From positions 1 through 64,000 of the IMG/VR virus record IMGVR_UViG_3300010412_000004: a stretch of 64,000 nucleotides of DNA. The stretch is one strand, 5' to 3'. The notes beneath the pieces are model-generated. The model ran no database searches, was not told the origin of the DNA, and worked only from the letters and a program-made list of their open reading frames with translations. The position numbers were made by a program, and so were the translations under genes. The stretch comes from a virus. Of this stretch, positions 1-64,000 are shown in pieces (within the stretch, counting starts at the first letter, position 1; each line of letters begins with the position of its first letter).

Positions 1-1600
1 ACTCTTTCAACCACTACCAGTTCATTTAGTACCACTACCAGTTCATTTAGTACCACTACCAGTTCATTTAGTACCACTACCAGTTCAACCTTAAGTACTC
101 TTTCAACCACTACGAGTTCATACTCAACCACTACGAGTTCATACTCAACAACTACTTCAACTTATTCAACTCTTTCAACCACTACGAGTTCATTCTCTAC
201 TACAACCAGTTCATACTCTACATACTCAACAACTACGAGTTCATACTCAACAACTACAAGTTCAACCTTAAGTACTCTTTCAACCACTACGAGTTCATAC
301 TCAACAACTACAAGTTCAACCTTCAGCACTCTTTCAACCACTACGAGTTCATACTCAACAACTACAAGTTCAACCTTAAGTACTCTTTCAACAACTACGA
401 GTTCCTTATCCACTACAACCAGTTCATACTCTACCACAACTAGTTCAACCTTAAGTACTCTTTCAACCACTACGAGTTCATACTCAACAACTACCAGTTC
501 AACCTTAAGTACTCTTTCAACCACTACTAGTTCCTTTAGTACCACAACCAGTTCATACTCTACTTTATCTACTACAACTAGTTCATACTCTACTTTATCT
601 ACTACAACTAGTTCATACTCTACTTTATCTACTACAACCAGTTCATATTCTACAACTTCCACAACCTTATCAACTTTATCAACTACAACTAGTTCTTTAT
701 CAACTACAACTAGTTCTTTATCAACTACAACTAGTTCTTTATCAACTACCAGTTCAACCTTAAGTACTCTTTCAACCACTACTAGTTCCTTTAGTACCAC
801 AACCAGTTCATACTCTACTACTACAAGTTCAACATATAGTACTCTTTCTACCACTACCAGTTCTACATATAGTACTTTATCCACCACTACCAGTTCCTTC
901 TCTACCACAAGTTCAACCTTAAGTACTCTTTCAACCACCACGAGTTCAAGTTCAACAACGAGTTCCACTTTATCTACAACCAGTTCCTTCTCTACTACAA
1001 GTTCAACCTTAAGTACTTTTTCAACAACTACCAGCTCTTTTAGTACCACAACTAGCTCAAGTTCAACTACTAGCTCTACTTATTCCACCTTATCTACTAC
1101 AACCAGTTCATATTCTACAACTTCCACAACCTTCAGTACCTTATCTACTACAACCAGTTCCTTCAGCACCACAACCAGTTCCTTCAGCACCACAACCAGC
1201 TCAAGTTCAACTACTAGTTCTACATACAGCACTCTTTCAACCACTACTAGTTCCTTTAGTACTACAACCAGTTCCTTATCTACCACAAGTTCAACATATA
1301 GCACTCTTTCAACAACCACAAGTTCTTCTTCTACTACAAGTTCAACATATAGCACTCTTTCAACAACCACAAGTTCATATTCTACAACTTCCACAACCTT
1401 AAGTACTCTTTCAACCACTACTAGTTCCTTTAGTACCACAACTAGTTCCTTTAGTACCACTAGTAGTACATACTCTACCTTATCTACTACAACCAGTTCC
1501 TTCAGCACCACCTCTACCACTTTTTCTACTTTGTCTACCTCAAGTTCTACCACAACTAGTTCCTCTACAACTAGTTCCTCCTCTACTTTGTCCACCACCA
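1..1600 (+). repeat. degenerate tandem repeats coding for Ser/Thr-rich stalk
   Basis: Short direct repeats are built from words such as AGTTCATACTCAACAACTAC and AACCTTAAGTACTCTTTC. A recurring unit of about 54 nt (18 codons) is visible at 250-530. Codons for Ser and Thr vary between units (ACC/ACT/ACA/ACG), so protein composition is kept while DNA identity drifts. Such arrays are prone to expansion and contraction. Confidence 0.85.
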
Positions 1601-1956
1601 CTACAATACCTCCCGGACAAGGTACTGTTGTATTTGGACATCATACCTCGGTAGATGAAAATAATGATGAGGACTTTTTAACTAATTGGGAAGGAACAGG
1701 AACTATTTCTGGATCTGGAGACTCTGAAAAGTTAATAATCAACGAAGGTGAATATATGCAAATGATTTCACCTTGGAATTTAGGTGTTGGGAAGGCTAGA
1801 ATTACATTAAATAAATATATAGAAGGTTCAGGTCCCTCTATATCAACAAAGTATAAGACAGGTAATTCTGTGGCTAATTGTGAGTCAGATACATGGCATG
1901 ATTACTCTACTTACTTTATGTGTCAGGGTTATTTTTTGGTTAGGTTAGAGAGATAA
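1..1956 (+). CDS. Ser/Thr-rich repeat protein with C-terminal domain (5' partial)
   Basis: The frame is open from the first base of the window, so the start lies upstream. About 530 residues are almost only Ser, Thr, Tyr, Leu and Phe, in units such as STLSTLSTTTSSYSTTTS. A proline hinge (TIPPGQG) follows, then a globular end of about 110 residues with two cysteines and several Trp and Tyr, closing in a beta-like GYFLVRLER. This looks like a mucin-like stalk joined to a head domain, as in a phage tail fibre or spike. Known: long Ser/Thr tracts are typical O-glycan acceptors. Inferred: receptor or surface contact. A single TAA separates it from the next gene, in the same frame. The exact function is unknown. 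Confidence 0.75.
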   Translation, partial: TLSTTTSSFSTTTSSFSTTTSSFSTTTSSTLSTLSTTTSSYSTTTSSYSTTTSTYSTLSTTTSSFSTTTSSYSTYSTTTSSYSTTTSSTLSTLSTTTSSYSTTTSSTFSTLSTTTSSYSTTTSSTLSTLSTTTSSLSTTTSSYSTTTSSTLSTLSTTTSSYSTTTSSTLSTLSTTTSSFSTTTSSYSTLSTTTSSYSTLSTTTSSYSTLSTTTSSYSTTSTTLSTLSTTTSSLSTTTSSLSTTTSSLSTTSSTLSTLSTTTSSFSTTTSSYSTTTSSTYSTLSTTTSSTYSTLSTTTSSFSTTSSTLSTLSTTTSSSSTTSSTLSTTSSFSTTSSTLSTFSTTTSSFSTTTSSSSTTSSTYSTLSTTTSSYSTTSTTFSTLSTTTSSFSTTTSSFSTTTSSSSTTSSTYSTLSTTTSSFSTTTSSLSTTSSTYSTLSTTTSSSSTTSSTYSTLSTTTSSYSTTSTTLSTLSTTTSSFSTTTSSFSTTSSTYSTLSTTTSSFSTTSTTFSTLSTSSSTTTSSSTTSSSSTLSTTTTIPPGQGTVVFGHHTSVDENNDEDFLTNWEGTGTISGSGDSEKLIINEGEYMQMISPWNLGVGKARITLNKYIEGSGPSISTKYKTGNSVANCESDTWHDYSTYFMCQGYFLVRLER

Positions 1957-1959
1957 CAA

Positions 1960-4900
1960 ATGTCCCTTGTTTGTCAAACAAATTCAAGAATTGCTGATGC
2001 CAATAGAAATTGGCAGAGTTCTTGTAATGTGGATATAACTAGTTGGGATAAATCCAATGAGTTTATTATATCTACATGGGCTTTGTCTAATGTTCACAAT
2101 GATGACGCAGATTTTAAATTGCAGTGGAGGAGAATAGGAGGCTCTTTCTCTGATGTTGGAGCAGATACGGAGATAAGATGGGGAACGAACACAGTTCTAA
2201 CTAATGGAGGTAATTTATTATCTGGCAACAGTGCCGGGTGTTTATCCACATGGGATAGTGGGACAGAGAGTGAAGGGGATAATACGGCATACGCCTCTAA
2301 CATAGCGAATGGAAATTATTGGGAAGGTCAATGGGCTCTAGGGTTTGGTTCTGGAGCACTTGATAATCAGGAATATGAGATACAACTCGTTTGTGTTACT
2401 TATCCTGGATCTGCTATTTGTCAAACCTCGATAACTACAGCGGCAGGAGCAACCTCATCATCTACTACAACTACCACCTTCACCACTACAACAAGTAGTA
2501 TCACCACTACATCAAGCACCTCAACGGTATCTACTACAACTACCACCTATAGTACCTTATCAACTACAACCAGTTCCTCCACTACTACTACAACCTTCAG
2601 CACTCTTTCAACAACCACTAGCTCATATTCTACTACTACAAGTTCATTTAGTTCTACTACTACAAGTTCATTTAGCACCACAACTAGTTCATACTCTACA
2701 TTATCTACTACATCTACTACTCTCAGCACTCTTTCAACTACAACCAGCTCTACATATAGTACTTTATCAACCACAACCAGTTCAACATATAGCACTCTTT
2801 CAACAACTACAAGTTCCTTCAGCACCACAACCAGTTCCTTCAGTACTACCACAAGTTCCTTATCTACCACTACAAGTTCATTATCTACCACTACAAGTTC
2901 ATTATCTACCACTACAAGTTCATTATCTACCACTACAAGTTCATTATCTACCACTACCAGTTCCTTCAGTACTACCACAAGTTCCTTATCTACCACTACA
3001 AGTTCATTCTCTACTACTTCTACCACCTTTAGTACCTTATCCACAACAACCAGTTCTAGTAGTTCTAGTACAACCACAACCTCGAGCACTTTTACCACCA
3101 CAAGTTCTACTCTAAGCACTACAACTACGGAACCTCCATCAACCGAGGTAGAAGATGTAGTTATTGATTTTTTACCAGAAACTACAACCACCACCACAAC
3201 CACTTTTTCCTCTACTACCACCACAAGTTCTACTCTGAGTTCTATATCAACAACTACCTCAAGTAGCACAACTAGTTCTACCACAACTAGCTCAACATAT
3301 AGCACTCTTTCTACCACAACTACCACAACAACAAGTTTTAGCTCAACCACCACTACAACCTTCAGTACTTTATCAACAACCAGTTCAAGTACAACCACCA
3401 GTTTTACTACAACTAGTTCCTTCTCTACCACCACTACAACCTTCAGTACTTTATCAACAACTACCAGCTCATACTCTACCACTACCACAACCTTAAGTAC
3501 TTTATCTACTACTACGAGTTCCTTCTCCACCACTACCACAACCTTAAGTACTTTATCTACTACTACGAGTTCCTTCTCCACTACTACCACAACCTTAAGT
3601 ACTTTATCTACCACTACAAGTTCGTATTCTACAACCACTACAACCTTCAGTACTCTTTCTACCACTACAAGTTCTTCATCAACTACCAGTTCAACCTATA
3701 GCACCTTATCAACCACAACTAGTTCTTTCTCAACTACTAGTTCAACCTTCAGCACCCTTTCTACCACATCTAGCTCTACACTGAGTACTACCAGTACTTA
3801 TTTAACTACTAGTTCTTCGAGTAGTACATATTCAACAACGAGCACGAGTGAGACCTCCACAAGTACCTATAGTACTACTTCCAGCACAGAACCACCATTA
3901 ACTACTTATTCTTCTACAACCAGTTCTAGTAGCACCGTTTCTACTACAACCTCAACTTACTCTACTACAACTAGTTCTTTAAGCACCACAACTTCAAGTT
4001 CTTATACAACTACAACAAGCACATATAGCAGTACATCAAGTACGGTATCGTCAAGCAGTACGCTGAGTTCAACGACTTCTACGCATAGCACAACTACAAG
4101 TAGCAGTTTTTCAACTACCACTAGTTCTTCAGCTTCAACAACTTCGAGCACTTATTCTACTACGAGTAGTAGTTCTACATCAACTACAACTACTCTATCA
4201 ACTACCACGAGTACTACTCTGAGTACCACGAGTACTTATTCTACTACGAGTACTACTCTGAGTACCACGAGTACTTATTCTACTACGAGTACTACTGGAA
4301 GCACATCAACAAGTACATTTAGTTCTTCATCTACTACTACTACAGAAACATATGGAACCTCCTCCAGTAGTACCACAAGTAGTACAACCTACTCTACTAC
4401 TACATCTACTACAGCCTCAACCAGTAGCACCAGCACCACAGAAACTACTACTTCCTCAGGAAGTTCATCTAGTACTACCAGTAGCACATATCCACCTACT
4501 CTCATACCTCATATAGGATTTGAGAGAGATGGTATAGATACAATATTTGAAAGAGACTCAGAAACTTTAGTATTTGAGAGATACTCAGAAACATCAGTAT
4601 TTGAAAGAGACTCAGAAACCTTAGTATTTGAAAGAGACTCAGAAACCTTAATATTTGAGGAGGTGATACAAATGGGTAGTGAATCAGTTCCAGGAGAATT
4701 CTTTAAACAACCATATGAGAGCATGGTCGCCTATGGCGGTTTTTCTAATGTAATGGAGAGTGGGGAGACCATCACATTAGTTAGCAGTACCGCAACAGCT
4801 CTTGATGTAAACGGTTCGGACGCCTCCTCAGATATACTACAGGGAAATCCTGCTATCTATAATGATGATGATGGAAACCCTTGGAGGTTAGGTATTAGAG

Positions 4901-5010
4901 TAGTAGCAGGGGAGGCGTCAAAAAGCCCCTATAAAATAACCTTTAAAATATTGACCTCTCTTGCGAATAAATGGGAGGTAGATTGTTATGTGAATGTGGA
5001 GGAATTATGA
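1960..5010 (+). CDS. large Ser/Thr-rich fibre-like protein (1016 aa)
   Basis: Residues 1-165 form a globular N-terminal domain (FKLQWRR, NYWEGQWALGFG, EYEIQLVC) of a beta-sandwich type common in phage structural proteins. Residues about 166-845 are a Ser/Thr tract with short breaks (TEPPSTEVEDVVIDFLP near residue 390; STEPPLTT near 645). Then come five FERDSETLV-like 9-residue repeats and a C-terminal domain of 112 residues. The start is ATG three bases after the stop of the preceding gene and in the same frame; the SD is weak (AGAGAG). The C-terminal domain has its own SD and ATG (see 4672). Probably a fibre or surface-exposed virion protein; this is inference from composition and from the glycan cassette downstream. 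Confidence 0.75.
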   Translation: MSLVCQTNSRIADANRNWQSSCNVDITSWDKSNEFIISTWALSNVHNDDADFKLQWRRIGGSFSDVGADTEIRWGTNTVLTNGGNLLSGNSAGCLSTWDSGTESEGDNTAYASNIANGNYWEGQWALGFGSGALDNQEYEIQLVCVTYPGSAICQTSITTAAGATSSSTTTTTFTTTTSSITTTSSTSTVSTTTTTYSTLSTTTSSSTTTTTFSTLSTTTSSYSTTTSSFSSTTTSSFSTTTSSYSTLSTTSTTLSTLSTTTSSTYSTLSTTTSSTYSTLSTTTSSFSTTTSSFSTTTSSLSTTTSSLSTTTSSLSTTTSSLSTTTSSLSTTTSSFSTTTSSLSTTTSSFSTTSTTFSTLSTTTSSSSSSTTTTSSTFTTTSSTLSTTTTEPPSTEVEDVVIDFLPETTTTTTTTFSSTTTTSSTLSSISTTTSSSTTSSTTTSSTYSTLSTTTTTTTSFSSTTTTTFSTLSTTSSSTTTSFTTTSSFSTTTTTFSTLSTTTSSYSTTTTTLSTLSTTTSSFSTTTTTLSTLSTTTSSFSTTTTTLSTLSTTTSSYSTTTTTFSTLSTTTSSSSTTSSTYSTLSTTTSSFSTTSSTFSTLSTTSSSTLSTTSTYLTTSSSSSTYSTTSTSETSTSTYSTTSSTEPPLTTYSSTTSSSSTVSTTTSTYSTTTSSLSTTTSSSYTTTTSTYSSTSSTVSSSSTLSSTTSTHSTTTSSSFSTTTSSSASTTSSTYSTTSSSSTSTTTTLSTTTSTTLSTTSTYSTTSTTLSTTSTYSTTSTTGSTSTSTFSSSSTTTTETYGTSSSSTTSSTTYSTTTSTTASTSSTSTTETTTSSGSSSSTTSSTYPPTLIPHIGFERDGIDTIFERDSETLVFERYSETSVFERDSETLVFERDSETLIFEEVIQMGSESVPGEFFKQPYESMVAYGGFSNVMESGETITLVSSTATALDVNGSDASSDILQGNPAIYNDDDGNPWRLGIRVVAGEASKSPYKITFKILTSLANKWEVDCYVNVEEL
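2455..4490 (+). repeat. degenerate Ser/Thr-coding repeats, second array
   Basis: Repeated words such as TTATCTACCACTACAAGTTC (five near-identical 21-nt copies around 2860-2960) and ACTACGAGTTCCTTCTCCAC, and near 4200-4290 CTACGAGTACTACTCTGAGT. The array is interrupted by two non-repetitive acidic or Pro-containing spacers near 3130-3180 and 3885-3900. Confidence 0.85.
4519..4653 (+). repeat. five 27-nt in-frame repeats (FERDSETLV type)
   Basis: Five consecutive 27-nt units start at 4519, 4546, 4573, 4600 and 4627. They read FERDGIDTI, FERDSETLV, FERYSETSV, FERDSETLV and FERDSETLI. The third to fifth are nearly identical at DNA level. The array ends directly in the SD of the nested start at 4672. 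Confidence 0.9.
4672..5010 (+). CDS. possible independently translated C-terminal domain (112 aa)
   Basis: Inside the long fibre gene and in the same frame there is GAGGAGGTGATACAA followed by ATG, a better ribosome-binding site than that of the full-length gene. The product would be a compact 112-residue domain (MGSESVPGEF... to KWEVDCYVNVEEL) without Ser/Thr tract. It resembles small stand-alone phage beta-rich proteins whose middle reads AGEASKSPYKITFKI. It may be made both as the fibre C-terminus and separately, giving different stoichiometry in a trimer or complex. Evidence is only the SD and domain boundary. Confidence 0.45.
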   Translation: MGSESVPGEFFKQPYESMVAYGGFSNVMESGETITLVSSTATALDVNGSDASSDILQGNPAIYNDDDGNPWRLGIRVVAGEASKSPYKITFKILTSLANKWEVDCYVNVEEL

Positions 5011-5408
5011 CAGGAAAAAAACAAGAATGGACAGGAGTAGAAAGGAGGGAAAATCCAATGGCCTGCTCTTCTATATGCCCTCCTATAGTTATAGAACTTA
5101 AGGAGGTATATAAGAGCATACAATCAAAGACATCTTCAAAGTTGTTCTATTGGATAGTAGGGGGATTGGCATTTTTTGTGGTAATCGTGGTAGGAGGTGC
5201 TCAATGGAAGATGGCCGCTGATATCAGTTCTATAAATACTAATGTGGAGGTAGTAAGACAAACCGTGAATGGACTTGCTACGAATGTGCAGTATCATATC
5301 ACTATAGATGATGCCCGTCACCTAAGAAATGAGGACAAGATAGAAAAGAATAAGGATGAGCTTCAGAAACTCTATAAAGATAGGAATAGGTGGGAGCGTC
5401 ATCCTTGA
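5007..5408 (+). CDS. single-span membrane protein with coiled coil
   Basis: 133 residues. ATG chosen because GGAGG lies just upstream and the start overlaps the preceding stop (ATGA). A hydrophilic N-terminus (about 43 residues) is followed by one membrane segment (FYWIVGGLAFFVVIVVGGA) and a charged heptad-like tail (ISSINTNVEVVRQTVNGLATNV...). This layout matches XhlA/haemolysin-like or holin-accessory proteins near phage tail and lysis genes. Family membership is not proven by eye. A holin-like gene lies 2.7 kb downstream on the same strand, so a role in lysis is reasonable but inferred. Confidence 0.6.
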   Translation: MTGKKQEWTGVERRENPMACSSICPPIVIELKEVYKSIQSKTSSKLFYWIVGGLAFFVVIVVGGAQWKMAADISSINTNVEVVRQTVNGLATNVQYHITIDDARHLRNEDKIEKNKDELQKLYKDRNRWERHP

Positions 5409-5439
5409 AACCACAAACCTTAATTTAAGGAGGCACAAA

Positions 5440-5937
5440 ATGAAAAAGAATTTATTGATGTTGGTAGTTTTGTCAATGGTTGCGATGGTTACTATGGGGG
5501 AAGGCTCTTGTACCAACTGGGGATGGAATATGGCTAATATTTTTCCTCAGCCAAAGGAGAGCATCTGCAGTACCATTCCTGAAGGCGAAAGTTTTATCTG
5601 CCAAAGACTCAGAAATCCTGAGTTTACTCACTCTGTTCTCTATATTTCAAATGCCGCTCTTCTTGACAGTATGAATCTAGAGGGCATAGAAAGAGAGGAG
5701 GAGGTGATTAATGATGTGATTTGGTATATAGACCAACCTTCCATCTCCTATGCTATGTTTGAGAAGTACGTTCTGGAAAAGAGTCAATCCTTGGTAGTGA
5801 TTGCGGCCGCGTCAGAGTTGAGTATGTTTCAATTCAATAACAATCCTATTTTGCCAGCGGATAGGGATATGATTAAGTGGTCTCTTAATCGTACAAAAGG
5901 ATTGATCGACATCGCAAAGAAGAGGAAAAGTGGTTAG
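5440..5937 (+). CDS. exported protein with signal peptide, unknown
   Basis: 165 residues from ATG at 5440, preceded by AAGGAGGCACAAA. The N-terminus MKKNLLMLVVLSMVAMVTMG is a clear signal sequence, followed by EGSC. The Cys could be a lipid attachment site, but the sequence before it is not a good lipobox. The mature part has three or four cysteines and no recognised motif. Position between a membrane protein and the sugar cassette suggests an envelope-located job such as lysis or superinfection exclusion. Function unknown. Confidence 0.65.
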   Translation: MKKNLLMLVVLSMVAMVTMGEGSCTNWGWNMANIFPQPKESICSTIPEGESFICQRLRNPEFTHSVLYISNAALLDSMNLEGIEREEEVINDVIWYIDQPSISYAMFEKYVLEKSQSLVVIAAASELSMFQFNNNPILPADRDMIKWSLNRTKGLIDIAKKRKSG

Positions 5938-6634
5938 CAGGTATCCCTCCTCTAAAAGGGGGAGGGATTCTCTTCCTGAGTTTAATGTAATTGTTCCGGT
6001 AGTAAGGTTAGATCTTTGTAAAGATTTAATCAATTCTATTGAAGAGAATACTATTCTTCCTAAACGTGTAATCATTATAAATAACACAGGTAGAAGGTAT
6101 TTTCCTAGGTCTAAGAAACTTAAAATTGAGGTTTACCCTAGCATTTCGGGAGATGTAAATGAATCTTGGAATCTAGGTGTATCCCTTGTAGATATAACAG
6201 TGGATTATGTATCTATACTAAATGATGATATTGTATTAAATAAATGGTTTTTTCAGAGAGTAGATGAGACCTTAAGGTCTCATAAAGATTGTGGAGTAGC
6301 CTGTCCTTTATCCGTCTCAACTCTAGAGGAAATGGGTAATGGTAAAAAAAAGCCCTGTATAGTTAGAATGGAAAGAAGAGAAGGCTATGCTTTTACGTTT
6401 AGAAAGAAATTATTGGATAGGATACCTCCTATCCCTATACATAGAATTAAAATATTTCACGGTGATGATTGGTATTGGTATTGGACTCTTACCCACACTC
6501 ATTTCTGGTACCAAGATTTAGGAAATATAATCTTTCATCATGTAGGTTCTTCAGTCCTACTCAAAGGATTTAGGGATATCAAGAAGAAGGAGAGAAATGA
6601 GTGGGAAAGGATAATGAATGAACTTGGAGGATAA
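5930..6634 (+). CDS. GT-A fold glycosyltransferase (family 2-like)
   Basis: 234 residues, GTG start overlapping the preceding stop by 8 nt. N-terminal FNVIVPVVR and the strand VIIINNTG are typical of the nucleotide-sugar fold. YVSILNDDIVLN near residue 95-106 carries the DxD-like metal motif, and FHGDDWYWYW near residue 178 is in the position of the acceptor/catalytic acidic region. Would transfer a sugar from a nucleotide donor. First gene of a three-gene overlapping run with an acetyltransferase and a methyltransferase, immediately after the Ser/Thr-rich fibre genes, so a virion or cell-surface glycan is the likely target (inference). Confidence 0.75.
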   Translation: MVSRYPSSKRGRDSLPEFNVIVPVVRLDLCKDLINSIEENTILPKRVIIINNTGRRYFPRSKKLKIEVYPSISGDVNESWNLGVSLVDITVDYVSILNDDIVLNKWFFQRVDETLRSHKDCGVACPLSVSTLEEMGNGKKKPCIVRMERREGYAFTFRKKLLDRIPPIPIHRIKIFHGDDWYWYWTLTHTHFWYQDLGNIIFHHVGSSVLLKGFRDIKKKERNEWERIMNELGG

Positions 6635-7172
6635 TAATAGAGAGATTTCTCCTTATCTTAAGATGGACCGTTTTAGTTATGGTAATATCGTTAGAATAGG
6701 TAAGAACGGTAATATAAAAGTAGGTAGTTTTACTTCTATAGCGAGTGGCGTGAAAGCTATTATGGTAGGACATAATACGGATTGGATTTCCACCTATCCC
6801 TTCTCCTCGAGAGAGATGAGAAATTATTTTAAGAATGGTCTTCCTAGTTCTATACATGGTCATCCTAGAGAATATGGAGATATATTGATTGGTTCAGATG
6901 TTTGGATAGGTCAAGATGTGTCGATAATGGGAGGTATTTACATAGGTCATGGATCAATTATAGGAGCCGGGTCTATTGTTACAAAGGATGTGGCTCCTTA
7001 TTCTGTGGAGGCGGGAATTCCTTCTGTTACTCGTAAAATGAGATTTACTCAAGAACAAATAAATAGATTGCTTGATATAGAATGGTGGAATTGGCCTATT
7101 GGTAAAATTAATAGTAATTTGGATTTGATATGTAGTCCTAATATAGGTGAATTTTTGAGGATACATGGATGA
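6618..7172 (+). CDS. left-handed beta-helix (hexapeptide) O-acetyltransferase
   Basis: 184 residues. Hexapeptide repeats are evident (IVRIGKNGNIKVGSFTSIA, DILIGSDVWIGQDVSIMGG, YIGHGSIIGAGSIVTKDV), and VGHNTDWIS has the catalytic-type His of the CatB/xenobiotic acyltransferase branch. The PYSVEAGIPSVTRKMRF ending is typical of sugar acetyltransferases such as those in O-antigen or nodulation pathways. Acetyl-CoA would be the donor. Starts inside the 3' end of the glycosyltransferase gene with GGAAAGG upstream, implying translational coupling. Likely acetylates the sugar added by its neighbour (inference). Confidence 0.85.
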   Translation: MNLEDNNREISPYLKMDRFSYGNIVRIGKNGNIKVGSFTSIASGVKAIMVGHNTDWISTYPFSSREMRNYFKNGLPSSIHGHPREYGDILIGSDVWIGQDVSIMGGIYIGHGSIIGAGSIVTKDVAPYSVEAGIPSVTRKMRFTQEQINRLLDIEWWNWPIGKINSNLDLICSPNIGEFLRIHG

Positions 7173-7711
7173 CCTTTATATTCAAAAGATATAAAAATAT
7201 GGAATTTGTTCCTCTTATTAAGGAACTCGTTCTGCTTTATGAACCTTATACTTATGTAGAGATAGGGGTTCAAAAAGGATATACCTTTAATCAACTATCT
7301 AAGATGTCTCAGATAAAAAGGGCTGTGGCCGTAGATATTAAAGTTTTACCTTCGGTGATTTCCATAAAAGGAAAAACAGAATTCTATGAAATGTCCTCTA
7401 AAGAATTCTCTAAGGTATGGAAGGATACTATAGATTTACTTTTTATAGATGGAGATCATAAATGGACTTCTGTAATGAATGATTTCGAATCTTTGTCACC
7501 TTTTGTAGCTGATGGACACGGGTTAATTTTGATGCATGATACACACCCGAATCATGAAAGTCTTATGACAGAAGGATATTGTTCCAGTGCGTGGATAGCC
7601 GCGAGTATTATCCATAACAAGTTTAAAGAATTTGAGATTGTAACCCTTCCTGGTCCTTATGCTGGATTATCTATTATAAGAAAGATTAAAAAAGGTCATT
7701 TAGGGAGGTAA
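7169..7711 (+). CDS. class I SAM-dependent methyltransferase
   Basis: 180 residues. YVEIGVQKGYTFNQL is the SAM-binding motif I, and DLLFIDGDHKWTSVMNDFE and GLILMHDTHPNHE are characteristic of the Methyltransf_24 / sugar O-methyltransferase branch. Overlaps the acetyltransferase stop by 4 nt (ATGA). The three genes form a compact cassette that could build a methylated, acetylated sugar. The target is not shown by sequence; the adjacent Ser/Thr-rich fibre proteins or host-surface glycans are candidates. Confidence 0.8.
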   Translation: MTFIFKRYKNMEFVPLIKELVLLYEPYTYVEIGVQKGYTFNQLSKMSQIKRAVAVDIKVLPSVISIKGKTEFYEMSSKEFSKVWKDTIDLLFIDGDHKWTSVMNDFESLSPFVADGHGLILMHDTHPNHESLMTEGYCSSAWIAASIIHNKFKEFEIVTLPGPYAGLSIIRKIKKGHLGR

Positions 7712-7715
7712 TGAA

Positions 7716-8120
7716 ATGAAGATTTATTATCGAGAAGGATATAAGTATCAGATCTGTGAGACCTATTTGTGTAAGATAGAGATAGTTGGATTTAATGTTA
7801 AGTCTGAGTATATCAATTTATCCCCAGAGGGTCTTCTTATGATTTCAAAGGGGTATGCTTGGGATGGCCCAAGTGGATTGACCATAGACACTAAAAATTC
7901 TATGAGAGGATCACTTGTTCATGATGCTTTGTATCAATTAATTAGAGAGAAGAAATTACCTAAGGAAGTTCGTCCTTTGGCTGATGAGGAATTAAAAAGA
8001 ATATGTAGAGAAGACGGCATGAGCAAAGCACGTTCTTGGGTATGGTTCAAGGCGGTAAGAGATTTTGCCTCTTTTGCGGCCAACCCTAAGAATGATAAAC
8101 CCATACTAATTGCACCATAA
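7716..8120 (+). CDS. DUF1353 family phage protein
   Basis: 134 residues with the family signature KGYAWDGPSG, then MRGSLVHDALYQL and a conserved acidic and basic C-terminal half (ADEELKRICREDGM..., AVRDFASF). DUF1353 proteins are common in phage tail and lysis regions. A peptidase-like role has been suggested for the family but is not established. SD GGGAGGTAATGAA at the start; 4 nt after the methyltransferase stop and 12 nt before the holin-like gene, so part of the same transcription unit. Confidence 0.8.
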   Translation: MKIYYREGYKYQICETYLCKIEIVGFNVKSEYINLSPEGLLMISKGYAWDGPSGLTIDTKNSMRGSLVHDALYQLIREKKLPKEVRPLADEELKRICREDGMSKARSWVWFKAVRDFASFAANPKNDKPILIAP

Positions 8121-8132
8121 AGGAGGTATATT

Positions 8133-8411
8133 ATGAAGAGTGGATTTAGATCTACAGAGTTTTGGTTGGTGGCCGCTTTAGTTCTAGTGGTGGCTTTTAT
8201 TGCTACAGGTAAGATAACTACTCAGGATATACAATCAGCTACGGGTAGGATTAGTGATACCTCATCGGCTATACCAGCCTTTATAGATGCCGTGAAATCT
8301 ATAGTCAACCAAATGGGAGATGTGTTGATTGCGGCGGGATTAGTTTGGGCTTATCTAAAGCGTAGGTCTTCACTTAAAGCCCAAGAGATGAAAAAGGAAC
8401 CTACTCAATAA
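8133..8411 (+). CDS. holin-like protein
   Basis: 92 residues with two hydrophobic segments (FWLVAALVLVVAFIATG and VLIAAGLVWAYL) separated by a polar linker, and a charged C-terminus (KRRSSLKAQEMKKEPTQ). This is a typical holin layout; holins form membrane lesions that release endolysin. SD AAAGGAGGTATATT is strong. The 3' end overlaps the 3' end of the convergent gene at 8401 by 11 bases, so there is no room for a separate terminator. Confidence 0.7.
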   Translation: MKSGFRSTEFWLVAALVLVVAFIATGKITTQDIQSATGRISDTSSAIPAFIDAVKSIVNQMGDVLIAAGLVWAYLKRRSSLKAQEMKKEPTQ

Positions 8412-9018
8412 TTCTAATTTTGCTTGTCTTTCCTATTTTTTCATTTATAAAGGTTTTGTCGGCAGATACATTGATGTCTTCTTGATGGGATATCATAATT
8501 ATTTGGATGTTTAACTTTTCTGATATCATTTTTATCATATCAGAGGTTACTTCCTGAAGGTCAGGAGAAACATTTCTAAAGGGTTCATCCAATACGAAGG
8601 TCCTTCTATTCTTTTTTAAAGCCCAATAAGCTATTCGTAATGCAAAGGAGGCAACATCCTTTACTCCTCCACCACAACTCTCCATAATCTCTTGTTCATT
8701 ATCGTTCTCTTTTAGTAAAAGATCACATTCAGTTTTCCCTCTTCTGAGTGTGATCTTTGCTATAAATTCAGGCCAATTAGGATTGACCGCCTTAAGAGCT
8801 GTGGTTACAGGTTTAGAGAAATGAAACTCTAGGTTTTGTTGAGTTTTTAGAGCTACTTCTTGAATAATGGCATGTGCCTTCCAGGCATTTGCCAATCTAG
8901 ATTCATTATACCTATGTTGGTCATCTAAATCTTCTATTTGTCCCTCTAAGGTGAGTTTCTTAGTTTTCTCCCTATCCAATCTTTTCTCAATATCTGAAAT
9001 TTTCTCAGCTACTACCAA
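8401..9018 (-). CDS. SbcC/Rad50-like ATPase, C-terminal half
   Basis: 205 residues, TTG start preceded by GGAGGAATATAA. Contains the ABC signature region ESCGGGVKDVASFALRIAY, Walker B RRTFVLDEPF with the D-loop FRNVSP, and a switch His (IIMISHQED). It lacks a Walker A motif, which sits in a separate gene at 10470-11390. Together the two halves would make one Rad50/gp46-type ATPase that works with the nuclease at 9232. Known role of the family: processing DNA ends for recombination-dependent replication. The split is the oddity; see findings. Confidence 0.8.
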   Translation of the reverse strand: MVVAEKISDIEKRLDREKTKKLTLEGQIEDLDDQHRYNESRLANAWKAHAIIQEVALKTQQNLEFHFSKPVTTALKAVNPNWPEFIAKITLRRGKTECDLLLKENDNEQEIMESCGGGVKDVASFALRIAYWALKKNRRTFVLDEPFRNVSPDLQEVTSDMIKMISEKLNIQIIMISHQEDINVSADKTFINEKIGKTSKIRIIE

Positions 9019-9248
9019 TTATATTCCTCCTTTAAGGTTTTAAAATCAGACTCTATTTTATTTTGTAACCTTTCGGCAGATTTGGTTATTTGTTCAAGTT
9101 TAGTCTTGAGTTCTTCCTCGGTGGAAACTCCAAAATCTTTTTTAAGTCCTTCAATGAGCATCTCAAGTTTACCTTCTGTGGAGGACAGTTCTTTCTCTGC
9201 TCTTCTTATCTCATTTCCTAACTTATCTAGTTCAGCCAAAATTGCCAT
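9012..9248 (-). CDS. small coiled-coil protein, likely part of split SbcC
   Basis: 78 residues almost entirely predicted coiled coil (AELDKLGNEIRRAEKELSSTEGKL...). No Cys, so no zinc hook. Starts inside the end of the nuclease gene (17-nt overlap) with GGAG upstream, and overlaps the start of the C-terminal ATPase gene by 7 nt. Its place between nuclease and ATPase suggests it supplies part of the returning coil of the SbcC arm. This is inferred from position and sequence type only. Confidence 0.65.
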   Translation of the reverse strand: MAILAELDKLGNEIRRAEKELSSTEGKLEMLIEGLKKDFGVSTEEELKTKLEQITKSAERLQNKIESDFKTLKEEYNW

Positions 9249-10167
9249 GAAGTATCTCCTCTATCATCTCTTTAATTTCAGATTCCACCTTATTAGTATT
9301 GATAAAAGAATAAAGATTCTTTTTGAAGTTTACTCCTTCGAGTTCTGTATCCTCTTTAAGACCTTCAACAAAGGCCAACAGTTGCTCATTTTTTTCTTTT
9401 TCCTCCTCAATCTCATCTATCTTCATCACTTCTTGAATAGGAGTTGCTCCTAAGGATGCTTTAACAGCTTCCCTTGTTTCTGTATCATACATCCATATGC
9501 AGGGGTCATGGCTTATTTGATCTATTGTGGACCTCATTAGGGATCCACAATTTATTAACCATCTATCGTCTTTTTTATAATAGAAACTCTTATGATTATC
9601 CCCGGTCACTATTAGATCAAATTTAGTTCTTTTTAGAAGAAGATCTCCTTTTTCATAGTCCGTCTGACCTTCCCAGAGTTTTTCATCTATAACCATTCTA
9701 TGTGTTACCCATATATGAATGAAATCAGGAAAATCTTTTATCTCAGGAATATCCTCATTCCATCCTGATCCATAGAATATTATTCTACTCCCTGGATCTA
9801 TTAGTATTCTAGGTTCAGTAGGTCCTAAAATATTGATGGCTTTAGAGGATATAAGTACCCCCATTGGAGTATTTCTAATGTCTGAGTTATGATATCTCAT
9901 ATCATGTTGACCAGGAACAGTCAATATGGTTATATTATCATTTAATTTAGAATTTAGAAACTTTTCAATATAAGATGATTTGAGTATATCAGGAGATCTG
10001 AATGAGTCAAACATATCTCCAGGCTGTAGAATATAGGGACATCTATAATTGACAGCTGAGCCCACTATGCGGGCAATTTTTCGGACCTGAGTAGAAGGGT
10101 AATCATCAATCCTATTCCTTGGAGTTTTATCAGTTAGGTGCCAATCACCTGTTATCAGAATTTTCAT
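9232..10167 (-). CDS. SbcD/Mre11-like metallophosphoesterase nuclease
   Basis: 311 residues from MKILITGDWHL; the longer frame upstream is not supported because the motif begins here. Metal-binding motifs in order: GDWH (residue 7-10), QPGDMFD (about 49), VPGQHD (where many relatives have GNHD), HIWVTHR and VTGDNHK. These are the conserved Asp/His/Asn sites of calcineurin-like phosphoesterases. Equivalent to phage T4 gp47 and bacterial SbcD; dsDNA exonuclease and ssDNA endonuclease activity is known for the family. The C-terminal 80 residues are helical and would contact the SbcC coil. Confidence 0.88.
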   Translation of the reverse strand: MKILITGDWHLTDKTPRNRIDDYPSTQVRKIARIVGSAVNYRCPYILQPGDMFDSFRSPDILKSSYIEKFLNSKLNDNITILTVPGQHDMRYHNSDIRNTPMGVLISSKAINILGPTEPRILIDPGSRIIFYGSGWNEDIPEIKDFPDFIHIWVTHRMVIDEKLWEGQTDYEKGDLLLKRTKFDLIVTGDNHKSFYYKKDDRWLINCGSLMRSTIDQISHDPCIWMYDTETREAVKASLGATPIQEVMKIDEIEEEKEKNEQLLAFVEGLKEDTELEGVNFKKNLYSFINTNKVESEIKEMIEEILHGNFG

Positions 10168-10435
10168 CCGTAGCCTTTGGGGGTTCAGTAGAGGTTGTGG
10201 TGGAACTGCTCGAAAATGTCGTAGGGGATACACCTAAAGTTCCATCAGTCCATCCTTCCCAGTACCCACGTAGGTAATCATTCGAAAAAAAGAATCTACA
10301 CTTTTTACATCTATGGAAAGTTTCTATTGTGGTAGTAAAGAATAAATCCCCAGGAAAACGGGTGAAACTTTTCCTCTCTTTATTCTTAAGGTCACCATTA
10401 CAATATGGGCATTTTCCTGGAATTTTATCTGTCAT
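10145..10435 (-). CDS. zinc-ribbon protein with Thr-rich tail
   Basis: 96 residues. CPYC near the start and CKKC at about residue 43 form a zinc ribbon. The C-terminus turns into TTFSSSSTTTSTEPPK and ends acidic. This Ser/Thr/Pro segment resembles the linkers in the fibre genes at 1-5010 and is unusual for a gene set in the replication region. SD AAAGGTAAAAAGA precedes ATG. Overlaps the SbcD-like gene by 23 nt. Function unknown; the position between the SbcC halves may be incidental. Confidence 0.65.
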   Translation of the reverse strand: MTDKIPGKCPYCNGDLKNKERKSFTRFPGDLFFTTTIETFHRCKKCRFFFSNDYLRGYWEGWTDGTLGVSPTTFSSSSTTTSTEPPKATDENSDNR

Positions 10436-10469
10436 TCTTTTTACCTTTCTTGGCTAGATTAGACCGTCG

Positions 10470-11390
10470 TCACCAAGGTCTTTTACAAAGGGGACAGACC
10501 CCTTCACTTTTTAAAAGATTGTCATATTTTGATTGTAATTTTTTAACGTGTTCATCTAGTGAATTCTTAACGAACGTCAAGTCTTTTATAGTATTAACAG
10601 CATTTTTTAACTGCCTTAACTGCTCTTCCTTTTCTTTATACATTCCAATACGGTTTTTTAGTGCATCAAATTTTTCTTTTACCTTCAACCAATTAGTGAT
10701 TTCTTTAATATTGTTTTTATACCCACTAACCTTGTCCAGTGATTCTTTAAGTATTAATACCTTGGACATCTGGTTATTAAACTCTATATAATTCTCTTTT
10801 ATATGAACTACAATAGGTTCCACCTTTTCAAGGTATTTGTATTTGAGAAGTTCTTCAGATTTTTTGTTTCTATCCTCCACAATCATTTTTATTTTTATTT
10901 CGGTATCTGATATTATCTTTTTGGCTCTTTTAAGCACTTCTCCAATTATCTCTAGTCCTGCTATTTTATTGAGTTCCTCGGCTATTTTTCCAGGTGTCTC
11001 TTGTAGCAGGAAGTATCTACTGTCTTGACCATGGAGATTAACTTCTCCCATTTTAGTTACATCATTCACCTCTTTGGGAATATCTGTTCTTACTGCCTGA
11101 AGTGGTCCGTCTATTCCAGATACTTCATACTCGTTTTTATTTGGTCCTCTCCTTCTATACACAAATCCATCAGAGAACTCTATACCTACACTCACTTCAT
11201 CATTTTTATCTGCAAAGGTACTTTTGAAGGATTCACCAAGAGGTCTGTTCATCAATGCCCAGCGTATGGCTCTCCATATACTGGATTTACCTCCATGGGA
11301 GGATCCCTTTATTACGTTTACACCAGGAGACAGTTCTAAAACGGTGTGTTTATGAGGTTGGTAATTCTTTATTTCGATAGTTTCAATCAT
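10470..11390 (-). CDS. SbcC/Rad50-like ATPase, N-terminal half ending in zinc hook
   Basis: 306 residues. Walker A GSSHGGKSS at 29-37 and the Q-loop region NLHGQDSRYFLLQ near 118-130, followed by about 150 residues of coiled coil. The protein ends at VCPLCKRPW: the CxxC (299 and 302) is the Rad50 zinc hook, placed 4 residues from the C-terminus. The rest of a normal SbcC (returning coil, ABC signature and Walker B) is encoded separately at 8401-9248. The gene starts with ATGA overlap with the 52-aa gene upstream. Dimerises through zinc in known relatives. Confidence 0.88.
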   Translation of the reverse strand: MIETIEIKNYQPHKHTVLELSPGVNVIKGSSHGGKSSIWRAIRWALMNRPLGESFKSTFADKNDEVSVGIEFSDGFVYRRRGPNKNEYEVSGIDGPLQAVRTDIPKEVNDVTKMGEVNLHGQDSRYFLLQETPGKIAEELNKIAGLEIIGEVLKRAKKIISDTEIKIKMIVEDRNKKSEELLKYKYLEKVEPIVVHIKENYIEFNNQMSKVLILKESLDKVSGYKNNIKEITNWLKVKEKFDALKNRIGMYKEKEEQLRQLKNAVNTIKDLTFVKNSLDEHVKKLQSKYDNLLKSEGVCPLCKRPW

Positions 11391-11545
11391 TGAGTGATAT
11401 ATGCTTTCCTTGCTTTATATTGAATTTTACGTTCTTTATCATTTACAGTGCCACCATTCATTTTTATCCTTGCAAGTGCCCATTTATTCCTTCTGAGTAT
11501 CCTCCGAGCTGTTTTCAATTTCTTGAATGGTTTAATCCTTTTCAT
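11387..11545 (-). CDS. small basic protein (52 aa)
   Basis: Reads MKRIKPFKKLKTARRIL... to ...RKAYITQ, with 18 Lys/Arg out of 52. SD AGGGAGAAATCTG precedes ATG, and the stop overlaps the next start as ATGA. It fills the gap between the genes at 10470 and 11532 exactly, which supports it as real. High positive charge suggests nucleic-acid binding. No family recognised. Confidence 0.75.
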   Translation of the reverse strand: MKRIKPFKKLKTARRILRRNKWALARIKMNGGTVNDKERKIQYKARKAYITQ

Positions 11546-11864
11546 CAGATTTCTCCCTAATCCTTCTCTCGTTTTTAGTTACCAATTGTTTTATTCTTTC
11601 CTCTACATCTGATAGAAGAGTCAACGCCTCACCTAGTTTAACTGTGAGTTGTATCACTTGTACGTTCATAGTTTGGACAATTATTACTGGTTTTTCTCTA
11701 AATACATCAGCCATATCATCAGATACATTCATTACTTGACTTATTGATTTACGGGTTGGAACTCCAGATTGGGTAGCACTTCTCTCAACCATGTCAAGAG
11801 CACGTTGAATAGTTCCACGTAATTTCCTACATTTGGTCTGGACTGAGCTTAGATAGTTTGGCAT
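11532..11864 (-). CDS. hypothetical protein, helical
   Basis: 110 residues, rich in Val, Lys and Glu, with a helical C-terminus (LTLLSDVEERIKQLVTKNERRIREK). GAGGAGAAATGGTAGAGA precedes ATG. Overlaps the following small basic gene by 14 nt. No recognised motif. Context: between zinc-binding small proteins and the SbcC half genes in the replication and recombination block. Confidence 0.6.
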   Translation of the reverse strand: MPNYLSSVQTKCRKLRGTIQRALDMVERSATQSGVPTRKSISQVMNVSDDMADVFREKPVIIVQTMNVQVIQLTVKLGEALTLLSDVEERIKQLVTKNERRIREKSDEKD

Positions 11865-11880
11865 TCTCTACCATTTCTCC

Positions 11881-12162
11881 TCATTGATTAAAAGAAAACA
11901 GCCTTCTTGCTCTCCTAACGGGTTCTATCGAAACTCTTTGAGCCCTTTTAGTTTTTCGGGGTGTTGGTTTATCTTTTTTAAGAGCAGATTTCGAGTAGCT
12001 AAGAAAGAACTCATACTCTTGAACACAAGGATAAGATAAGCCATCAACTTCGTGACCTTTTTCACACTCACGAGTCCTTTTGTAATTGGTTTCTTCCAGC
12101 ACATCATTAGGATTTAACCAATGTCTACATTCTGAGCAGAGGTATCCTCTTTTTTCTTCCAT
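11881..12162 (-). CDS. small Cys-rich protein with basic tail
   Basis: 93 residues with CSEC (residues 9-12), then CEKGHEVDG and another Cys (PCVQEY), consistent with a zinc site of CxxC...CxxxH type. The last 35 residues are Lys/Arg-rich (KPTPRKTKRAQRVSIEPVRRARR). Overlaps the preceding gene by 49 nt, which is long, so the start is less certain. Likely a small nucleic-acid or protein-binding adaptor; no family recognised. Confidence 0.55.
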   Translation of the reverse strand: MEEKRGYLCSECRHWLNPNDVLEETNYKRTRECEKGHEVDGLSYPCVQEYEFFLSYSKSALKKDKPTPRKTKRAQRVSIEPVRRARRLFSFNQ

Positions 12163-12425
12163 AATTGGATTACATTATTTTTATGAGACTCAAAAAAATC
12201 TTTCTCTTTTTTCCAGAGATTATATACGTCTCTAATTGGTAGTTCTATATCCTTAGAGACTAAACATAAAATAATTAAATCATTGAAGTTTCCAACTTCA
12301 TTTAGGACAAAAATCATATCGTTTGGCTTTTGTCCGTAAATAAAGGAGAGTGAGGATACCGTCCTACAAAATAGTTTCTCTGTTTCCTCTTCTGACAACA
12401 CCTCAAATTCTTCTGAAGGTTCCAC
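12114..12425 (-). CDS. hypothetical acidic protein
   Basis: 103 residues with a GTG start; AAAGGAGAACAAA lies just upstream. Acidic N-terminus (MEPSEEFEVLSEEE) and a helical body. First gene after a promoter of the TTTATC-TTG type at 12471-12510, so it heads the block running down towards 8401. No family recognised. Confidence 0.6.
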   Translation of the reverse strand: MEPSEEFEVLSEEETEKLFCRTVSSLSFIYGQKPNDMIFVLNEVGNFNDLIILCLVSKDIELPIRDVYNLWKKEKDFFESHKNNVIQLWKKKEDTSAQNVDIG

Positions 12426-12470
12426 TTTGTTCTCCTTTCAATAGGATAGTTAAGTTCTTGAAATAATTAA

Positions 12471-12510
12471 ATATTATTACTATCCTATAGTAAACACAAG
12501 ATAAATTTTT
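12471..12510 (-). promoter_or_regulatory. early-type promoter (family copy 1)
   Basis: On the minus strand: TTTATC directly before -35 TTGTGT (12494-12499), 17-nt spacer, -10 TAATAT (12471-12476). Start codon of the next gene is 46 nt downstream of the -10 box. One of nine matching sites in the window. Confidence 0.7.
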
Positions 12511-13027
12511 AGGTTCTTTTCACTCTTTTTATTCTGTCTTGAAACTCTATCATCTCTTTTATCGGCTTATCCTTTTCGTATATCATCATAGCCAGACCAA
12601 AAGCATCACAAAGATTATTATCATTAAATGTGATACTCCATCTCTTGAAGGTGTGGAGTAGCATAAGTTCTTTTTTAGATCCTTTTCCTCTGGGTTGACT
12701 ACCTATCACATATTTCTTTAATTGGGAAGGAGGTGTAACAATGTAAGGAATCTTTAATGCTGTAAATCTTGCTCTAAAATAATAATGGAGTCCTCCAATC
12801 TCAAGTATTTTACCTACTCTTTTTCCAAAGGCAAGACCTTCTATGTTTATCATCTGTATTTTTGAATCAATAACAATCTGTATTACCTCATTAAATATAG
12901 ATAATATCCTTTTCTCCCACCCTTCATCTTTTGAAGAACTTATGAGTTTGGAGGTAAAGATAAGACCCTCATCATCCAGTAGCACTATTCCTGTTCCAGT
13001 GTAACTCAAATCTAATCCTACATACAT
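12509..13027 (-). CDS. RuvC-like Holliday junction resolvase
   Basis: 172 residues. RNase H-fold acidic residues: Asp in MYVGLDLSYTGTG (residue 5), Glu in MINIEGLAF, and Asp pair region in NNLCDAFGLAMMIYE. The order and spacing fit RuvC-type endonucleases that cut four-way junctions during phage DNA packaging and recombination. The TG repeat after the first Asp (LSYTGTGIVLL) is typical. Stops just before the promoter-bearing gap at 12426-12508. Confidence 0.82.
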   Translation of the reverse strand: MYVGLDLSYTGTGIVLLDDEGLIFTSKLISSSKDEGWEKRILSIFNEVIQIVIDSKIQMINIEGLAFGKRVGKILEIGGLHYYFRARFTALKIPYIVTPPSQLKKYVIGSQPRGKGSKKELMLLHTFKRWSITFNDNNLCDAFGLAMMIYEKDKPIKEMIEFQDRIKRVKRT

Positions 13028-13215
13028 TCTGTAATCCTTAATTTATAGCTCTTAGCCATTTTATACCCAGTCCATCCCCAAAGTAGACCACATTTTTCAC
13101 ATTTGATTTTGAATCCTACACTTTTACTATTGATGAATGTATGCCTTTTTGCCTCTTTTAATATTGGTCGATGGCATCTACACGTAGGAGGTGGTAAATA
13201 TTTTCCAGGTTTCAA
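13018..13215 (-). CDS. small zinc-binding protein
   Basis: 65 residues, TTG start after AAAGGAAAGAGAC. Contains CRCHRP and CEKCGLLWGW, a probable zinc site. Overlaps the flap-exonuclease gene by 38 nt upstream and the RuvC-like gene by 10 nt downstream, so the three are translationally linked. No family recognised. Confidence 0.6.
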   Translation of the reverse strand: MKPGKYLPPPTCRCHRPILKEAKRHTFINSKSVGFKIKCEKCGLLWGWTGYKMAKSYKLRITECM

Positions 13216-14035
13216 GTCTCTTTCCTTTCAATAAACTATACATTCCATAATTTTCGCATACTCTAAATATGGTGTCAAGATCCAATTTTTTGAATTCTAG
13301 ATTTGGAATCATGGTACCTCTAAATGGTAGTTTTACGAGTTTTTCATTTTTTTCGATTATTTGTTTTGATTGATATATATTCTGAAGATATTTTCCAGTT
13401 AATTTTCCTTTGAGATATTGTATTGCTCTGGTGGTTCCTATTCCAGGAACACCAGTAACTCCATCCCCAGGACATCCTGCTAGTTTTTTCACTTCCGCCC
13501 ATAGAAAAGGACTTATATGATATTCTTTCTCAAAATCTTGTCCACTATAAAGTACCTTAGTTTTTAACTTCCACATATCACAGTGGTTTAATAATTGGAA
13601 AAGGTCATTATCGTCACTCGCTACTACAAAGTAGGGATGCTTATGATTAATAACGATACTCGCAATGATGTCATCGGCTTCCATACCTGTCTGTATAAAT
13701 ATGTTTTTAAATCCTAGGTTAGGCAAAACCCTAGTTCTAATTTCCCCAAACTGTTGAAAGGCACACTGGTCGATTTCTTTTTGCTCCTCTGTTCTTTCCT
13801 TTTCATGGCGTTTCTTTTTGTACTCAGGACAGATTCTTTTTCTGAAGGACATTCCACTATCCCATGTGAAGATGAATTTGTTGGTTTCAAATTTAGAGGC
13901 TAAGGTCAAAAGTCTGTCAAGAAATCCGAAGATTACACCAGTGTGCCTTTCTTCCCAGGTAAGACCTCCAAACGCATACCTGGTAGAGTGACAGATGGCA
14001 TGGCAATCTAATATGAGTATATAATCAGTAGGCAT
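13178..14035 (-). CDS. 5'-3' flap exonuclease (FEN/T5 D15 type)
   Basis: 285 residues. Acidic metal residues are visible at ILILDCHA (residue 10), FTWDSGMSFRK, GMEADDIIAS and VVASDDNDLFQL, followed by the helix-hairpin-helix GDGVTGVPGIGTTRA that binds DNA. This is the order of the PIN-like FEN family. Role: removal of RNA primers and flaps during lagging-strand synthesis, as T4 RNase H or the Pol I 5' nuclease. The polymerase in this window (19521) has no 5'-3' exonuclease domain, so this gene supplies it. Confidence 0.9.
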   Translation of the reverse strand: MPTDYILILDCHAICHSTRYAFGGLTWEERHTGVIFGFLDRLLTLASKFETNKFIFTWDSGMSFRKRICPEYKKKRHEKERTEEQKEIDQCAFQQFGEIRTRVLPNLGFKNIFIQTGMEADDIIASIVINHKHPYFVVASDDNDLFQLLNHCDMWKLKTKVLYSGQDFEKEYHISPFLWAEVKKLAGCPGDGVTGVPGIGTTRAIQYLKGKLTGKYLQNIYQSKQIIEKNEKLVKLPFRGTMIPNLEFKKLDLDTIFRVCENYGMYSLLKGKRLETWKIFTTSYV

Positions 14036-15171
14036 TATCTTATTTTTCTTTTTCTTCTTCCTTTATCTTTAAATGCATCTTCAATTTCTTCCCAAAGATC
14101 AATCACATTATTTTTGATCATATCCTCTAGGTTATGACTCTCCACATAGTGGATTGCAAACTCTATAGATTGATATGATTTTCCATCCCCACATTGGTAT
14201 ACTGAGTCACCTGTCATATCTTTTAACCATTGTAGGTTGGCTCTCACATCATCCAATCCATAACCAAAAACTATGCTGAAGGGAGCATCACGATGGGGGT
14301 CATCCTTAGAATTTTTTACTACTCTAGCCACACAGTTGATCCCTATCGTTTTGGTTACCTCCTTATTTTTAGCTCCTACCTTAACTGTTTTAGTGATAAA
14401 GTTCTCTTTGTTTTTATTTATCTGACGGGCGGTTAAAATCCTGATGCGTATTGAAGACCAAAAAGGTATTCCCTTACCTCCAGGTGTAAAATCTCCACTT
14501 TCACCTGTTCTTATTTGGTTGGTACACACCAGAGTTTTGTATCCTCCCTCCGCGAGTATCACACCTACTTTTCGTAATCCTTCAGAGAACTCTTTAGCTC
14601 TACGCATACCCATCTTATCTCCTTTGTCACTCATCTCTAAATCTGTGGTAAGAGCGGCTAAGGAGTCTGTTCCATAGATGTTTACGGTTTCTTTGTTAGA
14701 CGGGTTCCAAGCTCGTATATCATCAAAAACTTCATGGACATAATGTGGTCTAGAATAGTTATCCCCTTCTAAAGATACTCCATAGATTTCAGCATACTCT
14801 CGGTCGAGTCTTCCTTCAGGATCACGAAACCTAACTTCTCCTCCTGCAGACTGAGCACACCCACAGATTTCAGCCAATAAGGCCGTCTTTCCTAGACCAG
14901 ACTCACCAAAAATCTCTACAATTACCCCTCCTGGTAGTCCTCCTCCTCTCCTTCTACCCCCAAATATGGCTTGGTCAAGAAGTGTGGATCCAGTAGAGAT
15001 TGTAAGGTCAGGTTTGTATTTGGGTTTAGGTGGTTCAGATTTAACTGATTCAGAGTAGGCCGTAGCTGTCTCTTTAGGAGTAGGTTCAGCGGTGTCTTGT
15101 GAAGACTCCTCTATGGCAGTTTCTTGTGGAGGACTCTCTTCTGATGAGGTTCTCCTTCTTAGTAGAACCAT
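14035..15171 (-). CDS. RecA-like recombinase (UvsX role)
   Basis: 378 residues. About 55 disordered residues rich in Glu, Ser, Thr and Pro precede the core. Walker A GESGLGKT at 89-96, and VNIYGTDSLAAL (about 163-174) is Walker B-like. TLVCTNQIRTGESGDFTPGGKG matches the RecA L2/G-x-x-P-G-G-x-x-x region. Forms filaments on ssDNA and catalyses strand exchange. Its neighbours (ssDNA-binding protein upstream, flap nuclease downstream, both overlapping or within 13 nt) indicate recombination-dependent replication. Confidence 0.88.
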   Translation of the reverse strand: MVLLRRRTSSEESPPQETAIEESSQDTAEPTPKETATAYSESVKSEPPKPKYKPDLTISTGSTLLDQAIFGGRRRGGGLPGGVIVEIFGESGLGKTALLAEICGCAQSAGGEVRFRDPEGRLDREYAEIYGVSLEGDNYSRPHYVHEVFDDIRAWNPSNKETVNIYGTDSLAALTTDLEMSDKGDKMGMRRAKEFSEGLRKVGVILAEGGYKTLVCTNQIRTGESGDFTPGGKGIPFWSSIRIRILTARQINKNKENFITKTVKVGAKNKEVTKTIGINCVARVVKNSKDDPHRDAPFSIVFGYGLDDVRANLQWLKDMTGDSVYQCGDGKSYQSIEFAIHYVESHNLEDMIKNNVIDLWEEIEDAFKDKGRRKRKIR

Positions 15172-15183
15172 AATTTCCTCCTT

Positions 15184-16254
15184 TTACTTATTAAGTTGTT
15201 CAGCCTTTAGAGCACAATCATCCCATACTTTACAGGTACCACAATGGGACAGTTGTTCAATATCTACTCCAAAAGTGCCTCCTCCTGGACATTCAGTATC
15301 CGACGAGGATTTCTCTTTTGGTTCTTCCTTGTTTACAGGCGGCTTTCGTGGCCTTCGAGTAGGAGCCTCTTCTTTGGTATCTTCATGCCATGGAGGAGAA
15401 TCCTCTTCCTTTTTTGTGGGTTCTGATTTAGGAATCCTTCTCCTTTTGGTATCCACTCTATCTGAGGTAGGTTCTGGACTCTCATCTCCTGTTTCGGTTC
15501 GTGAAGGCATCCTTCTACCCCAATACATTTTTTCCAGCTCTTCATAGGACAATACTTCGATGTAATCATCAAGACTAATACCTTCATCAAGCGTTTCGTC
15601 CGCAATGGTATAGTCCCTATCTAAAAACTGGTGTGCTACAAATTCTGTATTGGTTTGTCCTGTCCCCTTTCTTTTGAAGTATATTTGTTTTCCTTCATCT
15701 GGATCAGCGAAAAGGACAAACCCTCCTGACCTAGGTTTTTTAGCCAATTCAGCTATGTGTTTTTCCATAAAGAAGTGAGCAACGTCCCATATTTGAACTC
15801 CTTTTTCTTCCTCCGCTGAACTATCATAGCATACAATTTGGTAAATACTTCTTCTCTTAGGGGAGATATCCTTTATAGAGTCATCAGAAAAGGACTCGTC
15901 CTTCCTCTTTTCGTTAATGTCCTCACAGATAGGGCAGGGTTTACCATAATTTCGTGAAGGGCATACAATGGTATTCTCGTCTGGTCCTATTCCCCTATGG
16001 ACCCATACGTCAAGAACATATACCAATTCACCTTTTACTACATCAGGATAGTTCTTAGTTGGATAATTATCTCCTGACAACCAGGGTATAATGTCAATGG
16101 TATGCTCTCCTTCTCCACACTTCCAAAACTTCAACCTTTTGTCGGTTGTTTTGAAGATATTGCCAAACCTTCCTGAGTCATCTTTTTTATCGTAACTCTC
16201 TTGGCTTCTCTTCAATAGGTCATCCCTTAAGGATTTTCTACTTCTAATTGACAT
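15184..16254 (-). CDS. ssDNA-binding protein (gp32-like) with acidic tail
   Basis: 356 residues. Basic N-terminus, then a core with VCPSRNYGKPCPICEDI, a Cys-rich site like the zinc-binding subdomain of T4 gp32, and LKFWKCGEGEHTIDIIPWL typical of phage gp32-like proteins. From about residue 250 the chain is disordered and charged (TETGDESPEP..., KEEDSPPWHEDTKEE), which in gp32 serves protein recruitment. Ends with a second Cys cluster (CPGGG..., CGTCKVWDDC) that is not usual for gp32. Directly upstream of the RecA-like gene. Confidence 0.8.
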   Translation of the reverse strand: MSIRSRKSLRDDLLKRSQESYDKKDDSGRFGNIFKTTDKRLKFWKCGEGEHTIDIIPWLSGDNYPTKNYPDVVKGELVYVLDVWVHRGIGPDENTIVCPSRNYGKPCPICEDINEKRKDESFSDDSIKDISPKRRSIYQIVCYDSSAEEEKGVQIWDVAHFFMEKHIAELAKKPRSGGFVLFADPDEGKQIYFKRKGTGQTNTEFVAHQFLDRDYTIADETLDEGISLDDYIEVLSYEELEKMYWGRRMPSRTETGDESPEPTSDRVDTKRRRIPKSEPTKKEEDSPPWHEDTKEEAPTRRPRKPPVNKEEPKEKSSSDTECPGGGTFGVDIEQLSHCGTCKVWDDCALKAEQLNK

Positions 16255-16264
16255 GATTTCCTCC

Positions 16265-16870
16265 TTACTTTGTGGTTTTGAGTTGTCGCCTTCTCAGTCT
16301 TGGATTATTTTGTAACCCTTCTCTTGTTGCTTGTGATACTTGTTTTTCTAAAAATTCTTCCTTTTGTCTATCTGTTACATGAACATCCTCGGCATAATAA
16401 TTTGCCAGAAATAATCTGGTAAGATACTCTAGACTTGATTTCTTATGTTGGGCGGCCCATACCGCTCCTTGTAATATATTTACAGCTCTTTCGGCCTCAT
16501 TTAATTGATTTAGTGAGTCTTGGTACTCAGATTGTGTTATAGCTTTACTTAGAATAGAGGCATCAGTGAGCTTTCCCATATCATATGAGTGGGGGTTTAC
16601 CCTGATGTCCTCCATTATTTCAGACCGCCTAAGATCAAATTTAGCCTTCAGTTTATCCCTTTCTCTTATTGCATCTGCCAGCTTCATTGAATAATTAAAG
16701 TAGAGTCTAGGCTGCCTCATCCACTCTTCATCTAAATTATTTTTGTCTACGTCTAAATCATCATATATCATTTCAAATTCCATTTTTAAAATCTGACAGG
16801 GTTCCTGGTCACGGTCCCTCTGATGGCCCGTATCCCCGGAACGGGTAGTTCCAACAGTGAACCCTATCAT
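16265..16870 (-). CDS. helical protein, possible recombination mediator
   Basis: 201 residues if started at the ATG that overlaps the preceding stop (ATGA). From residue 30 on it is a helical protein (WMRQPRLYFNYSMKLADAIR, LKAKFDLRRSEIMEDIR, KSSLEYLTRLFLANYYAED). The position next to the gp32-like and RecA-like genes and the helical build suggest a UvsY-type mediator, but that is weak. The first 29 residues (VGTTRSGDTGHQRDRDQEPC) look unlike the rest; they are encoded by a GC-rich, strongly folded stretch, and a second Met at residue 30 has no SD. Confidence 0.6.
   Translation of the reverse strand: MIGFTVGTTRSGDTGHQRDRDQEPCQILKMEFEMIYDDLDVDKNNLDEEWMRQPRLYFNYSMKLADAIRERDKLKAKFDLRRSEIMEDIRVNPHSYDMGKLTDASILSKAITQSEYQDSLNQLNEAERAVNILQGAVWAAQHKKSSLEYLTRLFLANYYAEDVHVTDRQKEEFLEKQVSQATREGLQNNPRLRRRQLKTTK
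16798..16865 (-). promoter_or_regulatory. GC-rich three-way-junction RNA fold at gene start
   Basis: Outer stem AGGGTTC(A)CTG with CAGGAACCCT (10 bp, one bulged A), inner hairpin GGAAC/GTTCC (16838-16852) and a second one ACGG/CCGT (16811-16831). It begins at codon 2 of the gene at 16265-16870. It is much richer in GC than its surroundings. No T-arm consensus, so not a tRNA. Could be a translational operator; seen only as base pairing. Confidence 0.45.
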
Positions 16871-17076
16871 TCCTTTTTGAGTTGAGTAAATTTGAGAAAA
16901 GATGCTCCATTAATTTCTATTGATACATTACCATCTTCGATTTTGACCTCAAACATACATCGTGGAAAATATAATTGATGGTTTTCTTTTATCACTCGAG
17001 TTAAGGACATAGGATAGTTAAAGATCTCTACACATCCTTCTCCTACTAAATTGTATCTATTATAGGGCATCTTCAT
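16867..17076 (-). CDS. hypothetical protein (69 aa)
   Basis: Overlaps both neighbours by 4 nt (ATGA at each end), between the clamp-loader gene and the helical protein gene. Mixed beta-like sequence (YFPRCMFEVKIEDGNVSIEING). The coupling suggests a job in the replisome. No family recognised. Confidence 0.65.
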   Translation of the reverse strand: MKMPYNRYNLVGEGCVEIFNYPMSLTRVIKENHQLYFPRCMFEVKIEDGNVSIEINGASFLKFTQLKKE

Positions 17077-18005
17077 AGTTTACATGCCAAATAAAGGTTG
17101 ACAGTTACCCCAGCCAGTTTGCCATGATTGAAACTGGGATCTAAGAATAAGGTTATCATCTCAGCTATTCTATCACTTGGTTTGTTGAGCATCACAGTGG
17201 TTAGATAATTAAGTATACCAACCCTAATTTGTTCCTGCTCTGCATCTACATATTTAAGTAATTTTGCCATCTCTTTAAATTTGTCACCACCAGGAGCGAT
17301 TAATAATTGACATATATCCCTTAAGGAGGTATCTGAGATGTATCCATCTTGGACACCTTTGAGCCTATCTTCAGGTTTAAGATCAATGATTTGATCTAAG
17401 GTTCTAACCGCACATCTACAACTTCCCTCACTCACCCTAGCTATCTCTCTTAATACTTCATCATCTATATCTGCCTTTTCTTTAGAGCATATATCTCTGA
17501 GAAGTTTAATGATTCTAAAGCTAGGTAAGGATTTCATCTCGAAGGTATGACACCTACCTCTAATTGTGTCCAACAACTTTTGAGGATCAGTGGTGCAGAG
17601 AGCAAAGTAGACAAATGAAGGAGGGTGCTCAAGTAAACGTAGGAGGGCGTTTTGGGCATCATTAGTTAGTTTATGACACTCATCCAATATATAGAATTTT
17701 ACATTTCCTCCCATTGGTCTGAAGTTTACTTTCTGTCCTATTTCTCTAATGGTATCTATGCCTCTCGTGTTGGCTGTATCATAAAATTTAAAATCTATTT
17801 CGGCACACCCTAACATAGACTTTATGATTAAAGCCATTGTGGTTTTTCCTGTTCCACTTGGTCCTGTAAACAGAAGAGCATGGGGTAGACCTTTTTCTCT
17901 CTCCATAATAGCCTTTATGGATTTAACCACAGTTTCGTTGCCTATTATATCATCAAGTGTTTTAGGTCTATGTCTAACTTGTAAGCTATACTCTTCTGTA
18001 AACAT
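17073..18005 (-). CDS. clamp-loader AAA+ ATPase (gp44/RFC/DnaX-like)
   Basis: 310 residues. Walker A GPSGTGKT at 48-55, Walker B FYILDECHKL near 106-115, sensor 1 region FALCTTDPQKLL, and the SRC-type arginine finger IRGRCHTF. The C-terminal third is a helical collar. Opens and loads the sliding clamp (22572) onto primer-template. Only one AAA+ loader gene is visible, so the complex would be built mainly from this subunit, as in T4 where gp44 forms four of five subunits. No obvious gp62-type small subunit; the 69-aa neighbour is far too short to assign. Confidence 0.88.
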   Translation of the reverse strand: MFTEEYSLQVRHRPKTLDDIIGNETVVKSIKAIMEREKGLPHALLFTGPSGTGKTTMALIIKSMLGCAEIDFKFYDTANTRGIDTIREIGQKVNFRPMGGNVKFYILDECHKLTNDAQNALLRLLEHPPSFVYFALCTTDPQKLLDTIRGRCHTFEMKSLPSFRIIKLLRDICSKEKADIDDEVLREIARVSEGSCRCAVRTLDQIIDLKPEDRLKGVQDGYISDTSLRDICQLLIAPGGDKFKEMAKLLKYVDAEQEQIRVGILNYLTTVMLNKPSDRIAEMITLFLDPSFNHGKLAGVTVNLYLACKL

Positions 18006-18039
18006 TATAAATCCCTCAAAATTAAAGTCAATAGTGCTT

Positions 18040-18085
18040 CGATATTCAAACTATTTTTAAAAACTAATGTATTTGTATGCGTTAA
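18040..18085 (-). promoter_or_regulatory. AACGCATAYAA-type upstream element
   Basis: Minus strand TTAACGCATACAAATACATT (about 18066-18085) then AT-rich DNA with TTTGAATATCGA, 35-80 nt before the clamp-loader start. The same AACGCATAYAA word occurs 20-30 nt upstream of the recurrent elements at 36882 and 49291. Confidence 0.4.
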
Positions 18086-18095
18086 TTTTTTCCGT

Positions 18096-18548
18096 TTATA
18101 TGAGCCTTCTAATACCTAACAATCTTTCTCTATGATAAGGAGCCACGCTAACTCCATCAGATTGATTCCCACCAAGCACCCAAATTTTGTTTTCTTCTAA
18201 TCCAGAAAAGAATCCAACATGACCTGGAGCATCAAGCACCTCTGGACCTACACTACCATCCCCGCCACCTCTTTTTAGAATAACTACATCGTTTTTGGCC
18301 TCTGCTTTAATAGAGAGTATTGGTATGCCTACTGTTAACCAACTTCGAGCTCTCAGTGATTTAGATCTTGGAAGTCTAAGTAACCAAGCTATATAATTCA
18401 CAAAAGCTGAGCACCATGGCACCTCATCATGTTCTGGCCAATCACCATCAAGTTTGAGCATGGATAGAATTTGAGGATTGTCCTTCTTTCCAGGTATTTC
18501 TTGGATTCCCATAAAACGTAATGCCAAGTCATAGGCTGTTATTTCCAT
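18096..18548 (-). CDS. CHAP/NlpC-like endolysin (TIGR02594 type)
   Basis: 150 residues. Catalytic-type Cys in DEVPWCSAFVNYIAWLL (about residue 46), His in APGHVGFFSGLEEN (about 108) and polar residue in WVLGGNQSDGVSV. This Cys-His layout is that of phage peptidoglycan hydrolases of the TIGR02594/CHAP group, which cleave cell-wall peptides. No signal peptide, so a holin (candidate at 8133) would be needed. It lies on the minus strand among replication genes rather than near the holin. Confidence 0.82.
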   Translation of the reverse strand: MEITAYDLALRFMGIQEIPGKKDNPQILSMLKLDGDWPEHDEVPWCSAFVNYIAWLLRLPRSKSLRARSWLTVGIPILSIKAEAKNDVVILKRGGGDGSVGPEVLDAPGHVGFFSGLEENKIWVLGGNQSDGVSVAPYHRERLLGIRRLI

Positions 18549-18614
18549 TATTTAATCCTCCTTGAGAATAAGATCATCTATTTCTACCTTTATAAATTTA
18601 TAGTAATTATTAAA

Positions 18615-19178
18615 TTATTTTTCAAGATAATAATACAACTGCCTTACAAGTCTACAATCATACATGGCGTCATGAAGAGCTGTTTTATCAGGAATTATTC
18701 CACAGGCTTTGAGTACCGTTTCAAGTTTGAAGTTGGGAAGGAGTGATCTTTTATCTGCTAATGCCCATGCCATAATGGACATCATATCAAGATAGGGCCA
18801 CCAGAAGAAAGAGTTGAAGAAGTTGTCACCATGAGTGATCCAAAGTGTTCTACAGAAGTTGTAATCAAATTTGGCATTATATGCGATAAAGAGCATCTTG
18901 TCTTCTTTATTAAATTTGTCTACTCTCTCCTCAAGCCACGCACCAAATAATTCTTTAAGTTCTATTTGGGATAAAGGGAAATCTCTTATTTGTCTATCAG
19001 TATATGGACACAGTTTTACGGCCTCTGGATCTATTTTTGCATCTTTTGGAGGTCTGGCTTTTTCATTGAACATTCCTCTGTATTTACCATCTTCATCATA
19101 GATAGCTGATAACTGCCAAATGTGATAATCCCTATCATTCTTTCCTGTCGTCTCTACGTCTATGAAGCAGAGTTTCAT
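18615..19178 (-). CDS. DnaQ-like 3'-5' exonuclease (DEDDh)
   Basis: 187 residues. Exo I motif CFIDVETTG (residues 4-12), Exo II FIAYNAKFDYNFC, Exo III ALHDAMYDCRLV with the His of the DEDDh type. Compatible with proofreading or with ribo/deoxyribonuclease trimming. The polymerase at 19521 already carries its own 3'-5' exonuclease, so this one is likely a separate nuclease. SD AAAGGAGATATCAG is strong. Confidence 0.85.
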   Translation of the reverse strand: MKLCFIDVETTGKNDRDYHIWQLSAIYDEDGKYRGMFNEKARPPKDAKIDPEAVKLCPYTDRQIRDFPLSQIELKELFGAWLEERVDKFNKEDKMLFIAYNAKFDYNFCRTLWITHGDNFFNSFFWWPYLDMMSIMAWALADKRSLLPNFKLETVLKACGIIPDKTALHDAMYDCRLVRQLYYYLEK

Positions 19179-19341
19179 CTGATATCTCCTTTATTACCTC
19201 CAAAAGATAGTAGTGAAAATCTCCCTCAGGTCCTACCCAGAAGTAAGACATCATTCTAGGAGCCTTAAGGGAATTTAGGAATTGTATTCTTTCTCTTCCA
19301 GGTTTACCATGTCCTGGATTACCTGCTAAATATAATATCAT
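19135..19341 (-). CDS. MI(I/L)Y-x-A family small protein, copy 1
   Basis: 68 residues starting MILYLAGNPGHG, then RERIQFLNSLKAPRMMSYFWVG. Shares the N-terminal beta-strand plus Ala-Gly and a central R-x-x-S-(Y/F)-(F) word with three other small genes in the window (22380, 23575, 23956). Couples by ATGA to the upstream 56-aa gene and overlaps the DnaQ-like gene by 44 nt. Function unknown. The start resembles the first strand of phage transglycosylase-like proteins, but this is only an impression. Confidence 0.65.
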   Translation of the reverse strand: MILYLAGNPGHGKPGRERIQFLNSLKAPRMMSYFWVGPEGDFHYYLLEVIKEISDETLLHRRRDDRKE

Positions 19342-19508
19342 AAGGGTGTAGAAAGAATGCGGCGAATATGATGAGCAATATAATCAATATGGTCATCTAA
19401 CCACTCTGCATATTCTTCTATTACAGCCTTGTCGTCTTGAGTCAAAGGGATATCCTCCTCCTCACAATGACGGTAAAAATCTGCAAGGAGATCCATAAAT
19501 TTTTTCAT
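19338..19508 (-). CDS. small acidic protein (56 aa)
   Basis: Reads MKKFMDLLADFYRHCEEEDI and on to ...RRILSTPL. SD AAGGAGGAATAAGG is near-perfect. The stop overlaps the next start as ATGA. Fills the gap between polymerase and the MILY gene exactly. Helical, acidic in the middle; no family recognised. Confidence 0.75.
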   Translation of the reverse strand: MKKFMDLLADFYRHCEEEDIPLTQDDKAVIEEYAEWLDDHIDYIAHHIRRILSTPL

Positions 19509-19520
19509 CCTTATTCCTCC

Positions 19521-22151
19521 TTAATAATTTAAATCATAAATTTTGTTACTCTTTTTACCTACCCATTCCTCTTCTTTCCTAATTACTTCTTCCTTCAAAT
19601 ACCAATTTCCATTAATAGGAGTGAACTCAAACTCCATTTCAAGTGGTACTATTATCCATTTATATTTATCCCTTATATCTTTAGTTGCTACCTGTTCTAT
19701 TGTTTCACATACCATATCTTGTTCTGGTGGGTATGTGTCCGTTATCATACTATCATGTATTTGTCCAGGTTGTCCACTCTCCCATCCCTCTTCTATGGAT
19801 ATTTGGTCAATCTTATTACATGACCAAAGTAGACAATGGAATGCCGTACCTTGAATAGGGGTGTTGATTATGATATTTCTGGTTAAATATCCAGACCTTC
19901 TATGACCAAAGAAAGTTTCTACATATCCTGTTTGTAGATATTCTTTAATTACCTTTTCCTGCCATCTTTTAGTATATTTATATTTGTCCCAGTAGGCTTT
20001 TTCTACTTCTTTACAATGATCCTCAAATCTAGGATATGTACCTATATTTTTTGACATTAGGTGGTCTAACATTGGCTGACCTTCTGTTGTGGTCAGTCCT
20101 CCTTCAACTACATTTCTCCATAGATTTTCAGCACATGCCTTGTACCAAGATCCATAGAGTTGAGGGAATGTCCAATTATTTTTTCCATAGAATCTAACCT
20201 TAGAGTCCACAAGTTTTGGTAGAAGTAGAAATAATTCACAGCATACGTCTCTGTGCATATCCGTACCTTTTTGGTAAAGATATTTTATCCACTCAGGATC
20301 TTCTGTGTAGCACCCAGCTATTCTAACTTCCATGGAGGAATAATCACTCTCTATAAATCTAAAATCCTCCGAGGGTTTAATTCCTGACCTGCAATATTCT
20401 TTTGCTTCCTCATCTCTCACAGGGATATTGTGGATATTAGGATCACTTGAGCTACTTCTAAAAGTTCTAGCTGTTGTAAGATTATAAAAGGGATTGATTT
20501 TGCCCTCGAACTCCTCTTGGAAGAATTGATGGAGGTAGGTGTCTCGTATTTTTTTAAGTTTTCTCCACTTTAGTATTAGATTAGTAAAGTTTGAATTTAT
20601 TGCAGAAAGGGACTCTTCATCAGTAGAGTATCCCTTTTTAGTTTCTCTGGTAGGTTTGTATTTGAGTAGGTCATATAGAAGATATTGGAGGTCTTTGCTA
20701 GAGTTATGATTTATAGGCTTTCCTGTGGAGGTTCTAAATTTATCAGCCTCGTTAGATTTGCTAATTAAACCATCTATCAAATCCATCCTTTTGGTTATGC
20801 CCTCTTTGATATCATTTAGATAGTTTGTGTCTACATTAAATCCTCTTAGTTGCATATGGTTAAAAGTGTGAATGGCATCATGAAATAATTCGTAGGCCTC
20901 TAATAGATGAGGATCTTTTTGTATTGTTGCCTTTTGTCTTAGGGTGAGGCTTTTACAAAATTTGGAATCCAGTCCACAATATAACATTGTTTCGTGAGAA
21001 GGAGCATCTTGAATTTTGTTGTATTCCTCATTTTCTGTTTTAAGGAAAGGTTCAACTTCGTCTTCATAACCTTCTATTCCAAAGTTAATATAGGTTTGAA
21101 ATTTGAGTCCTTTAGTTTCCTGTCTTGAGTCAATTATGTGGGAGGCTATCATTGAGCACCAGTCCACTCCTTTAGGATCACATCCAAGTATTACCTTAGA
21201 CCAGAGCATTTCAAATGCCATATTGTGGGCACTCTTTTTTATTCTGTCTTCTTCCCAAATTTCTATCAGCATTTTAGTTATTATATTAAGCTCTTCATTT
21301 TTCCAATATCCTGGTTTTTGAAAAGGGAAGGAGAAGGTATCTGTATTAGTAGATATACTAGCATAGTATATTTTATGGTCAGGTTTGAATGGTTTTTTGC
21401 CTGTGGTTTCATAATCAATCGCAATAGAAGGTTTATGTATCAATACGTTTCTAAGACTTTCCTCAACTTCATTTAGATTAGTGAGTACTCGAACTTTTTT
21501 TTCCATATTCTCATAATCGGGAAATTTATCTATCTTACTCCATTCTACAGCGTTATCCAAATCTCTAAGATAAGTGGTCCAGAGGTTATCATTCTTTGAG
21601 TCCCTATAAGGAGCCGAAGGGTGATACAGAGGGATTATGTATGATTTAAATTTTTGATCTGGTATATTATATCCTCTCCATCTTGTGATGTTCCTTTTTT
21701 TGAATCTATACATAAAAAAGGATTTGGTCGCCGCACTACCCATCAACCAGATGTATTTAGGTTTAGTATCCTCAATGGCTTTTAATACCCAGGGCCTACA
21801 GAATTTTATCTCCCTCTCTAATGGGGTTCTGTTCTTAGGTGGTCTACAGTTTATGGCATTAATCTTATTACAGTCCTCATGAAGATTAATTCCTCTTTCC
21901 TCGAGCAGGCGTTCAAAAAATTGTCCTACATCCCCTACGAGCTCGTCGTTTAGGGAGTCTTCAGTGGCTCCTGGACTTTCGGCTATTATTAATATATCTC
22001 TGTAACCTTTACCACCCACAGGTATTTTAGGACTTTTTACATTCTTATTCAAACCACATTTATTGCAATCTGGTTCTCCAGGTTTATCGTAAAGTATTTG
22101 GTCCTTGCTCCTAGGAGCTTTTTCTCTTTTGAATTTGAAGAATGTTTTCAT
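19521..22151 (-). CDS. DNA polymerase A with N-terminal uracil-DNA-glycosylase domain
   Basis: 876 residues. Residues about 25-205 are a family-4-type UDG domain: CNKC near residue 29, IIAESPGATED (active-site loop), INCRPPKNRTPLE, a later Cys (KFCRPW) and IPLYHPSAPYRD; the four Cys fit an Fe-S site. Then 3'-5' exonuclease motifs AIDYETTG, SAHNMAFEMLW and YCGLDSKF. Polymerase motif A ESDYSSMEVRIAG, motif B region KNNWTFPQLYGSW, motif C GQIHDSMITD (HDS where Pol I has HDE). No 5'-3' exonuclease domain. A similar UDG-polA arrangement is known from SPO1-like phages. Replicative polymerase of this phage. Confidence 0.92.
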   Translation of the reverse strand: MKTFFKFKREKAPRSKDQILYDKPGEPDCNKCGLNKNVKSPKIPVGGKGYRDILIIAESPGATEDSLNDELVGDVGQFFERLLEERGINLHEDCNKINAINCRPPKNRTPLEREIKFCRPWVLKAIEDTKPKYIWLMGSAATKSFFMYRFKKRNITRWRGYNIPDQKFKSYIIPLYHPSAPYRDSKNDNLWTTYLRDLDNAVEWSKIDKFPDYENMEKKVRVLTNLNEVEESLRNVLIHKPSIAIDYETTGKKPFKPDHKIYYASISTNTDTFSFPFQKPGYWKNEELNIITKMLIEIWEEDRIKKSAHNMAFEMLWSKVILGCDPKGVDWCSMIASHIIDSRQETKGLKFQTYINFGIEGYEDEVEPFLKTENEEYNKIQDAPSHETMLYCGLDSKFCKSLTLRQKATIQKDPHLLEAYELFHDAIHTFNHMQLRGFNVDTNYLNDIKEGITKRMDLIDGLISKSNEADKFRTSTGKPINHNSSKDLQYLLYDLLKYKPTRETKKGYSTDEESLSAINSNFTNLILKWRKLKKIRDTYLHQFFQEEFEGKINPFYNLTTARTFRSSSSDPNIHNIPVRDEEAKEYCRSGIKPSEDFRFIESDYSSMEVRIAGCYTEDPEWIKYLYQKGTDMHRDVCCELFLLLPKLVDSKVRFYGKNNWTFPQLYGSWYKACAENLWRNVVEGGLTTTEGQPMLDHLMSKNIGTYPRFEDHCKEVEKAYWDKYKYTKRWQEKVIKEYLQTGYVETFFGHRRSGYLTRNIIINTPIQGTAFHCLLWSCNKIDQISIEEGWESGQPGQIHDSMITDTYPPEQDMVCETIEQVATKDIRDKYKWIIVPLEMEFEFTPINGNWYLKEEVIRKEEEWVGKKSNKIYDLNY

Positions 22152-22411
22152 CTCACCGCGCTCAGAGTTTTAATGGATACATATTTAGGAAGAATTATCA
22201 CTTTTACCTTAGGATCCTTAAGTCCTTTTTTTAATTGTTCTACTGTTTTTTTAAGATATTGTATAGGAACATCTTTTGAAAATTGGACTATAATTTTGTC
22301 CTTTGGATAGAGTTTTATTACATCTCCTAAAAGGAGAGAACCATTTAGATCTCTTACTTCGAACTCATTTACTTTTTCATCAATCATTGTCTCTTGTTCT
22401 TCTGATGTCAT
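22148..22411 (-). CDS. hypothetical protein (87 aa)
   Basis: Acidic N-terminus, then beta-like and helical segments (DKIIVQFSKDVPIQYLKKTVEQLKKGL, KVKVIILPKYVSI). Overlaps the polymerase start by 4 nt and the upstream small gene by 32 nt. No family recognised; coupled to replication genes. Confidence 0.6.
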   Translation of the reverse strand: MTSEEQETMIDEKVNEFEVRDLNGSLLLGDVIKLYPKDKIIVQFSKDVPIQYLKKTVEQLKKGLKDPKVKVIILPKYVSIKTLSAVR

Positions 22412-22568
22412 CTTCAGATATCTCCGCCCTTTTGTAATATTTAAGTGTTATTACGGCCTTTTTAGTATAAAAGAAGGCAATAAATCTGTTCTTTATTCCT
22501 TCCTTATATAGAGTTTTTTCCCTTTTGGATTGTAGTCCAGCAGGAACTCCTGCAAAATAGATTATCAT
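22380..22568 (-). CDS. MI(I/L)Y-x-A family small protein, copy 2
   Basis: 62 residues: MIIYFAGVPAGLQSKREKTL, then IKNRFIAFFYTKKAVITLKYYK. The opening MIIYFAG and the R-F-I-A-F-F-Y word match copies 1, 3 and 4. Starts 4 nt after the sliding-clamp stop. Function unknown. Confidence 0.65.
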   Translation of the reverse strand: MIIYFAGVPAGLQSKREKTLYKEGIKNRFIAFFYTKKAVITLKYYKRAEISEDDIRRTRDND

Positions 22569-22571
22569 AAC

Positions 22572-23594
22572 TTAAGATGGTAATGCTATAACGTGGTTAA
22601 ACCCTTTTCTGGAGAATTTAGCTACATTCTCTCCAATAACCATTACCGTTGCTTTCTCTAATATTTGACTCAGAAATATTGGATTAATATCAAAGTTAAA
22701 TGAACCTTTGTCCAATTTTTCCACGTCTATAATTTTATTAATCCATCCAATATCTTTCTTTGCCCTTACTCGTATTTGGTTCTTAGATACTTCAATCTTA
22801 ACTTGCTTATCTATATCATGTTTTCCATCCGTCATGAAGGTAATAGAATCAATGTTTGTTTTTAGGTCCATTGGCATTTCTACATCAATCCCTTCTACTT
22901 CTAAATATTTCTCAACTTCAGGATACTCTCCCTCCATGGTTCGTGATGAAAAGGTTACTCCGTCCTCTGTCTTGAAGTGAGCCCATCTGTCCGAAATGTG
23001 GAAGTACTTGAGGTTCTCATAGTTAGTGAGCTCTTTAATATTTCTTGCAGGAATGAGGGTGTCCATTGAGGTTTCTTTATTAAGGGTATATTTGCTAATT
23101 CTTGATTCATCACTACTAACTAAAGAGTCTCCTTTGATTCTCACACAGGTTGCAATTCCAGAAGTCATATCAGTGGAGGCCGAAAACATACATAGGGACA
23201 TACCTTCAAGGAAGTCCTTAGGCAATTCTTCCCATTTTCCTTCAAGGGATCTTAGGTTGAGAAGTTGTATCATTTCTTCTGCCTGCCCTCCAGCCATTAT
23301 AGATATGCCGGCCTCCGTTTTAGAAGTTCTAATAGAGAGCTCGTCCTCCTTTTTTTCCATCGTTACTGTGGCTTCTCCTTGGATACTCATAAGAGTTTTA
23401 TAGAGCTCCTCCGCCGACACACTACATTGGAAGTCTGTTTTGAGAGGATGACTGATACAGATTTCATCATTGTATGTCATTACTTCACTTCCAGTAAAGA
23501 TAAAATGGGTGAACTGCTCAATAATATCTCTTTTAGCCAATCCTGGCTTGACACTTTGAAATACCTTAACTAAGTTAGATTTTTCTGCTATCAT
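22572..23594 (-). CDS. DNA polymerase sliding clamp (DnaN-like)
   Basis: 340 residues. Three-part beta-clamp layout by length. Recognisable pieces: SAEELYKTLMSIQGEATVTM (domain 1), SADESRISKYTL-type strand (SSDESRISKYTLNK), SRTMEGEYPEVEKYL (domain 2/3 junction, compare the GEYP motif of DnaN) and the end IGENVAKFSRKGFNHVIALPS. Forms a ring that tethers the polymerase; loaded by the gene product at 17073. Strong SD GGAGAAGGAGAGAAAGA. Bacterial-type rather than T4 gp45-type. Confidence 0.75.
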   Translation of the reverse strand: MIAEKSNLVKVFQSVKPGLAKRDIIEQFTHFIFTGSEVMTYNDEICISHPLKTDFQCSVSAEELYKTLMSIQGEATVTMEKKEDELSIRTSKTEAGISIMAGGQAEEMIQLLNLRSLEGKWEELPKDFLEGMSLCMFSASTDMTSGIATCVRIKGDSLVSSDESRISKYTLNKETSMDTLIPARNIKELTNYENLKYFHISDRWAHFKTEDGVTFSSRTMEGEYPEVEKYLEVEGIDVEMPMDLKTNIDSITFMTDGKHDIDKQVKIEVSKNQIRVRAKKDIGWINKIIDVEKLDKGSFNFDINPIFLSQILEKATVMVIGENVAKFSRKGFNHVIALPS

Positions 23595-23799
23595 TCTTTC
23601 TCTCCTTCTCCTTTGAAAGGTTGAACATTACTCTGTCAAAAGGTTCTCCTGTAAGACCTTCCCAACTTTTTCTTCTAAATTGAAATCCTCCTAGGTCAAG
23701 ATCAAAATAGGAAAAGAGCACATTTCTTTGTTTTCCTTCGGAGGCATTTATATGAGCTTCCCAAAGGTCAGAACCTACAGCCGCGAAATATATTATCAT
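23575..23799 (-). CDS. MI(I/L)Y-x-A family small protein, copy 3
   Basis: 74 residues: MIIYFAAVGSDLWEAHINAS, then KQRNVLFSYFDLDLGG. Follows the family pattern (opening strand, then R-x-x-x-S-Y-F). ATGA overlap with the upstream gene; overlaps the clamp start by 20 nt. Charged C-terminus (LSKEKERKNDSRKI). Function unknown. Confidence 0.65.
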   Translation of the reverse strand: MIIYFAAVGSDLWEAHINASEGKQRNVLFSYFDLDLGGFQFRRKSWEGLTGEPFDRVMFNLSKEKERKNDSRKI

Positions 23800-24011
23800 G
23801 GGAGTATAATTCCGCCCTTTGTTCTTTTCATAGTATTAAAGGCCTTAACCTTTTCTCCTTTTCTCAAGGCCTTTAATACTTCATTTACTGAGTGTAATTG
23901 TCTTCCATCAGATTGTCTTACTACTACTGCTCCGTTTTTTAAATCTCTACTTATTTTATTTATCAGATTTACTGCATCTATTGTCTCCTGGTCCGAAGGT
24001 TTTTTCATCAT
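23796..24011 (-). CDS. hypothetical protein (71 aa)
   Basis: Helical, basic (AVNLINKISRDLKNGAVVVR, VNEVLKALRKGEKVKAF). SD AAAGGAGATGC precedes ATGATG. Overlaps both neighbours. Sits between two MI(I/L)Y family genes. No family recognised. Confidence 0.6.
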   Translation of the reverse strand: MMKKPSDQETIDAVNLINKISRDLKNGAVVVRQSDGRQLHSVNEVLKALRKGEKVKAFNTMKRTKGGIILP

Positions 24012-24174
24012 GCATCTCCTTTACCTTCAATATATTTACCGCTCCTTTATTATGAAAAAAGGACACCAGGCGGTAATATCCTGGGTAGCCTTTCTTAAAT
24101 ACAAATTCTTTCATCTTCTCCTCAGCTTTAAGATTGTTCATTTGAGGGAAGTTACCTGCTTGGTAGATTATCAT
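23956..24174 (-). CDS. MI(I/L)Y-x-A family small protein, copy 4
   Basis: 72 residues: MIIYQAGNFPQMNNLKAEEK, then YYRLVSFFHNKGAVNILKVK. Start overlaps the stop of the DpdA-like gene as ATGA, so it is translated directly after it. Same opening strand and R-x-x-S-F-F word as the other three. The link to the transglycosylase gene is the best clue to the family's role, but no function can be given. Confidence 0.68.
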   Translation of the reverse strand: MIIYQAGNFPQMNNLKAEEKMKEFVFKKGYPGYYRLVSFFHNKGAVNILKVKEMHDEKTFGPGDNRCSKSDK

Positions 24175-25403
24175 TTGAATAAATCAAATTTTTCTTGTTT
24201 ATGTTGTTTGAAGGCCCAAGGCCACTTTGGCACACTATTTTGTAGGTCTATATAGTACATGATATTGAGCTCATCCCTGAGTTTGTAGCTGTTGGCGAGT
24301 CCTTTTTCTATTACTATTTCTATTTCTCTGGATTTATCTCCCTTTTTGCCTTTAATCCATCTTTCATTCTCTCCAAGTGTATAGTCTCCTGGAACAACTT
24401 TGTATTCTGATTTTCCAAGTTTATATCCTTTTTTATTGAAGTAATCTAAGATGTATAACCGTTCCGCCTTGGAGTAGGTAAGAATATGTTTCCCTTCAAT
24501 CTCCTTCTTTTGAGGAGATCTATCTGATACGGTAACATTGTGAGCATTTCTGGCATAATCAAATTTACCGCCTCTGGTTTTTGGTACACATACGATCCCA
24601 TATTTACCAAATTTAACCCAACTGGTACTGTCAACACTATACCAAGGGTACCTTGTAAGTAATCCTGCCGAAGTAACTGCAAATCCATGAACTTTAACTT
24701 TTGGCATTCCCATGTCATCTGTGAGCATCTCACTCCATATCTTATCTAATCCTTGGTATATCACATTTTCTGGATTAGGTATAATTCCTCCTATGGCAAT
24801 ATAATCATGTCCCCTATCTAGATACATTTTTAACCATTCTGGGGAATTACCAAAGTGCCATACTGGAATAGGTTTTAGTCCTTTGCTTTCCATATATTGT
24901 TGGTTGTACCAAGTTTCTTCTGCATTATTGATCACATCTAGGTTAGCGTAGACTTCTATATAAGGGAGGTATTTTTTGATGAAAAGAACATACTGCCTTC
25001 TATATTTGATATAATGATCAGATTTTAGATAAGAGTAATCATCATTCTTTCTGTCACCAAGGAAACTTCCCATATAGGTATGTGCTCCTCCCTTATGGGA
25101 CCTCATGTGTTTATTATAGAGGCTAGGTGCTCCACTATCTACGAATATTTTAAGGTCTTTTGGAGTAGTTACGGAGTCAGGTTTTAATTGAGATACTTCA
25201 TTTTCTACCGTTCTTATTTTTTCTGGAACTGTTCCTTTTTCCACCATTACCCTCATATCATATTTTTGAATTGTTTTGATGTAATCTCCGGTTCTATCAA
25301 ACCTTATACCAAGGTCTAGTACTCTTTTTACCTCATCAGTACTTGGCCAAATATTACTTCTCCCGGCGTGTTCTCTGGAGAATCCTCTAGGATATATCTT
25401 CAT
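24171..25403 (-). CDS. dpdA: DpdA-like DNA 7-deazaguanine transglycosylase
   Basis: 410 residues from MKIYPRG, whose ATG overlaps the preceding stop. TGT-superfamily features: catalytic-region Asp in LKIFVDSGAPSLYN, barrel strand VYANLDVINNAEETWYNQQYMES, HFGNSPEWLKMYLDRGHDYIAIGGI, and KVHGFAVTSAGLLTRYPWYSVDSTSW. This set is typical of phage-encoded DpdA enzymes that replace guanine in DNA with a 7-deazaguanine base. The C-terminal 130 residues are outside the barrel and carry a charged low-complexity stretch. In one gene run with FolE, QueE, QueD, a radical SAM enzyme and a glycosyltransferase. A tRNA-acting TGT is the main alternative. Confidence 0.82.
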   Translation of the reverse strand: MKIYPRGFSREHAGRSNIWPSTDEVKRVLDLGIRFDRTGDYIKTIQKYDMRVMVEKGTVPEKIRTVENEVSQLKPDSVTTPKDLKIFVDSGAPSLYNKHMRSHKGGAHTYMGSFLGDRKNDDYSYLKSDHYIKYRRQYVLFIKKYLPYIEVYANLDVINNAEETWYNQQYMESKGLKPIPVWHFGNSPEWLKMYLDRGHDYIAIGGIIPNPENVIYQGLDKIWSEMLTDDMGMPKVKVHGFAVTSAGLLTRYPWYSVDSTSWVKFGKYGIVCVPKTRGGKFDYARNAHNVTVSDRSPQKKEIEGKHILTYSKAERLYILDYFNKKGYKLGKSEYKVVPGDYTLGENERWIKGKKGDKSREIEIVIEKGLANSYKLRDELNIMYYIDLQNSVPKWPWAFKQHKQEKFDLFK

Positions 25404-26422
25404 AGTGCTTTTATACAATCCAACATATTTTTAATGGCTTGACTTCCATCTAAAATCATTTTATTTTGTAGTTTATTAAGATATTTTCTAAAGTATTTCT
25501 CCTGTTTTTCATCTCTTAATATATTAATGATTTTATCCACACACTCGTCAAAGGTTTTGAATCTAAAAGGTCGTGGATATAATTCTTCATAACTCAGTCT
25601 ATTAGGAACTAAAGGGATACAACCAGACATCACCGATTCCTGCATAGCTATTCCCCAGGTTTCCTGTCTGGAAAAAGATACAGCTATTTTTGATGCCTGT
25701 AGTATATCATAATACTTCTCTTTGGTATTACATATCAACTTAGTTTTTACAAAATCATAATGAGGGAAAATAGGTTTAATTGTCTTCTCTAAGGCGTCAA
25801 AATAGGAGGGTTCTTTTTCAGGATCTAGTCTATGAGGAAATACAATCATATTCATTTTATGGGTATCTACTAACCACTCTGGGTATATTGGCAGACCGGT
25901 AACTGCTATTTTATGACTCAACACTTCTCTTTTTTCCATTAACAATCTTTTATGAAAATCAGTAGCCACAAAAATTTTGTCAACAAGAGTTGTCCATCCT
26001 TTTTCTATATGAGATGCCCAGTAGTCCATCCCCATTCTATGTAGAAAATCATGTTCATCATATGTGCCTGCATGAAGTATTCCACATATATTTATATCCA
26101 ATCTTAAAGCATCTCTAATGTAGGCCAACATTTCAATTCCAGGAAACCATAAATCATGAAATAAAAAGGTATCCTTATCTCTTATTACTCCCTTATCAAT
26201 TAACCTACATATTTCTCTGAGTTGGGCGGCCTTAAATAAGTTCGTTCCTATAATGTCAAGAAAAGATCCTTGCCGTATTTTGTGTGTAATAGGGTCAGGG
26301 TAAATAGTGATATAATCTTTTTCTACCTCGAGCCCATTTGCTTGGAACTCTCTTGGGAACCATTTATTCCACTGAGCAGAGTATCTTTCCTCTAAACTTT
26401 CTATGGGCACATTAATTATCAT
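25400..26422 (-). CDS. GT-B fold glycosyltransferase (GT4-like)
   Basis: 340 residues. N-terminal half has FLFHDLWFPGIEMLAYI and GILHAGTYDEHDFL; C-terminal half has MIVFPHRLDPEKEPSYFDAL and the donor-site EX7E motif in SRQETWGIAMQESVMSGCIPLVPN. A retaining, nucleotide-sugar-using enzyme is likely. It is the first gene after a TTTATC-TTG promoter and overlaps the DpdA-like gene by 4 nt, so the two are co-translated. Target could be the modified base or something else; only co-location supports the former. Queuosine-tRNA mannosyltransferases use the same fold. Confidence 0.78.
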   Translation of the reverse strand: MIINVPIESLEERYSAQWNKWFPREFQANGLEVEKDYITIYPDPITHKIRQGSFLDIIGTNLFKAAQLREICRLIDKGVIRDKDTFLFHDLWFPGIEMLAYIRDALRLDINICGILHAGTYDEHDFLHRMGMDYWASHIEKGWTTLVDKIFVATDFHKRLLMEKREVLSHKIAVTGLPIYPEWLVDTHKMNMIVFPHRLDPEKEPSYFDALEKTIKPIFPHYDFVKTKLICNTKEKYYDILQASKIAVSFSRQETWGIAMQESVMSGCIPLVPNRLSYEELYPRPFRFKTFDECVDKIINILRDEKQEKYFRKYLNKLQNKMILDGSQAIKNMLDCIKAL

Positions 26423-26441
26423 AATTCGCCTCTTTGTTTCA

Positions 26442-26480
26442 ATTAAACACTAAACTCATTGAAATTACAAGATAAATTTT
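26442..26480 (-). promoter_or_regulatory. early-type promoter (family copy 2)
   Basis: Minus strand TTTATC then -35 TTGTAA (26465-26470), 17-nt spacer, -10 TTTAAT (26442-26447). 20 nt before the glycosyltransferase-DpdA run. Confidence 0.65.
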
Positions 26481-26485
26481 TAGGT

Positions 26486-27841
26486 TTAAATTATTCTTAA
26501 CCTAGCACATATGGCATAGAATATAGCCGCATCTTCTATGGGGAGATGGTAATCTTTAGTATCCTCCTTAATTGCCTCAGCGATCTTCCATCCATTTCTA
26601 TTGCTTAAATATGTCATCATATATTCAATGTAGATACTTTTTAATTTATAAAGTTGAAACCATTTTATATCCTCCTCTTTTATGTCCCTTTTCGTATGTA
26701 TTCTATCAAGCAAAAAAGAGTCAGGCATAAAACTTGGTATTAGTCTCATCGGTCTATTGTTTAGGGTATGTCCTTTGAGGTGAGAGGTTTCATAAATCTT
26801 TGTTCCATGATATACCTGAAAGAATTGACCAAGACCTCCTTCGGTTCCATTTGTTTGTACTCTTCCATAAAGGTCATTCATTTTAAACCCATATTTAGAT
26901 AAGAATTCCCCAGTGGTGTTTAAAGTCTTTAACGTTTCACCAGGATAGAATGTCATGGTTAACCAAAAGATGGGCACATCACACTTCTCAGCCAAATCTA
27001 TGCATCGTGCGACAGGTGACTTACCCATATCACTTCCTAGGTTCTTATCAGCAGTTTCCAGACCTACCTCGATTAATCTTACTCCTGCATCATGAAGTAT
27101 TTTGGTACCATACATAGAGATAAACCTATTTACTGTGGAAACTTCTCCTAAGGCTATGAAATTGAAGCCACCCATTTGGTATGCCCAATGTAATATGTTG
27201 TATGCCCTTTGAGTATCAAAAAAGAAATCTTCATCAGTGAAATGAATATTGTGGTATCCAAAATATTTACACCTTACGAGCATAGTGTGGATTTGTTCTA
27301 AATCCAAAACTATTCTTTTTCTGTTTGTATTTACTGTGGAAGGACAGAAGGAGCAACCTCTTGGACATCCATATGAAGTAAAGAGAGGGTATACCTTTCC
27401 CGAATATTTTCTCAAGTGCATATCACAATCGCTCAACGTGAGGAATCTTAAATATTGATATGTATAAGGATAGTAGAACATTCCATCTTTAATCATATAA
27501 TCTTCCACCTTAAACATATCTAAATCTAGACTTTGGATGAGGGGATAGTATCCAAAAAAGCTGGGTTTAACAGGTAGAAATTTATCAAGCATTTTGCAGA
27601 GTTCGATTTGAGGGTAGGACCATAGAGCTACTAAATAATTATTAGATTTTGGTAGGTCATCTATTCCTGCCATGGTGAAATTTTCTTCTAACCATACAAT
27701 CTCTTCTTCTTTATTCATTAGGTAATAATTGTAGAGTATATAAGGTAAGTAGCAAAAACTACCCCTATTGACTTCAGGAGAGGTTGGGTCAATTATTACT
27801 ATATCCGCCTTAGTAGGGCGTATCCTCCCATTCTGCTCCAT
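26486..27841 (-). CDS. radical SAM enzyme of unknown target (B12-binding-like N-terminus)
   Basis: About 451 residues; the second Met is chosen because GGAGG is 9 nt upstream (the first, at 27847, is only 3 nt away). N-terminal 130 residues (ADIVIIDPTSPEVNRGSFCYLPY, YLVALWSYPQ) resemble the cobalamin-domain-like front of B12 radical SAM proteins, without an obvious DxHxxG. The radical SAM cluster is YGCPRGCSFCPS (Cys near 161, 165, 168 of the longer form). Later FTDEDFFFDTQRA, LIEVGLETAD and TFYPGET fit the barrel. Separate from QueE. Overlaps the QueD-like gene, so it belongs to the deazaguanine run. Could modify the base further; unproven. Confidence 0.78.
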   Translation of the reverse strand: MEQNGRIRPTKADIVIIDPTSPEVNRGSFCYLPYILYNYYLMNKEEEIVWLEENFTMAGIDDLPKSNNYLVALWSYPQIELCKMLDKFLPVKPSFFGYYPLIQSLDLDMFKVEDYMIKDGMFYYPYTYQYLRFLTLSDCDMHLRKYSGKVYPLFTSYGCPRGCSFCPSTVNTNRKRIVLDLEQIHTMLVRCKYFGYHNIHFTDEDFFFDTQRAYNILHWAYQMGGFNFIALGEVSTVNRFISMYGTKILHDAGVRLIEVGLETADKNLGSDMGKSPVARCIDLAEKCDVPIFWLTMTFYPGETLKTLNTTGEFLSKYGFKMNDLYGRVQTNGTEGGLGQFFQVYHGTKIYETSHLKGHTLNNRPMRLIPSFMPDSFLLDRIHTKRDIKEEDIKWFQLYKLKSIYIEYMMTYLSNRNGWKIAEAIKEDTKDYHLPIEDAAIFYAICARLRII

Positions 27842-28145
27842 TTTCATTATCCTCCATAACTCTTACATAACAGGCCTTAAATTGCTCAGCTAATTGTTTA
27901 CATATCATTTCACAACTGGTTCTGCCGAGAAATCTATCCCAATAGGTTATCATGATGAAATCGTCTACCTGTCTCTTCATTTCAATAAATTCTATGTCCC
28001 TATCATCATGGTGAACCTCCCATTTCATCCTTACATGGAAGATGTGACGGTGTGGATATTTTAAATGAGATTGAGTTTCTATGGGACATTCTGGCCAATG
28101 ATGTGTAGCTGTAAAACTTGTATTGATTACAATTTTAGTGGACAT
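27810..28145 (-). CDS. divergent QueD/PTPS-like protein
   Basis: 111 residues from the ATG with GGAG seven bases upstream. Zinc-ligand pattern of 6-pyruvoyl-tetrahydropterin synthases is kept: His in FTATHHWPE and the pair in YPHRHIFHV; Glu in TSCEMICKQLAEQF. The Cys that precedes HGH in canonical QueD is missing here (LKYPHRH), as is the LDH motif. A canonical QueD is encoded at 30199, so this paralogue may act on another pterin-like or deazapurine intermediate or be a binding subunit. Translationally linked to the radical SAM gene. Confidence 0.7.
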   Translation of the reverse strand: MSTKIVINTSFTATHHWPECPIETQSHLKYPHRHIFHVRMKWEVHHDDRDIEFIEMKRQVDDFIMITYWDRFLGRTSCEMICKQLAEQFKACYVRVMEDNENGAEWEDTPY

Positions 28146-28323
28146 CCACATACTCCATAATGATTGTAAGAGCTCTGTTATAATCGCCAGACTTGAGAAT
28201 CTTTTTAATCATTTCTTCCGCCCGCTCCTCTTGACCTGCCTTTTTTAGAGCTTTACTCGCCAAGCCCATAAGGTTGAAAATATTTCCATTTTTACCTACT
28301 AGCTTGCATTTTGGTTTTTCCAT
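28135..28323 (-). CDS. small conserved-type helical protein (62 aa)
   Basis: Reads MEKPKCKLVGKNGNIFNLMG, then ASKALKKAGQEERAEEMIKK and SGDYNRALTIIMEYVDV. I recognise this pattern (x-x-L-V-G-x-D/N-G-N-x-F, then SGDYxxxL) from small proteins in many phages, without known function. Overlaps the QueD-like gene and lies 1 nt from FolE. Confidence 0.7.
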   Translation of the reverse strand: MEKPKCKLVGKNGNIFNLMGLASKALKKAGQEERAEEMIKKILKSGDYNRALTIIMEYVDVH

Positions 28324-28324
28324 T

Positions 28325-28900
28325 TTATCCTCCCATTATTAAGGACATTTCAATCCATCTCATGGCTTCATCACGAGCTTTAAGGTCATCCATTAAAACT
28401 CCACTCAAAGCTGAAGTTGTCATACCAGACCCACTTTGTTGTTTAACCCCTCTACATCTCATACAACCGTGGATAGCTCGCATGGCCACTATGGTACCAT
28501 ATGGTTTAATGTGACGGTCAAATTGTTTGATTACATCATCACATAATGTTTCCTGTAGTTGTGGTCTAAGGGAGTAATGATTGATTAGGCGTGCAGGTTT
28601 TGATGCACCTACGAGAAGTTCTTTAGGTATGTATCCTAACCACGCTTTTCCTTCAAAGGGTAGAAAATGGTGGGAACACCATGATACAAAGTGTATGGTG
28701 TCGAACATGATAAGTTGCTTGTAATCTCGATCATTTGGGAAGGCTTTGAAATCTGTAAATTCCTTCCCTACATTCGCAAATATTTCTTGGTACATTCGCT
28801 CAAGTCTTTGGGGTGTTTCACGAAGGTTGGGGTCAGATAAATCCAACCCCAACTCTTCGCTGATGACTTTACTGAAGTACCAAGCCATCGACTGGCTCAT
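28325..28900 (-). CDS. folE: GTP cyclohydrolase I
   Basis: 191 residues from ATG preceded by AGAGGTGACC. Signature elements: IHFVSWCSHHFLPFEGKAWLGYIP (zinc Cys and His), SKPARLINHYSLRPQLQE, and AIHGCMRCRGVKQQSG (second zinc Cys, catalytic region). Full family length for a short prokaryotic form. Converts GTP to dihydroneopterin triphosphate, the first step of 7-deazaguanine synthesis. Together with QueD (30199) and QueE (29555) this leads to 7-carboxy-7-deazaguanine. Confidence 0.93.
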   Translation of the reverse strand: MSQSMAWYFSKVISEELGLDLSDPNLRETPQRLERMYQEIFANVGKEFTDFKAFPNDRDYKQLIMFDTIHFVSWCSHHFLPFEGKAWLGYIPKELLVGASKPARLINHYSLRPQLQETLCDDVIKQFDRHIKPYGTIVAMRAIHGCMRCRGVKQQSGSGMTTSALSGVLMDDLKARDEAMRWIEMSLIMGG

Positions 28901-28909
28901 GGTCACCTC

Positions 28910-29419
28910 TTACTTGGCGTCTTCTTCCTCAGTGGTTGGTTCCGGTTCACCTTTTTCCTTGGCGATCCGTTTCTTGGCAATGTTGATGTAGATTGCGATC
29001 CGTTTCTTGATGAATTCTGTATCAGCCTGACCCCTCTCGTTGTAACGTTTGGAGAAGGCTGCCGCGATTTCATCCTCGGACTTGCCCGCCAAAACCATGT
29101 CGTAAGCCAGTTTTTCATTGGAAGGACCAGAAGGCCGTGTGGACTTCTTCTTTTTCTTTGCCTCCATCTTTTCGATTTCCTCAGGGGAGGGGTCCTTCCC
29201 TTCCACGATGCCGTTGTAGAAGACAACAACGGTTTCAGGCAGTTTTTTCTCCTCTTCACTTCCTTCCGCGACGGATTCTACTGCCTTCAGGAAACTCTCG
29301 ACCAGGTCTTCCTTCTTGACCCCAACGGTCTTGAGCTTCACGGGGATGGCACCACTAGAGTTCAGGATACCAATCTCCTTTCGCAGGTCGTTAGCATTTA
29401 CGAATTGTGGACTTAACAT
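28910..29419 (-). CDS. probably highly expressed charged protein with C-terminal helical module
   Basis: 169 residues. N-terminal SPQFVNANDLRKEIGILNSSGAIPV, a charged linker (EKMEAKKKKKSTRPSG), and a helical C-terminal module (EDEIAAAFSKRYNERGQADT, KKRIAIYINIAKKRI). The gene is clearly richer in GC and uses codons unlike its neighbours (GCC, AAG, CTC), resembling the capsid gene at 55388; this suggests high expression rather than transfer. It has its own promoter (29478). The C-terminal module is similar in layout to that of the RRSLIIE-type genes at 38987 and 47597. Function unknown. Confidence 0.7.
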   Translation of the reverse strand: MLSPQFVNANDLRKEIGILNSSGAIPVKLKTVGVKKEDLVESFLKAVESVAEGSEEEKKLPETVVVFYNGIVEGKDPSPEEIEKMEAKKKKKSTRPSGPSNEKLAYDMVLAGKSEDEIAAAFSKRYNERGQADTEFIKKRIAIYINIAKKRIAKEKGEPEPTTEEEDAK

Positions 29420-29477
29420 AAATTACCTCCTTGTTCCATAAAAGATTAATATTATAGTGTTCTCCAGCCTATGCACA

Positions 29478-29512
29478 TACTATAGAACAATTTAAAAGGT
29501 ATTGCAAGATAA
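29478..29512 (-). promoter_or_regulatory. early-type promoter (family copy 3)
   Basis: Minus strand TTTATC, -35 TTGCAA (29501-29506), 17-nt spacer, -10 TATAGT (29478-29483). Drives the charged protein gene at 28910-29419 and probably the genes down to 26486. Confidence 0.7.
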
Positions 29513-29554
29513 AAGTGTGTTAATTGGTGATATTTTTTAGGAGAACTATCCTGA

Positions 29555-30202
29555 TTATTTTTCTTCCTTTATATGTGCCAGTTTATGTAGCTGGAGATTT
29601 ATCTGAACCATATATAGTTTGTCTTTCCTCATCCAGGTCATTAGGTCATTTACGTTTAAACCAGGAGTTACTGGACTAAAGGCTATTCTTGGAGGACAAT
29701 TTTTGGATTCCTCGTAAACATGTTTTACTATTGATCTCGCCTGTTTGTAATCGCTAAAATTGGTAATTACAAATTTAAGAAAGTCCTCCGCGAGCATACT
29801 GTCTAACCATTTATTATCAAATTTCATACCTATTTTATAATCAACCACCCAGCAATCTACATATTCAAATATTTCCTCATTTTGTGGTAGTAATGATCCA
29901 TTTGTCTCGATAGTGATATTATGATCATTACTTTTTAATTGTTTCAAAAGAGGTAAAAGGTCCTCCTGCAGTAAAGGCTCTCCTCCTGTGAGTGTAACTT
30001 CGATTACACCTAATTTATCTACCTCATGGACAACCTGACTTACTCCCACTTCCTTACCACTATCTACACCCCAAGCATATTTAGTATCACAATAAGGACA
30101 ACTGAGATTACAACCAGCAAATCTAACAAAAGTAGCCCACACACCTTGACCAAGATAGTTTACTTCCCCTTGAATGGATGAAAAAATACTATATACTCTC
30201 AT
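29555..30202 (-). CDS. queE: 7-carboxy-7-deazaguanine synthase
   Basis: 215 residues. The N-terminus MRVYSIFSSIQGEVNYLGQG is the QueE SIQGEG-type substrate loop. The cluster is CNLSCPYC (Cys 31, 35, 38), the CxxxCxxC of radical SAM proteins, followed by DTKYAW. Then VTLTGGEPLLQ (SAM-binding GGEP) and TIETNGS. Rearranges 6-carboxy-tetrahydropterin to 7-carboxy-7-deazaguanine. Start overlaps the QueD stop as ATGA with GGAGGTAAATTTCAA before it. Confidence 0.93.
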   Translation of the reverse strand: MRVYSIFSSIQGEVNYLGQGVWATFVRFAGCNLSCPYCDTKYAWGVDSGKEVGVSQVVHEVDKLGVIEVTLTGGEPLLQEDLLPLLKQLKSNDHNITIETNGSLLPQNEEIFEYVDCWVVDYKIGMKFDNKWLDSMLAEDFLKFVITNFSDYKQARSIVKHVYEESKNCPPRIAFSPVTPGLNVNDLMTWMRKDKLYMVQINLQLHKLAHIKEEK

Positions 30203-30576
30203 TTGAAATTTACCTCCATATAAGAGTTTTCAGTTTCCCATAATCTTAATCTGGTTATACAACTGATATTTATCACTTTAGGAAGGTCACCATAAAGTCT
30301 TTCGGTTATCCACATGAGTATGTTCTCACCTGTAGGATTTTCTATCTTTGTGTTTATACAGGAGTGATCAAGTTGGTCTATAATCATTTCTTGTACTGCC
30401 TTTTTGAGGTTAGAAAGGTCGGTAACCATTCCCTTCTCAGGAGTCTCTGTTTTCTGTATCCCCCCTTCCACCTCTACCTCTAATTTGTAGCTGTGCCCAT
30501 GTAACTCTTTACATTTACCTTCATGGTGTGGTAGATGGTGTGCCGCCTCAAATCTAAAAATTCTTCCTATTTTCAT
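30199..30576 (-). CDS. queD: 6-carboxy-5,6,7,8-tetrahydropterin synthase
   Basis: 125 residues. FRFEAAHHLPHHEGKCKELHGHSYKL has the zinc His residues and the catalytic Cys of the family; MVTDLSNLKKAV, QLDHSCIN and NPTGENILMWI complete the canonical motifs (the last has T-x-E). Converts dihydroneopterin triphosphate to 6-carboxytetrahydropterin. SD AAAGGAGGAATAAAG. Directly coupled to queE. Confidence 0.94.
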   Translation of the reverse strand: MKIGRIFRFEAAHHLPHHEGKCKELHGHSYKLEVEVEGGIQKTETPEKGMVTDLSNLKKAVQEMIIDQLDHSCINTKIENPTGENILMWITERLYGDLPKVINISCITRLRLWETENSYMEVNFK

Positions 30577-30588
30577 CTTTATTCCTCC

Positions 30589-30753
30589 TTATCCTTGAAT
30601 TTGGTAGGATTCTTGTTTCTCGCATCTGCTACAAATCTTATACCCCCAGGTTACAGATATTGTATTAGGATATTCTGCAGGATGATTACCCAGATATACA
30701 TAGAAATAATTATGTCCAACTATCCAACAGATAAATTTTCTTATATATATCAT
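30589..30753 (-). CDS. small zinc-binding protein (DUF1660-like)
   Basis: 54 residues: FICWIVGHNYFYVYLGNH in the first half and YKICSRCEKQESYQIQG at the end. A Cys-x4-GH plus CxxC layout resembles DUF1660 phage proteins. ATG is preceded by GAGGAAGA; the stop is followed within 13 nt by queD. Its start overlaps the end of the helicase gene. Function unknown. Confidence 0.7.
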   Translation of the reverse strand: MIYIRKFICWIVGHNYFYVYLGNHPAEYPNTISVTWGYKICSRCEKQESYQIQG

Positions 30754-32288
30754 TCTTCCTCCTCTCTGTTCATCCCTACATAGTAAAATCCATCTAAATA
30801 AGGTTGACCTAATTCAAGTTGTTGAAGGGTTACTATTTGAGTAAAATCATCAAAATATTTATGTCGATGGGCTAGTATTCCCATCCTCATTATCTTTTTT
30901 CTCTTCTCAGTTTCAGTTTGATTAAGGGTAGCCATTATATCTACGTGAGCCAGCTTCCGTATATCCTCCCCTGTCTGTGTCTTCTTTACATTTTTAGATT
31001 CAAAACTCTGCCTATTAGACTGTGTGGCAGTTACCCAAAGACAGTTCCTCTCTTGAGCTATACCTTTAGCTTTTTTCCAGGTCTCGTTAATTGCGTCTCT
31101 ACCTACCAGGCGTGAATCTTCAGATTTAAGTAGGTCCATATAGTCAAGTATAATTACATCAGGCACAAATTCCTGAGAAAATTCAAGTATTTCTAAATCT
31201 CTGAGTATATCACTTATATTTACAGTTCCAATTGGGTAGGATATTGTCCTAAGGTTTCCTTCTCCATACATATTTTGAAAACCTTTTGAAGATCTTGATG
31301 TTAACGAGTAACTTAGTAAAGGCCTCCTTTCCATTACATACCATATGGCAGGTAAATAATTTCTGTCTGGATGTCCTTTACAGTAAGTACATACCCTATA
31401 TCTTATGTTAGGTGTAAACTTAGGAATCCTCCCTAAATTATCAGCAAGTTTTTCTGTTTGGGTTTTCTCTTTTTTATCGCAATCCCCTTTTTGGTTTCTT
31501 TGGCAGTCAAATATAGGTATGATAAAGTTTCCCTGTCTGTTTTCATTAGAGGAGGTGAGTCTTTTATAAGTTCTTAGGTTAGTCTCTGTCTTATCCATTT
31601 CTAATGATATCTCTACAACTTTTAACCTGTTGGTTAGAGCCGCAAATTTGAACTCTTCTAACCACCAAGTTTTCCCCCTTTTCATAGGACCCATTAGTGA
31701 AACAAGCCATTTCCTTTTGAGCGATCCTAAGAAGTCACCTAATATACCAGGAAGTAATAGAAGGTACTCTTCTTCTCTGAGTAACGTGGATTCTATTTCT
31801 TGAGGCTCAAAAGGATTTGTCCATTTAGATGTAACAAGAGAAACCTTTCTATAATTTGCTACCTCTAACTCAGCCTCATCCACCTTATTTAAATCTATTA
31901 ATGAACTAATCTTTTCTCTATGTTCTAATAAAGCCCTTTTCTTGAGGTAAACTACAGCTCTATCTAAGAAGTAGTCCACATTGTAGTTGGACATATCTTC
32001 GTACATCTGATTTAGGTCAATAAGGAACTCCGCTATTACCTCAGATAGGTCTTCCTCTAACTCCTCCTTCTTTATATTGTAAATGCTTTGAATATGTTCT
32101 TTTGGAGCCTCATCATACTCTTTAAAGTAATTTATACACCATTTAGATATTTCTTTAGAGTACTTAGATTGTAGATATGTAGGTTTCAATATTTCTATAA
32201 TTGACCTTAAGAATCTAGTGGAGGTTATCATCCCTATAATTAGATTCTTTTCATCTACTAGGTCAATTCTTTTTCTTTGAATTCTCAA
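30750..32288 (-). CDS. DnaB-like replicative helicase
   Basis: 512 residues, TTG start overlapping the preceding stop. N-terminal helical domain to about residue 170; RecA-like core with Walker A GPMKRGKT (200-207), KVVEISLEMDKTETNLR, Walker B VIILDYMDLL and TATQSNRQSF. Between them lies an insertion of about 80 residues with four Cys (DCQRNQKGDC and VCTYCKGH), not present in standard DnaB, probably binding zinc. Unwinds DNA at the fork, 5'-3'. Neighbours: primase and an initiation candidate upstream. Confidence 0.85.
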   Translation of the reverse strand: MRIQRKRIDLVDEKNLIIGMITSTRFLRSIIEILKPTYLQSKYSKEISKWCINYFKEYDEAPKEHIQSIYNIKKEELEEDLSEVIAEFLIDLNQMYEDMSNYNVDYFLDRAVVYLKKRALLEHREKISSLIDLNKVDEAELEVANYRKVSLVTSKWTNPFEPQEIESTLLREEEYLLLLPGILGDFLGSLKRKWLVSLMGPMKRGKTWWLEEFKFAALTNRLKVVEISLEMDKTETNLRTYKRLTSSNENRQGNFIIPIFDCQRNQKGDCDKKEKTQTEKLADNLGRIPKFTPNIRYRVCTYCKGHPDRNYLPAIWYVMERRPLLSYSLTSRSSKGFQNMYGEGNLRTISYPIGTVNISDILRDLEILEFSQEFVPDVIILDYMDLLKSEDSRLVGRDAINETWKKAKGIAQERNCLWVTATQSNRQSFESKNVKKTQTGEDIRKLAHVDIMATLNQTETEKRKKIMRMGILAHRHKYFDDFTQIVTLQQLELGQPYLDGFYYVGMNREEEE

Positions 32289-33388
32289 AACAGGTCCCTT
32301 CTGTCCTCTATTATACCTTCTTTGTATAGATAGGTTGGTAGTCTTTTAGAGAAAGTAAAGTCAGAGCATAAAAATCCTGGTGTTATATCATAGGTTATAC
32401 TATTATCTTTTTCTATACATTCCCAGAGTATGTCTGTAAAATCTTCAACCGAAAAAATACCAAACATTTCTAGGTTCATATAATCTTTATTTTTTTGATA
32501 GAACTCTGTAAGTTTATTAGATGCCGTGATAAACTTAATATCCTCATGTGGAGGGAAACCATTTGGAGGTTCTACTCCTCCAAGTATCTTTTGTATATAT
32601 ATACTTTTAATTCTTTGGGTTACTTTGGGATCCTTATCTTCTTCTAGGTGTAGTGGGTGGGAATGTACAAGTTTTAATTCTTTAGAGAGAAAATCTATAA
32701 ATGGGCTCTTTTTTGAGAAATCGTCCCATATAAAAACATCTAATGCCTTTCCCTGTAGACGTTTTTGGTGGGGTGTTCCGTTTATAGGGAAATAATTTGG
32801 GTCTAATGCAGATAGGGAAAATTTTTTAATGCTCTCTTTCATCTCTTCATAGGAATACTTTTTGTCACTTATAGGTATCCATCCTAATCTAGCCTTTCGT
32901 ATATTTTGAATAGACCTTTCCCATATTTTTGTTCCTTCATTACATTTTCTCAAACCTAGTGCATTCCAGAACTCTATTACTGATAGTATGTCCTTAGTAG
33001 GTTTAATTAGTTCCTTTTTAGTTTTGGTGTATGAGGGAATAACTACCGTCTGGTACCTTATTTTATCAGCCTTGCTTATCTTCACTCTTTTAACTCGGCT
33101 GGCAGGCCGAGTAGATTCACTAAGGACAGATTCTTTATTAGATATATTATTATTAGTATTATCTACTAAAGTAGATAATACAGATGATGATGTATGTAAT
33201 GAAGGATTAGGACTTAGTGAACATATATATTTATTTTGCTTGGCCTGGTCAAATAATTCCTTTTGATTTTCCCTTTCAGTATCAATGAATAAATTACATA
33301 ATAGATAAACTAGGAATTTCTCAACCTCTTCTTCATCTACTTTCAATCTGAAGGACAGTTTTCTTATTAGTTTTTTCAAGTCAGACAT
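32285..33388 (-). CDS. replication-initiation or helicase-loader candidate
   Basis: 367 residues from MSDLKKLIRK (an upstream in-frame Met at 33445 would run through a regulatory motif, so I prefer this start). N-terminal helical segment, then a Ser/Asn-rich linker, then a Lys-rich segment (RVKRVKISKADKIRYQ) and a C-terminal helical domain (IEFWNALGLRKCNEGTKIWE, resembling DnaD/phage replisome-organiser ends). The linker-coding DNA contains two perfect palindromes. Adjacent to DnaB-like helicase and primase. Assignment rests on position and layout. Confidence 0.55.
   Translation of the reverse strand: MSDLKKLIRKLSFRLKVDEEEVEKFLVYLLCNLFIDTERENQKELFDQAKQNKYICSLSPNPSLHTSSSVLSTLVDNTNNNISNKESVLSESTRPASRVKRVKISKADKIRYQTVVIPSYTKTKKELIKPTKDILSVIEFWNALGLRKCNEGTKIWERSIQNIRKARLGWIPISDKKYSYEEMKESIKKFSLSALDPNYFPINGTPHQKRLQGKALDVFIWDDFSKKSPFIDFLSKELKLVHSHPLHLEEDKDPKVTQRIKSIYIQKILGGVEPPNGFPPHEDIKFITASNKLTEFYQKNKDYMNLEMFGIFSVEDFTDILWECIEKDNSITYDITPGFLCSDFTFSKRLPTYLYKEGIIEDRRDLF
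33093..33112. repeat. perfect hairpin inside the replication gene
   Basis: ACTCGGC, six bases, GCCGAGT. GC-rich in AT-rich DNA. Lies 44 bp from a second, longer palindrome in the linker-coding part of the gene. Confidence 0.75.
33156..33181. repeat. 26-bp palindrome inside the replication gene
   Basis: GTATTATCTACT, AA, AGTAGATAATAC: 12-bp perfect arms. In lambda-like phages the origin lies within the initiator gene, so this is a candidate origin or initiator-binding site. Confidence 0.8.
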
Positions 33389-33420
33389 AGAAACGTACCT
33401 TATGAACGCCGCACTAGAAC

Positions 33421-33443
33421 GCTGAATTCTGTACGAACTATAC
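33421..33443 (-). promoter_or_regulatory. recurrent regulatory element, copy A
   Basis: Minus strand AGTTCGTACAGAATTCAGC, 33 nt upstream of the initiation candidate. Shares TTCGTnyAGAATTCA with copies at 36882, 48245, 49291 and 59544. Confidence 0.65.
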
Positions 33444-33503
33444 ATTAGACATAGTTACTACAGCATAAATTTTTTCCTCAAGTAGAATTAAAAAAGAAGT
33501 GTT

Positions 33504-33642
33504 GGTCCCTTGCTGGATTGTTGAAGAGGATAGAAGACTGGGTAATCGGGAAATTCCAGGCAGTGAGGGACCTTCACTCGCCAAAGAAGGGAGGGCCGTT
33601 ACCCAGCCTTCTATCCCCTCCAACATTATGTTTACAACATAA
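33504..33642 (-). ncRNA. predicted structured RNA with long hairpin and pseudoknot
   Basis: In the 293-nt stretch between the primase and the initiation-gene start. Arms 33520-33549 and 33596-33624 pair over 29 positions with one bulge. Three positions are A-C mismatches on the plus strand, which are U-G pairs on the minus strand, so the minus strand is the likely transcript. Inside is a hairpin GCAGTGA/TCACTcGC (33560-33581) whose loop GGGACC (33567-33572) can pair with GGTCCC at 33504-33509, a possible pseudoknot. A 7-bp hairpin TTATGTT/AACATAA (33626-33642) adjoins. A T-rich run follows on the minus strand. No known family recognised. Confidence 0.6.
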
Positions 33643-33681
33643 CACATACCAAAATGTTTTAAAAGATATTTTTTCTTCTGT

Positions 33682-34590
33682 TTAAGTATAATCAAATATC
33701 TCTCTTTTTAGCTGTATCGCCTCCTCTGGCGATAATTTAGCAGGATCTTTTACTCCTAAACCTGTTAGTATATTCACATCAGGTATTACACTTGCAAGGT
33801 TTCCTCCTATCTTATCTGCTCTTATTTGTGCCTCTGGCTCATCATCATAAAGTATGAAAACTCTATATACTCCATGGTCGTGGAGGAATTTAACTTGGCT
33901 ATCAGAACATTTTAAACCAAACATGCAGATTGCTCCATCCCCCATTCTCCAAACATCTGTGGGACCTTCTACTATTAATGCCGTATGAACTAATGAGTCC
34001 CCATTATAGATCCACTCGCTTTGTGGCAGTACACCCTCCTCTGGTCTGCAATTTTTGTACCTGTATTCTGATTTATCAGTAACATCCCTTGATGTAAAAC
34101 CTACAATTTTGTGATTCATAATCACAGGTATAATTATTCTAAATTTATATCTACCTAAATTGTAACAGGCTCTAATATCATACCTATTTATTAGGTCTTG
34201 TGGATCAAAATTTCTACTTTTTAGGTACTCTATGTGAATGTCAGGAAAATCTGTAGTGCTTTCTTTTGGAAGGCTCTGATAACTCAGAGGTTTGTGCCTT
34301 ATTGCCTTTGTATATTTCTCTAAGGTTTGGAACTCCTCAATTATTTCTCTAGCCTTACTCTCTCCTGTGTCCTCAATTTTTCTCACAAGTTTTTGAGGAG
34401 GTCCTTTTTCTCCACATATCCAACAATTAAAGAACTTTGAAGATAGGTTGATGCCTAGGTGGTTAGAGTCATCTCCACACCATAAACATCTTATATTTAC
34501 CCAACCTTCAGATACGTTCTTTCCAGAGGTAGAATATTCCACCCCTCTGCTCTCAAGATAGGATATTATATCGAACAGTTCGATTGTCAT
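33682..34590 (-). CDS. DnaG-type primase
   Basis: 302 residues. N-terminal zinc ribbon with CLWC (35-38) and CWIC (56-59). TOPRIM domain with ALIVEGPTDVWRMGDG (Glu of motif) and VFILYDDEPEAQIRADKIGG (DxD-like). Shorter than bacterial DnaG: no separate helicase-binding domain is apparent. Makes RNA primers with the DnaB-like helicase at 30750. Start overlaps the preceding stop as ATGA. Confidence 0.88.
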   Translation of the reverse strand: MTIELFDIISYLESRGVEYSTSGKNVSEGWVNIRCLWCGDDSNHLGINLSSKFFNCWICGEKGPPQKLVRKIEDTGESKAREIIEEFQTLEKYTKAIRHKPLSYQSLPKESTTDFPDIHIEYLKSRNFDPQDLINRYDIRACYNLGRYKFRIIIPVIMNHKIVGFTSRDVTDKSEYRYKNCRPEEGVLPQSEWIYNGDSLVHTALIVEGPTDVWRMGDGAICMFGLKCSDSQVKFLHDHGVYRVFILYDDEPEAQIRADKIGGNLASVIPDVNILTGLGVKDPAKLSPEEAIQLKREIFDYT

Positions 34591-34961
34591 ATAAGAGAGT
34601 CAAAACTTGATGCTTGGGTGTCTGCCTTAAGTTCAACCTCTTCTCTGAAATCACATTTAGAGCAGGTGACCACCGCCGTGGTCATTGCACCATAGAATTT
34701 TTTCATCCCTTGTCCTTTTCCCTCTGTCCTTTCTACTGAGAAAACATCTCCTTCCTCAATTTCAAGATCTTCGGCGTGTTCATGTTCTACCTCAGCGTCG
34801 GTTACCTCAGGATAGGATTCCTCAAGTTCTTCTCCACACTCATTACATCTTTTTATCACCCTGAAGATAGCCGTAATCTGTCCCTCATTTATGTCAAGGA
34901 GATCTATTTCAGGGTCATCCACGTTGATTGCCACAAATTTATTGCATTGGGGACATCTCAT
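34587..34961 (-). CDS. zinc-ribbon protein, acidic
   Basis: 124 residues with three CxxC pairs: CPQC at the start, CNEC near residue 39 and CSKC near 103. The middle is very acidic (EVEHEHAEDLEIEEGDVF). SD AGGAGCAGAAAAA. Coupled to primase by ATGA. Possibly a DNA- or RNA-polymerase-binding adaptor; no family recognised. Confidence 0.65.
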   Translation of the reverse strand: MRCPQCNKFVAINVDDPEIDLLDINEGQITAIFRVIKRCNECGEELEESYPEVTDAEVEHEHAEDLEIEEGDVFSVERTEGKGQGMKKFYGAMTTAVVTCSKCDFREEVELKADTQASSFDSLI

Positions 34962-35349
34962 TTTTTCTGCTCCTTTCTTCTATGGCAAGTGATCGAGCTA
35001 CTCTAGCCTGTTTTAGTTTTCTATCTAATATGGTTATCTGTCTATTTTTTCTCGCTATGAATCCTGATAGTGCTTCCTCTTTTGTAGGATAGGCATATTT
35101 TTTTCTCGACTCTTTGCTTATCCATCTTTTCTCAATAATTGACTCTTCTGATATAGGGGATAGAACCATAGGAATACGTTTATTAGATATTGAATATTCT
35201 TTACTGGGATATTTTGATATCCAATATCCTTTGGTAGTTTCATTAATAAGTTCAAATTCTATTAAATAAATAGACACCCTTCCTGGTTGATTGAAACGGT
35301 AGTCCCAATCCATTAACATATCTTCATATCTATAAAATTTCATATCCAC
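34939..35349 (-). CDS. hypothetical protein (136 aa)
   Basis: Tyr/Arg-rich. The middle (GYWISKYPSKEYSISNKRIP, EKRWISKESRKKYAYPTKEEALSGFIARK) resembles a small domain repeated in phage hypothetical proteins; the C-terminus is basic and helical. Overlaps the SF2 helicase stop region by 10 nt. ATG at 35347 or 35341 both possible. Function unknown. Confidence 0.6.
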   Translation of the reverse strand: MDMKFYRYEDMLMDWDYRFNQPGRVSIYLIEFELINETTKGYWISKYPSKEYSISNKRIPMVLSPISEESIIEKRWISKESRKKYAYPTKEEALSGFIARKNRQITILDRKLKQARVARSLAIEERSRKNEMSPMQ

Positions 35350-36854
35350 CCCTTATCACAATAAATGCTGAGTCTTTCACCAAAATGGTCTACAAACCAT
35401 CTGGCATTATTGTCAAAAAAGTCAACTATTATACCGTGTTCCTTCCCTTCAAAGGCTGTAAGACATCTGCTCGCGGACTGTATCGTGGTGGTTTCAGATT
35501 TACCCCCAGCCGCGTTTATCAGTACATTCAGCGAAGGGATATTGACACCTTCGTTCCATATTGTGGTTACAATTATACACTTAATCCTCCTTTCGTGCAA
35601 GAGTTTTCTGTATTGATGTCTTTCAATACTTCCCTTTTTTATCTTTGCTTCGATATCCCTATAAATATCAAGTTCCTTTTGTACTTCTTGGATGCTCTTT
35701 TGTCCTTTAATTTCTCCAACAGTACGATATTGATCTATTTTATTTTTTAACCTTCTGATTTCCTTTTGGGTCTCAGCATCTAATCCACCACATAAAAATG
35801 GTACTTCATATTGTGGTAGCAGTTTATCAAACATATCTTTGAGGTTAAATCCATGCTCTACTCTTCTAACTATAATTAAAACAGTCATATTTTGTTCAAG
35901 ATATTCCTGTGCCGTCTTCATCACTCTTCTATTTCTAATTCTATTCCTCACTACTCCTTCAAGGTATGCATCATGATAGGAGGAGAAATTTTTGATGTAA
36001 GGTTGAGCAGGTATTTTTACTATTCTTATTTTGGCAGGACTTATCACTTGAGTTTTCAAGGCTTCCTCCTGGGTAACTTCTCCAATAGAAGGTCCTAATA
36101 GACCTTCTAGGGATAACTCAGATTCTATATCAGTAGGTGGTGTGGCCGTAAATCCTATCCTATATGGAGCCAGCATCCTAGAGAGTATGGACCCATAGTT
36201 GGAATTTAGGGAGGCTACATGGTGACATTCATCTACTATGACCAGGTCAAAGTAGGCACTGTATTGGAGTGGGTCTATCCTTATAAAACTTTGATGGAGT
36301 GCTATGGTTAGGGGGGATATTTCACCTTTTCTGCCATCTCCTATCAGAGAGATGGGAAACAAACCTACTTTGGTAAATTCCTCAAATGTTTGATAGAAAA
36401 GGTCTTTGGTGTGACATAGGAAGAGAGCCTTTACGTCCTTTAAGGATGCAATGATTCCTGCCGCCGTAATTGTTTTTCCATATCGTGCAGGAGCTGTCAA
36501 CACTCCTCTCTTTTTTTCTATGGCAGATAAAATTAAAGCTAACTGTCCTTTCCTAAACTCTATATCTTTGAGTCTTGGATCTATAAGAGGCAGTTTTTTT
36601 CTCTCATAGTTTGGACTCGTCCATTTAATCTTCTTATTGAGTAGTTTGGCTTTATCCTTTATTCTGGTTTTAAATCCAGTTAGGAATACTGCATCTGACG
36701 TTACTAAGGTTTTTTGGTATGTGATGTGTTTCCCGCCATAGGCTTGTTTTTTGTAATAGGTCTTCTCAAAGGTGAGTATCTGTCTCACAAAATTTCTCGA
36801 CTCTTCATTTTGTGCTCGGGTGTAAACAGCATTTTGTTCAGTATAATGTAACAT
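35340..36854 (-). CDS. SF2 DNA helicase (UvsW-like)
   Basis: 504 residues. Walker A APARYGKT (121-128), motif II VIVDECHHVASL near 205, motif III GFTATP, and in the second RecA domain IIVTTIWNEGVNIPSLNVLI and QSASRCLTAFEGK. The N-terminal 100 residues fit a DNA-binding front. Family helicases such as T4 UvsW remodel branched DNA and resolve replication intermediates. Preceded by the recurrent element copy B. Head of a unit that runs into primase. Confidence 0.88.
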   Translation of the reverse strand: MLHYTEQNAVYTRAQNEESRNFVRQILTFEKTYYKKQAYGGKHITYQKTLVTSDAVFLTGFKTRIKDKAKLLNKKIKWTSPNYERKKLPLIDPRLKDIEFRKGQLALILSAIEKKRGVLTAPARYGKTITAAGIIASLKDVKALFLCHTKDLFYQTFEEFTKVGLFPISLIGDGRKGEISPLTIALHQSFIRIDPLQYSAYFDLVIVDECHHVASLNSNYGSILSRMLAPYRIGFTATPPTDIESELSLEGLLGPSIGEVTQEEALKTQVISPAKIRIVKIPAQPYIKNFSSYHDAYLEGVVRNRIRNRRVMKTAQEYLEQNMTVLIIVRRVEHGFNLKDMFDKLLPQYEVPFLCGGLDAETQKEIRRLKNKIDQYRTVGEIKGQKSIQEVQKELDIYRDIEAKIKKGSIERHQYRKLLHERRIKCIIVTTIWNEGVNIPSLNVLINAAGGKSETTTIQSASRCLTAFEGKEHGIIVDFFDNNARWFVDHFGERLSIYCDKGWI

Positions 36855-36881
36855 GATTACTAAAAATCCTGCTTAAGATCC

Positions 36882-36929
36882 GCGTGAATTCTGCACGAAC
36901 TTCTGTCAATTAATATGTTTATATGCGTT
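36882..36929 (-). promoter_or_regulatory. recurrent regulatory element, copy B, with TTGACA and AACGCATATAA
   Basis: Minus strand order: AACGCATATAA (about 36919-36929), TTGACA, ten bases, CAGAATTCA (36882-36902 holds AAGTTCGTGCAGAATTCACG). 28 nt before the SF2 helicase start. Copy D at 49264-49311 has the same three parts with the same spacing. Confidence 0.65.
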
Positions 36930-36931
36930 AT

Positions 36932-37633
36932 TTAACTGCCTTTTTTGTTGTATTCCCTTACTCTCCAATCCGCCGTTACTTTTCCTTTTTGCATACCTGT
37001 CATTATCTTGTTGACTTGTTCCTGGGTGCCTTTATCTTTAGGGTTTATTCTATTTATCTCGCTGAGGTGTATTTCTAGGTCTGATATCTTTTTATTGGCT
37101 CTTTTGATATCCTCCTCTTTTTCTTTTATTTTCTCTTCGAGATCTTTATTCTTTTTAATCGACTCTTGGTTTTCTTCTCTTGAGATAGTGAAGGCTTTAT
37201 CTAGTTCTTTATTTTTACTCTCAAGAGATTTTATCTGCTCATAAAGAATTTTTTCCCTCTCTTCGAGTGATTTTCCTCGAAGATACCCATTTATTACCTC
37301 CTTCGCAAACATTTCTACAGTGATTGGAGGTTGGGGTTGTTCTTCTTTATCTGGGGATGTGCTGGGAAGATCTTCGAACAGCCAGCCATAAATCTCTAAA
37401 ATCTTTTGTCTATTAATAATGTAGGTTTGTACCTGCCCTTTACCAAAGGATCCTTTTTTCTTCTTTGGTCTAAGTATACCTTTTTCTATCATTTTTTGTA
37501 TTTGGGTTTGTGATTGCTTGTAAGATAGATTCAGGATTTCGGCTAGGTAGGATGCCTCAAATTCATCCCCTTTTACTAGATGGTATAAAGCTACTGCCAC
37601 GGTTCTGTGCATTATCCTTTTTTTTGATTTCAT
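36932..37633 (-). CDS. winged-helix regulator with coiled coil
   Basis: 233 residues. Residues 8-75 look like a winged helix-turn-helix (AVALYHLVKGDEFEASYLAEILNLS, SQTQIQKMIEKGIL, then a basic wing KKKKGSFGKGQVQ). Residues 125-200 are a long charged coiled coil. The C-terminus has a short basic tail. Likely a dimeric DNA-binding regulator or replication factor. SD GGGAGGAAATAAA. First gene upstream of the SF2 helicase, separated by the copy B element. Confidence 0.68.
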   Translation of the reverse strand: MKSKKRIMHRTVAVALYHLVKGDEFEASYLAEILNLSYKQSQTQIQKMIEKGILRPKKKKGSFGKGQVQTYIINRQKILEIYGWLFEDLPSTSPDKEEQPQPPITVEMFAKEVINGYLRGKSLEEREKILYEQIKSLESKNKELDKAFTISREENQESIKKNKDLEEKIKEKEEDIKRANKKISDLEIHLSEINRINPKDKGTQEQVNKIMTGMQKGKVTADWRVREYNKKGS

Positions 37634-37634
37634 T

Positions 37635-37916
37635 TTATTTCCTCCCTTCCCTTTCTATTTTTATTTTAGGTTTAGTCCCCCTTTTATTGAAATAGTATTT
37701 TTGGGTTGGACTTAGGTTGTATCTATTATCACGTATTATCACGGTGGATTTTTCTCTATTTTTGTCCTCTATGCTTTTATAGATTGTGATTTGGTGATTA
37801 GAATTTTCTGGGTAGGAAATAATGTTTCTGCCTTCTTGAATATTATCAGGACCCTCAGACCATACTAAGGATCCTGATAATACCAGAAGAGATATTACAA
37901 ATATGGTTTTTTTCAT
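37635..37916 (-). CDS. small exported protein
   Basis: 93 residues with a signal peptide (MKKTIFVISLLVLSGSLVWS) and a mature part of about 73 residues, basic at the C-terminus (YFNKRGTKPKIKIEREGRK). No Cys. Start overlaps the preceding stop as ATGA; ends 2 nt before the winged-helix gene. An exported early protein could act at the host envelope, for example in exclusion; unknown. Confidence 0.68.
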   Translation of the reverse strand: MKKTIFVISLLVLSGSLVWSEGPDNIQEGRNIISYPENSNHQITIYKSIEDKNREKSTVIIRDNRYNLSPTQKYYFNKRGTKPKIKIEREGRK

Positions 37917-38095
37917 ACGTTCATCTCGGTATTGTAAGACCTGGCATGACGGCAGAGCAAATAGAAACTCTCCAGTTCTCTCTTTTTCATCCTTTTAAGA
38001 CCTTTTCTTGCATTGGTCCAGTAAAAGTGGTGTTTACCGTAGATGTTATCTTTAATTCTGGACAGTATTTCGTCGATGAGTTTCTCTTTATCCAT
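37913..38095 (-). CDS. small basic protein (60 aa)
   Basis: MDKEKLIDEILSRIKDNIYG then HHFYWTNARKGLKRMKKREL and LLCRHARSYNTEM. SD AAAGAGGTGCTAAA. Coupled by ATGA to the exported protein. Helical, basic; no family recognised. Confidence 0.65.
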   Translation of the reverse strand: MDKEKLIDEILSRIKDNIYGKHHFYWTNARKGLKRMKKRELESFYLLCRHARSYNTEMNV

Positions 38096-38115
38096 TTTAG
38101 CACCTCTTTAATTGT

Positions 38116-38150
38116 AAAGTGGAGGAGAAAGGTTTTCTCTCCTCCACTTT
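38116..38150 (-). terminator. strong hairpin, probable terminator of the DUF932 gene
   Basis: AAAGTGGAGGAGA (38116-38128) pairs perfectly with TCTCCTCCACTTT (38138-38150); 13 bp, 9-nt loop. Five bases after the DUF932 stop on the minus strand. The T run on that side is short, so termination may be partial. Confidence 0.7.
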
Positions 38151-38154
38151 CTTA

Positions 38155-38973
38155 TTAGTTGTAGAGGCTCTTTCTGATTCGTGTTTCCAGATCGAATCTT
38201 CTTACTTCACTTTCAATTCTGTGAGTGGTGAATTGAGTTAAGATATTGAAGAATGTCCACAATGAGAGGTCCTGTGCCTCCTTCACATAATCACCTCCCA
38301 TTTCCATCAGTGCAAGCCATCTATCCAGCGTCCACATCGTAGAGGTTTCTGGCTCCTCTAACAAGAGATTTGTCTCTTTCTTGTTAAGGTCGAGGTTCTT
38401 GAGTGTATTCTCGTAGGCTTTCATAACGAGAGGAGTGTTGGACCAGTTTTTCCACTCAATAGCCTGCATTTGGATTCCTTCTACACCTTCCTTAATTTTG
38501 TCTTTGGACTCTCTCAAGTCAAGGGCGGGGAGGTGCCTCTTGCTTAATTTTGCGAAGGTTTCTCCGACCACAGCTCCGTTAGAGCAAACGAGTCGGTATG
38601 CTCCTAACATAACTGTGAACTTCCAGCCTAAATCGTAGCTGTTGAATATCTCCAGTGTGGGATTAATGAGGTCACCCTTTTTTCTCTCCCCTACTTGGAA
38701 CTTGACTTCAGAGAAGAGGTAGCGGGCTCTCATCCTGGCTCCGTGGTTATGGAGAGCTACTGTCCTTGAAACTTTACCAAGGTCAAGGGATGCCAAGGCA
38801 TCTTCAGCATTTTCCAGGACGTCCTCATGTTTTACCAGCTTATACTTGTCGCTGGCAATGGCGAAGACCTCTTCAGTTTCTGGATTTCTCACGGCTTTGT
38901 ATCCATTTACCTCGAGGTCTCCGACATACACCGGAGCAAGCTCAACAGCAGGAAATTTGACTTCCTGATGCAT
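38155..38973 (-). CDS. DUF932 family protein
   Basis: 272 residues from ATG preceded by AAGGAGGCAAGTACT; a longer frame upstream lacks support. Family pattern: APVYVGDLEVNGYKAVRNPETEEVFAIAS, RTVALHNHGARMRARYLF, PTLEIFNSYDLGWKFTVMLGAYRLVCSNGAVVG. DUF932 (phage/plasmid-like protein) is widespread in phages and plasmids with no settled function. GC-richer than neighbours, with codon use like the capsid gene, so probably abundant. Followed by a strong hairpin. Confidence 0.85.
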   Translation of the reverse strand: MHQEVKFPAVELAPVYVGDLEVNGYKAVRNPETEEVFAIASDKYKLVKHEDVLENAEDALASLDLGKVSRTVALHNHGARMRARYLFSEVKFQVGERKKGDLINPTLEIFNSYDLGWKFTVMLGAYRLVCSNGAVVGETFAKLSKRHLPALDLRESKDKIKEGVEGIQMQAIEWKNWSNTPLVMKAYENTLKNLDLNKKETNLLLEEPETSTMWTLDRWLALMEMGGDYVKEAQDLSLWTFFNILTQFTTHRIESEVRRFDLETRIRKSLYN

Positions 38974-38986
38974 AGTACTTGCCTCC

Positions 38987-39451
38987 TTATTTCTCGACGG
39001 TGATTCGACCTTTGTCGTCGATTTTGATCTTCCAGTTCTTGTTGGCACGAAGGTCAGCGATCGTTCCAGATACAGCGGCCTTATTTTTGTCAACAGGCCA
39101 TTCCTCTGGATTCTTTTCGTGCAGGGCTTCAGCCAGTGTAGCGGTGTCCCAGATACCTTCTTGGATCGCCTCGATGATCAGTGATCTCCTTGAAGGCATT
39201 CCGTTTTTGGTGCGTGTCCCCATTTCTTCTGCTGGGGTGGCTTCACCTTTTTCCTCTACAGGATCCTCCACAACCTCCTCGGCGTTTTCTGAGGTGTTGA
39301 TTTTGCAGAACTGATCATGGAGTTTTTCGATGAGGTCCTTCTTGAGGTAGCGTGTGGGTGGACGTGTTTGGAACGTCTTTTCATAGAGTTCCTGGAGCGT
39401 AGGTACCTTCTGTCCCTGAAGGTGTTTGAGGTAGTCTTGATTTGTCATCAT
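38987..39451 (-). CDS. RRSLIIE-domain protein, copy 1 (probably abundant)
   Basis: 154 residues from ATGATG preceded by GGGAGGGTAAA. N-terminal domain VPTLQELYEKTFQTRPPTRYLKKDLIEKLH (DUF2924-like), acidic linker, and a C-terminal winged-helix-like domain MPSRRSLIIEAIQEGIWDTA, then VDKNKAAVSGTIADLRANKNWK. The C-terminal domain recurs in the gene at 47597. Has its own promoter (39513) and GC-rich, capsid-like codon use. Likely DNA-binding and abundant; function unknown. Confidence 0.72.
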   Translation of the reverse strand: MMTNQDYLKHLQGQKVPTLQELYEKTFQTRPPTRYLKKDLIEKLHDQFCKINTSENAEEVVEDPVEEKGEATPAEEMGTRTKNGMPSRRSLIIEAIQEGIWDTATLAEALHEKNPEEWPVDKNKAAVSGTIADLRANKNWKIKIDDKGRITVEK

Positions 39452-39512
39452 TTTACCCTCCCTTCTCATTGTTAATGGGTTAATAAAGTTGCTTTCCTCT
39501 GCCTACAGTTAT

Positions 39513-39548
39513 AATATAATAGAAGAAAAGTGCAAAGTCAAGAGAAAT
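39513..39548 (-). promoter_or_regulatory. early-type promoter (family copy 4)
   Basis: Minus strand -35 TTGACT (39536-39541), 17-nt spacer, -10 TATATT (39513-39518). The best -35/-10 pair of the family, upstream of the RRSLIIE and DUF932 genes. Confidence 0.75.
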
Positions 39549-39566
39549 ATTTGGTAAAAATTTAGT

Positions 39567-39884
39567 CTATCTTTCTCTGATGAGCTCTTCTAGGGCTTCC
39601 TTAAGTGGTCTGTGGCTACGTTTTTTAATCTCTTCACATATCGCGTTGAAGATTTTATTGTGGTCAGGATGATTAAATCCTACCATTTGTGTAGCCTCAT
39701 CAAATACTCTATCACCTATTAGGTCTTTTAAGGTATCCTTGTCAGAAAACATATTATCTGCCTCCACATCTCTTTCCCCAGGTGATAGGTATTCCTCTGA
39801 TTGTGAGTAGGAGATATCTTCTATCGCATTTACCAACCAGTTGTAGGAATCCTTCGCCGCTTTTTTAATTTTCTCGGTGTTCAT
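39567..39884 (-). CDS. hypothetical protein (105 aa)
   Basis: Starts MNTEKIKKAAKDSYNWLVNA; the ATG shares a base with the preceding TAA (TAATG). Helical, with SEEYLSPGERDVEADNMF in the middle and RPLKEALEELIRER at the end. No family recognised. Member of the small early-gene region. Confidence 0.62.
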   Translation of the reverse strand: MNTEKIKKAAKDSYNWLVNAIEDISYSQSEEYLSPGERDVEADNMFSDKDTLKDLIGDRVFDEATQMVGFNHPDHNKIFNAICEEIKKRSHRPLKEALEELIRER

Positions 39885-40126
39885 TACATTTTTCCCAAAG
39901 GTTTCAAATGTCCTGGCAATAGTGCCATTATGACCCATCCTCTGGCGTCTAAAGGGAAGGGTCTACCAAACATCGGTGCTTTATCATCATACAGCCATAC
40001 GAAACTCATTGTGGGCAATATTCCAATGGCTTGAAATACAGCATCTACCCAGTCTTGTGGAAGAGCATAATCAAAGGTCATATCTTCCATTCCTAATTGC
40101 TTTATGATTCCGCCTTTTGTAATCAT
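39884..40126 (-). CDS. hypothetical protein (80 aa)
   Basis: Contains LPQDWVDAVFQAIGILPTMSFVWLYDDKAP and ends GHLKPLGKM. SD AAAGGAGGATCAC. Stop overlaps the next start. Its promoter is copy 5. No family recognised. Confidence 0.6.
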   Translation of the reverse strand: MITKGGIIKQLGMEDMTFDYALPQDWVDAVFQAIGILPTMSFVWLYDDKAPMFGRPFPLDARGWVIMALLPGHLKPLGKM

Positions 40127-40146
40127 GTGATCCTCCTTTTTCGTAT

Positions 40147-40182
40147 AATATAGTAAGGATGGCCAAAGAAATCAAGATAATT
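40147..40182 (-). promoter_or_regulatory. early-type promoter (family copy 5)
   Basis: Minus strand TTATC, -35 TTGATT (40170-40175), 17-nt spacer, -10 TATATT (40147-40152). Confidence 0.72.
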
Positions 40183-40189
40183 TTTTGAG

Positions 40190-40513
40190 TTATTCTTTCT
40201 CTATCTCCATCGTAGCCATTGGATAGATATCCCAGTTTGATTCGTCAGGATTGATGGACATAGTATTTCTGAATCTTTCCTGAGCTTGCTCTGTGAGGTC
40301 ATCCCAATATATCTCGAACGTCTCGGTTTTTATCCTTTCATTATACTCTTTCTCTGCTTGTTTCCATCCTTCTTCCCAGTCTTTAGCGTAGATATCAGAT
40401 CCCCAGAAGTGTTTCTGATGGTTAAGGTATGGATTTACATCATTTGGATCTTCTCCTGGAGAGAAGGCATTTCTACCTTCTCTTCTTCTCCCTGAAGGTG
40501 TGTTGTTTCCCAT
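40190..40513 (-). CDS. hypothetical acidic protein (107 aa)
   Basis: Contains KHFWGSDIYAKDWEEGWKQAEKEYNERI and FEIYWDDLTEQAQERFRNTM. The DLTEQAQERF piece resembles short helical motifs in other phage hypotheticals. SD AGAAAGGAGGAATT. No family recognised. Confidence 0.62.
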   Translation of the reverse strand: MGNNTPSGRRREGRNAFSPGEDPNDVNPYLNHQKHFWGSDIYAKDWEEGWKQAEKEYNERIKTETFEIYWDDLTEQAQERFRNTMSINPDESNWDIYPMATMEIEKE

Positions 40514-40526
40514 AATTCCTCCTTTC

Positions 40527-40721
40527 TTAAAACATCTCTACCACACGGTAGTTGAAGGAAGCAGGAGAGAAGGAACATATCATCTGATCTTTTAAATCTT
40601 GAGCTTTCTTCTCGGCCTCTTCCTTGTTAGGGGTCTCGTATATTTTATCATCCTCCTTAAGCCAAGCCTGACGGGATCCTGTAATCCCTCCCCAAACGTA
40701 ACATCTAATTCTGTATATCAT
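40527..40721 (-). CDS. hypothetical small protein (64 aa)
   Basis: MIYRIRCYVWGGITGSRQAW then a helical stretch (PNKEEAEKKAQDLKDQM) and a beta-like end (SFNYRVVEMF). Compact alpha/beta fold likely. Leader AGAGAAAGGAGGTGAGAAAA is nearly identical to those of about a dozen genes up to 46.4 kb. Function unknown. Confidence 0.65.
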   Translation of the reverse strand: MIYRIRCYVWGGITGSRQAWLKEDDKIYETPNKEEAEKKAQDLKDQMICSFSPASFNYRVVEMF

Positions 40722-40748
40722 TTTTTCTCACCTCCTTTCTCTAAAGTA

Positions 40749-40791
40749 TTTGGGTCTGGGCTCATTCCCTCCGTTTGAACCCAGAGCCAAA
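40749..40791 (-). other. small-gene-array hairpin 1
   Basis: 16-position stem (one mismatch; one pair is G-U only on the minus strand) and an 11-nt loop AACGGAGGGAA on the minus strand. Similar hairpins with GGAGGG loops recur at 41953, 42701, 43318, 44140 and 45121. Confidence 0.65.
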
Positions 40792-40795
40792 TTCT

Positions 40796-40945
40796 TTAGA
40801 ATGCCATTGCCATTAGCATTAATATGAGTAAAATAGAAACCATAAGTAGGAAACCAAAGGTAACTTTTATGTAATGAGCGATCTCCTCTATCTTTGGCAT
40901 TATTTTCTCAAGTAATGCGGTTAAAAATTCATCTCTGCTCATCAT
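40796..40945 (-). CDS. small membrane protein (49 aa)
   Basis: MMSRDEFLTALLEKIMPKIE then a membrane segment (FGFLLMVSILLILMLMAMAF) at the C-terminus. SD GGAGG 13 nt before ATG. The stop lies 5 nt before the hairpin at 40749-40791. A C-terminal single-span early peptide; function unknown. Confidence 0.65.
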   Translation of the reverse strand: MMSRDEFLTALLEKIMPKIEEIAHYIKVTFGFLLMVSILLILMLMAMAF

Positions 40946-40966
40946 TCTGAAATAGTCCTCCAATCT

Positions 40967-41134
40967 TTATCCTTTTCCATGGTCCTTCATTATTTTATTG
41001 GTTAATTTTATGCACTCAGAGTACCTACATTTATATGCAAGTTCTTTGGCTTTTTCCCAACGGGGATCTTCAAGGTATCTCTGAGTTCTGTCCTTTTCGG
41101 GTAATCTCCATAAAGGGGTGTTTCTTTTTATCAC
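40967..41134 (-). CDS. hypothetical small basic protein (55 aa)
   Basis: GTG start after AAAAGGAGGACAAAA. Reads MIKRNTPLWRLPEKDRTQRY, DPRWEKAKELAYKCRYSECI and ends KDHGKG. Two Cys. The strong SD and fit between neighbours support it. No family recognised. Confidence 0.62.
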   Translation of the reverse strand: MIKRNTPLWRLPEKDRTQRYLEDPRWEKAKELAYKCRYSECIKLTNKIMKDHGKG

Positions 41135-41147
41135 TTTTGTCCTCCTT

Positions 41148-41444
41148 TTAGATCACTTCTACCTCTGCATAAGGAACACAGAAAAGATAGGGACGCCGAG
41201 ATTTGAGACCTTCCCCATAAAATCCTGCGTATCCCATTCCTGCCATACGTGAATCCCAAGACCCATACTCCAGTCGTCCATTTGCGTGGGCAATGGGATC
41301 AAAGATCATTTCATGATGTTCAAATAGATGTTCTTCTTTGGAATGATATTTGACAGGATTTTCTACAGATACTATCTTGTTGCGGCACATGGTGGCACGG
41401 AAGAGTATTCCGCTGGTCCCTGCTTTGATCTTGAATAGCTTCAT
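41148..41444 (-). CDS. hypothetical protein (98 aa)
   Basis: From MKLFKIKAGTSGILFRATMC (SD GGAGGTGATATTT); a longer frame upstream lacks SD. Contains HSKEEHLFEHHEMIFDPIAH and GMGYAGFYGEGLKSRR. Beta-rich. Function unknown. Transcribed from promoter copy 6. Confidence 0.65.
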   Translation of the reverse strand: MKLFKIKAGTSGILFRATMCRNKIVSVENPVKYHSKEEHLFEHHEMIFDPIAHANGRLEYGSWDSRMAGMGYAGFYGEGLKSRRPYLFCVPYAEVEVI

Positions 41445-41493
41445 AAATATCACCTCCCTCCCCAGGTTGGCTATATTTAGATCCTTTTTATTA

Positions 41494-41532
41494 AGCATAA
41501 CACTGGTTAAACGTGTAAAGCAAGATAAATTT
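41494..41532 (-). promoter_or_regulatory. early-type promoter (family copy 6)
   Basis: Minus strand TTTATC, -35 TTGCTT (41518-41523), 18-nt spacer, -10 TATGCT (41494-41499). Confidence 0.65.
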
Positions 41533-41537
41533 TATGG

Positions 41538-41915
41538 TTATTTTTTGCTTCCGTGTCCACAATCAATAGTAGATTTCTGTCCAGGTGCAAATACCCACTC
41601 ATGGTCACATGAGTATTGCTTGATTGTTGGGTAAGGATCGTTTGGATCCTCCATTGCGTTAAGGATTTCTCGTAGTTTGGTCAAGCCATACTCTGTGGTG
41701 CATCCATCCTTATTGCTTCCCAGGTAGAGATCCACTCTTAACCAGTGAAGGTTCTCATCAACGTCAGCTTTGGAAGGAACTTTTTCGATTCTCCTTTTGA
41801 AAATCCAAGAGAGTATATCCTCACTTTGGTTGTCACCGAATATGGTGCGACAGTACGGGCATTTACTGTGACCAGTGGCTCCACACTTTCTGCATACAAT
41901 GTTGGAATGAGACAT
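41538..41915 (-). CDS. zinc-binding protein (125 aa)
   Basis: From MSHSNIVCRKCGATGHSKCP with leader AGAGAAAGGAGGTGAGAAAA. CRKC and CPYC form a zinc ribbon; the C-terminus has CDHEWVFAPGQKSTIDCGHG, perhaps a second site. Middle WLRVDLYLGSNKDGCTTEYG. No family recognised. Confidence 0.65.
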   Translation of the reverse strand: MSHSNIVCRKCGATGHSKCPYCRTIFGDNQSEDILSWIFKRRIEKVPSKADVDENLHWLRVDLYLGSNKDGCTTEYGLTKLREILNAMEDPNDPYPTIKQYSCDHEWVFAPGQKSTIDCGHGSKK

Positions 41916-41952
41916 TTTTCTCACCTCCTTTCTCTTTTGGATTATACTTCCC

Positions 41953-41985
41953 AAGGAGCATTAATCCTCCCGTTTAATGCTCCTT
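41953..41985 (-). other. small-gene-array hairpin 2
   Basis: AAGGAGCATTAA / TTAATGCTCCTT, 12 bp perfect; minus-strand loop ACGGGAGGA. Confidence 0.75.
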
Positions 41986-41991
41986 AAGAAT

Positions 41992-42213
41992 TTAACCCAG
42001 TTCTACTTCGTCACAGTAGGTGTAAGCCTCTGGGTGAATTGAGAAAGGATCCTTTCCTTTTTCTACCCTTAATATGTTGATTCTTTTGATACAGGGCTCA
42101 CAGATTGGGTCTCTCGTGCCTTTTTCATTGTACCATGAAGGTACCTTCTTTGGATTAAAAGTGAATGGCCTCTTGCAAACTAAACAAGGAGAAATCACAA
42201 AAGCATATCCCAT
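41992..42213 (-). CDS. zinc-binding protein (73 aa)
   Basis: CLVCKRPFTFNPKKVPSWYN and RDPICEPCIKRIN give two CxxC pairs. This short zinc protein with KRPFxFNPxxVPS is a pattern I associate with many phage genomes (function unknown). Leader GAGAAGGGGGTGATAAAAT. Confidence 0.72.
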   Translation of the reverse strand: MGYAFVISPCLVCKRPFTFNPKKVPSWYNEKGTRDPICEPCIKRINILRVEKGKDPFSIHPEAYTYCDEVELG

Positions 42214-42219
42214 ATTTTA

Positions 42220-42396
42220 TCACCCCCTTCTCAATGATTTTACTATCTTCTCACACTTTGGACACTTGAAGGTCAGAACGTCCCTTCCAAAGAAATCCTC
42301 TTCGATTCCTTTGAATTCTACCGTATCTTCATCAAATTGCTCATTACATTCGGAGCAGGTGACATAGATAGGTCTTGGAGCAAAGAACTTTCTCAT
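42220..42396 (-). CDS. zinc-ribbon protein (58 aa)
   Basis: MRKFFAPRPIYVTCSECNEQ and FKCPKCEKIVKSLRRG: classic CxxC...CxxC ribbon with 28 residues between. Leader AGAGAAAGGAGGCAAA. Start overlaps the stop of the next upstream gene (ATGA). Function unknown. Confidence 0.7.
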   Translation of the reverse strand: MRKFFAPRPIYVTCSECNEQFDEDTVEFKGIEEDFFGRDVLTFKCPKCEKIVKSLRRG

Positions 42397-42665
42397 TTTG
42401 CCTCCTTTCTCTTGCAAATTGGGCATAACTGTGAGCTTTTTTTGCGGTTCTTGAGTTTTCTCTCAAAGTTCCTATCCACCTCATGCCAAATCCTTGCAAT
42501 CCTGAAGCTGATCCCTGCTTCAGTAACTACCTCCAGAAGACGAGCACCACGTCCATTTCGGTGACGCTCTATTCTCCCATCTAAATCTCCATTTTCACAG
42601 TATCCAATATAATGGCGGGCATGGTGGTAGGGCTTTTCAAAGTGAAGTAAGTAGACTTTTCCCAT
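42393..42665 (-). CDS. GIY-YIG-like domain protein
   Basis: 90 residues. VYLLHFEKPYHHARHYIGYC matches the GIY-YIG strand pair (YLL...HYIGY), followed by LDGRIERHRNGRGARLLEVV with the Arg and His of the family, and ARIWHEVDRNFERKLK with the Glu. Ends with a zinc-like CPIC. Small GIY-YIG-like proteins occur in many phages; nuclease activity is likely for the fold but not certain here. The SD is poor (GGGACTACCAAG), so coupling or hairpin 3 may matter. Confidence 0.7.
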   Translation of the reverse strand: MGKVYLLHFEKPYHHARHYIGYCENGDLDGRIERHRNGRGARLLEVVTEAGISFRIARIWHEVDRNFERKLKNRKKSSQLCPICKRKEAK

Positions 42666-42700
42666 CTTGGTAGTCCCAATTTTAGTGGGTTAGTGTTCCA

Positions 42701-42731
42701 GACTTCACTCTCCCTCCCGAAGAGTGAAGTC
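42701..42731 (-). other. small-gene-array hairpin 3
   Basis: GACTTCACTCT / AGAGTGAAGTC, 11 bp perfect; minus-strand loop TCGGGAGGG. Confidence 0.75.
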
Positions 42732-42738
42732 CAAGTCA

Positions 42739-42951
42739 TCAACTCACTTTGACCAGGACACCTTCTTTCAAGGTTCCTTTTGCATACCATCTGTGAGGTT
42801 CAGGATAGTGCGGTCCTTCCAGGTATACCGTTCCGTCTTTCGGAAGACTGCTGGAGAAAGGACCAGGTTGGTAGACTTCAATCCTTTTCCCACTTGCCAG
42901 GGCTTCTTTCAAAGCCTTCTTGGTCTTAAAGTTTATCGTGGTATAAGCCAT
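42739..42951 (-). CDS. hypothetical protein (70 aa)
   Basis: MAYTTINFKTKKALKEALAS then KRIEVYQPGPFSSSLPKDGT and PHRWYAKGTLKEGVLVKV. The KTKKxLKEAxxxGKxIxVYxPGPF pattern is frequent among small phage proteins of unknown role. Leader AAGAAAGGAGGTGAGAAAAG. Confidence 0.7.
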   Translation of the reverse strand: MAYTTINFKTKKALKEALASGKRIEVYQPGPFSSSLPKDGTVYLEGPHYPEPHRWYAKGTLKEGVLVKVS

Positions 42952-43000
42952 CTTTTCTCACCTCCTTTCTTATATTTTCTCAGCTTTTCTCAACCTAAAT

Positions 43001-43279
43001 CTACTCTTTGTGAAGGATATCTCCTTCGGTTAAAACTTTGATGGCATACTCCATCACGGTTGCGAGTGTATAGAAATGAGCACTAAACCATCCATTCCAT
43101 ACTTCATGTACCTCTTTTAAGGGATCTGTAAACAGGGAAGAGATGGGGTAACTCACAATGCTGTAGGGAAAATCAGACATCGTTGGGTCACCAATTCTCT
43201 CTACTGAAAATACTCCCTCCTCAGTCAAAGATACGATACAGATATACCCGTTGTATCTGCTTACGGTTCTGTGGTCCAT
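43001..43279 (-). CDS. hypothetical protein (92 aa)
   Basis: Beta-like N-terminus (YNGYICIVSLTEEGVFSVER) and a helical C-terminus (WFSAHFYTLATVMEYAIKVL). Leader GAAGGGAGGTGAAAAAG. No family recognised. Confidence 0.6.
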   Translation of the reverse strand: MDHRTVSRYNGYICIVSLTEEGVFSVERIGDPTMSDFPYSIVSYPISSLFTDPLKEVHEVWNGWFSAHFYTLATVMEYAIKVLTEGDILHKE

Positions 43280-43317
43280 TCTTTTTCACCTCCCTTCCCC
43301 TTCTAAGTTCTGGTCAT

Positions 43318-43349
43318 TGGGCTTATGTTCCTCCCTCCACATAAGCCCA
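43318..43349 (-). other. small-gene-array hairpin 4
   Basis: TGGGCTTATGT / ACATAAGCCCA, 11 bp perfect; minus-strand loop GGAGGGAGGA. Confidence 0.75.
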
Positions 43350-43360
43350 GCAATCATAAC

Positions 43361-43501
43361 TTAGTTAGAGGCGACCAGCACCTGAGTGCAGTCCTTCCAC
43401 CTATTGCTCAGCTTGCTGATCCCTTTGCGCCCGAGCGCCTTTCTCCTTGCCATCTTCCAGCTGTTTTTAACCATCCACCTTTTTGCCGTCTTCTTTTTCA
43501 T
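43361..43501 (-). CDS. very basic small protein (46 aa)
   Basis: MKKKTAKRWMVKNSWKMARR then KALGRKGISKLSNRWKDCTQ and VLVASN. Fifteen Lys/Arg. GGAGGGTTAGTCGAG precedes ATG. Starts 5 nt after the upstream stop. Likely nucleic-acid-binding; no family recognised. Confidence 0.65.
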   Translation of the reverse strand: MKKKTAKRWMVKNSWKMARRKALGRKGISKLSNRWKDCTQVLVASN

Positions 43502-43506
43502 CTCGA

Positions 43507-43731
43507 CTAACCCTCCCTCTTGGATTTGCATTGACTACATACAATGCCATTGGGTCTTCCGTTTTCATCAAAAGTTACGTTTGGTAGAAGATGACTAAAG
43601 TTTAAGAATCTTCTCCCACACTCACTGCAAACAGTTACGTGGTCATATTCTCCTATCGCTCTCTGCATCAATTTATGGGTAGTGTGTGAGCAACTATTTG
43701 TGAAGTATTGACCACAACTGCATCTTATCAT
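43507..43731 (-). CDS. zinc-binding protein (74 aa)
   Basis: Cys/His-rich: MIRCSCGQYFTNSCSHTTHK, VCSECGRRF and IVCSQCKSKREG. Two zinc sites are likely. Leader GGAAGGAGGTGAAAAG. Promoter copy 7 lies upstream. Function unknown. Confidence 0.68.
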   Translation of the reverse strand: MIRCSCGQYFTNSCSHTTHKLMQRAIGEYDHVTVCSECGRRFLNFSHLLPNVTFDENGRPNGIVCSQCKSKREG

Positions 43732-43799
43732 CTTTTCACCTCCTTCCTTTTGGTCTACTACGGGAAAAACTTGTGCTTGTCTGCGTATGCTTCATTAAT

Positions 43800-43836
43800 A
43801 ATATAAGCAAATTCAACTGATAAAGCACGATAAGTT
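43800..43836 (-). promoter_or_regulatory. early-type promoter (family copy 7)
   Basis: Minus strand TTATC, -35 GTGCTT (43823-43828), 17-nt spacer, -10 TATATT (43800-43805). Confidence 0.65.
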
Positions 43837-43875
43837 TATGATATTTGTTTTTCTCAATAGCAGTTATGGACATTC

Positions 43876-44091
43876 TCAATCCTTGATAAACTCAAAACAC
43901 TTGTCCATGGCTTTTTCTAATGCTTTTGCCAAATCCACAGCATCTTCCAAATTGTCAAAGAGCCATCCAATGTCACCATTTAAGAAACTCACTTCAAAGT
44001 AATTCGGGCTGTTCTTGTCTGGGTCATATTCGAGTGAGACCACCAGATTTAGATCGTCTTTCCCATATGTCTTCAATTCCATGCTGTCCAT
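43876..44091 (-). CDS. hypothetical acidic protein (71 aa)
   Basis: MDSMELKTYGKDDLNLVVSL, NYFEVSFLNGDIGWLFDNLE, then a helix AVDLAKALEKAMDKC. Alpha/beta, acidic. Leader GAAGGGAGGTGAAAAAAG. No family recognised. Confidence 0.65.
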   Translation of the reverse strand: MDSMELKTYGKDDLNLVVSLEYDPDKNSPNYFEVSFLNGDIGWLFDNLEDAVDLAKALEKAMDKCFEFIKD

Positions 44092-44139
44092 CTTTTTTCA
44101 CCTCCCTTCTCTTCGTATTTGACTCAAGTTGTTCTTCCA

Positions 44140-44177
44140 AGTCGCACTCGCTTCCTCCCTCCCTTGCCAGTGCGACT
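44140..44177 (-). other. small-gene-array hairpin 5
   Basis: AGTCGCACT / AGTGCGACT, 9 bp perfect, 20-nt loop holding GGGAGGGAGGAAG on the minus strand. Confidence 0.7.
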
Positions 44178-44192
44178 CAGAAGCTCAACTCT

Positions 44193-44303
44193 TTACATTG
44201 GTAATCTGTCCATTACCTCCATTACCGTTTGCAACAGTTTGTGCATCGTCCAAAGCATTAGTAATCCAAAACCAATAGACAGTATTAATCTTGCTTTTAC
44301 CAT
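44193..44303 (-). CDS. very small membrane peptide (36 aa)
   Basis: MVKARLILSIGFGLLMLWTM then HKLLQTVMEVMDRLPM. One membrane segment. GGAGGAGGTTCTA gives a good SD, and the ATG shares a base with the preceding TAA. Short, so coding status is likely rather than certain. Confidence 0.55.
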   Translation of the reverse strand: MVKARLILSIGFGLLMLWTMHKLLQTVMEVMDRLPM

Positions 44304-44716
44304 TAGAACCTCCTCCATACGACTCTTAATTTAATGTAGTGGTGTGGTCCGGGTGTGAAGTTACAGCTACCAATCTCCATCTCCCATTGTACATATGGGA
44401 TCATGTAGCATTTTACGGGAAACTTGAGCTCCAGTTTTTCTGCTAATACCACTGCCTTCTCTGCATCTACTACTAAAATACTATACCCTTTCAGTCCTTG
44501 AAGTTTGTCATTATACACTCTTCCCAGCGATTCAAACTTCATAGCATTCCTAATTTCTGACCTTTCTTCAGTTGTCAAAGGTCTGTAACAGCAGGGGAGG
44601 ACTTCTTTGGGAGTTTTGCGACGGGCAAACTCTTCTTTTGGGTCAACCTTCAAAATTTCCTTCCATACCCACTCTTTCCTTTTTCCTAAAATTTCATTGT
44701 ACTGTTCCTGGTTCAT
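44303..44716 (-). CDS. hypothetical protein (137 aa)
   Basis: N-terminal helix (QYNEILGKRKEWVWKEILKV), a Cys pair (LPCCYRPL), and an alpha/beta C-terminal part (GYSILVVDAEKAVVLAEKLE). Leader AGAGAAAGGAGGTGAAGAG, 7 nt longer before ATG than in its neighbours. No family recognised. Confidence 0.63.
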   Translation of the reverse strand: MNQEQYNEILGKRKEWVWKEILKVDPKEEFARRKTPKEVLPCCYRPLTTEERSEIRNAMKFESLGRVYNDKLQGLKGYSILVVDAEKAVVLAEKLELKFPVKCYMIPYVQWEMEIGSCNFTPGPHHYIKLRVVWRRF

Positions 44717-44753
44717 GGTCTCTTCACCTCCTTTCTCTTTTTATTTATTTCAG

Positions 44754-45086
44754 TTAACTCAGTACCTCCATCATATCATCGTATGTATCAAATTTCTGTT
44801 TTTCCCTGCCCACTTCCTTCCAGTTTTCCCTTACGAACTTTTCGTAGTTTCTGCAGGCGGTGAGGATTTCTTCTGGGGAATACTCAAGGTCAAAGCAAAT
44901 TATGTCCCAGTCTGTGTTATCAATAATGCAACCAAATTCCTCCTGCTCGTCAATATACAGACTTACCCTGCTGGGTCCTTCTGTGTTGGGTCTGTGAAAT
45001 ATGACGGTACGCCATGGTTTTCCGTCTTTTTCAACTTCCCAAATCCTGTATCCCTTCTCATAGTCTATTTTTACCGTTTTAAACAT
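44754..45086 (-). CDS. hypothetical protein (110 aa)
   Basis: Beta-rich first half (YEKGYRIWEVEKDGKPWRTV) and an acidic helical second half (SPEEILTACRNYEKFVRENW). Leader GAGAAAGGAGGTGAAAAAA. No family recognised. Confidence 0.63.
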   Translation of the reverse strand: MFKTVKIDYEKGYRIWEVEKDGKPWRTVIFHRPNTEGPSRVSLYIDEQEEFGCIIDNTDWDIICFDLEYSPEEILTACRNYEKFVRENWKEVGREKQKFDTYDDMMEVLS

Positions 45087-45120
45087 TTTTTTTCACCTCC
45101 TTTCTCTTCTTATTTGCTTC

Positions 45121-45184
45121 AGTTTACCCTCCAGGTCCCACAGAAGCCCTCCCGTATCTTCTTGCGGGACCTAAAGCGTAAACT
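45121..45184 (-). other. small-gene-array hairpin 6 (nested)
   Basis: Three concentric stems: AGTTTAC/GTAAACT, AGGTCCC/GGGACCT and AGAAG/CTTCT; the apical loop on the minus strand contains ACGGGAGGG. Confidence 0.7.
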
Positions 45185-45189
45185 TGAAA

Positions 45190-45411
45190 TTACCTTCTTA
45201 CACTCGACATAATTACCAGAAATCCCCATCGTGTCAACTTGCTTGTTTTGTTGCACTCTTCGCAAATTCCCGAAGTGTAAAGCAAGTTTGGTTCTGAAAA
45301 TACTTGACGGGCTCCACAATGGGCGCAAGTAAACTTCGCGTACCACGTGTGTCCTTCTTCAAGTAATTTCAACAGCATTGGTTCTAACTCGTCGTATGTC
45401 TTATCCGCCAT
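45190..45411 (-). CDS. zinc-ribbon protein (73 aa)
   Basis: TCAHCGARQVFSEPNLLYTSGICEEC: CxxC pairs 21 residues apart, after a helical start (LEPMLLKLLEEGHTWYAKF). Leader GAGAAAGGAGGTGAAGAGAA. No family recognised. Confidence 0.66.
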   Translation of the reverse strand: MADKTYDELEPMLLKLLEEGHTWYAKFTCAHCGARQVFSEPNLLYTSGICEECNKTSKLTRWGFLVIMSSVRR

Positions 45412-45449
45412 TTCTCTTCACCTCCTTTCTCATTAAATTTTTCTGCTTT

Positions 45450-45785
45450 CTAACAGTCGTCTCTGACCACTTCTCCGTACCTTGCAATATACACTAATTG
45501 CATGAAGTCTTTTAGGGTGTCTATGCCTGGGATATTCCCTGTGACTTCCCCAGTTTCGGGATCACAATTTGCATACTGCTTGGTTTCTCCATAATAGTCA
45601 TCCATTAAATGCTCTTCTTTTCTGCAAATGTCAATATGCTCTGGGAAGTAACTTTCATGGACTATTGTGATAAAAATGTCTTCTCGTACTTTGTATCCCG
45701 TTATCGCATGACTCGAACCAGCATTAAATCTGTCTTCTTTTCTGTAAATGTCAAGAAAAATATCTGGTATTCTATTTTGTCCCAT
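45450..45785 (-). CDS. hypothetical protein (111 aa)
   Basis: A beta-like first half contains a short internal duplication (FLDIYRKEDRF and HIDICRKEEHL, also visible in the DNA). Acidic end with a Cys. Leader GGGAAAGGAGGTGAAAAAG. Promoter copy 8 lies upstream. No family recognised. Confidence 0.62.
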   Translation of the reverse strand: MGQNRIPDIFLDIYRKEDRFNAGSSHAITGYKVREDIFITIVHESYFPEHIDICRKEEHLMDDYYGETKQYANCDPETGEVTGNIPGIDTLKDFMQLVYIARYGEVVRDDC

Positions 45786-45845
45786 ATCTTTTTCACCTCC
45801 TTTCCCATAGTAAATTTTCTGTCATACTTCATATTTTCTAAACAT

Positions 45846-45882
45846 AATATAACAGTTACAAGAAGATAATACAAGATAAATT
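45846..45882 (-). promoter_or_regulatory. early-type promoter (family copy 8)
   Basis: Minus strand TTTATC, -35 TTGTAT (45869-45874), 17-nt spacer, -10 TATATT (45846-45851). Confidence 0.75.
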
Positions 45883-45946
45883 ACACAACATCCATGATTT
45901 TCTCGCCATAAAAATTTCCCAGAAATTTCTCACAAAAATTTCTCAG

Positions 45947-46414
45947 TTAAATTCTCTCCCTCCAAAGTTCACTCAATATCCCTAAAATATCTCCCATTAC
46001 TGTCTCTGAAAATCTTTCCCTTGTAATCACTCTTACCTCATTCCAGTATGCCAGCAGTCTCAATCGTTTAATCTCCTTACCCTCTTTCCAACTTACTTCT
46101 ATCTCACCTTTATTATACCAATCAACTGTATAATCTACCTTACCTCTCTTTACTGTCCATTTACTCTTTAATATCCACGTCTCGACCATCCCATCATAAT
46201 CAATCACTATTTTGCCTTTAGTCTCAATCTTTTTAACTCTTGCCTTTGAACCTTTCCTACTTCCATCCGTCAAACATCCTTCTATTTCAACCGAATCATT
46301 TTTAATCTGGATATTTGTTATTGACTTTAACCAAAGCTCGCTCGAATCAGGTAGAAATTCATTTAAGTAATTAACCATATCTTCCTCAGTCTCCTTAACT
46401 ATATCTCTTTTCAT
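45947..46414 (-). CDS. hypothetical protein (155 aa)
   Basis: From MKRDIVKETEEDMVNYLNEF (SD GGAAGGAGGTGATATA); an upstream extension lacks SD. Alternating charged and hydrophobic residues suggest a beta-sheet middle (KIVIDYDGMVETWILKSKWT) with a basic character, ending in an amphipathic helix. Outermost gene of the minus-strand block, so perhaps the first to be transcribed. No family recognised. Confidence 0.63.
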   Translation of the reverse strand: MKRDIVKETEEDMVNYLNEFLPDSSELWLKSITNIQIKNDSVEIEGCLTDGSRKGSKARVKKIETKGKIVIDYDGMVETWILKSKWTVKRGKVDYTVDWYNKGEIEVSWKEGKEIKRLRLLAYWNEVRVITRERFSETVMGDILGILSELWRERI

Positions 46415-46502
46415 TATATCACCTCCTTCCCTTTTAAATTTAATTCCAATCATCAATTCATACTCGTGGGTATGGTGCTTTGTGTAGTGTGTATATATGC
46501 GT

Positions 46503-46540
46503 AATGTAAGTGGAGATGAGTGATAGTGCAAGATAAATTG
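46503..46540 (-). promoter_or_regulatory. early-type promoter (family copy 9)
   Basis: Minus strand TTTATC, -35 TTGCAC (46526-46531), 17-nt spacer, -10 TACATT (46503-46508). ACGCATATATAC follows, similar to the AACGCATAYAA word. Confidence 0.68.
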
Positions 46541-46789
46541 ATGATATATTATTGTCTTGGTAGATTAGGAGGTGGACTTGATTGAATTGTTTTAGGTCTG
46601 GCGGCGGCTATTGAGTGGATTAATGGGAGGTGTAGGATTGTAAATGATATGGGTGGCTGGCAGGGAGGCTTTGGTATAGAATGGGAGGTTAATCAATCAT
46701 TCTTATCCTCATCTTTATTTCATTAAATGGATGAATTGATGTGGGAGGAGTGTAGGGAAGAGTTGAAATGGGAGATAATAATCAAGGTA

Positions 46790-46806
46790 GGGGTGGGGTG
46801 GGTGGG
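46790..46806 (+). other. G-quadruplex motif
   Basis: GGGGTGGGGTGGGTGGG: four G runs with single-T loops, the most favourable pattern for a parallel quadruplex. Very unlikely by chance in DNA this AT-rich. Confidence 0.8.
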
Positions 46807-46813
46807 ATGTGAC

Positions 46814-47044
46814 GACCACCTGAGTATGGAAATGGTGGTCTGGCATACGAAACTTGAATCAATTTATCCAGCCCACCTTCCACTCATACCATTCCAATTC
46901 GAAATACTGGAACCACGAAGGGACGAGAAGGGTTGGGTCAGCCCAAACCTGACCTTCCCGTTGATGATATGGGAGACCGACCAGGTGTACCGAACCTTCC
47001 GCATCGCTCAGTTTGACCAGACCGCCCCATATGTAGCCAGACCA
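46814..47044. other. folded GC-richer block
   Basis: Long-range pair TGGTCTGGC (46836-46844) with GCCAGACCA (47036-47044); local hairpins GACCACC/GGTGGTC (46814-46840) and GGTCAG/CTGACC (46936-46954). Could be a structured RNA or protein-binding DNA. Confidence 0.4.
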
Positions 47045-47126
47045 TACCAGCTCAACCCATACCGAATCATATTTATTAAATATTATAAATTTACTAACTA
47101 TTAGTAATTTATTAAGTATGTTGTAT

Positions 47127-47220
47127 TTACTTACTAAATAGTATTTAGTAAATATCATTTAGTAAATACTTGTATATTTACTAAATATTATAAAATTTAA
47201 TAAATGTTATTTAGTAATTA
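47127..47220. repeat. TTTAGTAAA/TTTACTAAA iteron-like repeats, left group
   Basis: TATTTAGTAAATA at 47142-47154, CATTTAGTAAATAC at 47156-47168, TATTTACTAAATA at 47175-47187, plus partial copies at 47127 and 47208. The nearly palindromic core recurs on the far side of the gene at 47597. Confidence 0.7.
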
Positions 47221-47242
47221 AATAAATTAAAATTACTTAATT

Positions 47243-47283
47243 TATGACAAAAAAAGTCATACTTTTTGACAAAAAATGTCAAA
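47243..47283. promoter_or_regulatory. two adjacent TGAC palindromes (operator-like)
   Basis: TATGAC, seven A, GTCATA (47243-47261) and TTTGACA, five A, TGTCAAA (47265-47283). A third half-copy TTTTGACAAAAAAAGT lies near 47350. Spacing of about two helical turns suggests binding of a dimeric regulator. Confidence 0.65.
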
Positions 47284-47526
47284 GCATTTATGTAATAATA
47301 ACAAGTATTTAACTAAAATTAAATACTTATTTAGAAAATAAATTGCCTCTTTTGACAAAAAAAGTAATTAACTTATTTATAGCCATAAAATTATTTTTAA
47401 AATAATATGTAATTATCTTAAATACTTATACAATTTAAGACTTTGTTTTGTACTTTGTGCATACTTTTTGCAATAGTTATTAGCATGTCAAAGTCAACAG
47501 CTATATTAATATTGCTCGCTTGCTAT

Positions 47527-47540
47527 AGTGCTTTCGTGCT
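47527..47540. repeat. 14-bp inverted repeat, left end of cassette
   Basis: AGTGCTTTCGTGCT; perfect inverse of 48055-48068. With TGCTA(T) outside, the match extends to about 19 bp imperfectly. Confidence 0.8.
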
Positions 47541-47596
47541 TGCATTACTTGACTTCTTTACAGTCTACGCGAAGTAGACAGAAAGTGAAGGCAACT

Positions 47597-48043
47597 ATGT
47601 TAAGACACGAAAACACAATACAGAAAGTCTATGCAATGTATATTGACAAAGCAACGACTTTTAATGAAAAAGAAATTGCTTTACGCAAGTTACATAAACT
47701 TTGTGAAAAACACAAAGTCAACTTGCATAGACTTGTTAGTGACTGTACTTTAAATATTAACTATGCAGACAAAGTACAGTCAAAAGCTACTTCAAATGCT
47801 ATGTATGAAGCAGACAAAGCAAAAAGCAGACGTAGTTTAATAATTGAAATGTTACGTCAAAACATACATAGTAAGGACAGTATTGCAGAAGTACTGTCTG
47901 AAGTCTACGAAATTGCAGACTTCAAGACAAATAAGAAAGCAGTTGCAGGGACTTTGTATGACTTGCAGACTAACAAAGCATACTTTGACTATAAAGTATG
48001 TAAAGACGACAGACTTTCTTGCAATTTCAATGTGACTGTCTAA
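47597..48043 (+). CDS. RRSLIIE-domain protein, copy 2, foreign-looking composition
   Basis: 148 residues from ATG with GTGAAGGCAACT upstream. N-terminal part (TIQKVYAMYIDKATTFNEKE, IALRKLHKLCEKHKVNLHRL) resembles DUF2786-like helical segments. C-terminal domain KSRRSLIIEMLRQNIHSKDS and TNKKAVAGTLYDLQTNKAYF matches the end of the protein at 38987. Codons differ from the rest of the window (GCA, ACT, GAC, AAA; few AGG/ATA). Flanked by 14-bp inverted repeats, iteron-like repeats on both sides and its own strong terminator. May bind the nearby repeats as initiator or regulator (inference), or be a mobile cassette. Confidence 0.72.
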   Translation: MLRHENTIQKVYAMYIDKATTFNEKEIALRKLHKLCEKHKVNLHRLVSDCTLNINYADKVQSKATSNAMYEADKAKSRRSLIIEMLRQNIHSKDSIAEVLSEVYEIADFKTNKKAVAGTLYDLQTNKAYFDYKVCKDDRLSCNFNVTV

Positions 48044-48054
48044 TTGTTAAAAGT

Positions 48055-48068
48055 AGCACGAAAGCACT
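48055..48068. repeat. 14-bp inverted repeat, right end of cassette
   Basis: AGCACGAAAGCACT, the exact reverse complement of 47527-47540; 11 nt after the stop codon. Confidence 0.8.
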
Positions 48069-48075
48069 TAGCATA

Positions 48076-48116
48076 AAAAAATAAAACACTTTGAAGTCTA
48101 AAGTGTTTTATTTTTT
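48076..48116 (+). terminator. rho-independent terminator
   Basis: 17-bp perfect stem (AAAAAATAAAACACTTT with its complement), 7-nt loop GAAGTCT, A and T runs at both ends, so it can act on both strands. Confidence 0.88.
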
Positions 48117-48138
48117 GCTTGTTTACTGAAGCAAATTT

Positions 48139-48345
48139 ATTTAATAAATAAATAATATTTAGTAAGTATATAATATTTAGTAAACCCCCCTCAATTTAGT
48201 TTATGAAGACCATTTAGTAAACAGCTACAGAGGGTCTGCCACAATATTCTGAGTAGAATTCATGAGGTCCTCAAAACCAATTCTTCCCGCCCTCCTCCAC
48301 ACTCAAATAATCTACTTGACAACCCTTTTACAGGTGTGTTACTTG
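48139..48345 (+). promoter_or_regulatory. leader of packaging genes: iterons, element copy C, sigma70-like promoter
   Basis: TATTTAGTAA copies near 48168 and 48174 and ATTTAGTAAA near 48211 repeat the left iterons. Recurrent element copy C (ATTCTGAGTAGAATTCATGA) is at 48245-48265. A promoter TTGACA (48316-48321), 17-nt spacer, TTACTT (48339-48344) precedes the small terminase gene by 41 nt. Nothing else coding seen in 48044-48385. Confidence 0.6.
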
Positions 48346-48385
48346 TCTATTTCATTACCCTTACGCCTACGAAAGGAAACCTACC

Positions 48386-48985
48386 ATGCGAGATACCGAG
48401 ATGTATAAGCCAGTCCCAACCAAAGGCACTACCAAAGAGGGACTTAAGATTATTATGTTTGATGCCGTACAAAACTGCAGGGCTGAACAATGTCCAATAT
48501 TCAATGACTGCAAATACCTCAAGACCGGAAGGTGCACGGTTGAGATTAATTACCTCCGCGCCGTCTTTGACTCCGTTAACGATATGGTAGGGAAGGACAC
48601 TACACAGGGAGTCCTCAATAAGGTCACCCTCCACCTTCTACCCCTATTCCATCAGCTCATCCGTTTCCAAATCTACGCCTACTCCGTGCAAGATGTCTGC
48701 TACACTACTACAAGAGGGCAGATAAGGGCTCATCCAATATTCAAAGAGATAAGGGACACCCTCAGGTCCATTGAGAACACCCAAGCCTCAATGGGGATTG
48801 ATGGAGAATACATCCGAGCCTTGGGCTCCCTCGGGAGTGGGAGAAAGGGAAGGAGAGCCATTGAGGATGCCGTAAAGTATGGGGAGGACGGATTCAGGGA
48901 GAGGTGGCAGAAAGAGAACTTTGATGGTTCGGTGTTTCCTGAGGGAAGGGCTACCCATCCAAAGCGTTCCGCGAGAGGAGGATAA
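48386..48985 (+). CDS. terminase small subunit-like protein
   Basis: 199 residues, SD GAAAGGAAACCTACC. An N-terminal Cys cluster (CRAEQCPIFNDC, then GRCTVE) is a likely metal site. Then HLLPLFHQLIRFQIYAYSVQDV and HPIFKEIRDTLRSIENTQAS, which fits DNA-recognition parts of phage small terminases, and a glycine/basic tail. Sits two genes before the large terminase, as usual. Recognises the packaging site and regulates the large subunit in known systems. Confidence 0.68.
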   Translation: MRDTEMYKPVPTKGTTKEGLKIIMFDAVQNCRAEQCPIFNDCKYLKTGRCTVEINYLRAVFDSVNDMVGKDTTQGVLNKVTLHLLPLFHQLIRFQIYAYSVQDVCYTTTRGQIRAHPIFKEIRDTLRSIENTQASMGIDGEYIRALGSLGSGRKGRRAIEDAVKYGEDGFRERWQKENFDGSVFPEGRATHPKRSARGG

Positions 48986-49264
48986 ATGCTCAGATATTTA
49001 TTGGTGTTATTCATACTGCTGGCGAATCCAGTGATCTTACATTTGAAATGGACTACCCAAGCTCATTATGACAGGTATGAAGTGAGGGTCATGGATGACA
49101 GCGGGGTGCTTGACATATACCCTACAGACCTAGAAGAACTTGATTTAGACCTAAGAGACGATAGGATTTATGAGTTCACTATCGAAGGATATACCAATGG
49201 ATCATGGGATACCCTCATGTTCATGCGCTGGCATAGTGGATCGAAGGTTCTTCGGATAAAATAA
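48986..49264 (+). CDS. small exported or membrane-anchored protein with FN3-like body
   Basis: 92 residues: signal or anchor MLRYLLVLFILLANPVIL, then a beta-sandwich-like body (DRYEVRVMDDSGVLDIYPTD, IYEFTIEGYTNGSWDTLMFM). ATG one base after the terminase small subunit stop. An exported gene between the two terminase genes is unusual. Function unknown. Confidence 0.65.
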   Translation: MLRYLLVLFILLANPVILHLKWTTQAHYDRYEVRVMDDSGVLDIYPTDLEELDLDLRDDRIYEFTIEGYTNGSWDTLMFMRWHSGSKVLRIK

Positions 49265-49311
49265 ACGCATATAACGTATGTATTGACATAAAATCGTTTA
49301 AAATTCATTGA
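49264..49311 (+). promoter_or_regulatory. recurrent regulatory element, copy D, with TTGACA and AACGCATATAA
   Basis: AACGCATATAA (49264-49274), TTGACA (49283-49288), ten bases, TAAAATTCA (49299-49307). Same order and spacing as copy B at 36882-36929, and both are followed by AAGGATTTTT or AGGATTTTT just before the start codon. Confidence 0.65.
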
Positions 49312-49345
49312 ATCAGCCTGTGGGCTTTTATAAGGATTTTTCACT

Positions 49346-51223
49346 ATGTTACAACGTGCAAATAGGTTTGAGGCAAGAAAGCCAATCCGTTTTACAGACG
49401 GTGCGGAGGGGATGATAAAGTGGGTGGAGGATTTTGTCTACCTCCCCATCTATCCCTATGTTAGTGAAGAGGATGAGATAGCACCAGTGGAGGCTTGGGT
49501 AAGGGTAGCTGATCTCCCAAAAGATCCTAATCCTAAGACTGGTCGCTCATATTGGAATATGTGGGATAACCAAAAGGAGATCCTCCGCAGAGCCCTTGTA
49601 ATGGAGGGGGGTAGGTTCATATATAGGTTGATAATTCTATGCTGGATGCGTGGGGAGGGAAAGAGTTTGTTGGCCTGCCTCATTCAGCTTTGGAAGTTCT
49701 TCAACTGGACTCGCCAGAAAATTATGCTTGGAGCTAACAGTAAAGATCAGGTAAAGTTCGTTCATTATGATATCATGAGGGATATCATTCTAAACAGCCC
49801 CGAATTGATAGGGGTGGTCGGGGAGAGAAACGTCCAGGAGAAAGAGATTAGGATCTTGGATAGGAACACTGGAGGGGTGGACTGTTTAATCAGGAGCATA
49901 TCCACCGCCAGTGGTATTGTAAGTAACATCACCGGATACACTTTCTCTGAAATGTTTGCGATGAAGAACCCGACCTTCTTCGTGCAACTTGATGGAAGTA
50001 TCAGAAATATACCAAACGCTCTTGGAGTGATTGACAGCACGGTATCTGATAAAGTTCACATATTGCATCAAATGTATAAGAACTGGGTGAAGGGGAAACT
50101 CAGGACCTGTTTCTACAGCTATAGATACACAAAGGAGGCTGATCCTAATAGGTACTGGAACCCTAATATGGATGATGACCAACTCAATGATTACCAAGTA
50201 AAGTTCCCATTTGGAGAATTTGATAGATACTTTTTGAACCTGTGGGAGGCTGGAACAGTTAGAGTATTTAGTGAAGTTGATGTGAGAGCCACTGGGTATA
50301 TTGGAGCGGAGGGATCCTATTTTAATCACAACTCAGTGAAAAATCTGTTGGAGGAGATCGTCAAAAAAGAGGAGGTTTTGAGTGATACTAAAGGAAAAGG
50401 GTGGGTGGAGAGTAGCTTAAATGAAAGGAAAAGAATAGATGAGTTAGAGAAATCGCTCATCCCTGTGGAGAACTTATACAGTCTTAAATCAGGAATGGAC
50501 CGCCAATTCTATTGCCCATTAGAGGATTTAATAAAAGTTGGAGATTTATTCGATACTGATTGGGCTATATTGTTTGGTTTAGATATGGGTGACCCTACCG
50601 CCATTAGAGGACAGGCTAGGAGCATTTTAGTAGGGTTGGCTAAGGGATTGATAGGTTCACGTACCAATCCTTGGGCGGATACACTCAAAATACCTGACCT
50701 TAAGTTCATTTATCTGCTTATATTATTCACTAACGTGGAGAATCACAGCACAGATATGATTAAGAAGATAGTTGATGAGGCTAATGAGGAATATGATGGA
50801 ATAGATACGTTCTGTGCAGAAAGATATGGAACGTGGGATATGACTCAATGGTGTGAGGAAAGGAGCATCAACTTCGAGCCTACTTATCCTAATTATGGAC
50901 GCCAAAGGGATGCCTTCAAAGAGGCCTATACCGTGGTAAAGGAGGGAAGGTTTAAAACTCCTGATATACCTGTGGCGGGATCTAAAACAGATAATTTATT
51001 CCTAGAGGAATTAAGTATATTTGATCATGATCCTATTAAGAAATGGTTTGGTAGCCCTGAAAAAGAAGAGAAAGGAGGGACACAGGACGATTCGGTATAT
51101 AGCTTAGGATGGTGTATGTATGGAGGACGTATGTTAGGACCTCAGGACTTTAGAGTTCGAAAAAATGTATCCAGCTTTGGAATGTTCATACCTGCCACTG
51201 GATTAGTCGGAAAATATACTTAA
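49346..51223 (+). CDS. terminase large subunit
   Basis: 625 residues. ATPase: Walker A-like LCWMRGEGKSLLA (about 99-110), with Walker B region GYTFSEMFAM near 195. Nuclease: FGLDMGDPTAIRG (Asp near 413), YGIDTFCAERYGTW-type region (YDGIDTFCAERYG) and TQDDSVYSLGW at the end. Packs DNA into the prohead and cuts the concatemer. Longer than average, with an extra N-terminal segment of about 70 residues and an insert near 330-390. Confidence 0.88.
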   Translation: MLQRANRFEARKPIRFTDGAEGMIKWVEDFVYLPIYPYVSEEDEIAPVEAWVRVADLPKDPNPKTGRSYWNMWDNQKEILRRALVMEGGRFIYRLIILCWMRGEGKSLLACLIQLWKFFNWTRQKIMLGANSKDQVKFVHYDIMRDIILNSPELIGVVGERNVQEKEIRILDRNTGGVDCLIRSISTASGIVSNITGYTFSEMFAMKNPTFFVQLDGSIRNIPNALGVIDSTVSDKVHILHQMYKNWVKGKLRTCFYSYRYTKEADPNRYWNPNMDDDQLNDYQVKFPFGEFDRYFLNLWEAGTVRVFSEVDVRATGYIGAEGSYFNHNSVKNLLEEIVKKEEVLSDTKGKGWVESSLNERKRIDELEKSLIPVENLYSLKSGMDRQFYCPLEDLIKVGDLFDTDWAILFGLDMGDPTAIRGQARSILVGLAKGLIGSRTNPWADTLKIPDLKFIYLLILFTNVENHSTDMIKKIVDEANEEYDGIDTFCAERYGTWDMTQWCEERSINFEPTYPNYGRQRDAFKEAYTVVKEGRFKTPDIPVAGSKTDNLFLEELSIFDHDPIKKWFGSPEKEEKGGTQDDSVYSLGWCMYGGRMLGPQDFRVRKNVSSFGMFIPATGLVGKYT

Positions 51224-51257
51224 TCTAAATAAAATCCAGCGGTGCGGCAAAATTTAC

Positions 51258-51287
51258 TTGACAGCCCTTTGCCTTTTCTGTTATACT
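51258..51287 (+). promoter_or_regulatory. sigma70-type promoter before portal gene
   Basis: TTGACA (51258-51263), 18-nt spacer, TATACT (51282-51287). The preceding ACTTGACAGCCCTTT resembles the promoter at 48316 (ACTTGACAACCCTTT). Likely drives the head genes. Confidence 0.78.
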
Positions 51288-51325
51288 TGGTATTATCATT
51301 ATTCTTTTTGTAGATAGAGGATATT

Positions 51326-52930
51326 ATGGCAGAAAAGGATGCTCTCCTTGATGAAACCGTAGTTCAATATCTCCAGAAAATTCCTGATGACGTTTTATCC
51401 CATATTGCCTTCAGCGTTCCATGGCAACATGGTGTGAGTGATTATGGAGGACTCGAATCTTCTACTGATGAAGATGGGTTTCCTGTTCTACCTGTTGAAG
51501 GAGGGAAGGAAACTCCTAATACCATTAGGAAGATACTCCAAAGCACCTGTTGGGATAAGGCTCATGATAATCCTCATATCAATACTTCTGTGAGAGGATT
51601 GGTAGGTAGAATAACAGGATGGGGATTTGAGACTACAAGTGAGAGTCTTAAGGTGCAAAGGGCTATAGAAGAGATAGAGCTTGATGAGAGAAATCGGCTC
51701 TATTATTTTTGGCCTAAATACATAGCAAGACTACAGATAGAAGGAGAGCTCTATGTATGTCTTACCCTCCATGCAGATGGATTCGTGGAGATAGATTTTA
51801 TTGATCCTTCCACAGTTGATGGTAGTGTAGGCGGTAACTGTGGAATAATTTTCCATCCAAATAAAACATTGATGCCATTGATGTATAACATTCGAAAGAA
51901 TGGTGTCAACCATCAACAGATTCCCTCCATTTTTTGTGCAAGATACCCTGAATTACTAGCATTAGCGGCAGAAGATGACCAATTTGATGCCAAATTACAG
52001 GGAAAAAGCAAGTCTCGAAAGCAGGTTTTCAGTAGGTTTAAGGGTTATAACAAGTTCATCGTCGGTTTTGATAAGGGATTCGTGACTAAAAGAGCGGTTT
52101 CCTACCTCAGAACAACTTTGCAGTGGATCAACCATTACGAAAATCTTAAGAAATATGAAATAGATCATAAGAAGTCCGCAGGCTCCTACCTATGGATTTT
52201 TAAGATAATAGACCCAAAGAGCTTCAAACTTTGGTTGAGCTTGTCTGATGAAGACCGTAAAAAGACGGGAATAATGGCAAAGAAAAGTCCTGGATCCTCT
52301 CTAGTTCTACCTCCTGGTATGGAGGTAGAAGTTGTAAATCCTACCTTAACTTCTATTAAAGATCAGGATACTGATGTATTGGAAATGATAGGTAGTGGAC
52401 TGAATGAGCCTGGAGACGTTTTAACGGGCACTCCAAGAGGTCCTTATGCCTCAGTAAAGGCCTCTAGAGGACCTATGTCAGATAGAGTGTCTGATGAAAT
52501 TGCGTATTTTGATCGTTGGTATAAACATCATTTCTGGAGTTCTATCTTTTTTTTAAAGTCCTCTGTATCCAATTTTCCAAGTAGTATTACAGTGGAGGAG
52601 GCTACTGAGTTTGATGGGGGAGAGCCGAAATTTGAGAAAGTTAAGAGACGGCCTGAACAACTCATTGACGTTTCTTACCCATCATCCGAGGTAATTGATT
52701 TGGAATCAAGGTCAAGGGCTTTATTGGGGGTAAAGCACGGACCTATGAGCGAACAACTCGGTATTCCAAATAGTGAGGTAGCACGTAGAATAGGTATTGG
52801 AGGATATGCTCGTATGAGATTGAGGAAGGCTACCGAAGATAAGAAATTTCCAGAATTGGTATATGAGGCAGGTGTTGATACGGAGTCTGTTCAAGAGTCC
52901 GTGGAGGGGGAACCAGGTAAAAAAGAATAG
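51326..52930 (+). CDS. portal protein
   Basis: 534 residues. Position between large terminase and protease, length, and features such as TSVRGLVGRITGWGFETTSE, LYVCLTLHADGFVEIDFIDP, MIGSGLNEPGDVLTGTPRGP and a charged C-terminal tail fit portal proteins. Twelve copies form the DNA channel at one vertex in known phages. The ARRIGIGGYARMRLRK segment near the end could be a helix-rich crown. SD AGAGGATATT. Confidence 0.8.
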   Translation: MAEKDALLDETVVQYLQKIPDDVLSHIAFSVPWQHGVSDYGGLESSTDEDGFPVLPVEGGKETPNTIRKILQSTCWDKAHDNPHINTSVRGLVGRITGWGFETTSESLKVQRAIEEIELDERNRLYYFWPKYIARLQIEGELYVCLTLHADGFVEIDFIDPSTVDGSVGGNCGIIFHPNKTLMPLMYNIRKNGVNHQQIPSIFCARYPELLALAAEDDQFDAKLQGKSKSRKQVFSRFKGYNKFIVGFDKGFVTKRAVSYLRTTLQWINHYENLKKYEIDHKKSAGSYLWIFKIIDPKSFKLWLSLSDEDRKKTGIMAKKSPGSSLVLPPGMEVEVVNPTLTSIKDQDTDVLEMIGSGLNEPGDVLTGTPRGPYASVKASRGPMSDRVSDEIAYFDRWYKHHFWSSIFFLKSSVSNFPSSITVEEATEFDGGEPKFEKVKRRPEQLIDVSYPSSEVIDLESRSRALLGVKHGPMSEQLGIPNSEVARRIGIGGYARMRLRKATEDKKFPELVYEAGVDTESVQESVEGEPGKKE

Positions 52931-52938
52931 GAGGTAGT

Positions 52939-54609
52939 ATGCCTTGGGCGGTAGGAGATGTTGATAGGCACAAGAAGGGCCTTACTCCTGCACAGAAGAA
53001 AAAGTGGGTATCTATCGCCAATGGAGTTCTAAGGAGTTGCCAATCCTCTGGAGGTTCGGATTGTGAAGGTAAGGCTATAAGAATTGCAAATTCTAAATTT
53101 ATGCTTTTGAGTGAAGGTTCTCCCTGGACGGTAAATGATTTGGAAGAACATTATGAGTTTTTCCAGATTATGGAGGGGGAAAATGATATTCAGAGCTTGC
53201 AACGTTCTTCTAGTAGAGATAGACCTGGAGGATCAAACGCTGGAAGATACAAAACTAAAGGACCTTATTGTGGACCTTCAGGAGGTGCACCGGCAGGGAC
53301 TTATCCTGTTAATACGAGAGCGAGAGCGAGAGCCGCTGTTAGTTATGCCAGGCATGCACCCAATCCGTCTGGGATAAAAAAATGTGTGTGTAGACATTGG
53401 CCTTCTTTACCTTCATGTAGAAAAAACAAAGGGAGTGATACAATGGAACAAAAAATACCGAAAGGAGCACTAAGATTTGTTGACCAAGGCTGCCACGCCC
53501 ATGTGGAGTTACAAGATGCAGGGGAAGGCAAAACTAAACCTAAAATGAAGATGACGGCCTATACCGGAGGTATTATTAAAGGTCATTGGTACTGGGGGGA
53601 TCTGGCAATCGACCTTGAAGGATTGAAATTTGATCAATCAAGGTATCCAATTTTAGAGGATCACAATACAGCGAGAAAGATAGGCCATATGTCTAAGCCT
53701 AGTATAGAGGAAGGGAAATTGACTATTCCTGAGGATGTGGTGTTTCTGGACAACGATGCGGCGAATGAGTTTATTAAGAATACTACTACTAAACCTCCCT
53801 TTCCTTATCAGGCTAGTATTTATGCTAAGCCTATTGCTGTTGAACGGTTAGAAGAAGGCGCCAAGGCAAAGGTTAATGGATTTGATATGAAAGGTCCTGG
53901 TTCCATTTGGAGGTCGGCTATTTTTAAGGAGGCCTCGGTTTGTGTTTTTGGATGGGATAGTAAAACCAGTGCCTCCGCCTTTTCTAAAGAGGAGATGGAG
54001 GATGTGGACTTTGAGGAAGAGGAAGTCGTCTCCATCGAGGAAAAAATTCAATTAAAACGTAGGAAGGAGGTGAAAACAATTATGAACCTGGAAGAACTCA
54101 AAGAACAATACCCTGATCTCTTTGAGGAGGTTACTCAGTTGGGAATTGCCCAAGCCAAAGAGGAATTCAAAAAAGTTGAGAATTCCTTTACGGTTAGTAT
54201 GAAAGCCCTTGAAGAGAAAGTGGAGAAACTGTCGGTCAGGAATTTGGATTTGGAGAAAAAGGACATCGAGAGAAGTGAGAAAGAGCTCAAAGCTCGTTCC
54301 CGTGACGTATGGATGAACAAGCTCTCCAGTAGTGCCATTCCTGAGAGGTACTTCGATAAAATCATGGCCCATGTTGACCATAACAAGTTCGTCAGTGAGG
54401 GTGTTTTTGATGAAGCTAAGTTTGTTGAGGCCGTAGTGGCGGAAATCAAAGATTGGGAAGATCGAGGTATCACACAGACAGTTCTGGGATCCGGGTTTTC
54501 GGAGAGACAAGTCGGTGATCAGAAAACAGGTAAGGCAGACAATACTGATGTAAAGTCTACTACCGCTCGTCTTCTGAGCCATGTGGGTCAAAAGCCCAAG
54601 CAAGAATAA
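52939..54609 (+). CDS. head maturation protease fused to scaffold, with N-terminal small domains
   Basis: 556 residues. Residues 1-60: AVGDVDRHKKGLTPAQKKKW and the rest of a ChaB-like domain. About 100-160: PYCGPSGGAPAGTYPVNTRA, a DUF6582-like domain. About 170-360: protease-like (FDQSRYPILEDHNTARKIGH, with the family His near LEDH). From 382: scaffold (MNLEELKEQYPDLFEEVTQL, long charged helix, SNAIPERYFDKI-type end). Such a protein cuts scaffold and itself during capsid maturation. Two internal in-frame SD-ATG pairs (53443 and 54082) suggest nested products, as in lambda C/Nu3. Confidence 0.8.
   Translation: MPWAVGDVDRHKKGLTPAQKKKWVSIANGVLRSCQSSGGSDCEGKAIRIANSKFMLLSEGSPWTVNDLEEHYEFFQIMEGENDIQSLQRSSSRDRPGGSNAGRYKTKGPYCGPSGGAPAGTYPVNTRARARAAVSYARHAPNPSGIKKCVCRHWPSLPSCRKNKGSDTMEQKIPKGALRFVDQGCHAHVELQDAGEGKTKPKMKMTAYTGGIIKGHWYWGDLAIDLEGLKFDQSRYPILEDHNTARKIGHMSKPSIEEGKLTIPEDVVFLDNDAANEFIKNTTTKPPFPYQASIYAKPIAVERLEEGAKAKVNGFDMKGPGSIWRSAIFKEASVCVFGWDSKTSASAFSKEEMEDVDFEEEEVVSIEEKIQLKRRKEVKTIMNLEELKEQYPDLFEEVTQLGIAQAKEEFKKVENSFTVSMKALEEKVEKLSVRNLDLEKKDIERSEKELKARSRDVWMNKLSSSAIPERYFDKIMAHVDHNKFVSEGVFDEAKFVEAVVAEIKDWEDRGITQTVLGSGFSERQVGDQKTGKADNTDVKSTTARLLSHVGQKPKQE
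53443..54609 (+). CDS. nested start: protease plus scaffold
   Basis: GGGAGTGATACA precedes an in-frame ATG (MEQKIPKGALRFVDQGCHAH). The product would lack the N-terminal ChaB-like and DUF6582-like domains and begin exactly at the protease domain. Confidence 0.5.
   Translation: MEQKIPKGALRFVDQGCHAHVELQDAGEGKTKPKMKMTAYTGGIIKGHWYWGDLAIDLEGLKFDQSRYPILEDHNTARKIGHMSKPSIEEGKLTIPEDVVFLDNDAANEFIKNTTTKPPFPYQASIYAKPIAVERLEEGAKAKVNGFDMKGPGSIWRSAIFKEASVCVFGWDSKTSASAFSKEEMEDVDFEEEEVVSIEEKIQLKRRKEVKTIMNLEELKEQYPDLFEEVTQLGIAQAKEEFKKVENSFTVSMKALEEKVEKLSVRNLDLEKKDIERSEKELKARSRDVWMNKLSSSAIPERYFDKIMAHVDHNKFVSEGVFDEAKFVEAVVAEIKDWEDRGITQTVLGSGFSERQVGDQKTGKADNTDVKSTTARLLSHVGQKPKQE
54082..54609 (+). CDS. nested start: scaffold protein
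   Basis: AGGAAGGAGGTGAAAACAATT precedes an in-frame ATG, the strongest SD in the gene. The 175-residue product is a helical, charged scaffold (EEFKKVENSFTVSMKALEEK), and codon use becomes more GC-rich from here, consistent with higher expression of the scaffold alone. Confidence 0.68.
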   Translation: MNLEELKEQYPDLFEEVTQLGIAQAKEEFKKVENSFTVSMKALEEKVEKLSVRNLDLEKKDIERSEKELKARSRDVWMNKLSSSAIPERYFDKIMAHVDHNKFVSEGVFDEAKFVEAVVAEIKDWEDRGITQTVLGSGFSERQVGDQKTGKADNTDVKSTTARLLSHVGQKPKQE

Positions 54610-54663
54610 TCCTAAAAAGTTTTACGGCCATATTAACTCCTAAATGGAAGGAGGTGAATAAGT

Positions 54664-55359
54664 ATGACATTAATTCGTGGAGGGGATACCCCTCATGTTC
54701 TTCATGGTGTAGCCAAGGACTATAAACGTCTTTACTATTCAGACCATCTGGCTGCCTTAAGAGTTGATGTTACTCTTCAGGCTGGCTATGGTCTGGTAGA
54801 ACAAGGTTCTGCTCTAGCTATGAACATTTCAGCCGCTGGTAATATTGGGAAGTTGGTTCCGTACAATCCTACTTCCTGGGATTTTTCCTCACTCCATCCA
54901 GGTCGTGCCTTCCTTGTTGCCAATACTGGAACAACGGATAAATTCGTCTATGTGGCGATGGAGGACAGTTATAAATTCGCTATTGGGGATGATGTTATCC
55001 TTAATGATAACACAACCTCGGCTGAAAACAAAGGTGCGATCACAGCTATTGATAGAACCTCTGAGGTTCATCGGGCTAAGATCACCTTTACCGCGGCAAT
55101 TGGTGGTACAGCTTTCTTGACCACCCGTTATGCGTATCTTGCCGTGGAGGCAGGAGATAATACCAACAATTATTCAGATTGTGTTGGTATTCTGGAGAAA
55201 TCAGTTGACACCGGCGCTGGTCAATACGCCAAAGGTGCCAACGCCACCTTGATCATTGGTAACGCGGTCCTTTATGAGGGTCTGCTCACCAATGTTGACT
55301 CGGCGGCAAAAACAGACCTGTCCGCTGGTTCATTTGGACAGTACCTTTATATGAGATAA
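54664..55359 (+). CDS. head decoration protein-like
   Basis: 231 residues, SD GGAAGGAGGTGAATAAGT. Beta-rich, with Ala/Gly/Thr (YGLVEQGSALAMNISAAGNI, KFAIGDDVILNDNTTSAENK). Position directly before the major capsid gene and sequence type fit capsid-stabilising decoration proteins, which bind the outer capsid surface. GC-rich codon use like the capsid gene. Confidence 0.72.
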   Translation: MTLIRGGDTPHVLHGVAKDYKRLYYSDHLAALRVDVTLQAGYGLVEQGSALAMNISAAGNIGKLVPYNPTSWDFSSLHPGRAFLVANTGTTDKFVYVAMEDSYKFAIGDDVILNDNTTSAENKGAITAIDRTSEVHRAKITFTAAIGGTAFLTTRYAYLAVEAGDNTNNYSDCVGILEKSVDTGAGQYAKGANATLIIGNAVLYEGLLTNVDSAAKTDLSAGSFGQYLYMR

Positions 55360-55387
55360 AAATTCACTACGGAAGGAGGTGAAAAAT

Positions 55388-56716
55388 ATGCCAAGAGGTG
55401 CTTCCGACATTCCAGAACTGAGGTTGGAGGTTTTACAGGATTTCATGGAAACCTTCATGACTCCTCCCAACTTCGTTCTGCAAAATATGTTTCCTACTCG
55501 TCAATCGCCGTCGAGTACCATTAAGTGGGAAAGTCGTAGAGGAGGAAGAGGTTTAACACCCTTTGTTCCTCCAGGTGCTCCTGCACCACAGACGGCACCG
55601 CTCGGTGTTGCACAACATCAAGCGGAGGCGGCATACTGGAAGGAGAAAATGCCGTTCGACGAGGAATTTCTTAATAACCTACGTAGACCAGGTACCACGG
55701 TAGAGCATCAGTCGGCGGAACAAACGCTGGCTGAGAATTTGGCGAGTCTTAAAAATAGGTCTAGTCGTAGAAAAGAGTGGATGTTCGCTCAGATGCTCTT
55801 CAATAATGGTTTCAGCTATAAGGTGAAGCAGGGATATATGGCGTCGGTGGATTATCAAATTCCATCTGTCAACCGTGTAACCCTAGCTAGTGCTCGAAAC
55901 TGGAACAATGGAGGTAGTAAAAACATTCTGGAGGACATTCAATCAGGTAAGCAGGTAATTCATGATGCTTGTGGTGCGAAGGTGAATATCGCCCTTTTTA
56001 ACTCGAGTGTCTTAAAACTGCTCGCCAACGATTCGGCTATCCAAACCCTTTTGAGAAAGGATGCTTTCGGTCTTGGTAACCTTTATGGTAACCTAGCGGC
56101 CAACGTCCACGACATCATTGGGGTGAACGCTGCCGTGCTGGGAGCCTTGCTTGATATTGATCAATTCATAGTTTATGATGAGCAGTATGAGATTCAAGCC
56201 TGGCTGACCGCCGCCGTAACAGGCGGATCCACTACCTGGGTTTCAGTTGACTCTTCCCAAGATTTTGAGGCTGGAGGAGTTCTTAAAATCCATGATCAGA
56301 GCACTGGTGATTGGGAGGAAAGGGTAATTCTTTCTGTGAGTCAGGAAACTCAAAGAATCCAGATTGAGTATCCTACCACCTATAATTACCTGCCAGGTCA
56401 GGATTTTGTCCGTATGGCTAAGAAGTACGTCCCGGATGACAAATTCGTGATGATGGCCACACGAGTAGATGGTCAACCCATTGCCCAATACTATGAGGCT
56501 CCCTTTGGGAGGGCTCGTAGATGGGGACAGTATGTGGACCAGAGTGAAGATTGGGATCCTGAAGTTGTTTGGATCCGCGTTCAAGATAAAGGCCTCCCTG
56601 TTCTAATGCAGAGAGATGCCATGTATGTCCTCACGGTGTGGACACCGCCTGAGTTAGCGGCTACGTCAACCACAACCACTACTTCTTCAAGTAGTACGAC
56701 CACGACCACCGCGTAA
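55388..56716 (+). CDS. major capsid protein with Thr-rich C-terminal tag
   Basis: 442 residues from MPRGASDIPE (SD GGAAGGAGGTGAAAAAT). Fits the phage major capsid protein E family: FMTPPNFVLQNMFPTRQSPS, EKMPFDEEFLNNLRRPGTTV, ESRRGGRGLTPFVPPGAPAP, VWIRVQDKGLPVLMQRDAMY. The last 22 residues are TSTTTTTSSSSTTTTTA, a Ser/Thr tag that is not part of the fold and also ends other structural proteins here. Most GC-rich codon use in the window, as expected for the most abundant protein. Confidence 0.87.
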   Translation: MPRGASDIPELRLEVLQDFMETFMTPPNFVLQNMFPTRQSPSSTIKWESRRGGRGLTPFVPPGAPAPQTAPLGVAQHQAEAAYWKEKMPFDEEFLNNLRRPGTTVEHQSAEQTLAENLASLKNRSSRRKEWMFAQMLFNNGFSYKVKQGYMASVDYQIPSVNRVTLASARNWNNGGSKNILEDIQSGKQVIHDACGAKVNIALFNSSVLKLLANDSAIQTLLRKDAFGLGNLYGNLAANVHDIIGVNAAVLGALLDIDQFIVYDEQYEIQAWLTAAVTGGSTTWVSVDSSQDFEAGGVLKIHDQSTGDWEERVILSVSQETQRIQIEYPTTYNYLPGQDFVRMAKKYVPDDKFVMMATRVDGQPIAQYYEAPFGRARRWGQYVDQSEDWDPEVVWIRVQDKGLPVLMQRDAMYVLTVWTPPELAATSTTTTTSSSSTTTTTA

Positions 56717-56744
56717 TAGTGGCTGGTTGGAAGAGGATCAATCG

Positions 56745-57002
56745 ATGAATATCGAAAAGGTAATAATTAAGGTTACACTTAAAGGTGTTTCTAATCAATG
56801 GGAAGAAGGGGAGGTGTTATTTCCTCCCCTTCCCCAGGAAATTTTGCAAGAAATTGACCTAGGTAGGGATACCGTTGAGGTAGTAAAAATGGATGAAATT
56901 CCAAATAACATAATAGGATTACCTTCAATTACTACCTTAGTAAAAACCAAATCTACTTTGAAAAGAGAGGAAACCCGTATAAAGAGAGTCAGGAGAATGT
57001 AA
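56745..57002 (+). CDS. small head protein (85 aa), unknown
   Basis: From MNIEKVIIKVTLKGVSNQWE (AAGAGGATCAATCG upstream; an upstream in-frame Met lacks spacing). Basic C-terminus (KREETRIKRVRRM). Stop shares a base with the next start (TAATG). Likely a head-completion or connector accessory by position. Confidence 0.6.
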   Translation: MNIEKVIIKVTLKGVSNQWEEGEVLFPPLPQEILQEIDLGRDTVEVVKMDEIPNNIIGLPSITTLVKTKSTLKREETRIKRVRRM

Positions 57003-57454
57003 TGGAAAGAACTATGTTTATTCTTGAACTCAAACAAAGGGTAAAAGGTCTTTATAAGTATCTAGATAAAGTAGATTATGATAATGCTTTAGATGATGCC
57101 TCCAGAGAAACTGGATGGACATTTCCTGTTTCTGAGGATATTAAAATACTTTGGATTTTAAAAAGAGCCACAAGGCATCTTTATTCATATTTATTATCTG
57201 AATCTGCCCATAAGTTTAAATATGAACAGATTAACCTTCAACAAAGATATGAACATTACCGACAACTTGTAATAGATTTTGATAAAGAGTTCACTATATT
57301 TGTAGAGGAAAGGATTGATTTATTCGCAGGAGTTGATCCTTTTAAAATGTTTGCAACCAAAATAGATGCTGGATTCTCTTATGACATAGTAGGTAATGAA
57401 GATACATATAATAAAAATAATGAGGTAATATTTACCCCTACTGAGAATGATTGA
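57002..57454 (+). CDS. head-tail connector-like protein (150 aa)
   Basis: Helical (MFILELKQRVKGLYKYLDKV, DIKILWILKRATRHLYSYLL) with an acidic C-terminus. Follows the capsid gene by two, where connectors of the gp6/gp15 type normally lie. TAATG overlap at the start and TGATG at the end show tight coupling. Assignment by position. Confidence 0.58.
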   Translation: MERTMFILELKQRVKGLYKYLDKVDYDNALDDASRETGWTFPVSEDIKILWILKRATRHLYSYLLSESAHKFKYEQINLQQRYEHYRQLVIDFDKEFTIFVEERIDLFAGVDPFKMFATKIDAGFSYDIVGNEDTYNKNNEVIFTPTEND

Positions 57455-58128
57455 TGACCATTGGACCTGATATAAAGGAAGCTATTGTAGAGATAGGAAC
57501 CTTATTTACAATAGAAAGGGAATCTGGGGATATCACAGGGGAATACCTTAGTTATAAATCTAATGCTCAGGTTACCAAACCGTTCATTAGAGAATTCTTT
57601 TTAGATGCAGAACTATGTTATGATACGGAGGGTATTGGTGGGGATATAATCAAGTTCAATGCTACTGGAACTCGATATATCATCATGAACCGTACCCCAA
57701 TTCAGTTTGAGGATACCGTAATTAAGTGGGAGACCACTTTATATAAATCCAATACTCTCATTAATGTATATAGGCAATCATTAGTGAGAAACAGTCAAAC
57801 CTATAGAATGGATGTTACTTGGTCTCTTGTAGAATATAATAGATATGCCCTTATAACATCTCCACTCTATGGTATAGACCTTGAAACTGATGAACAATTA
57901 GGATTGTTGGGATTACAGGTACATGAGATGTATGTTCCAACATCCTATGATATTAAAGCACATGATCGGGTTCTTGTAATTGGGGAAAATGAGTATTTTA
58001 GGGTAGAGGCTGTAAAGAAGAGAAGATATGAAGGTGTGAATGTCCTTGAAATTGGTTATGATACAAGAGCCACTTCCACCACTACTTCCTCCTCAACTTC
58101 AACCTCTACAACCACTACCACAGCTTAG
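57454..58128 (+). CDS. head or neck protein with Thr-rich tag
   Basis: 224 residues. Beta-rich with IERESGDITGEYLSYKSNAQ and YDIKAHDRVLVIGENEYFRV, which fits a head-tail joining or stopper protein (the last domain resembles head-closure folds). Ends ATSTTTSSSTSTSTTTTTA, the same type of tag as the capsid protein. Confidence 0.62.
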   Translation: MTIGPDIKEAIVEIGTLFTIERESGDITGEYLSYKSNAQVTKPFIREFFLDAELCYDTEGIGGDIIKFNATGTRYIIMNRTPIQFEDTVIKWETTLYKSNTLINVYRQSLVRNSQTYRMDVTWSLVEYNRYALITSPLYGIDLETDEQLGLLGLQVHEMYVPTSYDIKAHDRVLVIGENEYFRVEAVKKRRYEGVNVLEIGYDTRATSTTTSSSTSTSTTTTTA

Positions 58129-58172
58129 GGGTTCAATTTTGGGATCTTTTTTCAGTATAGGAGAATATACTG

Positions 58173-58370
58173 ATGCCAACTAGTATTTATCAAGACTTTT
58201 GTCCAATCTGTAAGACGAGCACTTCTATATGGAAGGAGGGTAGGAAGATAACCTTGATGTGTCCTAGATGCAATCAAATTATCGCTGTTTATGAAATTCA
58301 AAATGATGTAGGTCATGGGAGTTTGCCTAAGGGAGAGTCTGTCCCTATTAATCCTAGTCACATCACTTGA
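58173..58370 (+). CDS. zinc-ribbon protein (65 aa)
   Basis: CPICKTSTSIWKEGRKITLM then CPRCNQIIAVYEI: textbook CxxC...CxxC ribbon. SD AGGAGAATATACTG. Its TGA stop overlaps the TTG start of the next gene. A zinc ribbon among head-tail genes is uncommon; function unknown. Confidence 0.68.
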   Translation: MPTSIYQDFCPICKTSTSIWKEGRKITLMCPRCNQIIAVYEIQNDVGHGSLPKGESVPINPSHIT

Positions 58371-58813
58371 AATTTCATGTTTTTGTACTGAGATCAAATA
58401 GGCCAAATTCTAACTTACCTAGGACCATCGAGTCTTTCTTAGGATTTGCAGATTGTATTTGGAAAGTCAGAAATTCTACCGAAATAAATTTTTTAAGTGT
58501 CCGAAGTGATTGGTTTGGTATTTTTTATGATAATGAATATATAGACGATGTCCTTAAAAAGTCTCTTGAAGAGTTTTTTGACAGGATGGAAGGAAATTCA
58601 AAAAAAGACCCTGTTCAAAGTGTGTTACTTTATAAAAGAATTCTAACTCCTAACATAGCGGCTTTTTCTGGTACACTTAGAATTTTTGGTAGAGATGTAT
58701 GGTTAAAACCAGATTTTATCCCTTTTTGTTCCTATACAATGCTATCCACAGAGGTTATTTTTAGAGGTAATATAAGAGAGCATGGCTTTTGTTTTCAATA
58801 TTCAAGATTTTAG
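58367..58813 (+). CDS. hypothetical protein (148 aa)
   Basis: TTG start overlapping the preceding TGA. KFHVFVLRSNRPNSNLPRTI is followed by a mixed alpha/beta chain with FGRDVWLKPDFIPFCSYTML. No family recognised. By position a head-tail joining factor or a non-structural insert. Confidence 0.6.
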   Translation: MKFHVFVLRSNRPNSNLPRTIESFLGFADCIWKVRNSTEINFLSVRSDWFGIFYDNEYIDDVLKKSLEEFFDRMEGNSKKDPVQSVLLYKRILTPNIAAFSGTLRIFGRDVWLKPDFIPFCSYTMLSTEVIFRGNIREHGFCFQYSRF

Positions 58814-59300
58814 AAGGTGGCAAACCGCCACAGTTCGTATCATAAGGAAAATGATAATAGAGAAAAATGATTTCCCTATGAGATGTGCCGTAGGGTATGT
58901 TAATCGTGTTCGTAGTGATATAGATAGACAGACCTACTCTGGTTATTACGCTCCTTATAATGATCGATATGCAAAATGGAAACAGAAACATTTTCCAGAA
59001 TCTGAAGGGTTTTGGCATTTGAGAGGATTTCTTAAAGGTAATTTAAGACCCTTCAAAGTAAGGGAGGGATGGTTTGGAGGAATTTCTGGAGACATTATAG
59101 TTCCAGGTTCTTCTTGGTTTGGGGATGGATTTAGTGGGAGGCCTGTTAGTTTAGCCCTATATGGATATTGGGGAGAATATGGAAGAACAGGACAACCTCC
59201 ACGTCCATTATTTAATCCTGCTCTTGAAGAGTTTAAAAGGAATGAATGGCAGGATGAAATAACCACAACTATGCGTAAAATCAGAGAGGCTTGGATATGA
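58782..59300 (+). CDS. neck/tail-completion protein (HK97 gp10-like)
   Basis: 172 residues. The C-terminal half LALYGYWGEYGRTGQPPRPL and FNPALEEFKRNEWQDEITTT is typical of HK97 gp10-type tail-completion proteins (E-x-G-T-x-x-x-P-A-R-P-F pattern). Overlaps the preceding gene by 32 nt and the next by 4 nt (ATGA). Confidence 0.7.
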   Translation: MAFVFNIQDFRRWQTATVRIIRKMIIEKNDFPMRCAVGYVNRVRSDIDRQTYSGYYAPYNDRYAKWKQKHFPESEGFWHLRGFLKGNLRPFKVREGWFGGISGDIIVPGSSWFGDGFSGRPVSLALYGYWGEYGRTGQPPRPLFNPALEEFKRNEWQDEITTTMRKIREAWI

Positions 59301-59533
59301 GGATAATTGATGTGTATCAAAAGGACACCTTTGTAGTTTTAGAACTTTCCTTAATACAACTCGAACATCTTGTTAAATGGATGAGCAGGGCGGAGAGTTC
59401 CTATGATGGAGAGAAAGAACCAGAAATGAGGATCGCAGGCGATTATGTAGTTAAGGAATTCTATAGGGGGTTATTAGATCTAGGCGAAAAAATAAAGCCT
59501 GGATTTATGGCAAATGTTGAAAGGGGTACTTAG
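59297..59533 (+). CDS. hypothetical protein (78 aa)
   Basis: From MRIIDVYQKDTFVVLELSLI (ATGA overlap). Beta-helix-like, charged. Precedes an intergenic gap with element copy E. No family recognised. Confidence 0.6.
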   Translation: MRIIDVYQKDTFVVLELSLIQLEHLVKWMSRAESSYDGEKEPEMRIAGDYVVKEFYRGLLDLGEKIKPGFMANVERGT

Positions 59534-59543
59534 TACTAGTTTT

Positions 59544-59564
59544 TAAAATTCGTGTAGAATTCAG
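59544..59564 (+). promoter_or_regulatory. recurrent regulatory element, copy E
   Basis: AAAATTCGTGTAGAATTCAGC, 49 nt before the tail terminator-like gene. Best match to the consensus. Confidence 0.65.
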
Positions 59565-59612
59565 CATTTCAGCACATACATTTTTTAGCTCAATTAAGGA
59601 GCACAACACAAA

Positions 59613-60089
59613 ATGTCACTAGACCCTACAGCCAGACGTTCTAATATAAAAGATAGTGTTAAAAAGCATTTTGTGGATAATGTTGAGACAATAGAAGGAA
59701 TTCCTGTTCTTTTTGATAGGTCCCTCATTTCTCCTGACCTTCAAGATAGATCAGTACATAGATGGGTTACAGTGGTTATGGGAGAGATGGAGATATCAGA
59801 CCTTTCGGATATATTAATTGAGGTGTATTGTTGCACAAGGCAGGATCCTGAAGGATTTAAGCTCGCACAGGTAGTAGATAAAGTAATGACTCATTTATCA
59901 GTGGACCCTACAACCTCTCCTACCAGTCTTAAAAGAATTCCTTTTTATCGTAGTTATTTCGATCAACCATGGGAAGAGATAGGTTCGCTCATTGTCCAAC
60001 AAGTAATGGAATCTGCAGAATTAAATGCCTCGGACGAGACTACATATAAGATATTAACTGTAAGGTTAAGAACTCCTTCTAAGGTGTGA
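59613..60089 (+). CDS. tail terminator-like protein
   Basis: 158 residues. RSNIKDSVKKHFVDNVETIE, VHRWVTVVMGEMEISDLSDI, LIEVYCCTRQDPEGFKLAQV: an alpha/beta layout like the gpU/tail-terminator group, and it sits just before the tail tube gene. SD TAAGGAGCACAACACAA. First gene after element E. Confidence 0.62.
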   Translation: MSLDPTARRSNIKDSVKKHFVDNVETIEGIPVLFDRSLISPDLQDRSVHRWVTVVMGEMEISDLSDILIEVYCCTRQDPEGFKLAQVVDKVMTHLSVDPTTSPTSLKRIPFYRSYFDQPWEEIGSLIVQQVMESAELNASDETTYKILTVRLRTPSKV

Positions 60090-60090
60090 T

Positions 60091-60387
60091 ATGGGCAGAA
60101 AATTCTTTTATTGTAGGAAATGTGGGAAAAAGTTGATACAGAAGATGCCAAATGGTCTTTGGAGATTCATATTTGGAGTATATAAGGAGGAAGATAAAAA
60201 TCAATTTAACATTCCAGATGGTGAGCCTCCTATTGAAATGCTCGTATATGGTTCTATTAAGATGAGATGTTTTAGGAAGACTTGTAGAGAGTGGAATACT
60301 CTGCATTTTTTTCCTTCTTCAGATGTATTCAATCTTGTTGGAGAAGAAAAAGGTAGTTCAATCAGAGATGAAGTTCTGGCTAAATAA
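60091..60387 (+). CDS. zinc-binding protein (98 aa)
   Basis: FFYCRKCGKKLIQKM and MRCFRKTCREW supply CxxC-type sites. Start is one base after the preceding stop. Aromatic-rich middle. The region contains an unusual number of zinc-ribbon proteins; role unknown. Confidence 0.62.
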   Translation: MGRKFFYCRKCGKKLIQKMPNGLWRFIFGVYKEEDKNQFNIPDGEPPIEMLVYGSIKMRCFRKTCREWNTLHFFPSSDVFNLVGEEKGSSIRDEVLAK

Positions 60388-60417
60388 TATTTTATAATAG
60401 AAAGGAGGTGAAAAAAT

Positions 60418-61044
60418 ATGCCACGTTATGGTCCTGTTACTAAAGATACCACCACAGTAGCTCTAGGTCTTGCTCAGATTCGTGTTGGTGCATCGGCGGC
60501 TAATATCACAAAGATTTACCCTATATTAGCCTCGGGAGCCTCTATTGGAGCCTTAGCCAATACGAAATTTACTGGCAATACTGAGTTTTTCAGATTGGAG
60601 TCTGGTTTTCCATTGTTAGAGGATGCTATTTTTCCTTTAAGGGAGGCCGCGGCTCTCGAATGTGCTTTTAAGGAACTTACCCCCGCCAATGTTGCCTTGG
60701 CGAAAGGGTTGGATCCTGCTTCATATTCTGAAGTCCATACTGGTTCTGTTCCTTTAGGAACCATTGCGGCTCCTACAGTACTCAGGATGGAAGCTATTTA
60801 TACCTATCCTGATCAAACGAACACCATGAACATTATCTTCCCCAGGTGTCAGGTTGCGGCTTCTATTGAAATGGAATTTGCCGCGGAGGAACCTGCCGCC
60901 GTTGCCATCGTAATTGAGGCTAAGAGGGCGGATAGTGAAATTACTGGAGGTAATGCAGTTTGGGATGCTATGCCTCTAGGACGTATTGTTTGGGATGATG
61001 GTACTGGGTTTACCACTACCTCAACCACAACCACCACCGCTTAA
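60418..61044 (+). CDS. major tail (tube) protein-like with Thr-rich tag
   Basis: 208 residues, SD AAAGGAGGTGAAAAAAT. Ala/Thr-rich beta protein (GASIGALANTKFTGNTEFFR, GSVPLGTIAAPTVLRMEAIY, ASIEMEFAAEEPAAVAIVIE). Position between the tail terminator and the frameshifted chaperone is that of the tail tube subunit. Ends TTSTTTTTTA, the third structural protein with this tag. Confidence 0.73.
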   Translation: MPRYGPVTKDTTTVALGLAQIRVGASAANITKIYPILASGASIGALANTKFTGNTEFFRLESGFPLLEDAIFPLREAAALECAFKELTPANVALAKGLDPASYSEVHTGSVPLGTIAAPTVLRMEAIYTYPDQTNTMNIIFPRCQVAASIEMEFAAEEPAAVAIVIEAKRADSEITGGNAVWDAMPLGRIVWDDGTGFTTTSTTTTTA

Positions 61045-61064
61045 TTGAGGGGAGGATTAGTAAG

Positions 61065-61544
61065 ATGCCAGAAAGAGTAGAAGATAGAAAACTCAACCCT
61101 CAGATTGTGGATATCTATGTTGGTAAACGCAATCTGAGGGAAATCTCTATTTATCCCTTGTCCTTAGGCGATCAAAGGAAATTGACTGGTATCATTTCTG
61201 AGGCTATTAATAGTTTCTTTTCGATGCACTCTGGAGAAATAAATGATATTGATCCTCAATTCATAGCTTTCTGCTTGGGGTTGATTGATAAGAACATTGA
61301 GAATTTGTCGGAAATGATAACAGATGAGGGAGTGGAGATTCTTGATGAAATAACTAATGATCAACTATCTAAAATTATTGAGATTGTATATACACAGAAT
61401 TATGATAAACCTGTAAAAAACGTGTTACGCCTCTTCGAGAAGTCACAGAAATCAGTATCGGAGAGGCCATCACAACCGTCTGTGAGTCCTACGGCTACAG
61501 GCTCTCCGACTTCTACCAGAAGAGTTTCAAGGAAGGAGGATTGA
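61065..61544 (+). CDS. tail assembly chaperone, unshifted product
   Basis: 159 residues, alpha-helical core (PLSLGDQRKLTGIISEAINS). From residue 120 the zero frame becomes SERPSQPSVSPTATGSPTST, a low-complexity end, while the -1 frame encodes a better protein. Equivalent to lambda gpG. Contains the slippery site A AAA AAC at 61415-61421. Confidence 0.78.
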   Translation: MPERVEDRKLNPQIVDIYVGKRNLREISIYPLSLGDQRKLTGIISEAINSFFSMHSGEINDIDPQFIAFCLGLIDKNIENLSEMITDEGVEILDEITNDQLSKIIEIVYTQNYDKPVKNVLRLFEKSQKSVSERPSQPSVSPTATGSPTSTRRVSRKED

Positions 61545-61777
61545 CCTTAGGTCAACTTGAAGTTCTATATGATGACTGCCAAAAAAGACTCTACAGCCAT
61601 TTAAGATTCCTTGCCGCATTACAAGGAGTAGATTTAGATAAGGAAACTCGGGAAAAGGAGGAGGAACAACTTACATTATTCAAAGATCCTAAAGAATATA
61701 CCCACCTATCCCCAGAAGAGGCTACTCAACTCACTCAAGAGATGTTAAAGCGGCATAGGAAAAAGTTAGGAGAATAA
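61065..61777 (+). CDS. tail assembly chaperone, -1 frameshift product (gpG-T type)
   Basis: The zero frame reads GTA AAA AAC at 61413-61421; slipping back one base on A AAA AAC continues as RVTPLREVTEISIGEAITTV, then CESYGYRLSDFYQKSFKEGG and joins the frame previously called from a TTG at 61541 (LTLGQLEVLYDDCQ...). Fusion of 119 + 118 residues. The -1 frame is open from 61421 to 61777 and protein-like throughout. Known: many tailed phages make such fusions just before the tape measure gene. Confidence 0.82.
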
Positions 61778-61782
61778 GGGAT

Positions 61783-64000
61783 ATGCCAGATAGGTCTCTT
61801 AATCTGGGTACTATATTCACTGCTAATATTGATGACTTTATCGCCAAAGTAAGAACCTTAAGAAGTACTCTTGGAAGTCTCAATGAAGCATACAGTAGGG
61901 CGGGATCATCAAGTGAAAAAGCCTTTAAACAAACCGCCGCAGGAGTAGATAAGGTTGGAACTTCTGTAAAAAGAAGTTCAGGAAATATACTTGAATATAG
62001 TAAACAGATAGGAAAGGTTGAAGGAGCCTGGAAACGTGTATTGGCTGCCATGAAGGTCACCGCATCATATGGCCTGGCAGCCTCTGCCATTTTTAGCCTA
62101 GTTCAGGCATTTAAGGCAGGTGCCAAGGAAATCGTAGATTACGATCAGGCTCTTAAGAACTTGCAAGCCATCACTCGTTCTACTAATGCTGAAGTAACAG
62201 GGATGGGTGAAACAATAAAGAGTGTGGCCTCCGAAACTAAATTCTCCACTGGTGAAGTAGCCGAGGGAATGGTTTTATTAGGTCAAGCAGGTTTCTCCGC
62301 TACTGAGTCGATGCAGAGTATGCAATCAGTAGCTGACCTAGCCACAGGAACTTTAACAGATTTAGGAACAGCCTCTGATTTAGTTACTACTACCATTAGA
62401 GCATTTGGTCTTAGCACTATTGAGTCTTCTAGAGTAGCTGATGTTATGGCCAATGCTGTTAACCGATCTAAACTAACCATAGACAAATTAAGAACTGCTT
62501 TTAACTATGTTGGTGCGGCGGCGTCTCAAACTGGTCTATCGCTGGAGGAAACTGCCGCATCAATGATGGTTCTTGCCAATAATGGTTTGAGAGCTAGTAC
62601 GATAGGTACAGGTCTCAGACAAGTTCTCGCCAGACTTCTTGCACCCAACAGAAACCTCAGAGAAGAATTTGAAGCTCAAGGGATTGCCTTAGAGACGGTC
62701 AATCCTAAATTGGTAGGTTACCAAACTGCCATGAAGAATATGACCAGTGTTATATGGGATAATGCGAGAGGTGTGGTAGATATGACCAAAGCCTACCGCC
62801 TGTTTGGTCTTAGAGGTGCTCAGGCCGCTGCCGTGTTAGCAAGAGCCTTCGCAGGAACAGGTCCTGGTAGTTTTGATGATATGCTCAACAAGACCTATGA
62901 GATAGGATCTGCGGCAGATATGGCAGGTACGCAGATGGAAGGTCTTGGTGTTAAAATTAAGAACTTAGCAGATAGGGCTAAGTTGATAGCTGTGGCCTTT
63001 GGTGAAGGAGGAGCCATAAGTGCCCTTAAGGTATTTATTGATGCCTTAAGAGGTTTAGCCAAGGTGATGGCTGATTTCTTGAGTACTGATTTAGGTAGAA
63101 TCATTACTTCCTTTGGTGTGTGGTCTGTTACTATTGGACTAACCACCAGAGCCATAGTAGCATTAATTCCTGTGATGAAGAGTTTAGCCGCCGTAATCTC
63201 CTTAACTCGTATAGCCACATTTGCCGTAGAACTTATAAAGGTTTCTCAGGCTGTAGGTTTAGTTAGGGCGGCTATGTGGGCTTTACAAGGAGCCATGGTA
63301 GGAGCATTAGGTCCTATTGCTCTTGTAGCTGTGACACTTGGTGGTATTATTACGGCTATAAGATGGTATATGGGGTCTACCCAAAGAGCCATAGATTCTA
63401 CTGTTAAGTTGACTCAGGCTTCGGCCACAGCGGCGGATACGCTCAAGGTATATGAGGCCTCCCTTAGAGATATTGCATCTAAAAAAGAGCAGGGCATTGA
63501 TGTTACTCGAGAACATGCCGCTCAAATTAGGAGGTTAGTGGTAGCTTATGGACCTCTTAAAGGGAAGGTAGACGAATCAACTGAGTCATTAGAGAAGAAT
63601 ATTGAGGCGGTTAGGAAAGCATATGGAGAGGAAGTACAAAAAAGATTAGAACAAAATACTCGTTTAGTTGAGTTATATGCACAAAGGTTGAAGGAAGTAG
63701 AACTTAGGTATGGAATTCTTAAGGTTTCTCAAGATATTTTAGGGACTTCAGTAGATTGGCTGATAGATAAGTATATCAGATTGTTAAATCTATTGGCCAG
63801 AGTTGTAACATTTTTTCCAAGGTTAATACTGAGTATTCTTTCTTACGTTCCTGTTGTAGGCACCGCAATTGGTAAATTAAGTGAGGAGATAGATGAATTA
63901 TTAAGTAATTGGGGGGATAAAGTAAGGGTGATTGGTAAGGATACCAAAGAGTTTAAAGGAGTAATGGAGGAGCAAACCAATGCCTTTGTTGAGATGGCTA
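61783..64000 (+). CDS. tape measure protein (3' partial)
   Basis: At least 739 residues; runs off the window. ATG after AGGAGAATAAGGGAT. TP901-type core: VDYDQALKNLQAITRSTNAE, ASETKFSTGEVAEGMVLLGQ, AGFSATESMQSMQSVADLAT and LANNGLRASTIGTGLRQVLA. Membrane-like segments near residues 440-530 (GVWSVTIGLTTRAIVALIPV, GALGPIALVAVTLGGIITAI) and 660-700. Sets tail length and enters the host envelope on infection in known phages. Confidence 0.92.
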   Translation, partial: MPDRSLNLGTIFTANIDDFIAKVRTLRSTLGSLNEAYSRAGSSSEKAFKQTAAGVDKVGTSVKRSSGNILEYSKQIGKVEGAWKRVLAAMKVTASYGLAASAIFSLVQAFKAGAKEIVDYDQALKNLQAITRSTNAEVTGMGETIKSVASETKFSTGEVAEGMVLLGQAGFSATESMQSMQSVADLATGTLTDLGTASDLVTTTIRAFGLSTIESSRVADVMANAVNRSKLTIDKLRTAFNYVGAAASQTGLSLEETAASMMVLANNGLRASTIGTGLRQVLARLLAPNRNLREEFEAQGIALETVNPKLVGYQTAMKNMTSVIWDNARGVVDMTKAYRLFGLRGAQAAAVLARAFAGTGPGSFDDMLNKTYEIGSAADMAGTQMEGLGVKIKNLADRAKLIAVAFGEGGAISALKVFIDALRGLAKVMADFLSTDLGRIITSFGVWSVTIGLTTRAIVALIPVMKSLAAVISLTRIATFAVELIKVSQAVGLVRAAMWALQGAMVGALGPIALVAVTLGGIITAIRWYMGSTQRAIDSTVKLTQASATAADTLKVYEASLRDIASKKEQGIDVTREHAAQIRRLVVAYGPLKGKVDESTESLEKNIEAVRKAYGEEVQKRLEQNTRLVELYAQRLKEVELRYGILKVSQDILGTSVDWLIDKYIRLLNLLARVVTFFPRLILSILSYVPVVGTAIGKLSEEIDELLSNWGDKVRVIGKDTKEFKGVMEEQTNAFVEMA

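What the first reader, a model, noticed from the sequence alone, without database searches (positions are those of the whole stretch)
55388..61044. Thr-rich C-terminal tags ending in TTTTTA on three different virion proteins
The capsid protein (55388), a neck protein (57454) and the tail-tube-like protein (60418) all end in 11-22 residues of Ser/Thr closing with TTTTTA or TTTTTTA. The three proteins are otherwise unrelated, and the tags use different codons, so this is protein-level selection or repeated capture rather than recent DNA copying. The same composition forms the stalks at 1-5010 and a tail in the zinc-ribbon protein at 10145. Together with a glycosyltransferase-acetyltransferase-methyltransferase cassette at 5930-7711, this suggests that the virion surface carries appended O-glycan acceptor tags. 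Basis for glycosylation is inference; the tags themselves are plainly visible.
Basis: partly seen in the sequence, partly recalled or inferred. Interest (0 to 1): 0.78.

Follow-up and report, generated by a model that had tools for sequence, protein, structure and literature searches.

The report
Shared Thr/Ser end-tags on phage proteins
An uncultured tailed phage ends five otherwise unrelated particle proteins with the same threonine/serine-rich tail, related phages have these tails on all the proteins or on none, and one sugar-transferring enzyme family travels with such tails across very different phages, so the tails are probably sites where the phage coats its particle with sugar.

Summary
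Confirmed, and larger than reported. In the 79-kb record holding the window, five virion proteins end in TTTTTA (three in the window, two tail proteins just outside). Among capsid relatives the trait is all-or-none: 21/21 complete necks and 17/17 tubes beside tagged capsids are tagged; 10/10 necks and 6/6 tubes beside untagged capsids are not. Only four gene families occur in all five near-complete tagged records and none of five untagged: the Ser/Thr stalk protein and three glycosyltransferases (GTs). One, GT-A (GT4-like), leads to Ser/Thr tags or stalks in unrelated phages: 33/44 loci (close relatives) and 18/27 (distant) against 0/36 loci around another phage GT. Tags on unrelated proteins of one genome share their last residue (73% vs 32% shuffled) but not their codons. 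GT-A matches none of 50,697 phage records. Best reading: appended O-glycan acceptor tags, a tag-based version of the C-terminal capsid and tail-tube glycosylation known in mycobacteriophages. Limits: within the capsid clade the switch is a single event, some tagged records lack GT-A, and no glycan has been observed. New variant of a known kind.

The parts
55388..56716 (+). Major capsid protein (Phage_cap_E) with C-terminal tag; tag codons 56663-56713 (TSTTTTTSSSSTTTTTA)
   Evidence: PF03864 7e-32, phrog_29 1e-43; sequence; tag lies beyond the end of untagged homologues
57454..58128 (+). Neck-region protein with C-terminal tag; tag codons 58072-58125 (TSTTTSSSTSTSTTTTTA)
   Evidence: Sequence; untagged homologues stop at ..DTR just before the tag; name rests on position only
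60418..61044 (+). Probable tail-tube protein with C-terminal tag; tag codons 61012-61041 (TTTSTTTTTA)
   Evidence: Sequence; relatives hit major tail protein PHROGs; untagged homologues stop a few residues before the tag
1..1956 (+). Ser/Thr-rich stalk ORF, open at the record's 5' end
   Evidence: 73% Ser/Thr
1960..5010 (+). Ser/Thr-rich stalk protein; its family is in 5/5 near-complete tagged records and 0/5 untagged
   Evidence: 62% Ser/Thr; clustering
5930..6634 (+). Putative glycosyltransferase-like ORF, conserved near GT-A in other phages; no family hit of its own
6618..7172 (+). Hexapeptide acyltransferase, part of the module
   Evidence: PF00132 5e-9; co-located with GT-A elsewhere
7169..7711 (+). 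Methyltransferase, part of the module
   Evidence: PF13578 2e-12; co-located with GT-A elsewhere

Best explanation
The tags are appended, unstructured Ser/Thr acceptor peptides on the C-termini of the capsid, neck, tail tube and two tail proteins. Phage-encoded glycosyltransferases modify them in the host cytoplasm with short O-glycans. GT-A, a GT4-type enzyme and the one cassette member shared by all the phages compared, is the candidate that recognises the tag and adds the first sugar. GT-B, GT-C and the methyl- and acyltransferases then extend and cap the glycan, and the same enzymes would glycosylate the Ser/Thr stalks. The result would be a sugar-covered particle. Shown here: the tags, their all-or-none co-occurrence across proteins, their position beyond the end of the conserved fold, the genome-specific ending, independent codons, and the association of GT-A with tags and stalks across unrelated phages. 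Inferred: that sugar is attached, which enzyme starts the chain, and the benefit (shielding, adhesion or stability).
For: Five proteins share the ending. All-or-none pattern in relatives. Tag sits beyond the end of the untagged homologue. Stalk protein and three GTs are the only families in 5/5 near-complete tagged and 0/5 untagged records. GT-A loci hold Ser/Thr tags or stalks in 33/44 and 18/27 cases against 0/36 for a control GT. 14/14 GT-A-positive records hold tags or stalks. A control record rich in tracts proved to encode GT-A. Conserved GT/methyltransferase/acyltransferase module. Shared terminal residue inside a genome without shared codons. GT-A has a confident GT-B fold nearest MshA/BshA/PimA/WaaG and an invariant EX7E motif.
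Against: No direct evidence of sugar. In the capsid clade the tag and cassette changed on a single branch, so that part counts once. Some tagged records lack GT-A (for example G017, G018, G023-G025), several of them fragments. About a quarter to a third of GT-A loci show no tract within the flanks; half of 22 such records have one elsewhere. GT-A could serve the stalks alone. Untagged relatives also carry GTs of other families.
Confidence: 0.65

Rival explanations
1. The tags are unmodified flexible bristles or weakly adhesive tails that work on their own, and the glycosyltransferases serve only the stalk adhesins or host surface glycans.
For: Low-complexity Ser/Thr tails are flexible by composition; GT genes lie next to tail and stalk genes; no glycan has been observed.
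Against: GT-A loci and records without a stalk in view still carry C-terminal tags. The tag's last residue is shared inside a genome across unrelated proteins, which a mere bristle would not need.
Confidence: 0.17
2. The tags are docking peptides for another phage or host protein, such as a decoration protein, an assembly factor or a C-terminal protease, and are not sugar acceptors.
For: A defined, genome-specific last residue fits a peptide-binding partner.
Against: Only the stalk protein and the three GTs track the tag in the near-complete records; tag length varies widely, 14-65 residues in the capsid clade.
Confidence: 0.1
3. The tags are neutral low-complexity expansions produced by DNA slippage, or copied from gene to gene as DNA.
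For: The tag at record 70295-71698 has a locally repetitive codon order (ACA ACA ACC), so slippage probably contributes to length.
Against: Codons are not shared between tags of a genome. Tags persist on all three proteins across capsids of about 56-70% identity, end in a defined residue, and are confined to the structural block.
Confidence: 0.04

Closest known systems
Mycobacteriophage virion glycosylation (Che8 and relatives; Freeman et al. 2023, Cell Host Microbe 31:1216; not held, known here through PMC12619734, PMC11600133, PMC11256854)
   Same: Glycans at the C-termini of capsid and tail tube, with phage-encoded glycosyltransferases and an O-methyltransferase. Capsid and tube of Che8 share a short ending (..KTGS and ..SDGS).
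   Different: Here the shared ending is a long Thr/Ser tag, on up to five proteins including the neck and two tail proteins, with Ser/Thr stalks besides, and GT-A has no match in cultured phages. Glycans are unproven here.
Ig-like accessory domains on phage capsids and tail tubes (Fraser et al. 2006, cited in PMC8718954)
   Same: An extra module carried at the C-terminus of unrelated virion proteins and projecting outward. Tagged phages of the second lineage use a tail protein related to phrog_807, 'major tail protein with Ig-like domain'.
   Different: The module here is a low-complexity peptide, read in the same frame as the body, not a folded domain.
GtfA/GtfB glycosylation of serine-rich-repeat adhesins (from general knowledge)
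   Same: A GT4-type enzyme and Ser/Thr-rich low-complexity acceptors in the cytoplasm.
   Different: The acceptors here are virion proteins; no GtfB-like partner was looked for, and the profile match to PDB glycosyltransferases is mainly the general GT4 core.

Membership tests
Mycobacteriophage-type C-terminal virion glycosylation | Capsid and tail tube share a modified C-terminal region | tested here: inconclusive
   Shared C-terminal tags are present on both; modification cannot be seen from sequence
Mycobacteriophage-type C-terminal virion glycosylation | Glycans covalently attached to the virion | not testable with these tools
   Needs mass spectrometry of virions
Mycobacteriophage-type C-terminal virion glycosylation | Phage-encoded glycosyltransferases | tested here: met
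   GT-A and GT-B hit Glycos_transf_1; GT-C weakly Glycos_transf_2
Mycobacteriophage-type C-terminal virion glycosylation | Enzymes homologous to those of the mycobacteriophages | tested here: not met
   GT-A and GT-B have no tblastn match at 1e-5 in 50,697 phage records
Phage Ig-like accessory domains | Extra C-terminal module on several unrelated virion proteins | tested here: met
Phage Ig-like accessory domains | Folded Ig-like domain | tested here: not met
   The modules are 10-65-residue Ser/Thr runs
GT4 glycosyltransferases (for GT-A) | GT-B fold | tested here: met
   pLDDT 93 model; Foldseek best hits MshA, GlgM, BshA, PimA, WaaG, E down to 7e-15, though TM-scores are only about 0.4
GT4 glycosyltransferases (for GT-A) | EX7E motif | tested here: met
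   E320 and E328 invariant in 29 sequences
SRR-adhesin GtfA/GtfB system | Paired GtfB co-chaperone | not tested
   -

The most novel reading that the evidence does not exclude
A widespread, so far undescribed virion O-glycosylation system of uncultured phages: one GT4 family (GT-A) reads genome-specific C-terminal Ser/Thr tag dialects (TTTTTA, TTTTTV, TTTTTE, TSTSTTTTL, SSTTTGE), and the tag is added to many unrelated structural proteins, so that tag and enzyme coevolve as an exchangeable surface-coating module.
Probability: 0.45. Interest if true: 0.85.

Novelty: new variant of a known kind. Interest (0 to 1): 0.72.

Why it matters
Virion glycosylation in phages is known from few systems. This gives a sequence-readable signature (tag plus GT-A cassette) for many uncultured phages, a candidate tag-reading enzyme, and natural tagged and untagged versions of the same capsid. 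It would make it testable how phages build sugar coats, what the coats do, and whether a short encoded tag is enough to direct O-glycans to a protein.

Tried and rejected
AlphaFold of the tail tube with 13 sequences failed (pLDDT 39), so its identity rests on gene position and weak PHROG hits. GT domains as such do not separate tagged from untagged records; only specific families do. A first control-GT query gave 3 loci, so an alignment was used instead. The terminal-residue test was repeated without loci chosen for an Ala ending, without paralogues and without the capsid clade. Readthrough beyond the tag was considered and rejected for the capsid, which ends in TAA TAG. Tag-to-tag DNA copying was rejected by the codon test. 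Host search: two capsid relatives on MAG contigs (labelled Melioribacter and Bacteriovoracaceae); the first is untagged and the second is cut inside the capsid gene, so the host stays unknown. G035 and G037, first picked as untagged controls, proved to be tagged. A local profile search for GT-A in the loci around the second lineage's tail protein found none within the flanks, although thirteen of those contigs were retrieved by GT-A searches. The original mycobacteriophage glycosylation paper was not held. A literature search for polythreonine tags in phages found nothing relevant.

Full report
Observation. The window is positions 1-64000 of a 79,012-base uncultured virus record. The capsid (55388-56716), a neck-region protein (57454-58128) and the tail-tube-position protein (60418-61044) end in TTTTTA after runs of Ser/Thr. 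The rest of the record adds two tail proteins, 70295-71698 and 71701-73854, ending in T14A and TTTTTSSTTTTTTA. All five lie in the structural block (P = 3.7e-4), and a T5A ending is expected about 4e-6 times by chance. The tag codons differ between proteins.

Identity of the proteins. The capsid is Phage_cap_E. Tail-tube relatives hit 'major tail protein' PHROGs at about 1e-4, and the gene lies between a tail-completion gene (phrog_222) and the long tape-measure-like ORF. The neck protein is named by position only.

Relatives. A capsid search of 2.9 million viral contigs gave 42 loci, with capsids that are either tagged or untagged. Where a complete gene is visible, tagged capsids go with tagged necks (21/21) and tagged tubes (17/17), and untagged capsids with untagged necks (10/10) and tubes (6/6); these counts include some near-copies. 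In the alignments the untagged proteins stop at, or a few residues past, the conserved end (capsid ..IYVLTV, neck ..EDTR, tube ..LGRIxW), and the tag follows that point in tagged homologues, with a short linker in the capsid. On the capsid tree the trait changes on one branch only (98/97). Within the tagged clade it has been kept on all three proteins across capsids of about 56-70% identity to the window's capsid.

Gene content. Full records were compared. The untagged ones show no Ser/Thr tract in the gene scan. In unbiased clustering only four families occur in all five near-complete tagged records and none of five untagged ones (three near-complete, two fragments): the stalk protein and the genes at record 73951-75219 (GT-A), 75803-76945 (GT-B) and 78247-78975 (GT-C). 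GT-A and GT-B hit Glycos_transf_1; GT-C resembles Glycos_transf_2 weakly. The untagged records carry a different GT cassette behind the neck gene. Tag and cassette were thus exchanged together, but as one phylogenetic event.

Independent lineages. GT-A was then used as a probe. Of 50 records, 14 have it, and all 14 hold tags or stalks, several in phages that share no detected tail gene with this one. A collection scan gave 80 GT-A loci. After removing near-copies, 33/44 loci with at least 42% GT-A identity and 18/27 with 26-33% hold Ser/Thr tags or stalks, against 0/36 loci around the GT of the untagged cassette (Fisher 2.5e-13 and 1.8e-9). Many GT-A loci of the closer group also carry GT-B, GT-C, a methyltransferase and often homologues of 5930, 6618 and 7169 of the window, including loci with no detected homologue of this phage's tape measure or tip gene. 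The window cassette is therefore probably a displaced part of the same module. At record level, 10 of 22 GT-A records without a tract in the locus have one elsewhere by a codon pattern, and one more has a tagged tail protein; 3 of 24 control records have tracts, and the richest of these (G095) encodes GT-A too. GT-A is not universal: several tagged records lack it.

Second tagged lineage. Its tagged tail protein belongs to phrog_807, 'major tail protein with Ig-like domain', with no detected similarity to the first. In 64 of 72 relatives the body ends near SPYFDV and is followed by a Ser/Thr-rich end; three (L508-L510) end flush and a few carry Ser/Glu tails. The query set was tagged, so this fraction is not a census.

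Dialects. In loci not chosen by their ending, with paralogues and the capsid clade removed, two tags of one genome share their terminal residue in 73% of pairs against 32% after shuffling (0/5000): for instance E/E in L208, V/V in L239 and L350, A/A in L293 and L300. Codons are not shared (0.322 against 0.308). This points to selection on the peptide through a common partner rather than DNA copying.

Enzyme. The GT-A model is confident (pLDDT 93), has a GT-B fold with best hits MshA, GlgM, BshA, PimA and WaaG, and keeps the EX7E motif in all 29 sequences aligned. It has no match in 50,697 phage records.

Interpretation. The most economical account is that the tags are O-glycan acceptors read by GT-A. 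Attachment of sugar, order of enzymes and benefit are inferred. The known parallel is the glycans at the C-termini of capsid and tail tube in mycobacteriophages (PMC12619734, PMC11600133, PMC11256854). Surface exposure of such C-termini is plausible: in mycobacteriophage Douge both capsid and tube carry outward C-terminal domains (PMC13033339), and tail-tube C-terminal Ig-like domains project outward in T5 and YSD1 (PMC8718954). The present system differs in its long tags on up to five proteins, the accompanying stalks, and enzymes with no match in cultured phages.

Noticed in passing
L187:4724-15229 (record G007 44724-55229): Untagged sister phages carry a different cassette of about 10 kb (two glycosyltransferases and ORFs resembling sulfotransferase, aminotransferase, radical-SAM and methyltransferase genes, judged by eye) wedged between the neck gene and the tail-completion gene.
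   Followed up: partly
L352, L379, L381, L384 (about 1-5 kb upstream of GT-A): Two or three small tandem proteins of 70-136 residues ending in TSTSTS-type tags sit directly upstream of a distant GT-A homologue; the tag style is shared within each locus.
   Followed up: partly
window 61783-64000 and beyond (record to 66984): The tape-measure-like protein has 12 copies of an [RK]EGG motif at residues 1235-1467.
   Followed up: no
L458, L459, L463, L464: Relatives of the phrog_807 tail protein end in Ser/Glu-rich tails (such as SASESSVSSESV) instead of Thr tags, possibly another tag style.
   Followed up: no
record ends 1 and 79012: The record is cut inside a Ser/Thr stalk at one end and behind the GT cassette at the other; in a related record (G003) the two regions are neighbours, so the two cassettes of this phage probably adjoin in the complete genome.
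   Followed up: partly
window 10145-10435 (-): The zinc-ribbon ORF has an internal Ser/Thr stretch but not the terminal tag; its end overlaps ORF 9232-10233.
   Followed up: yes
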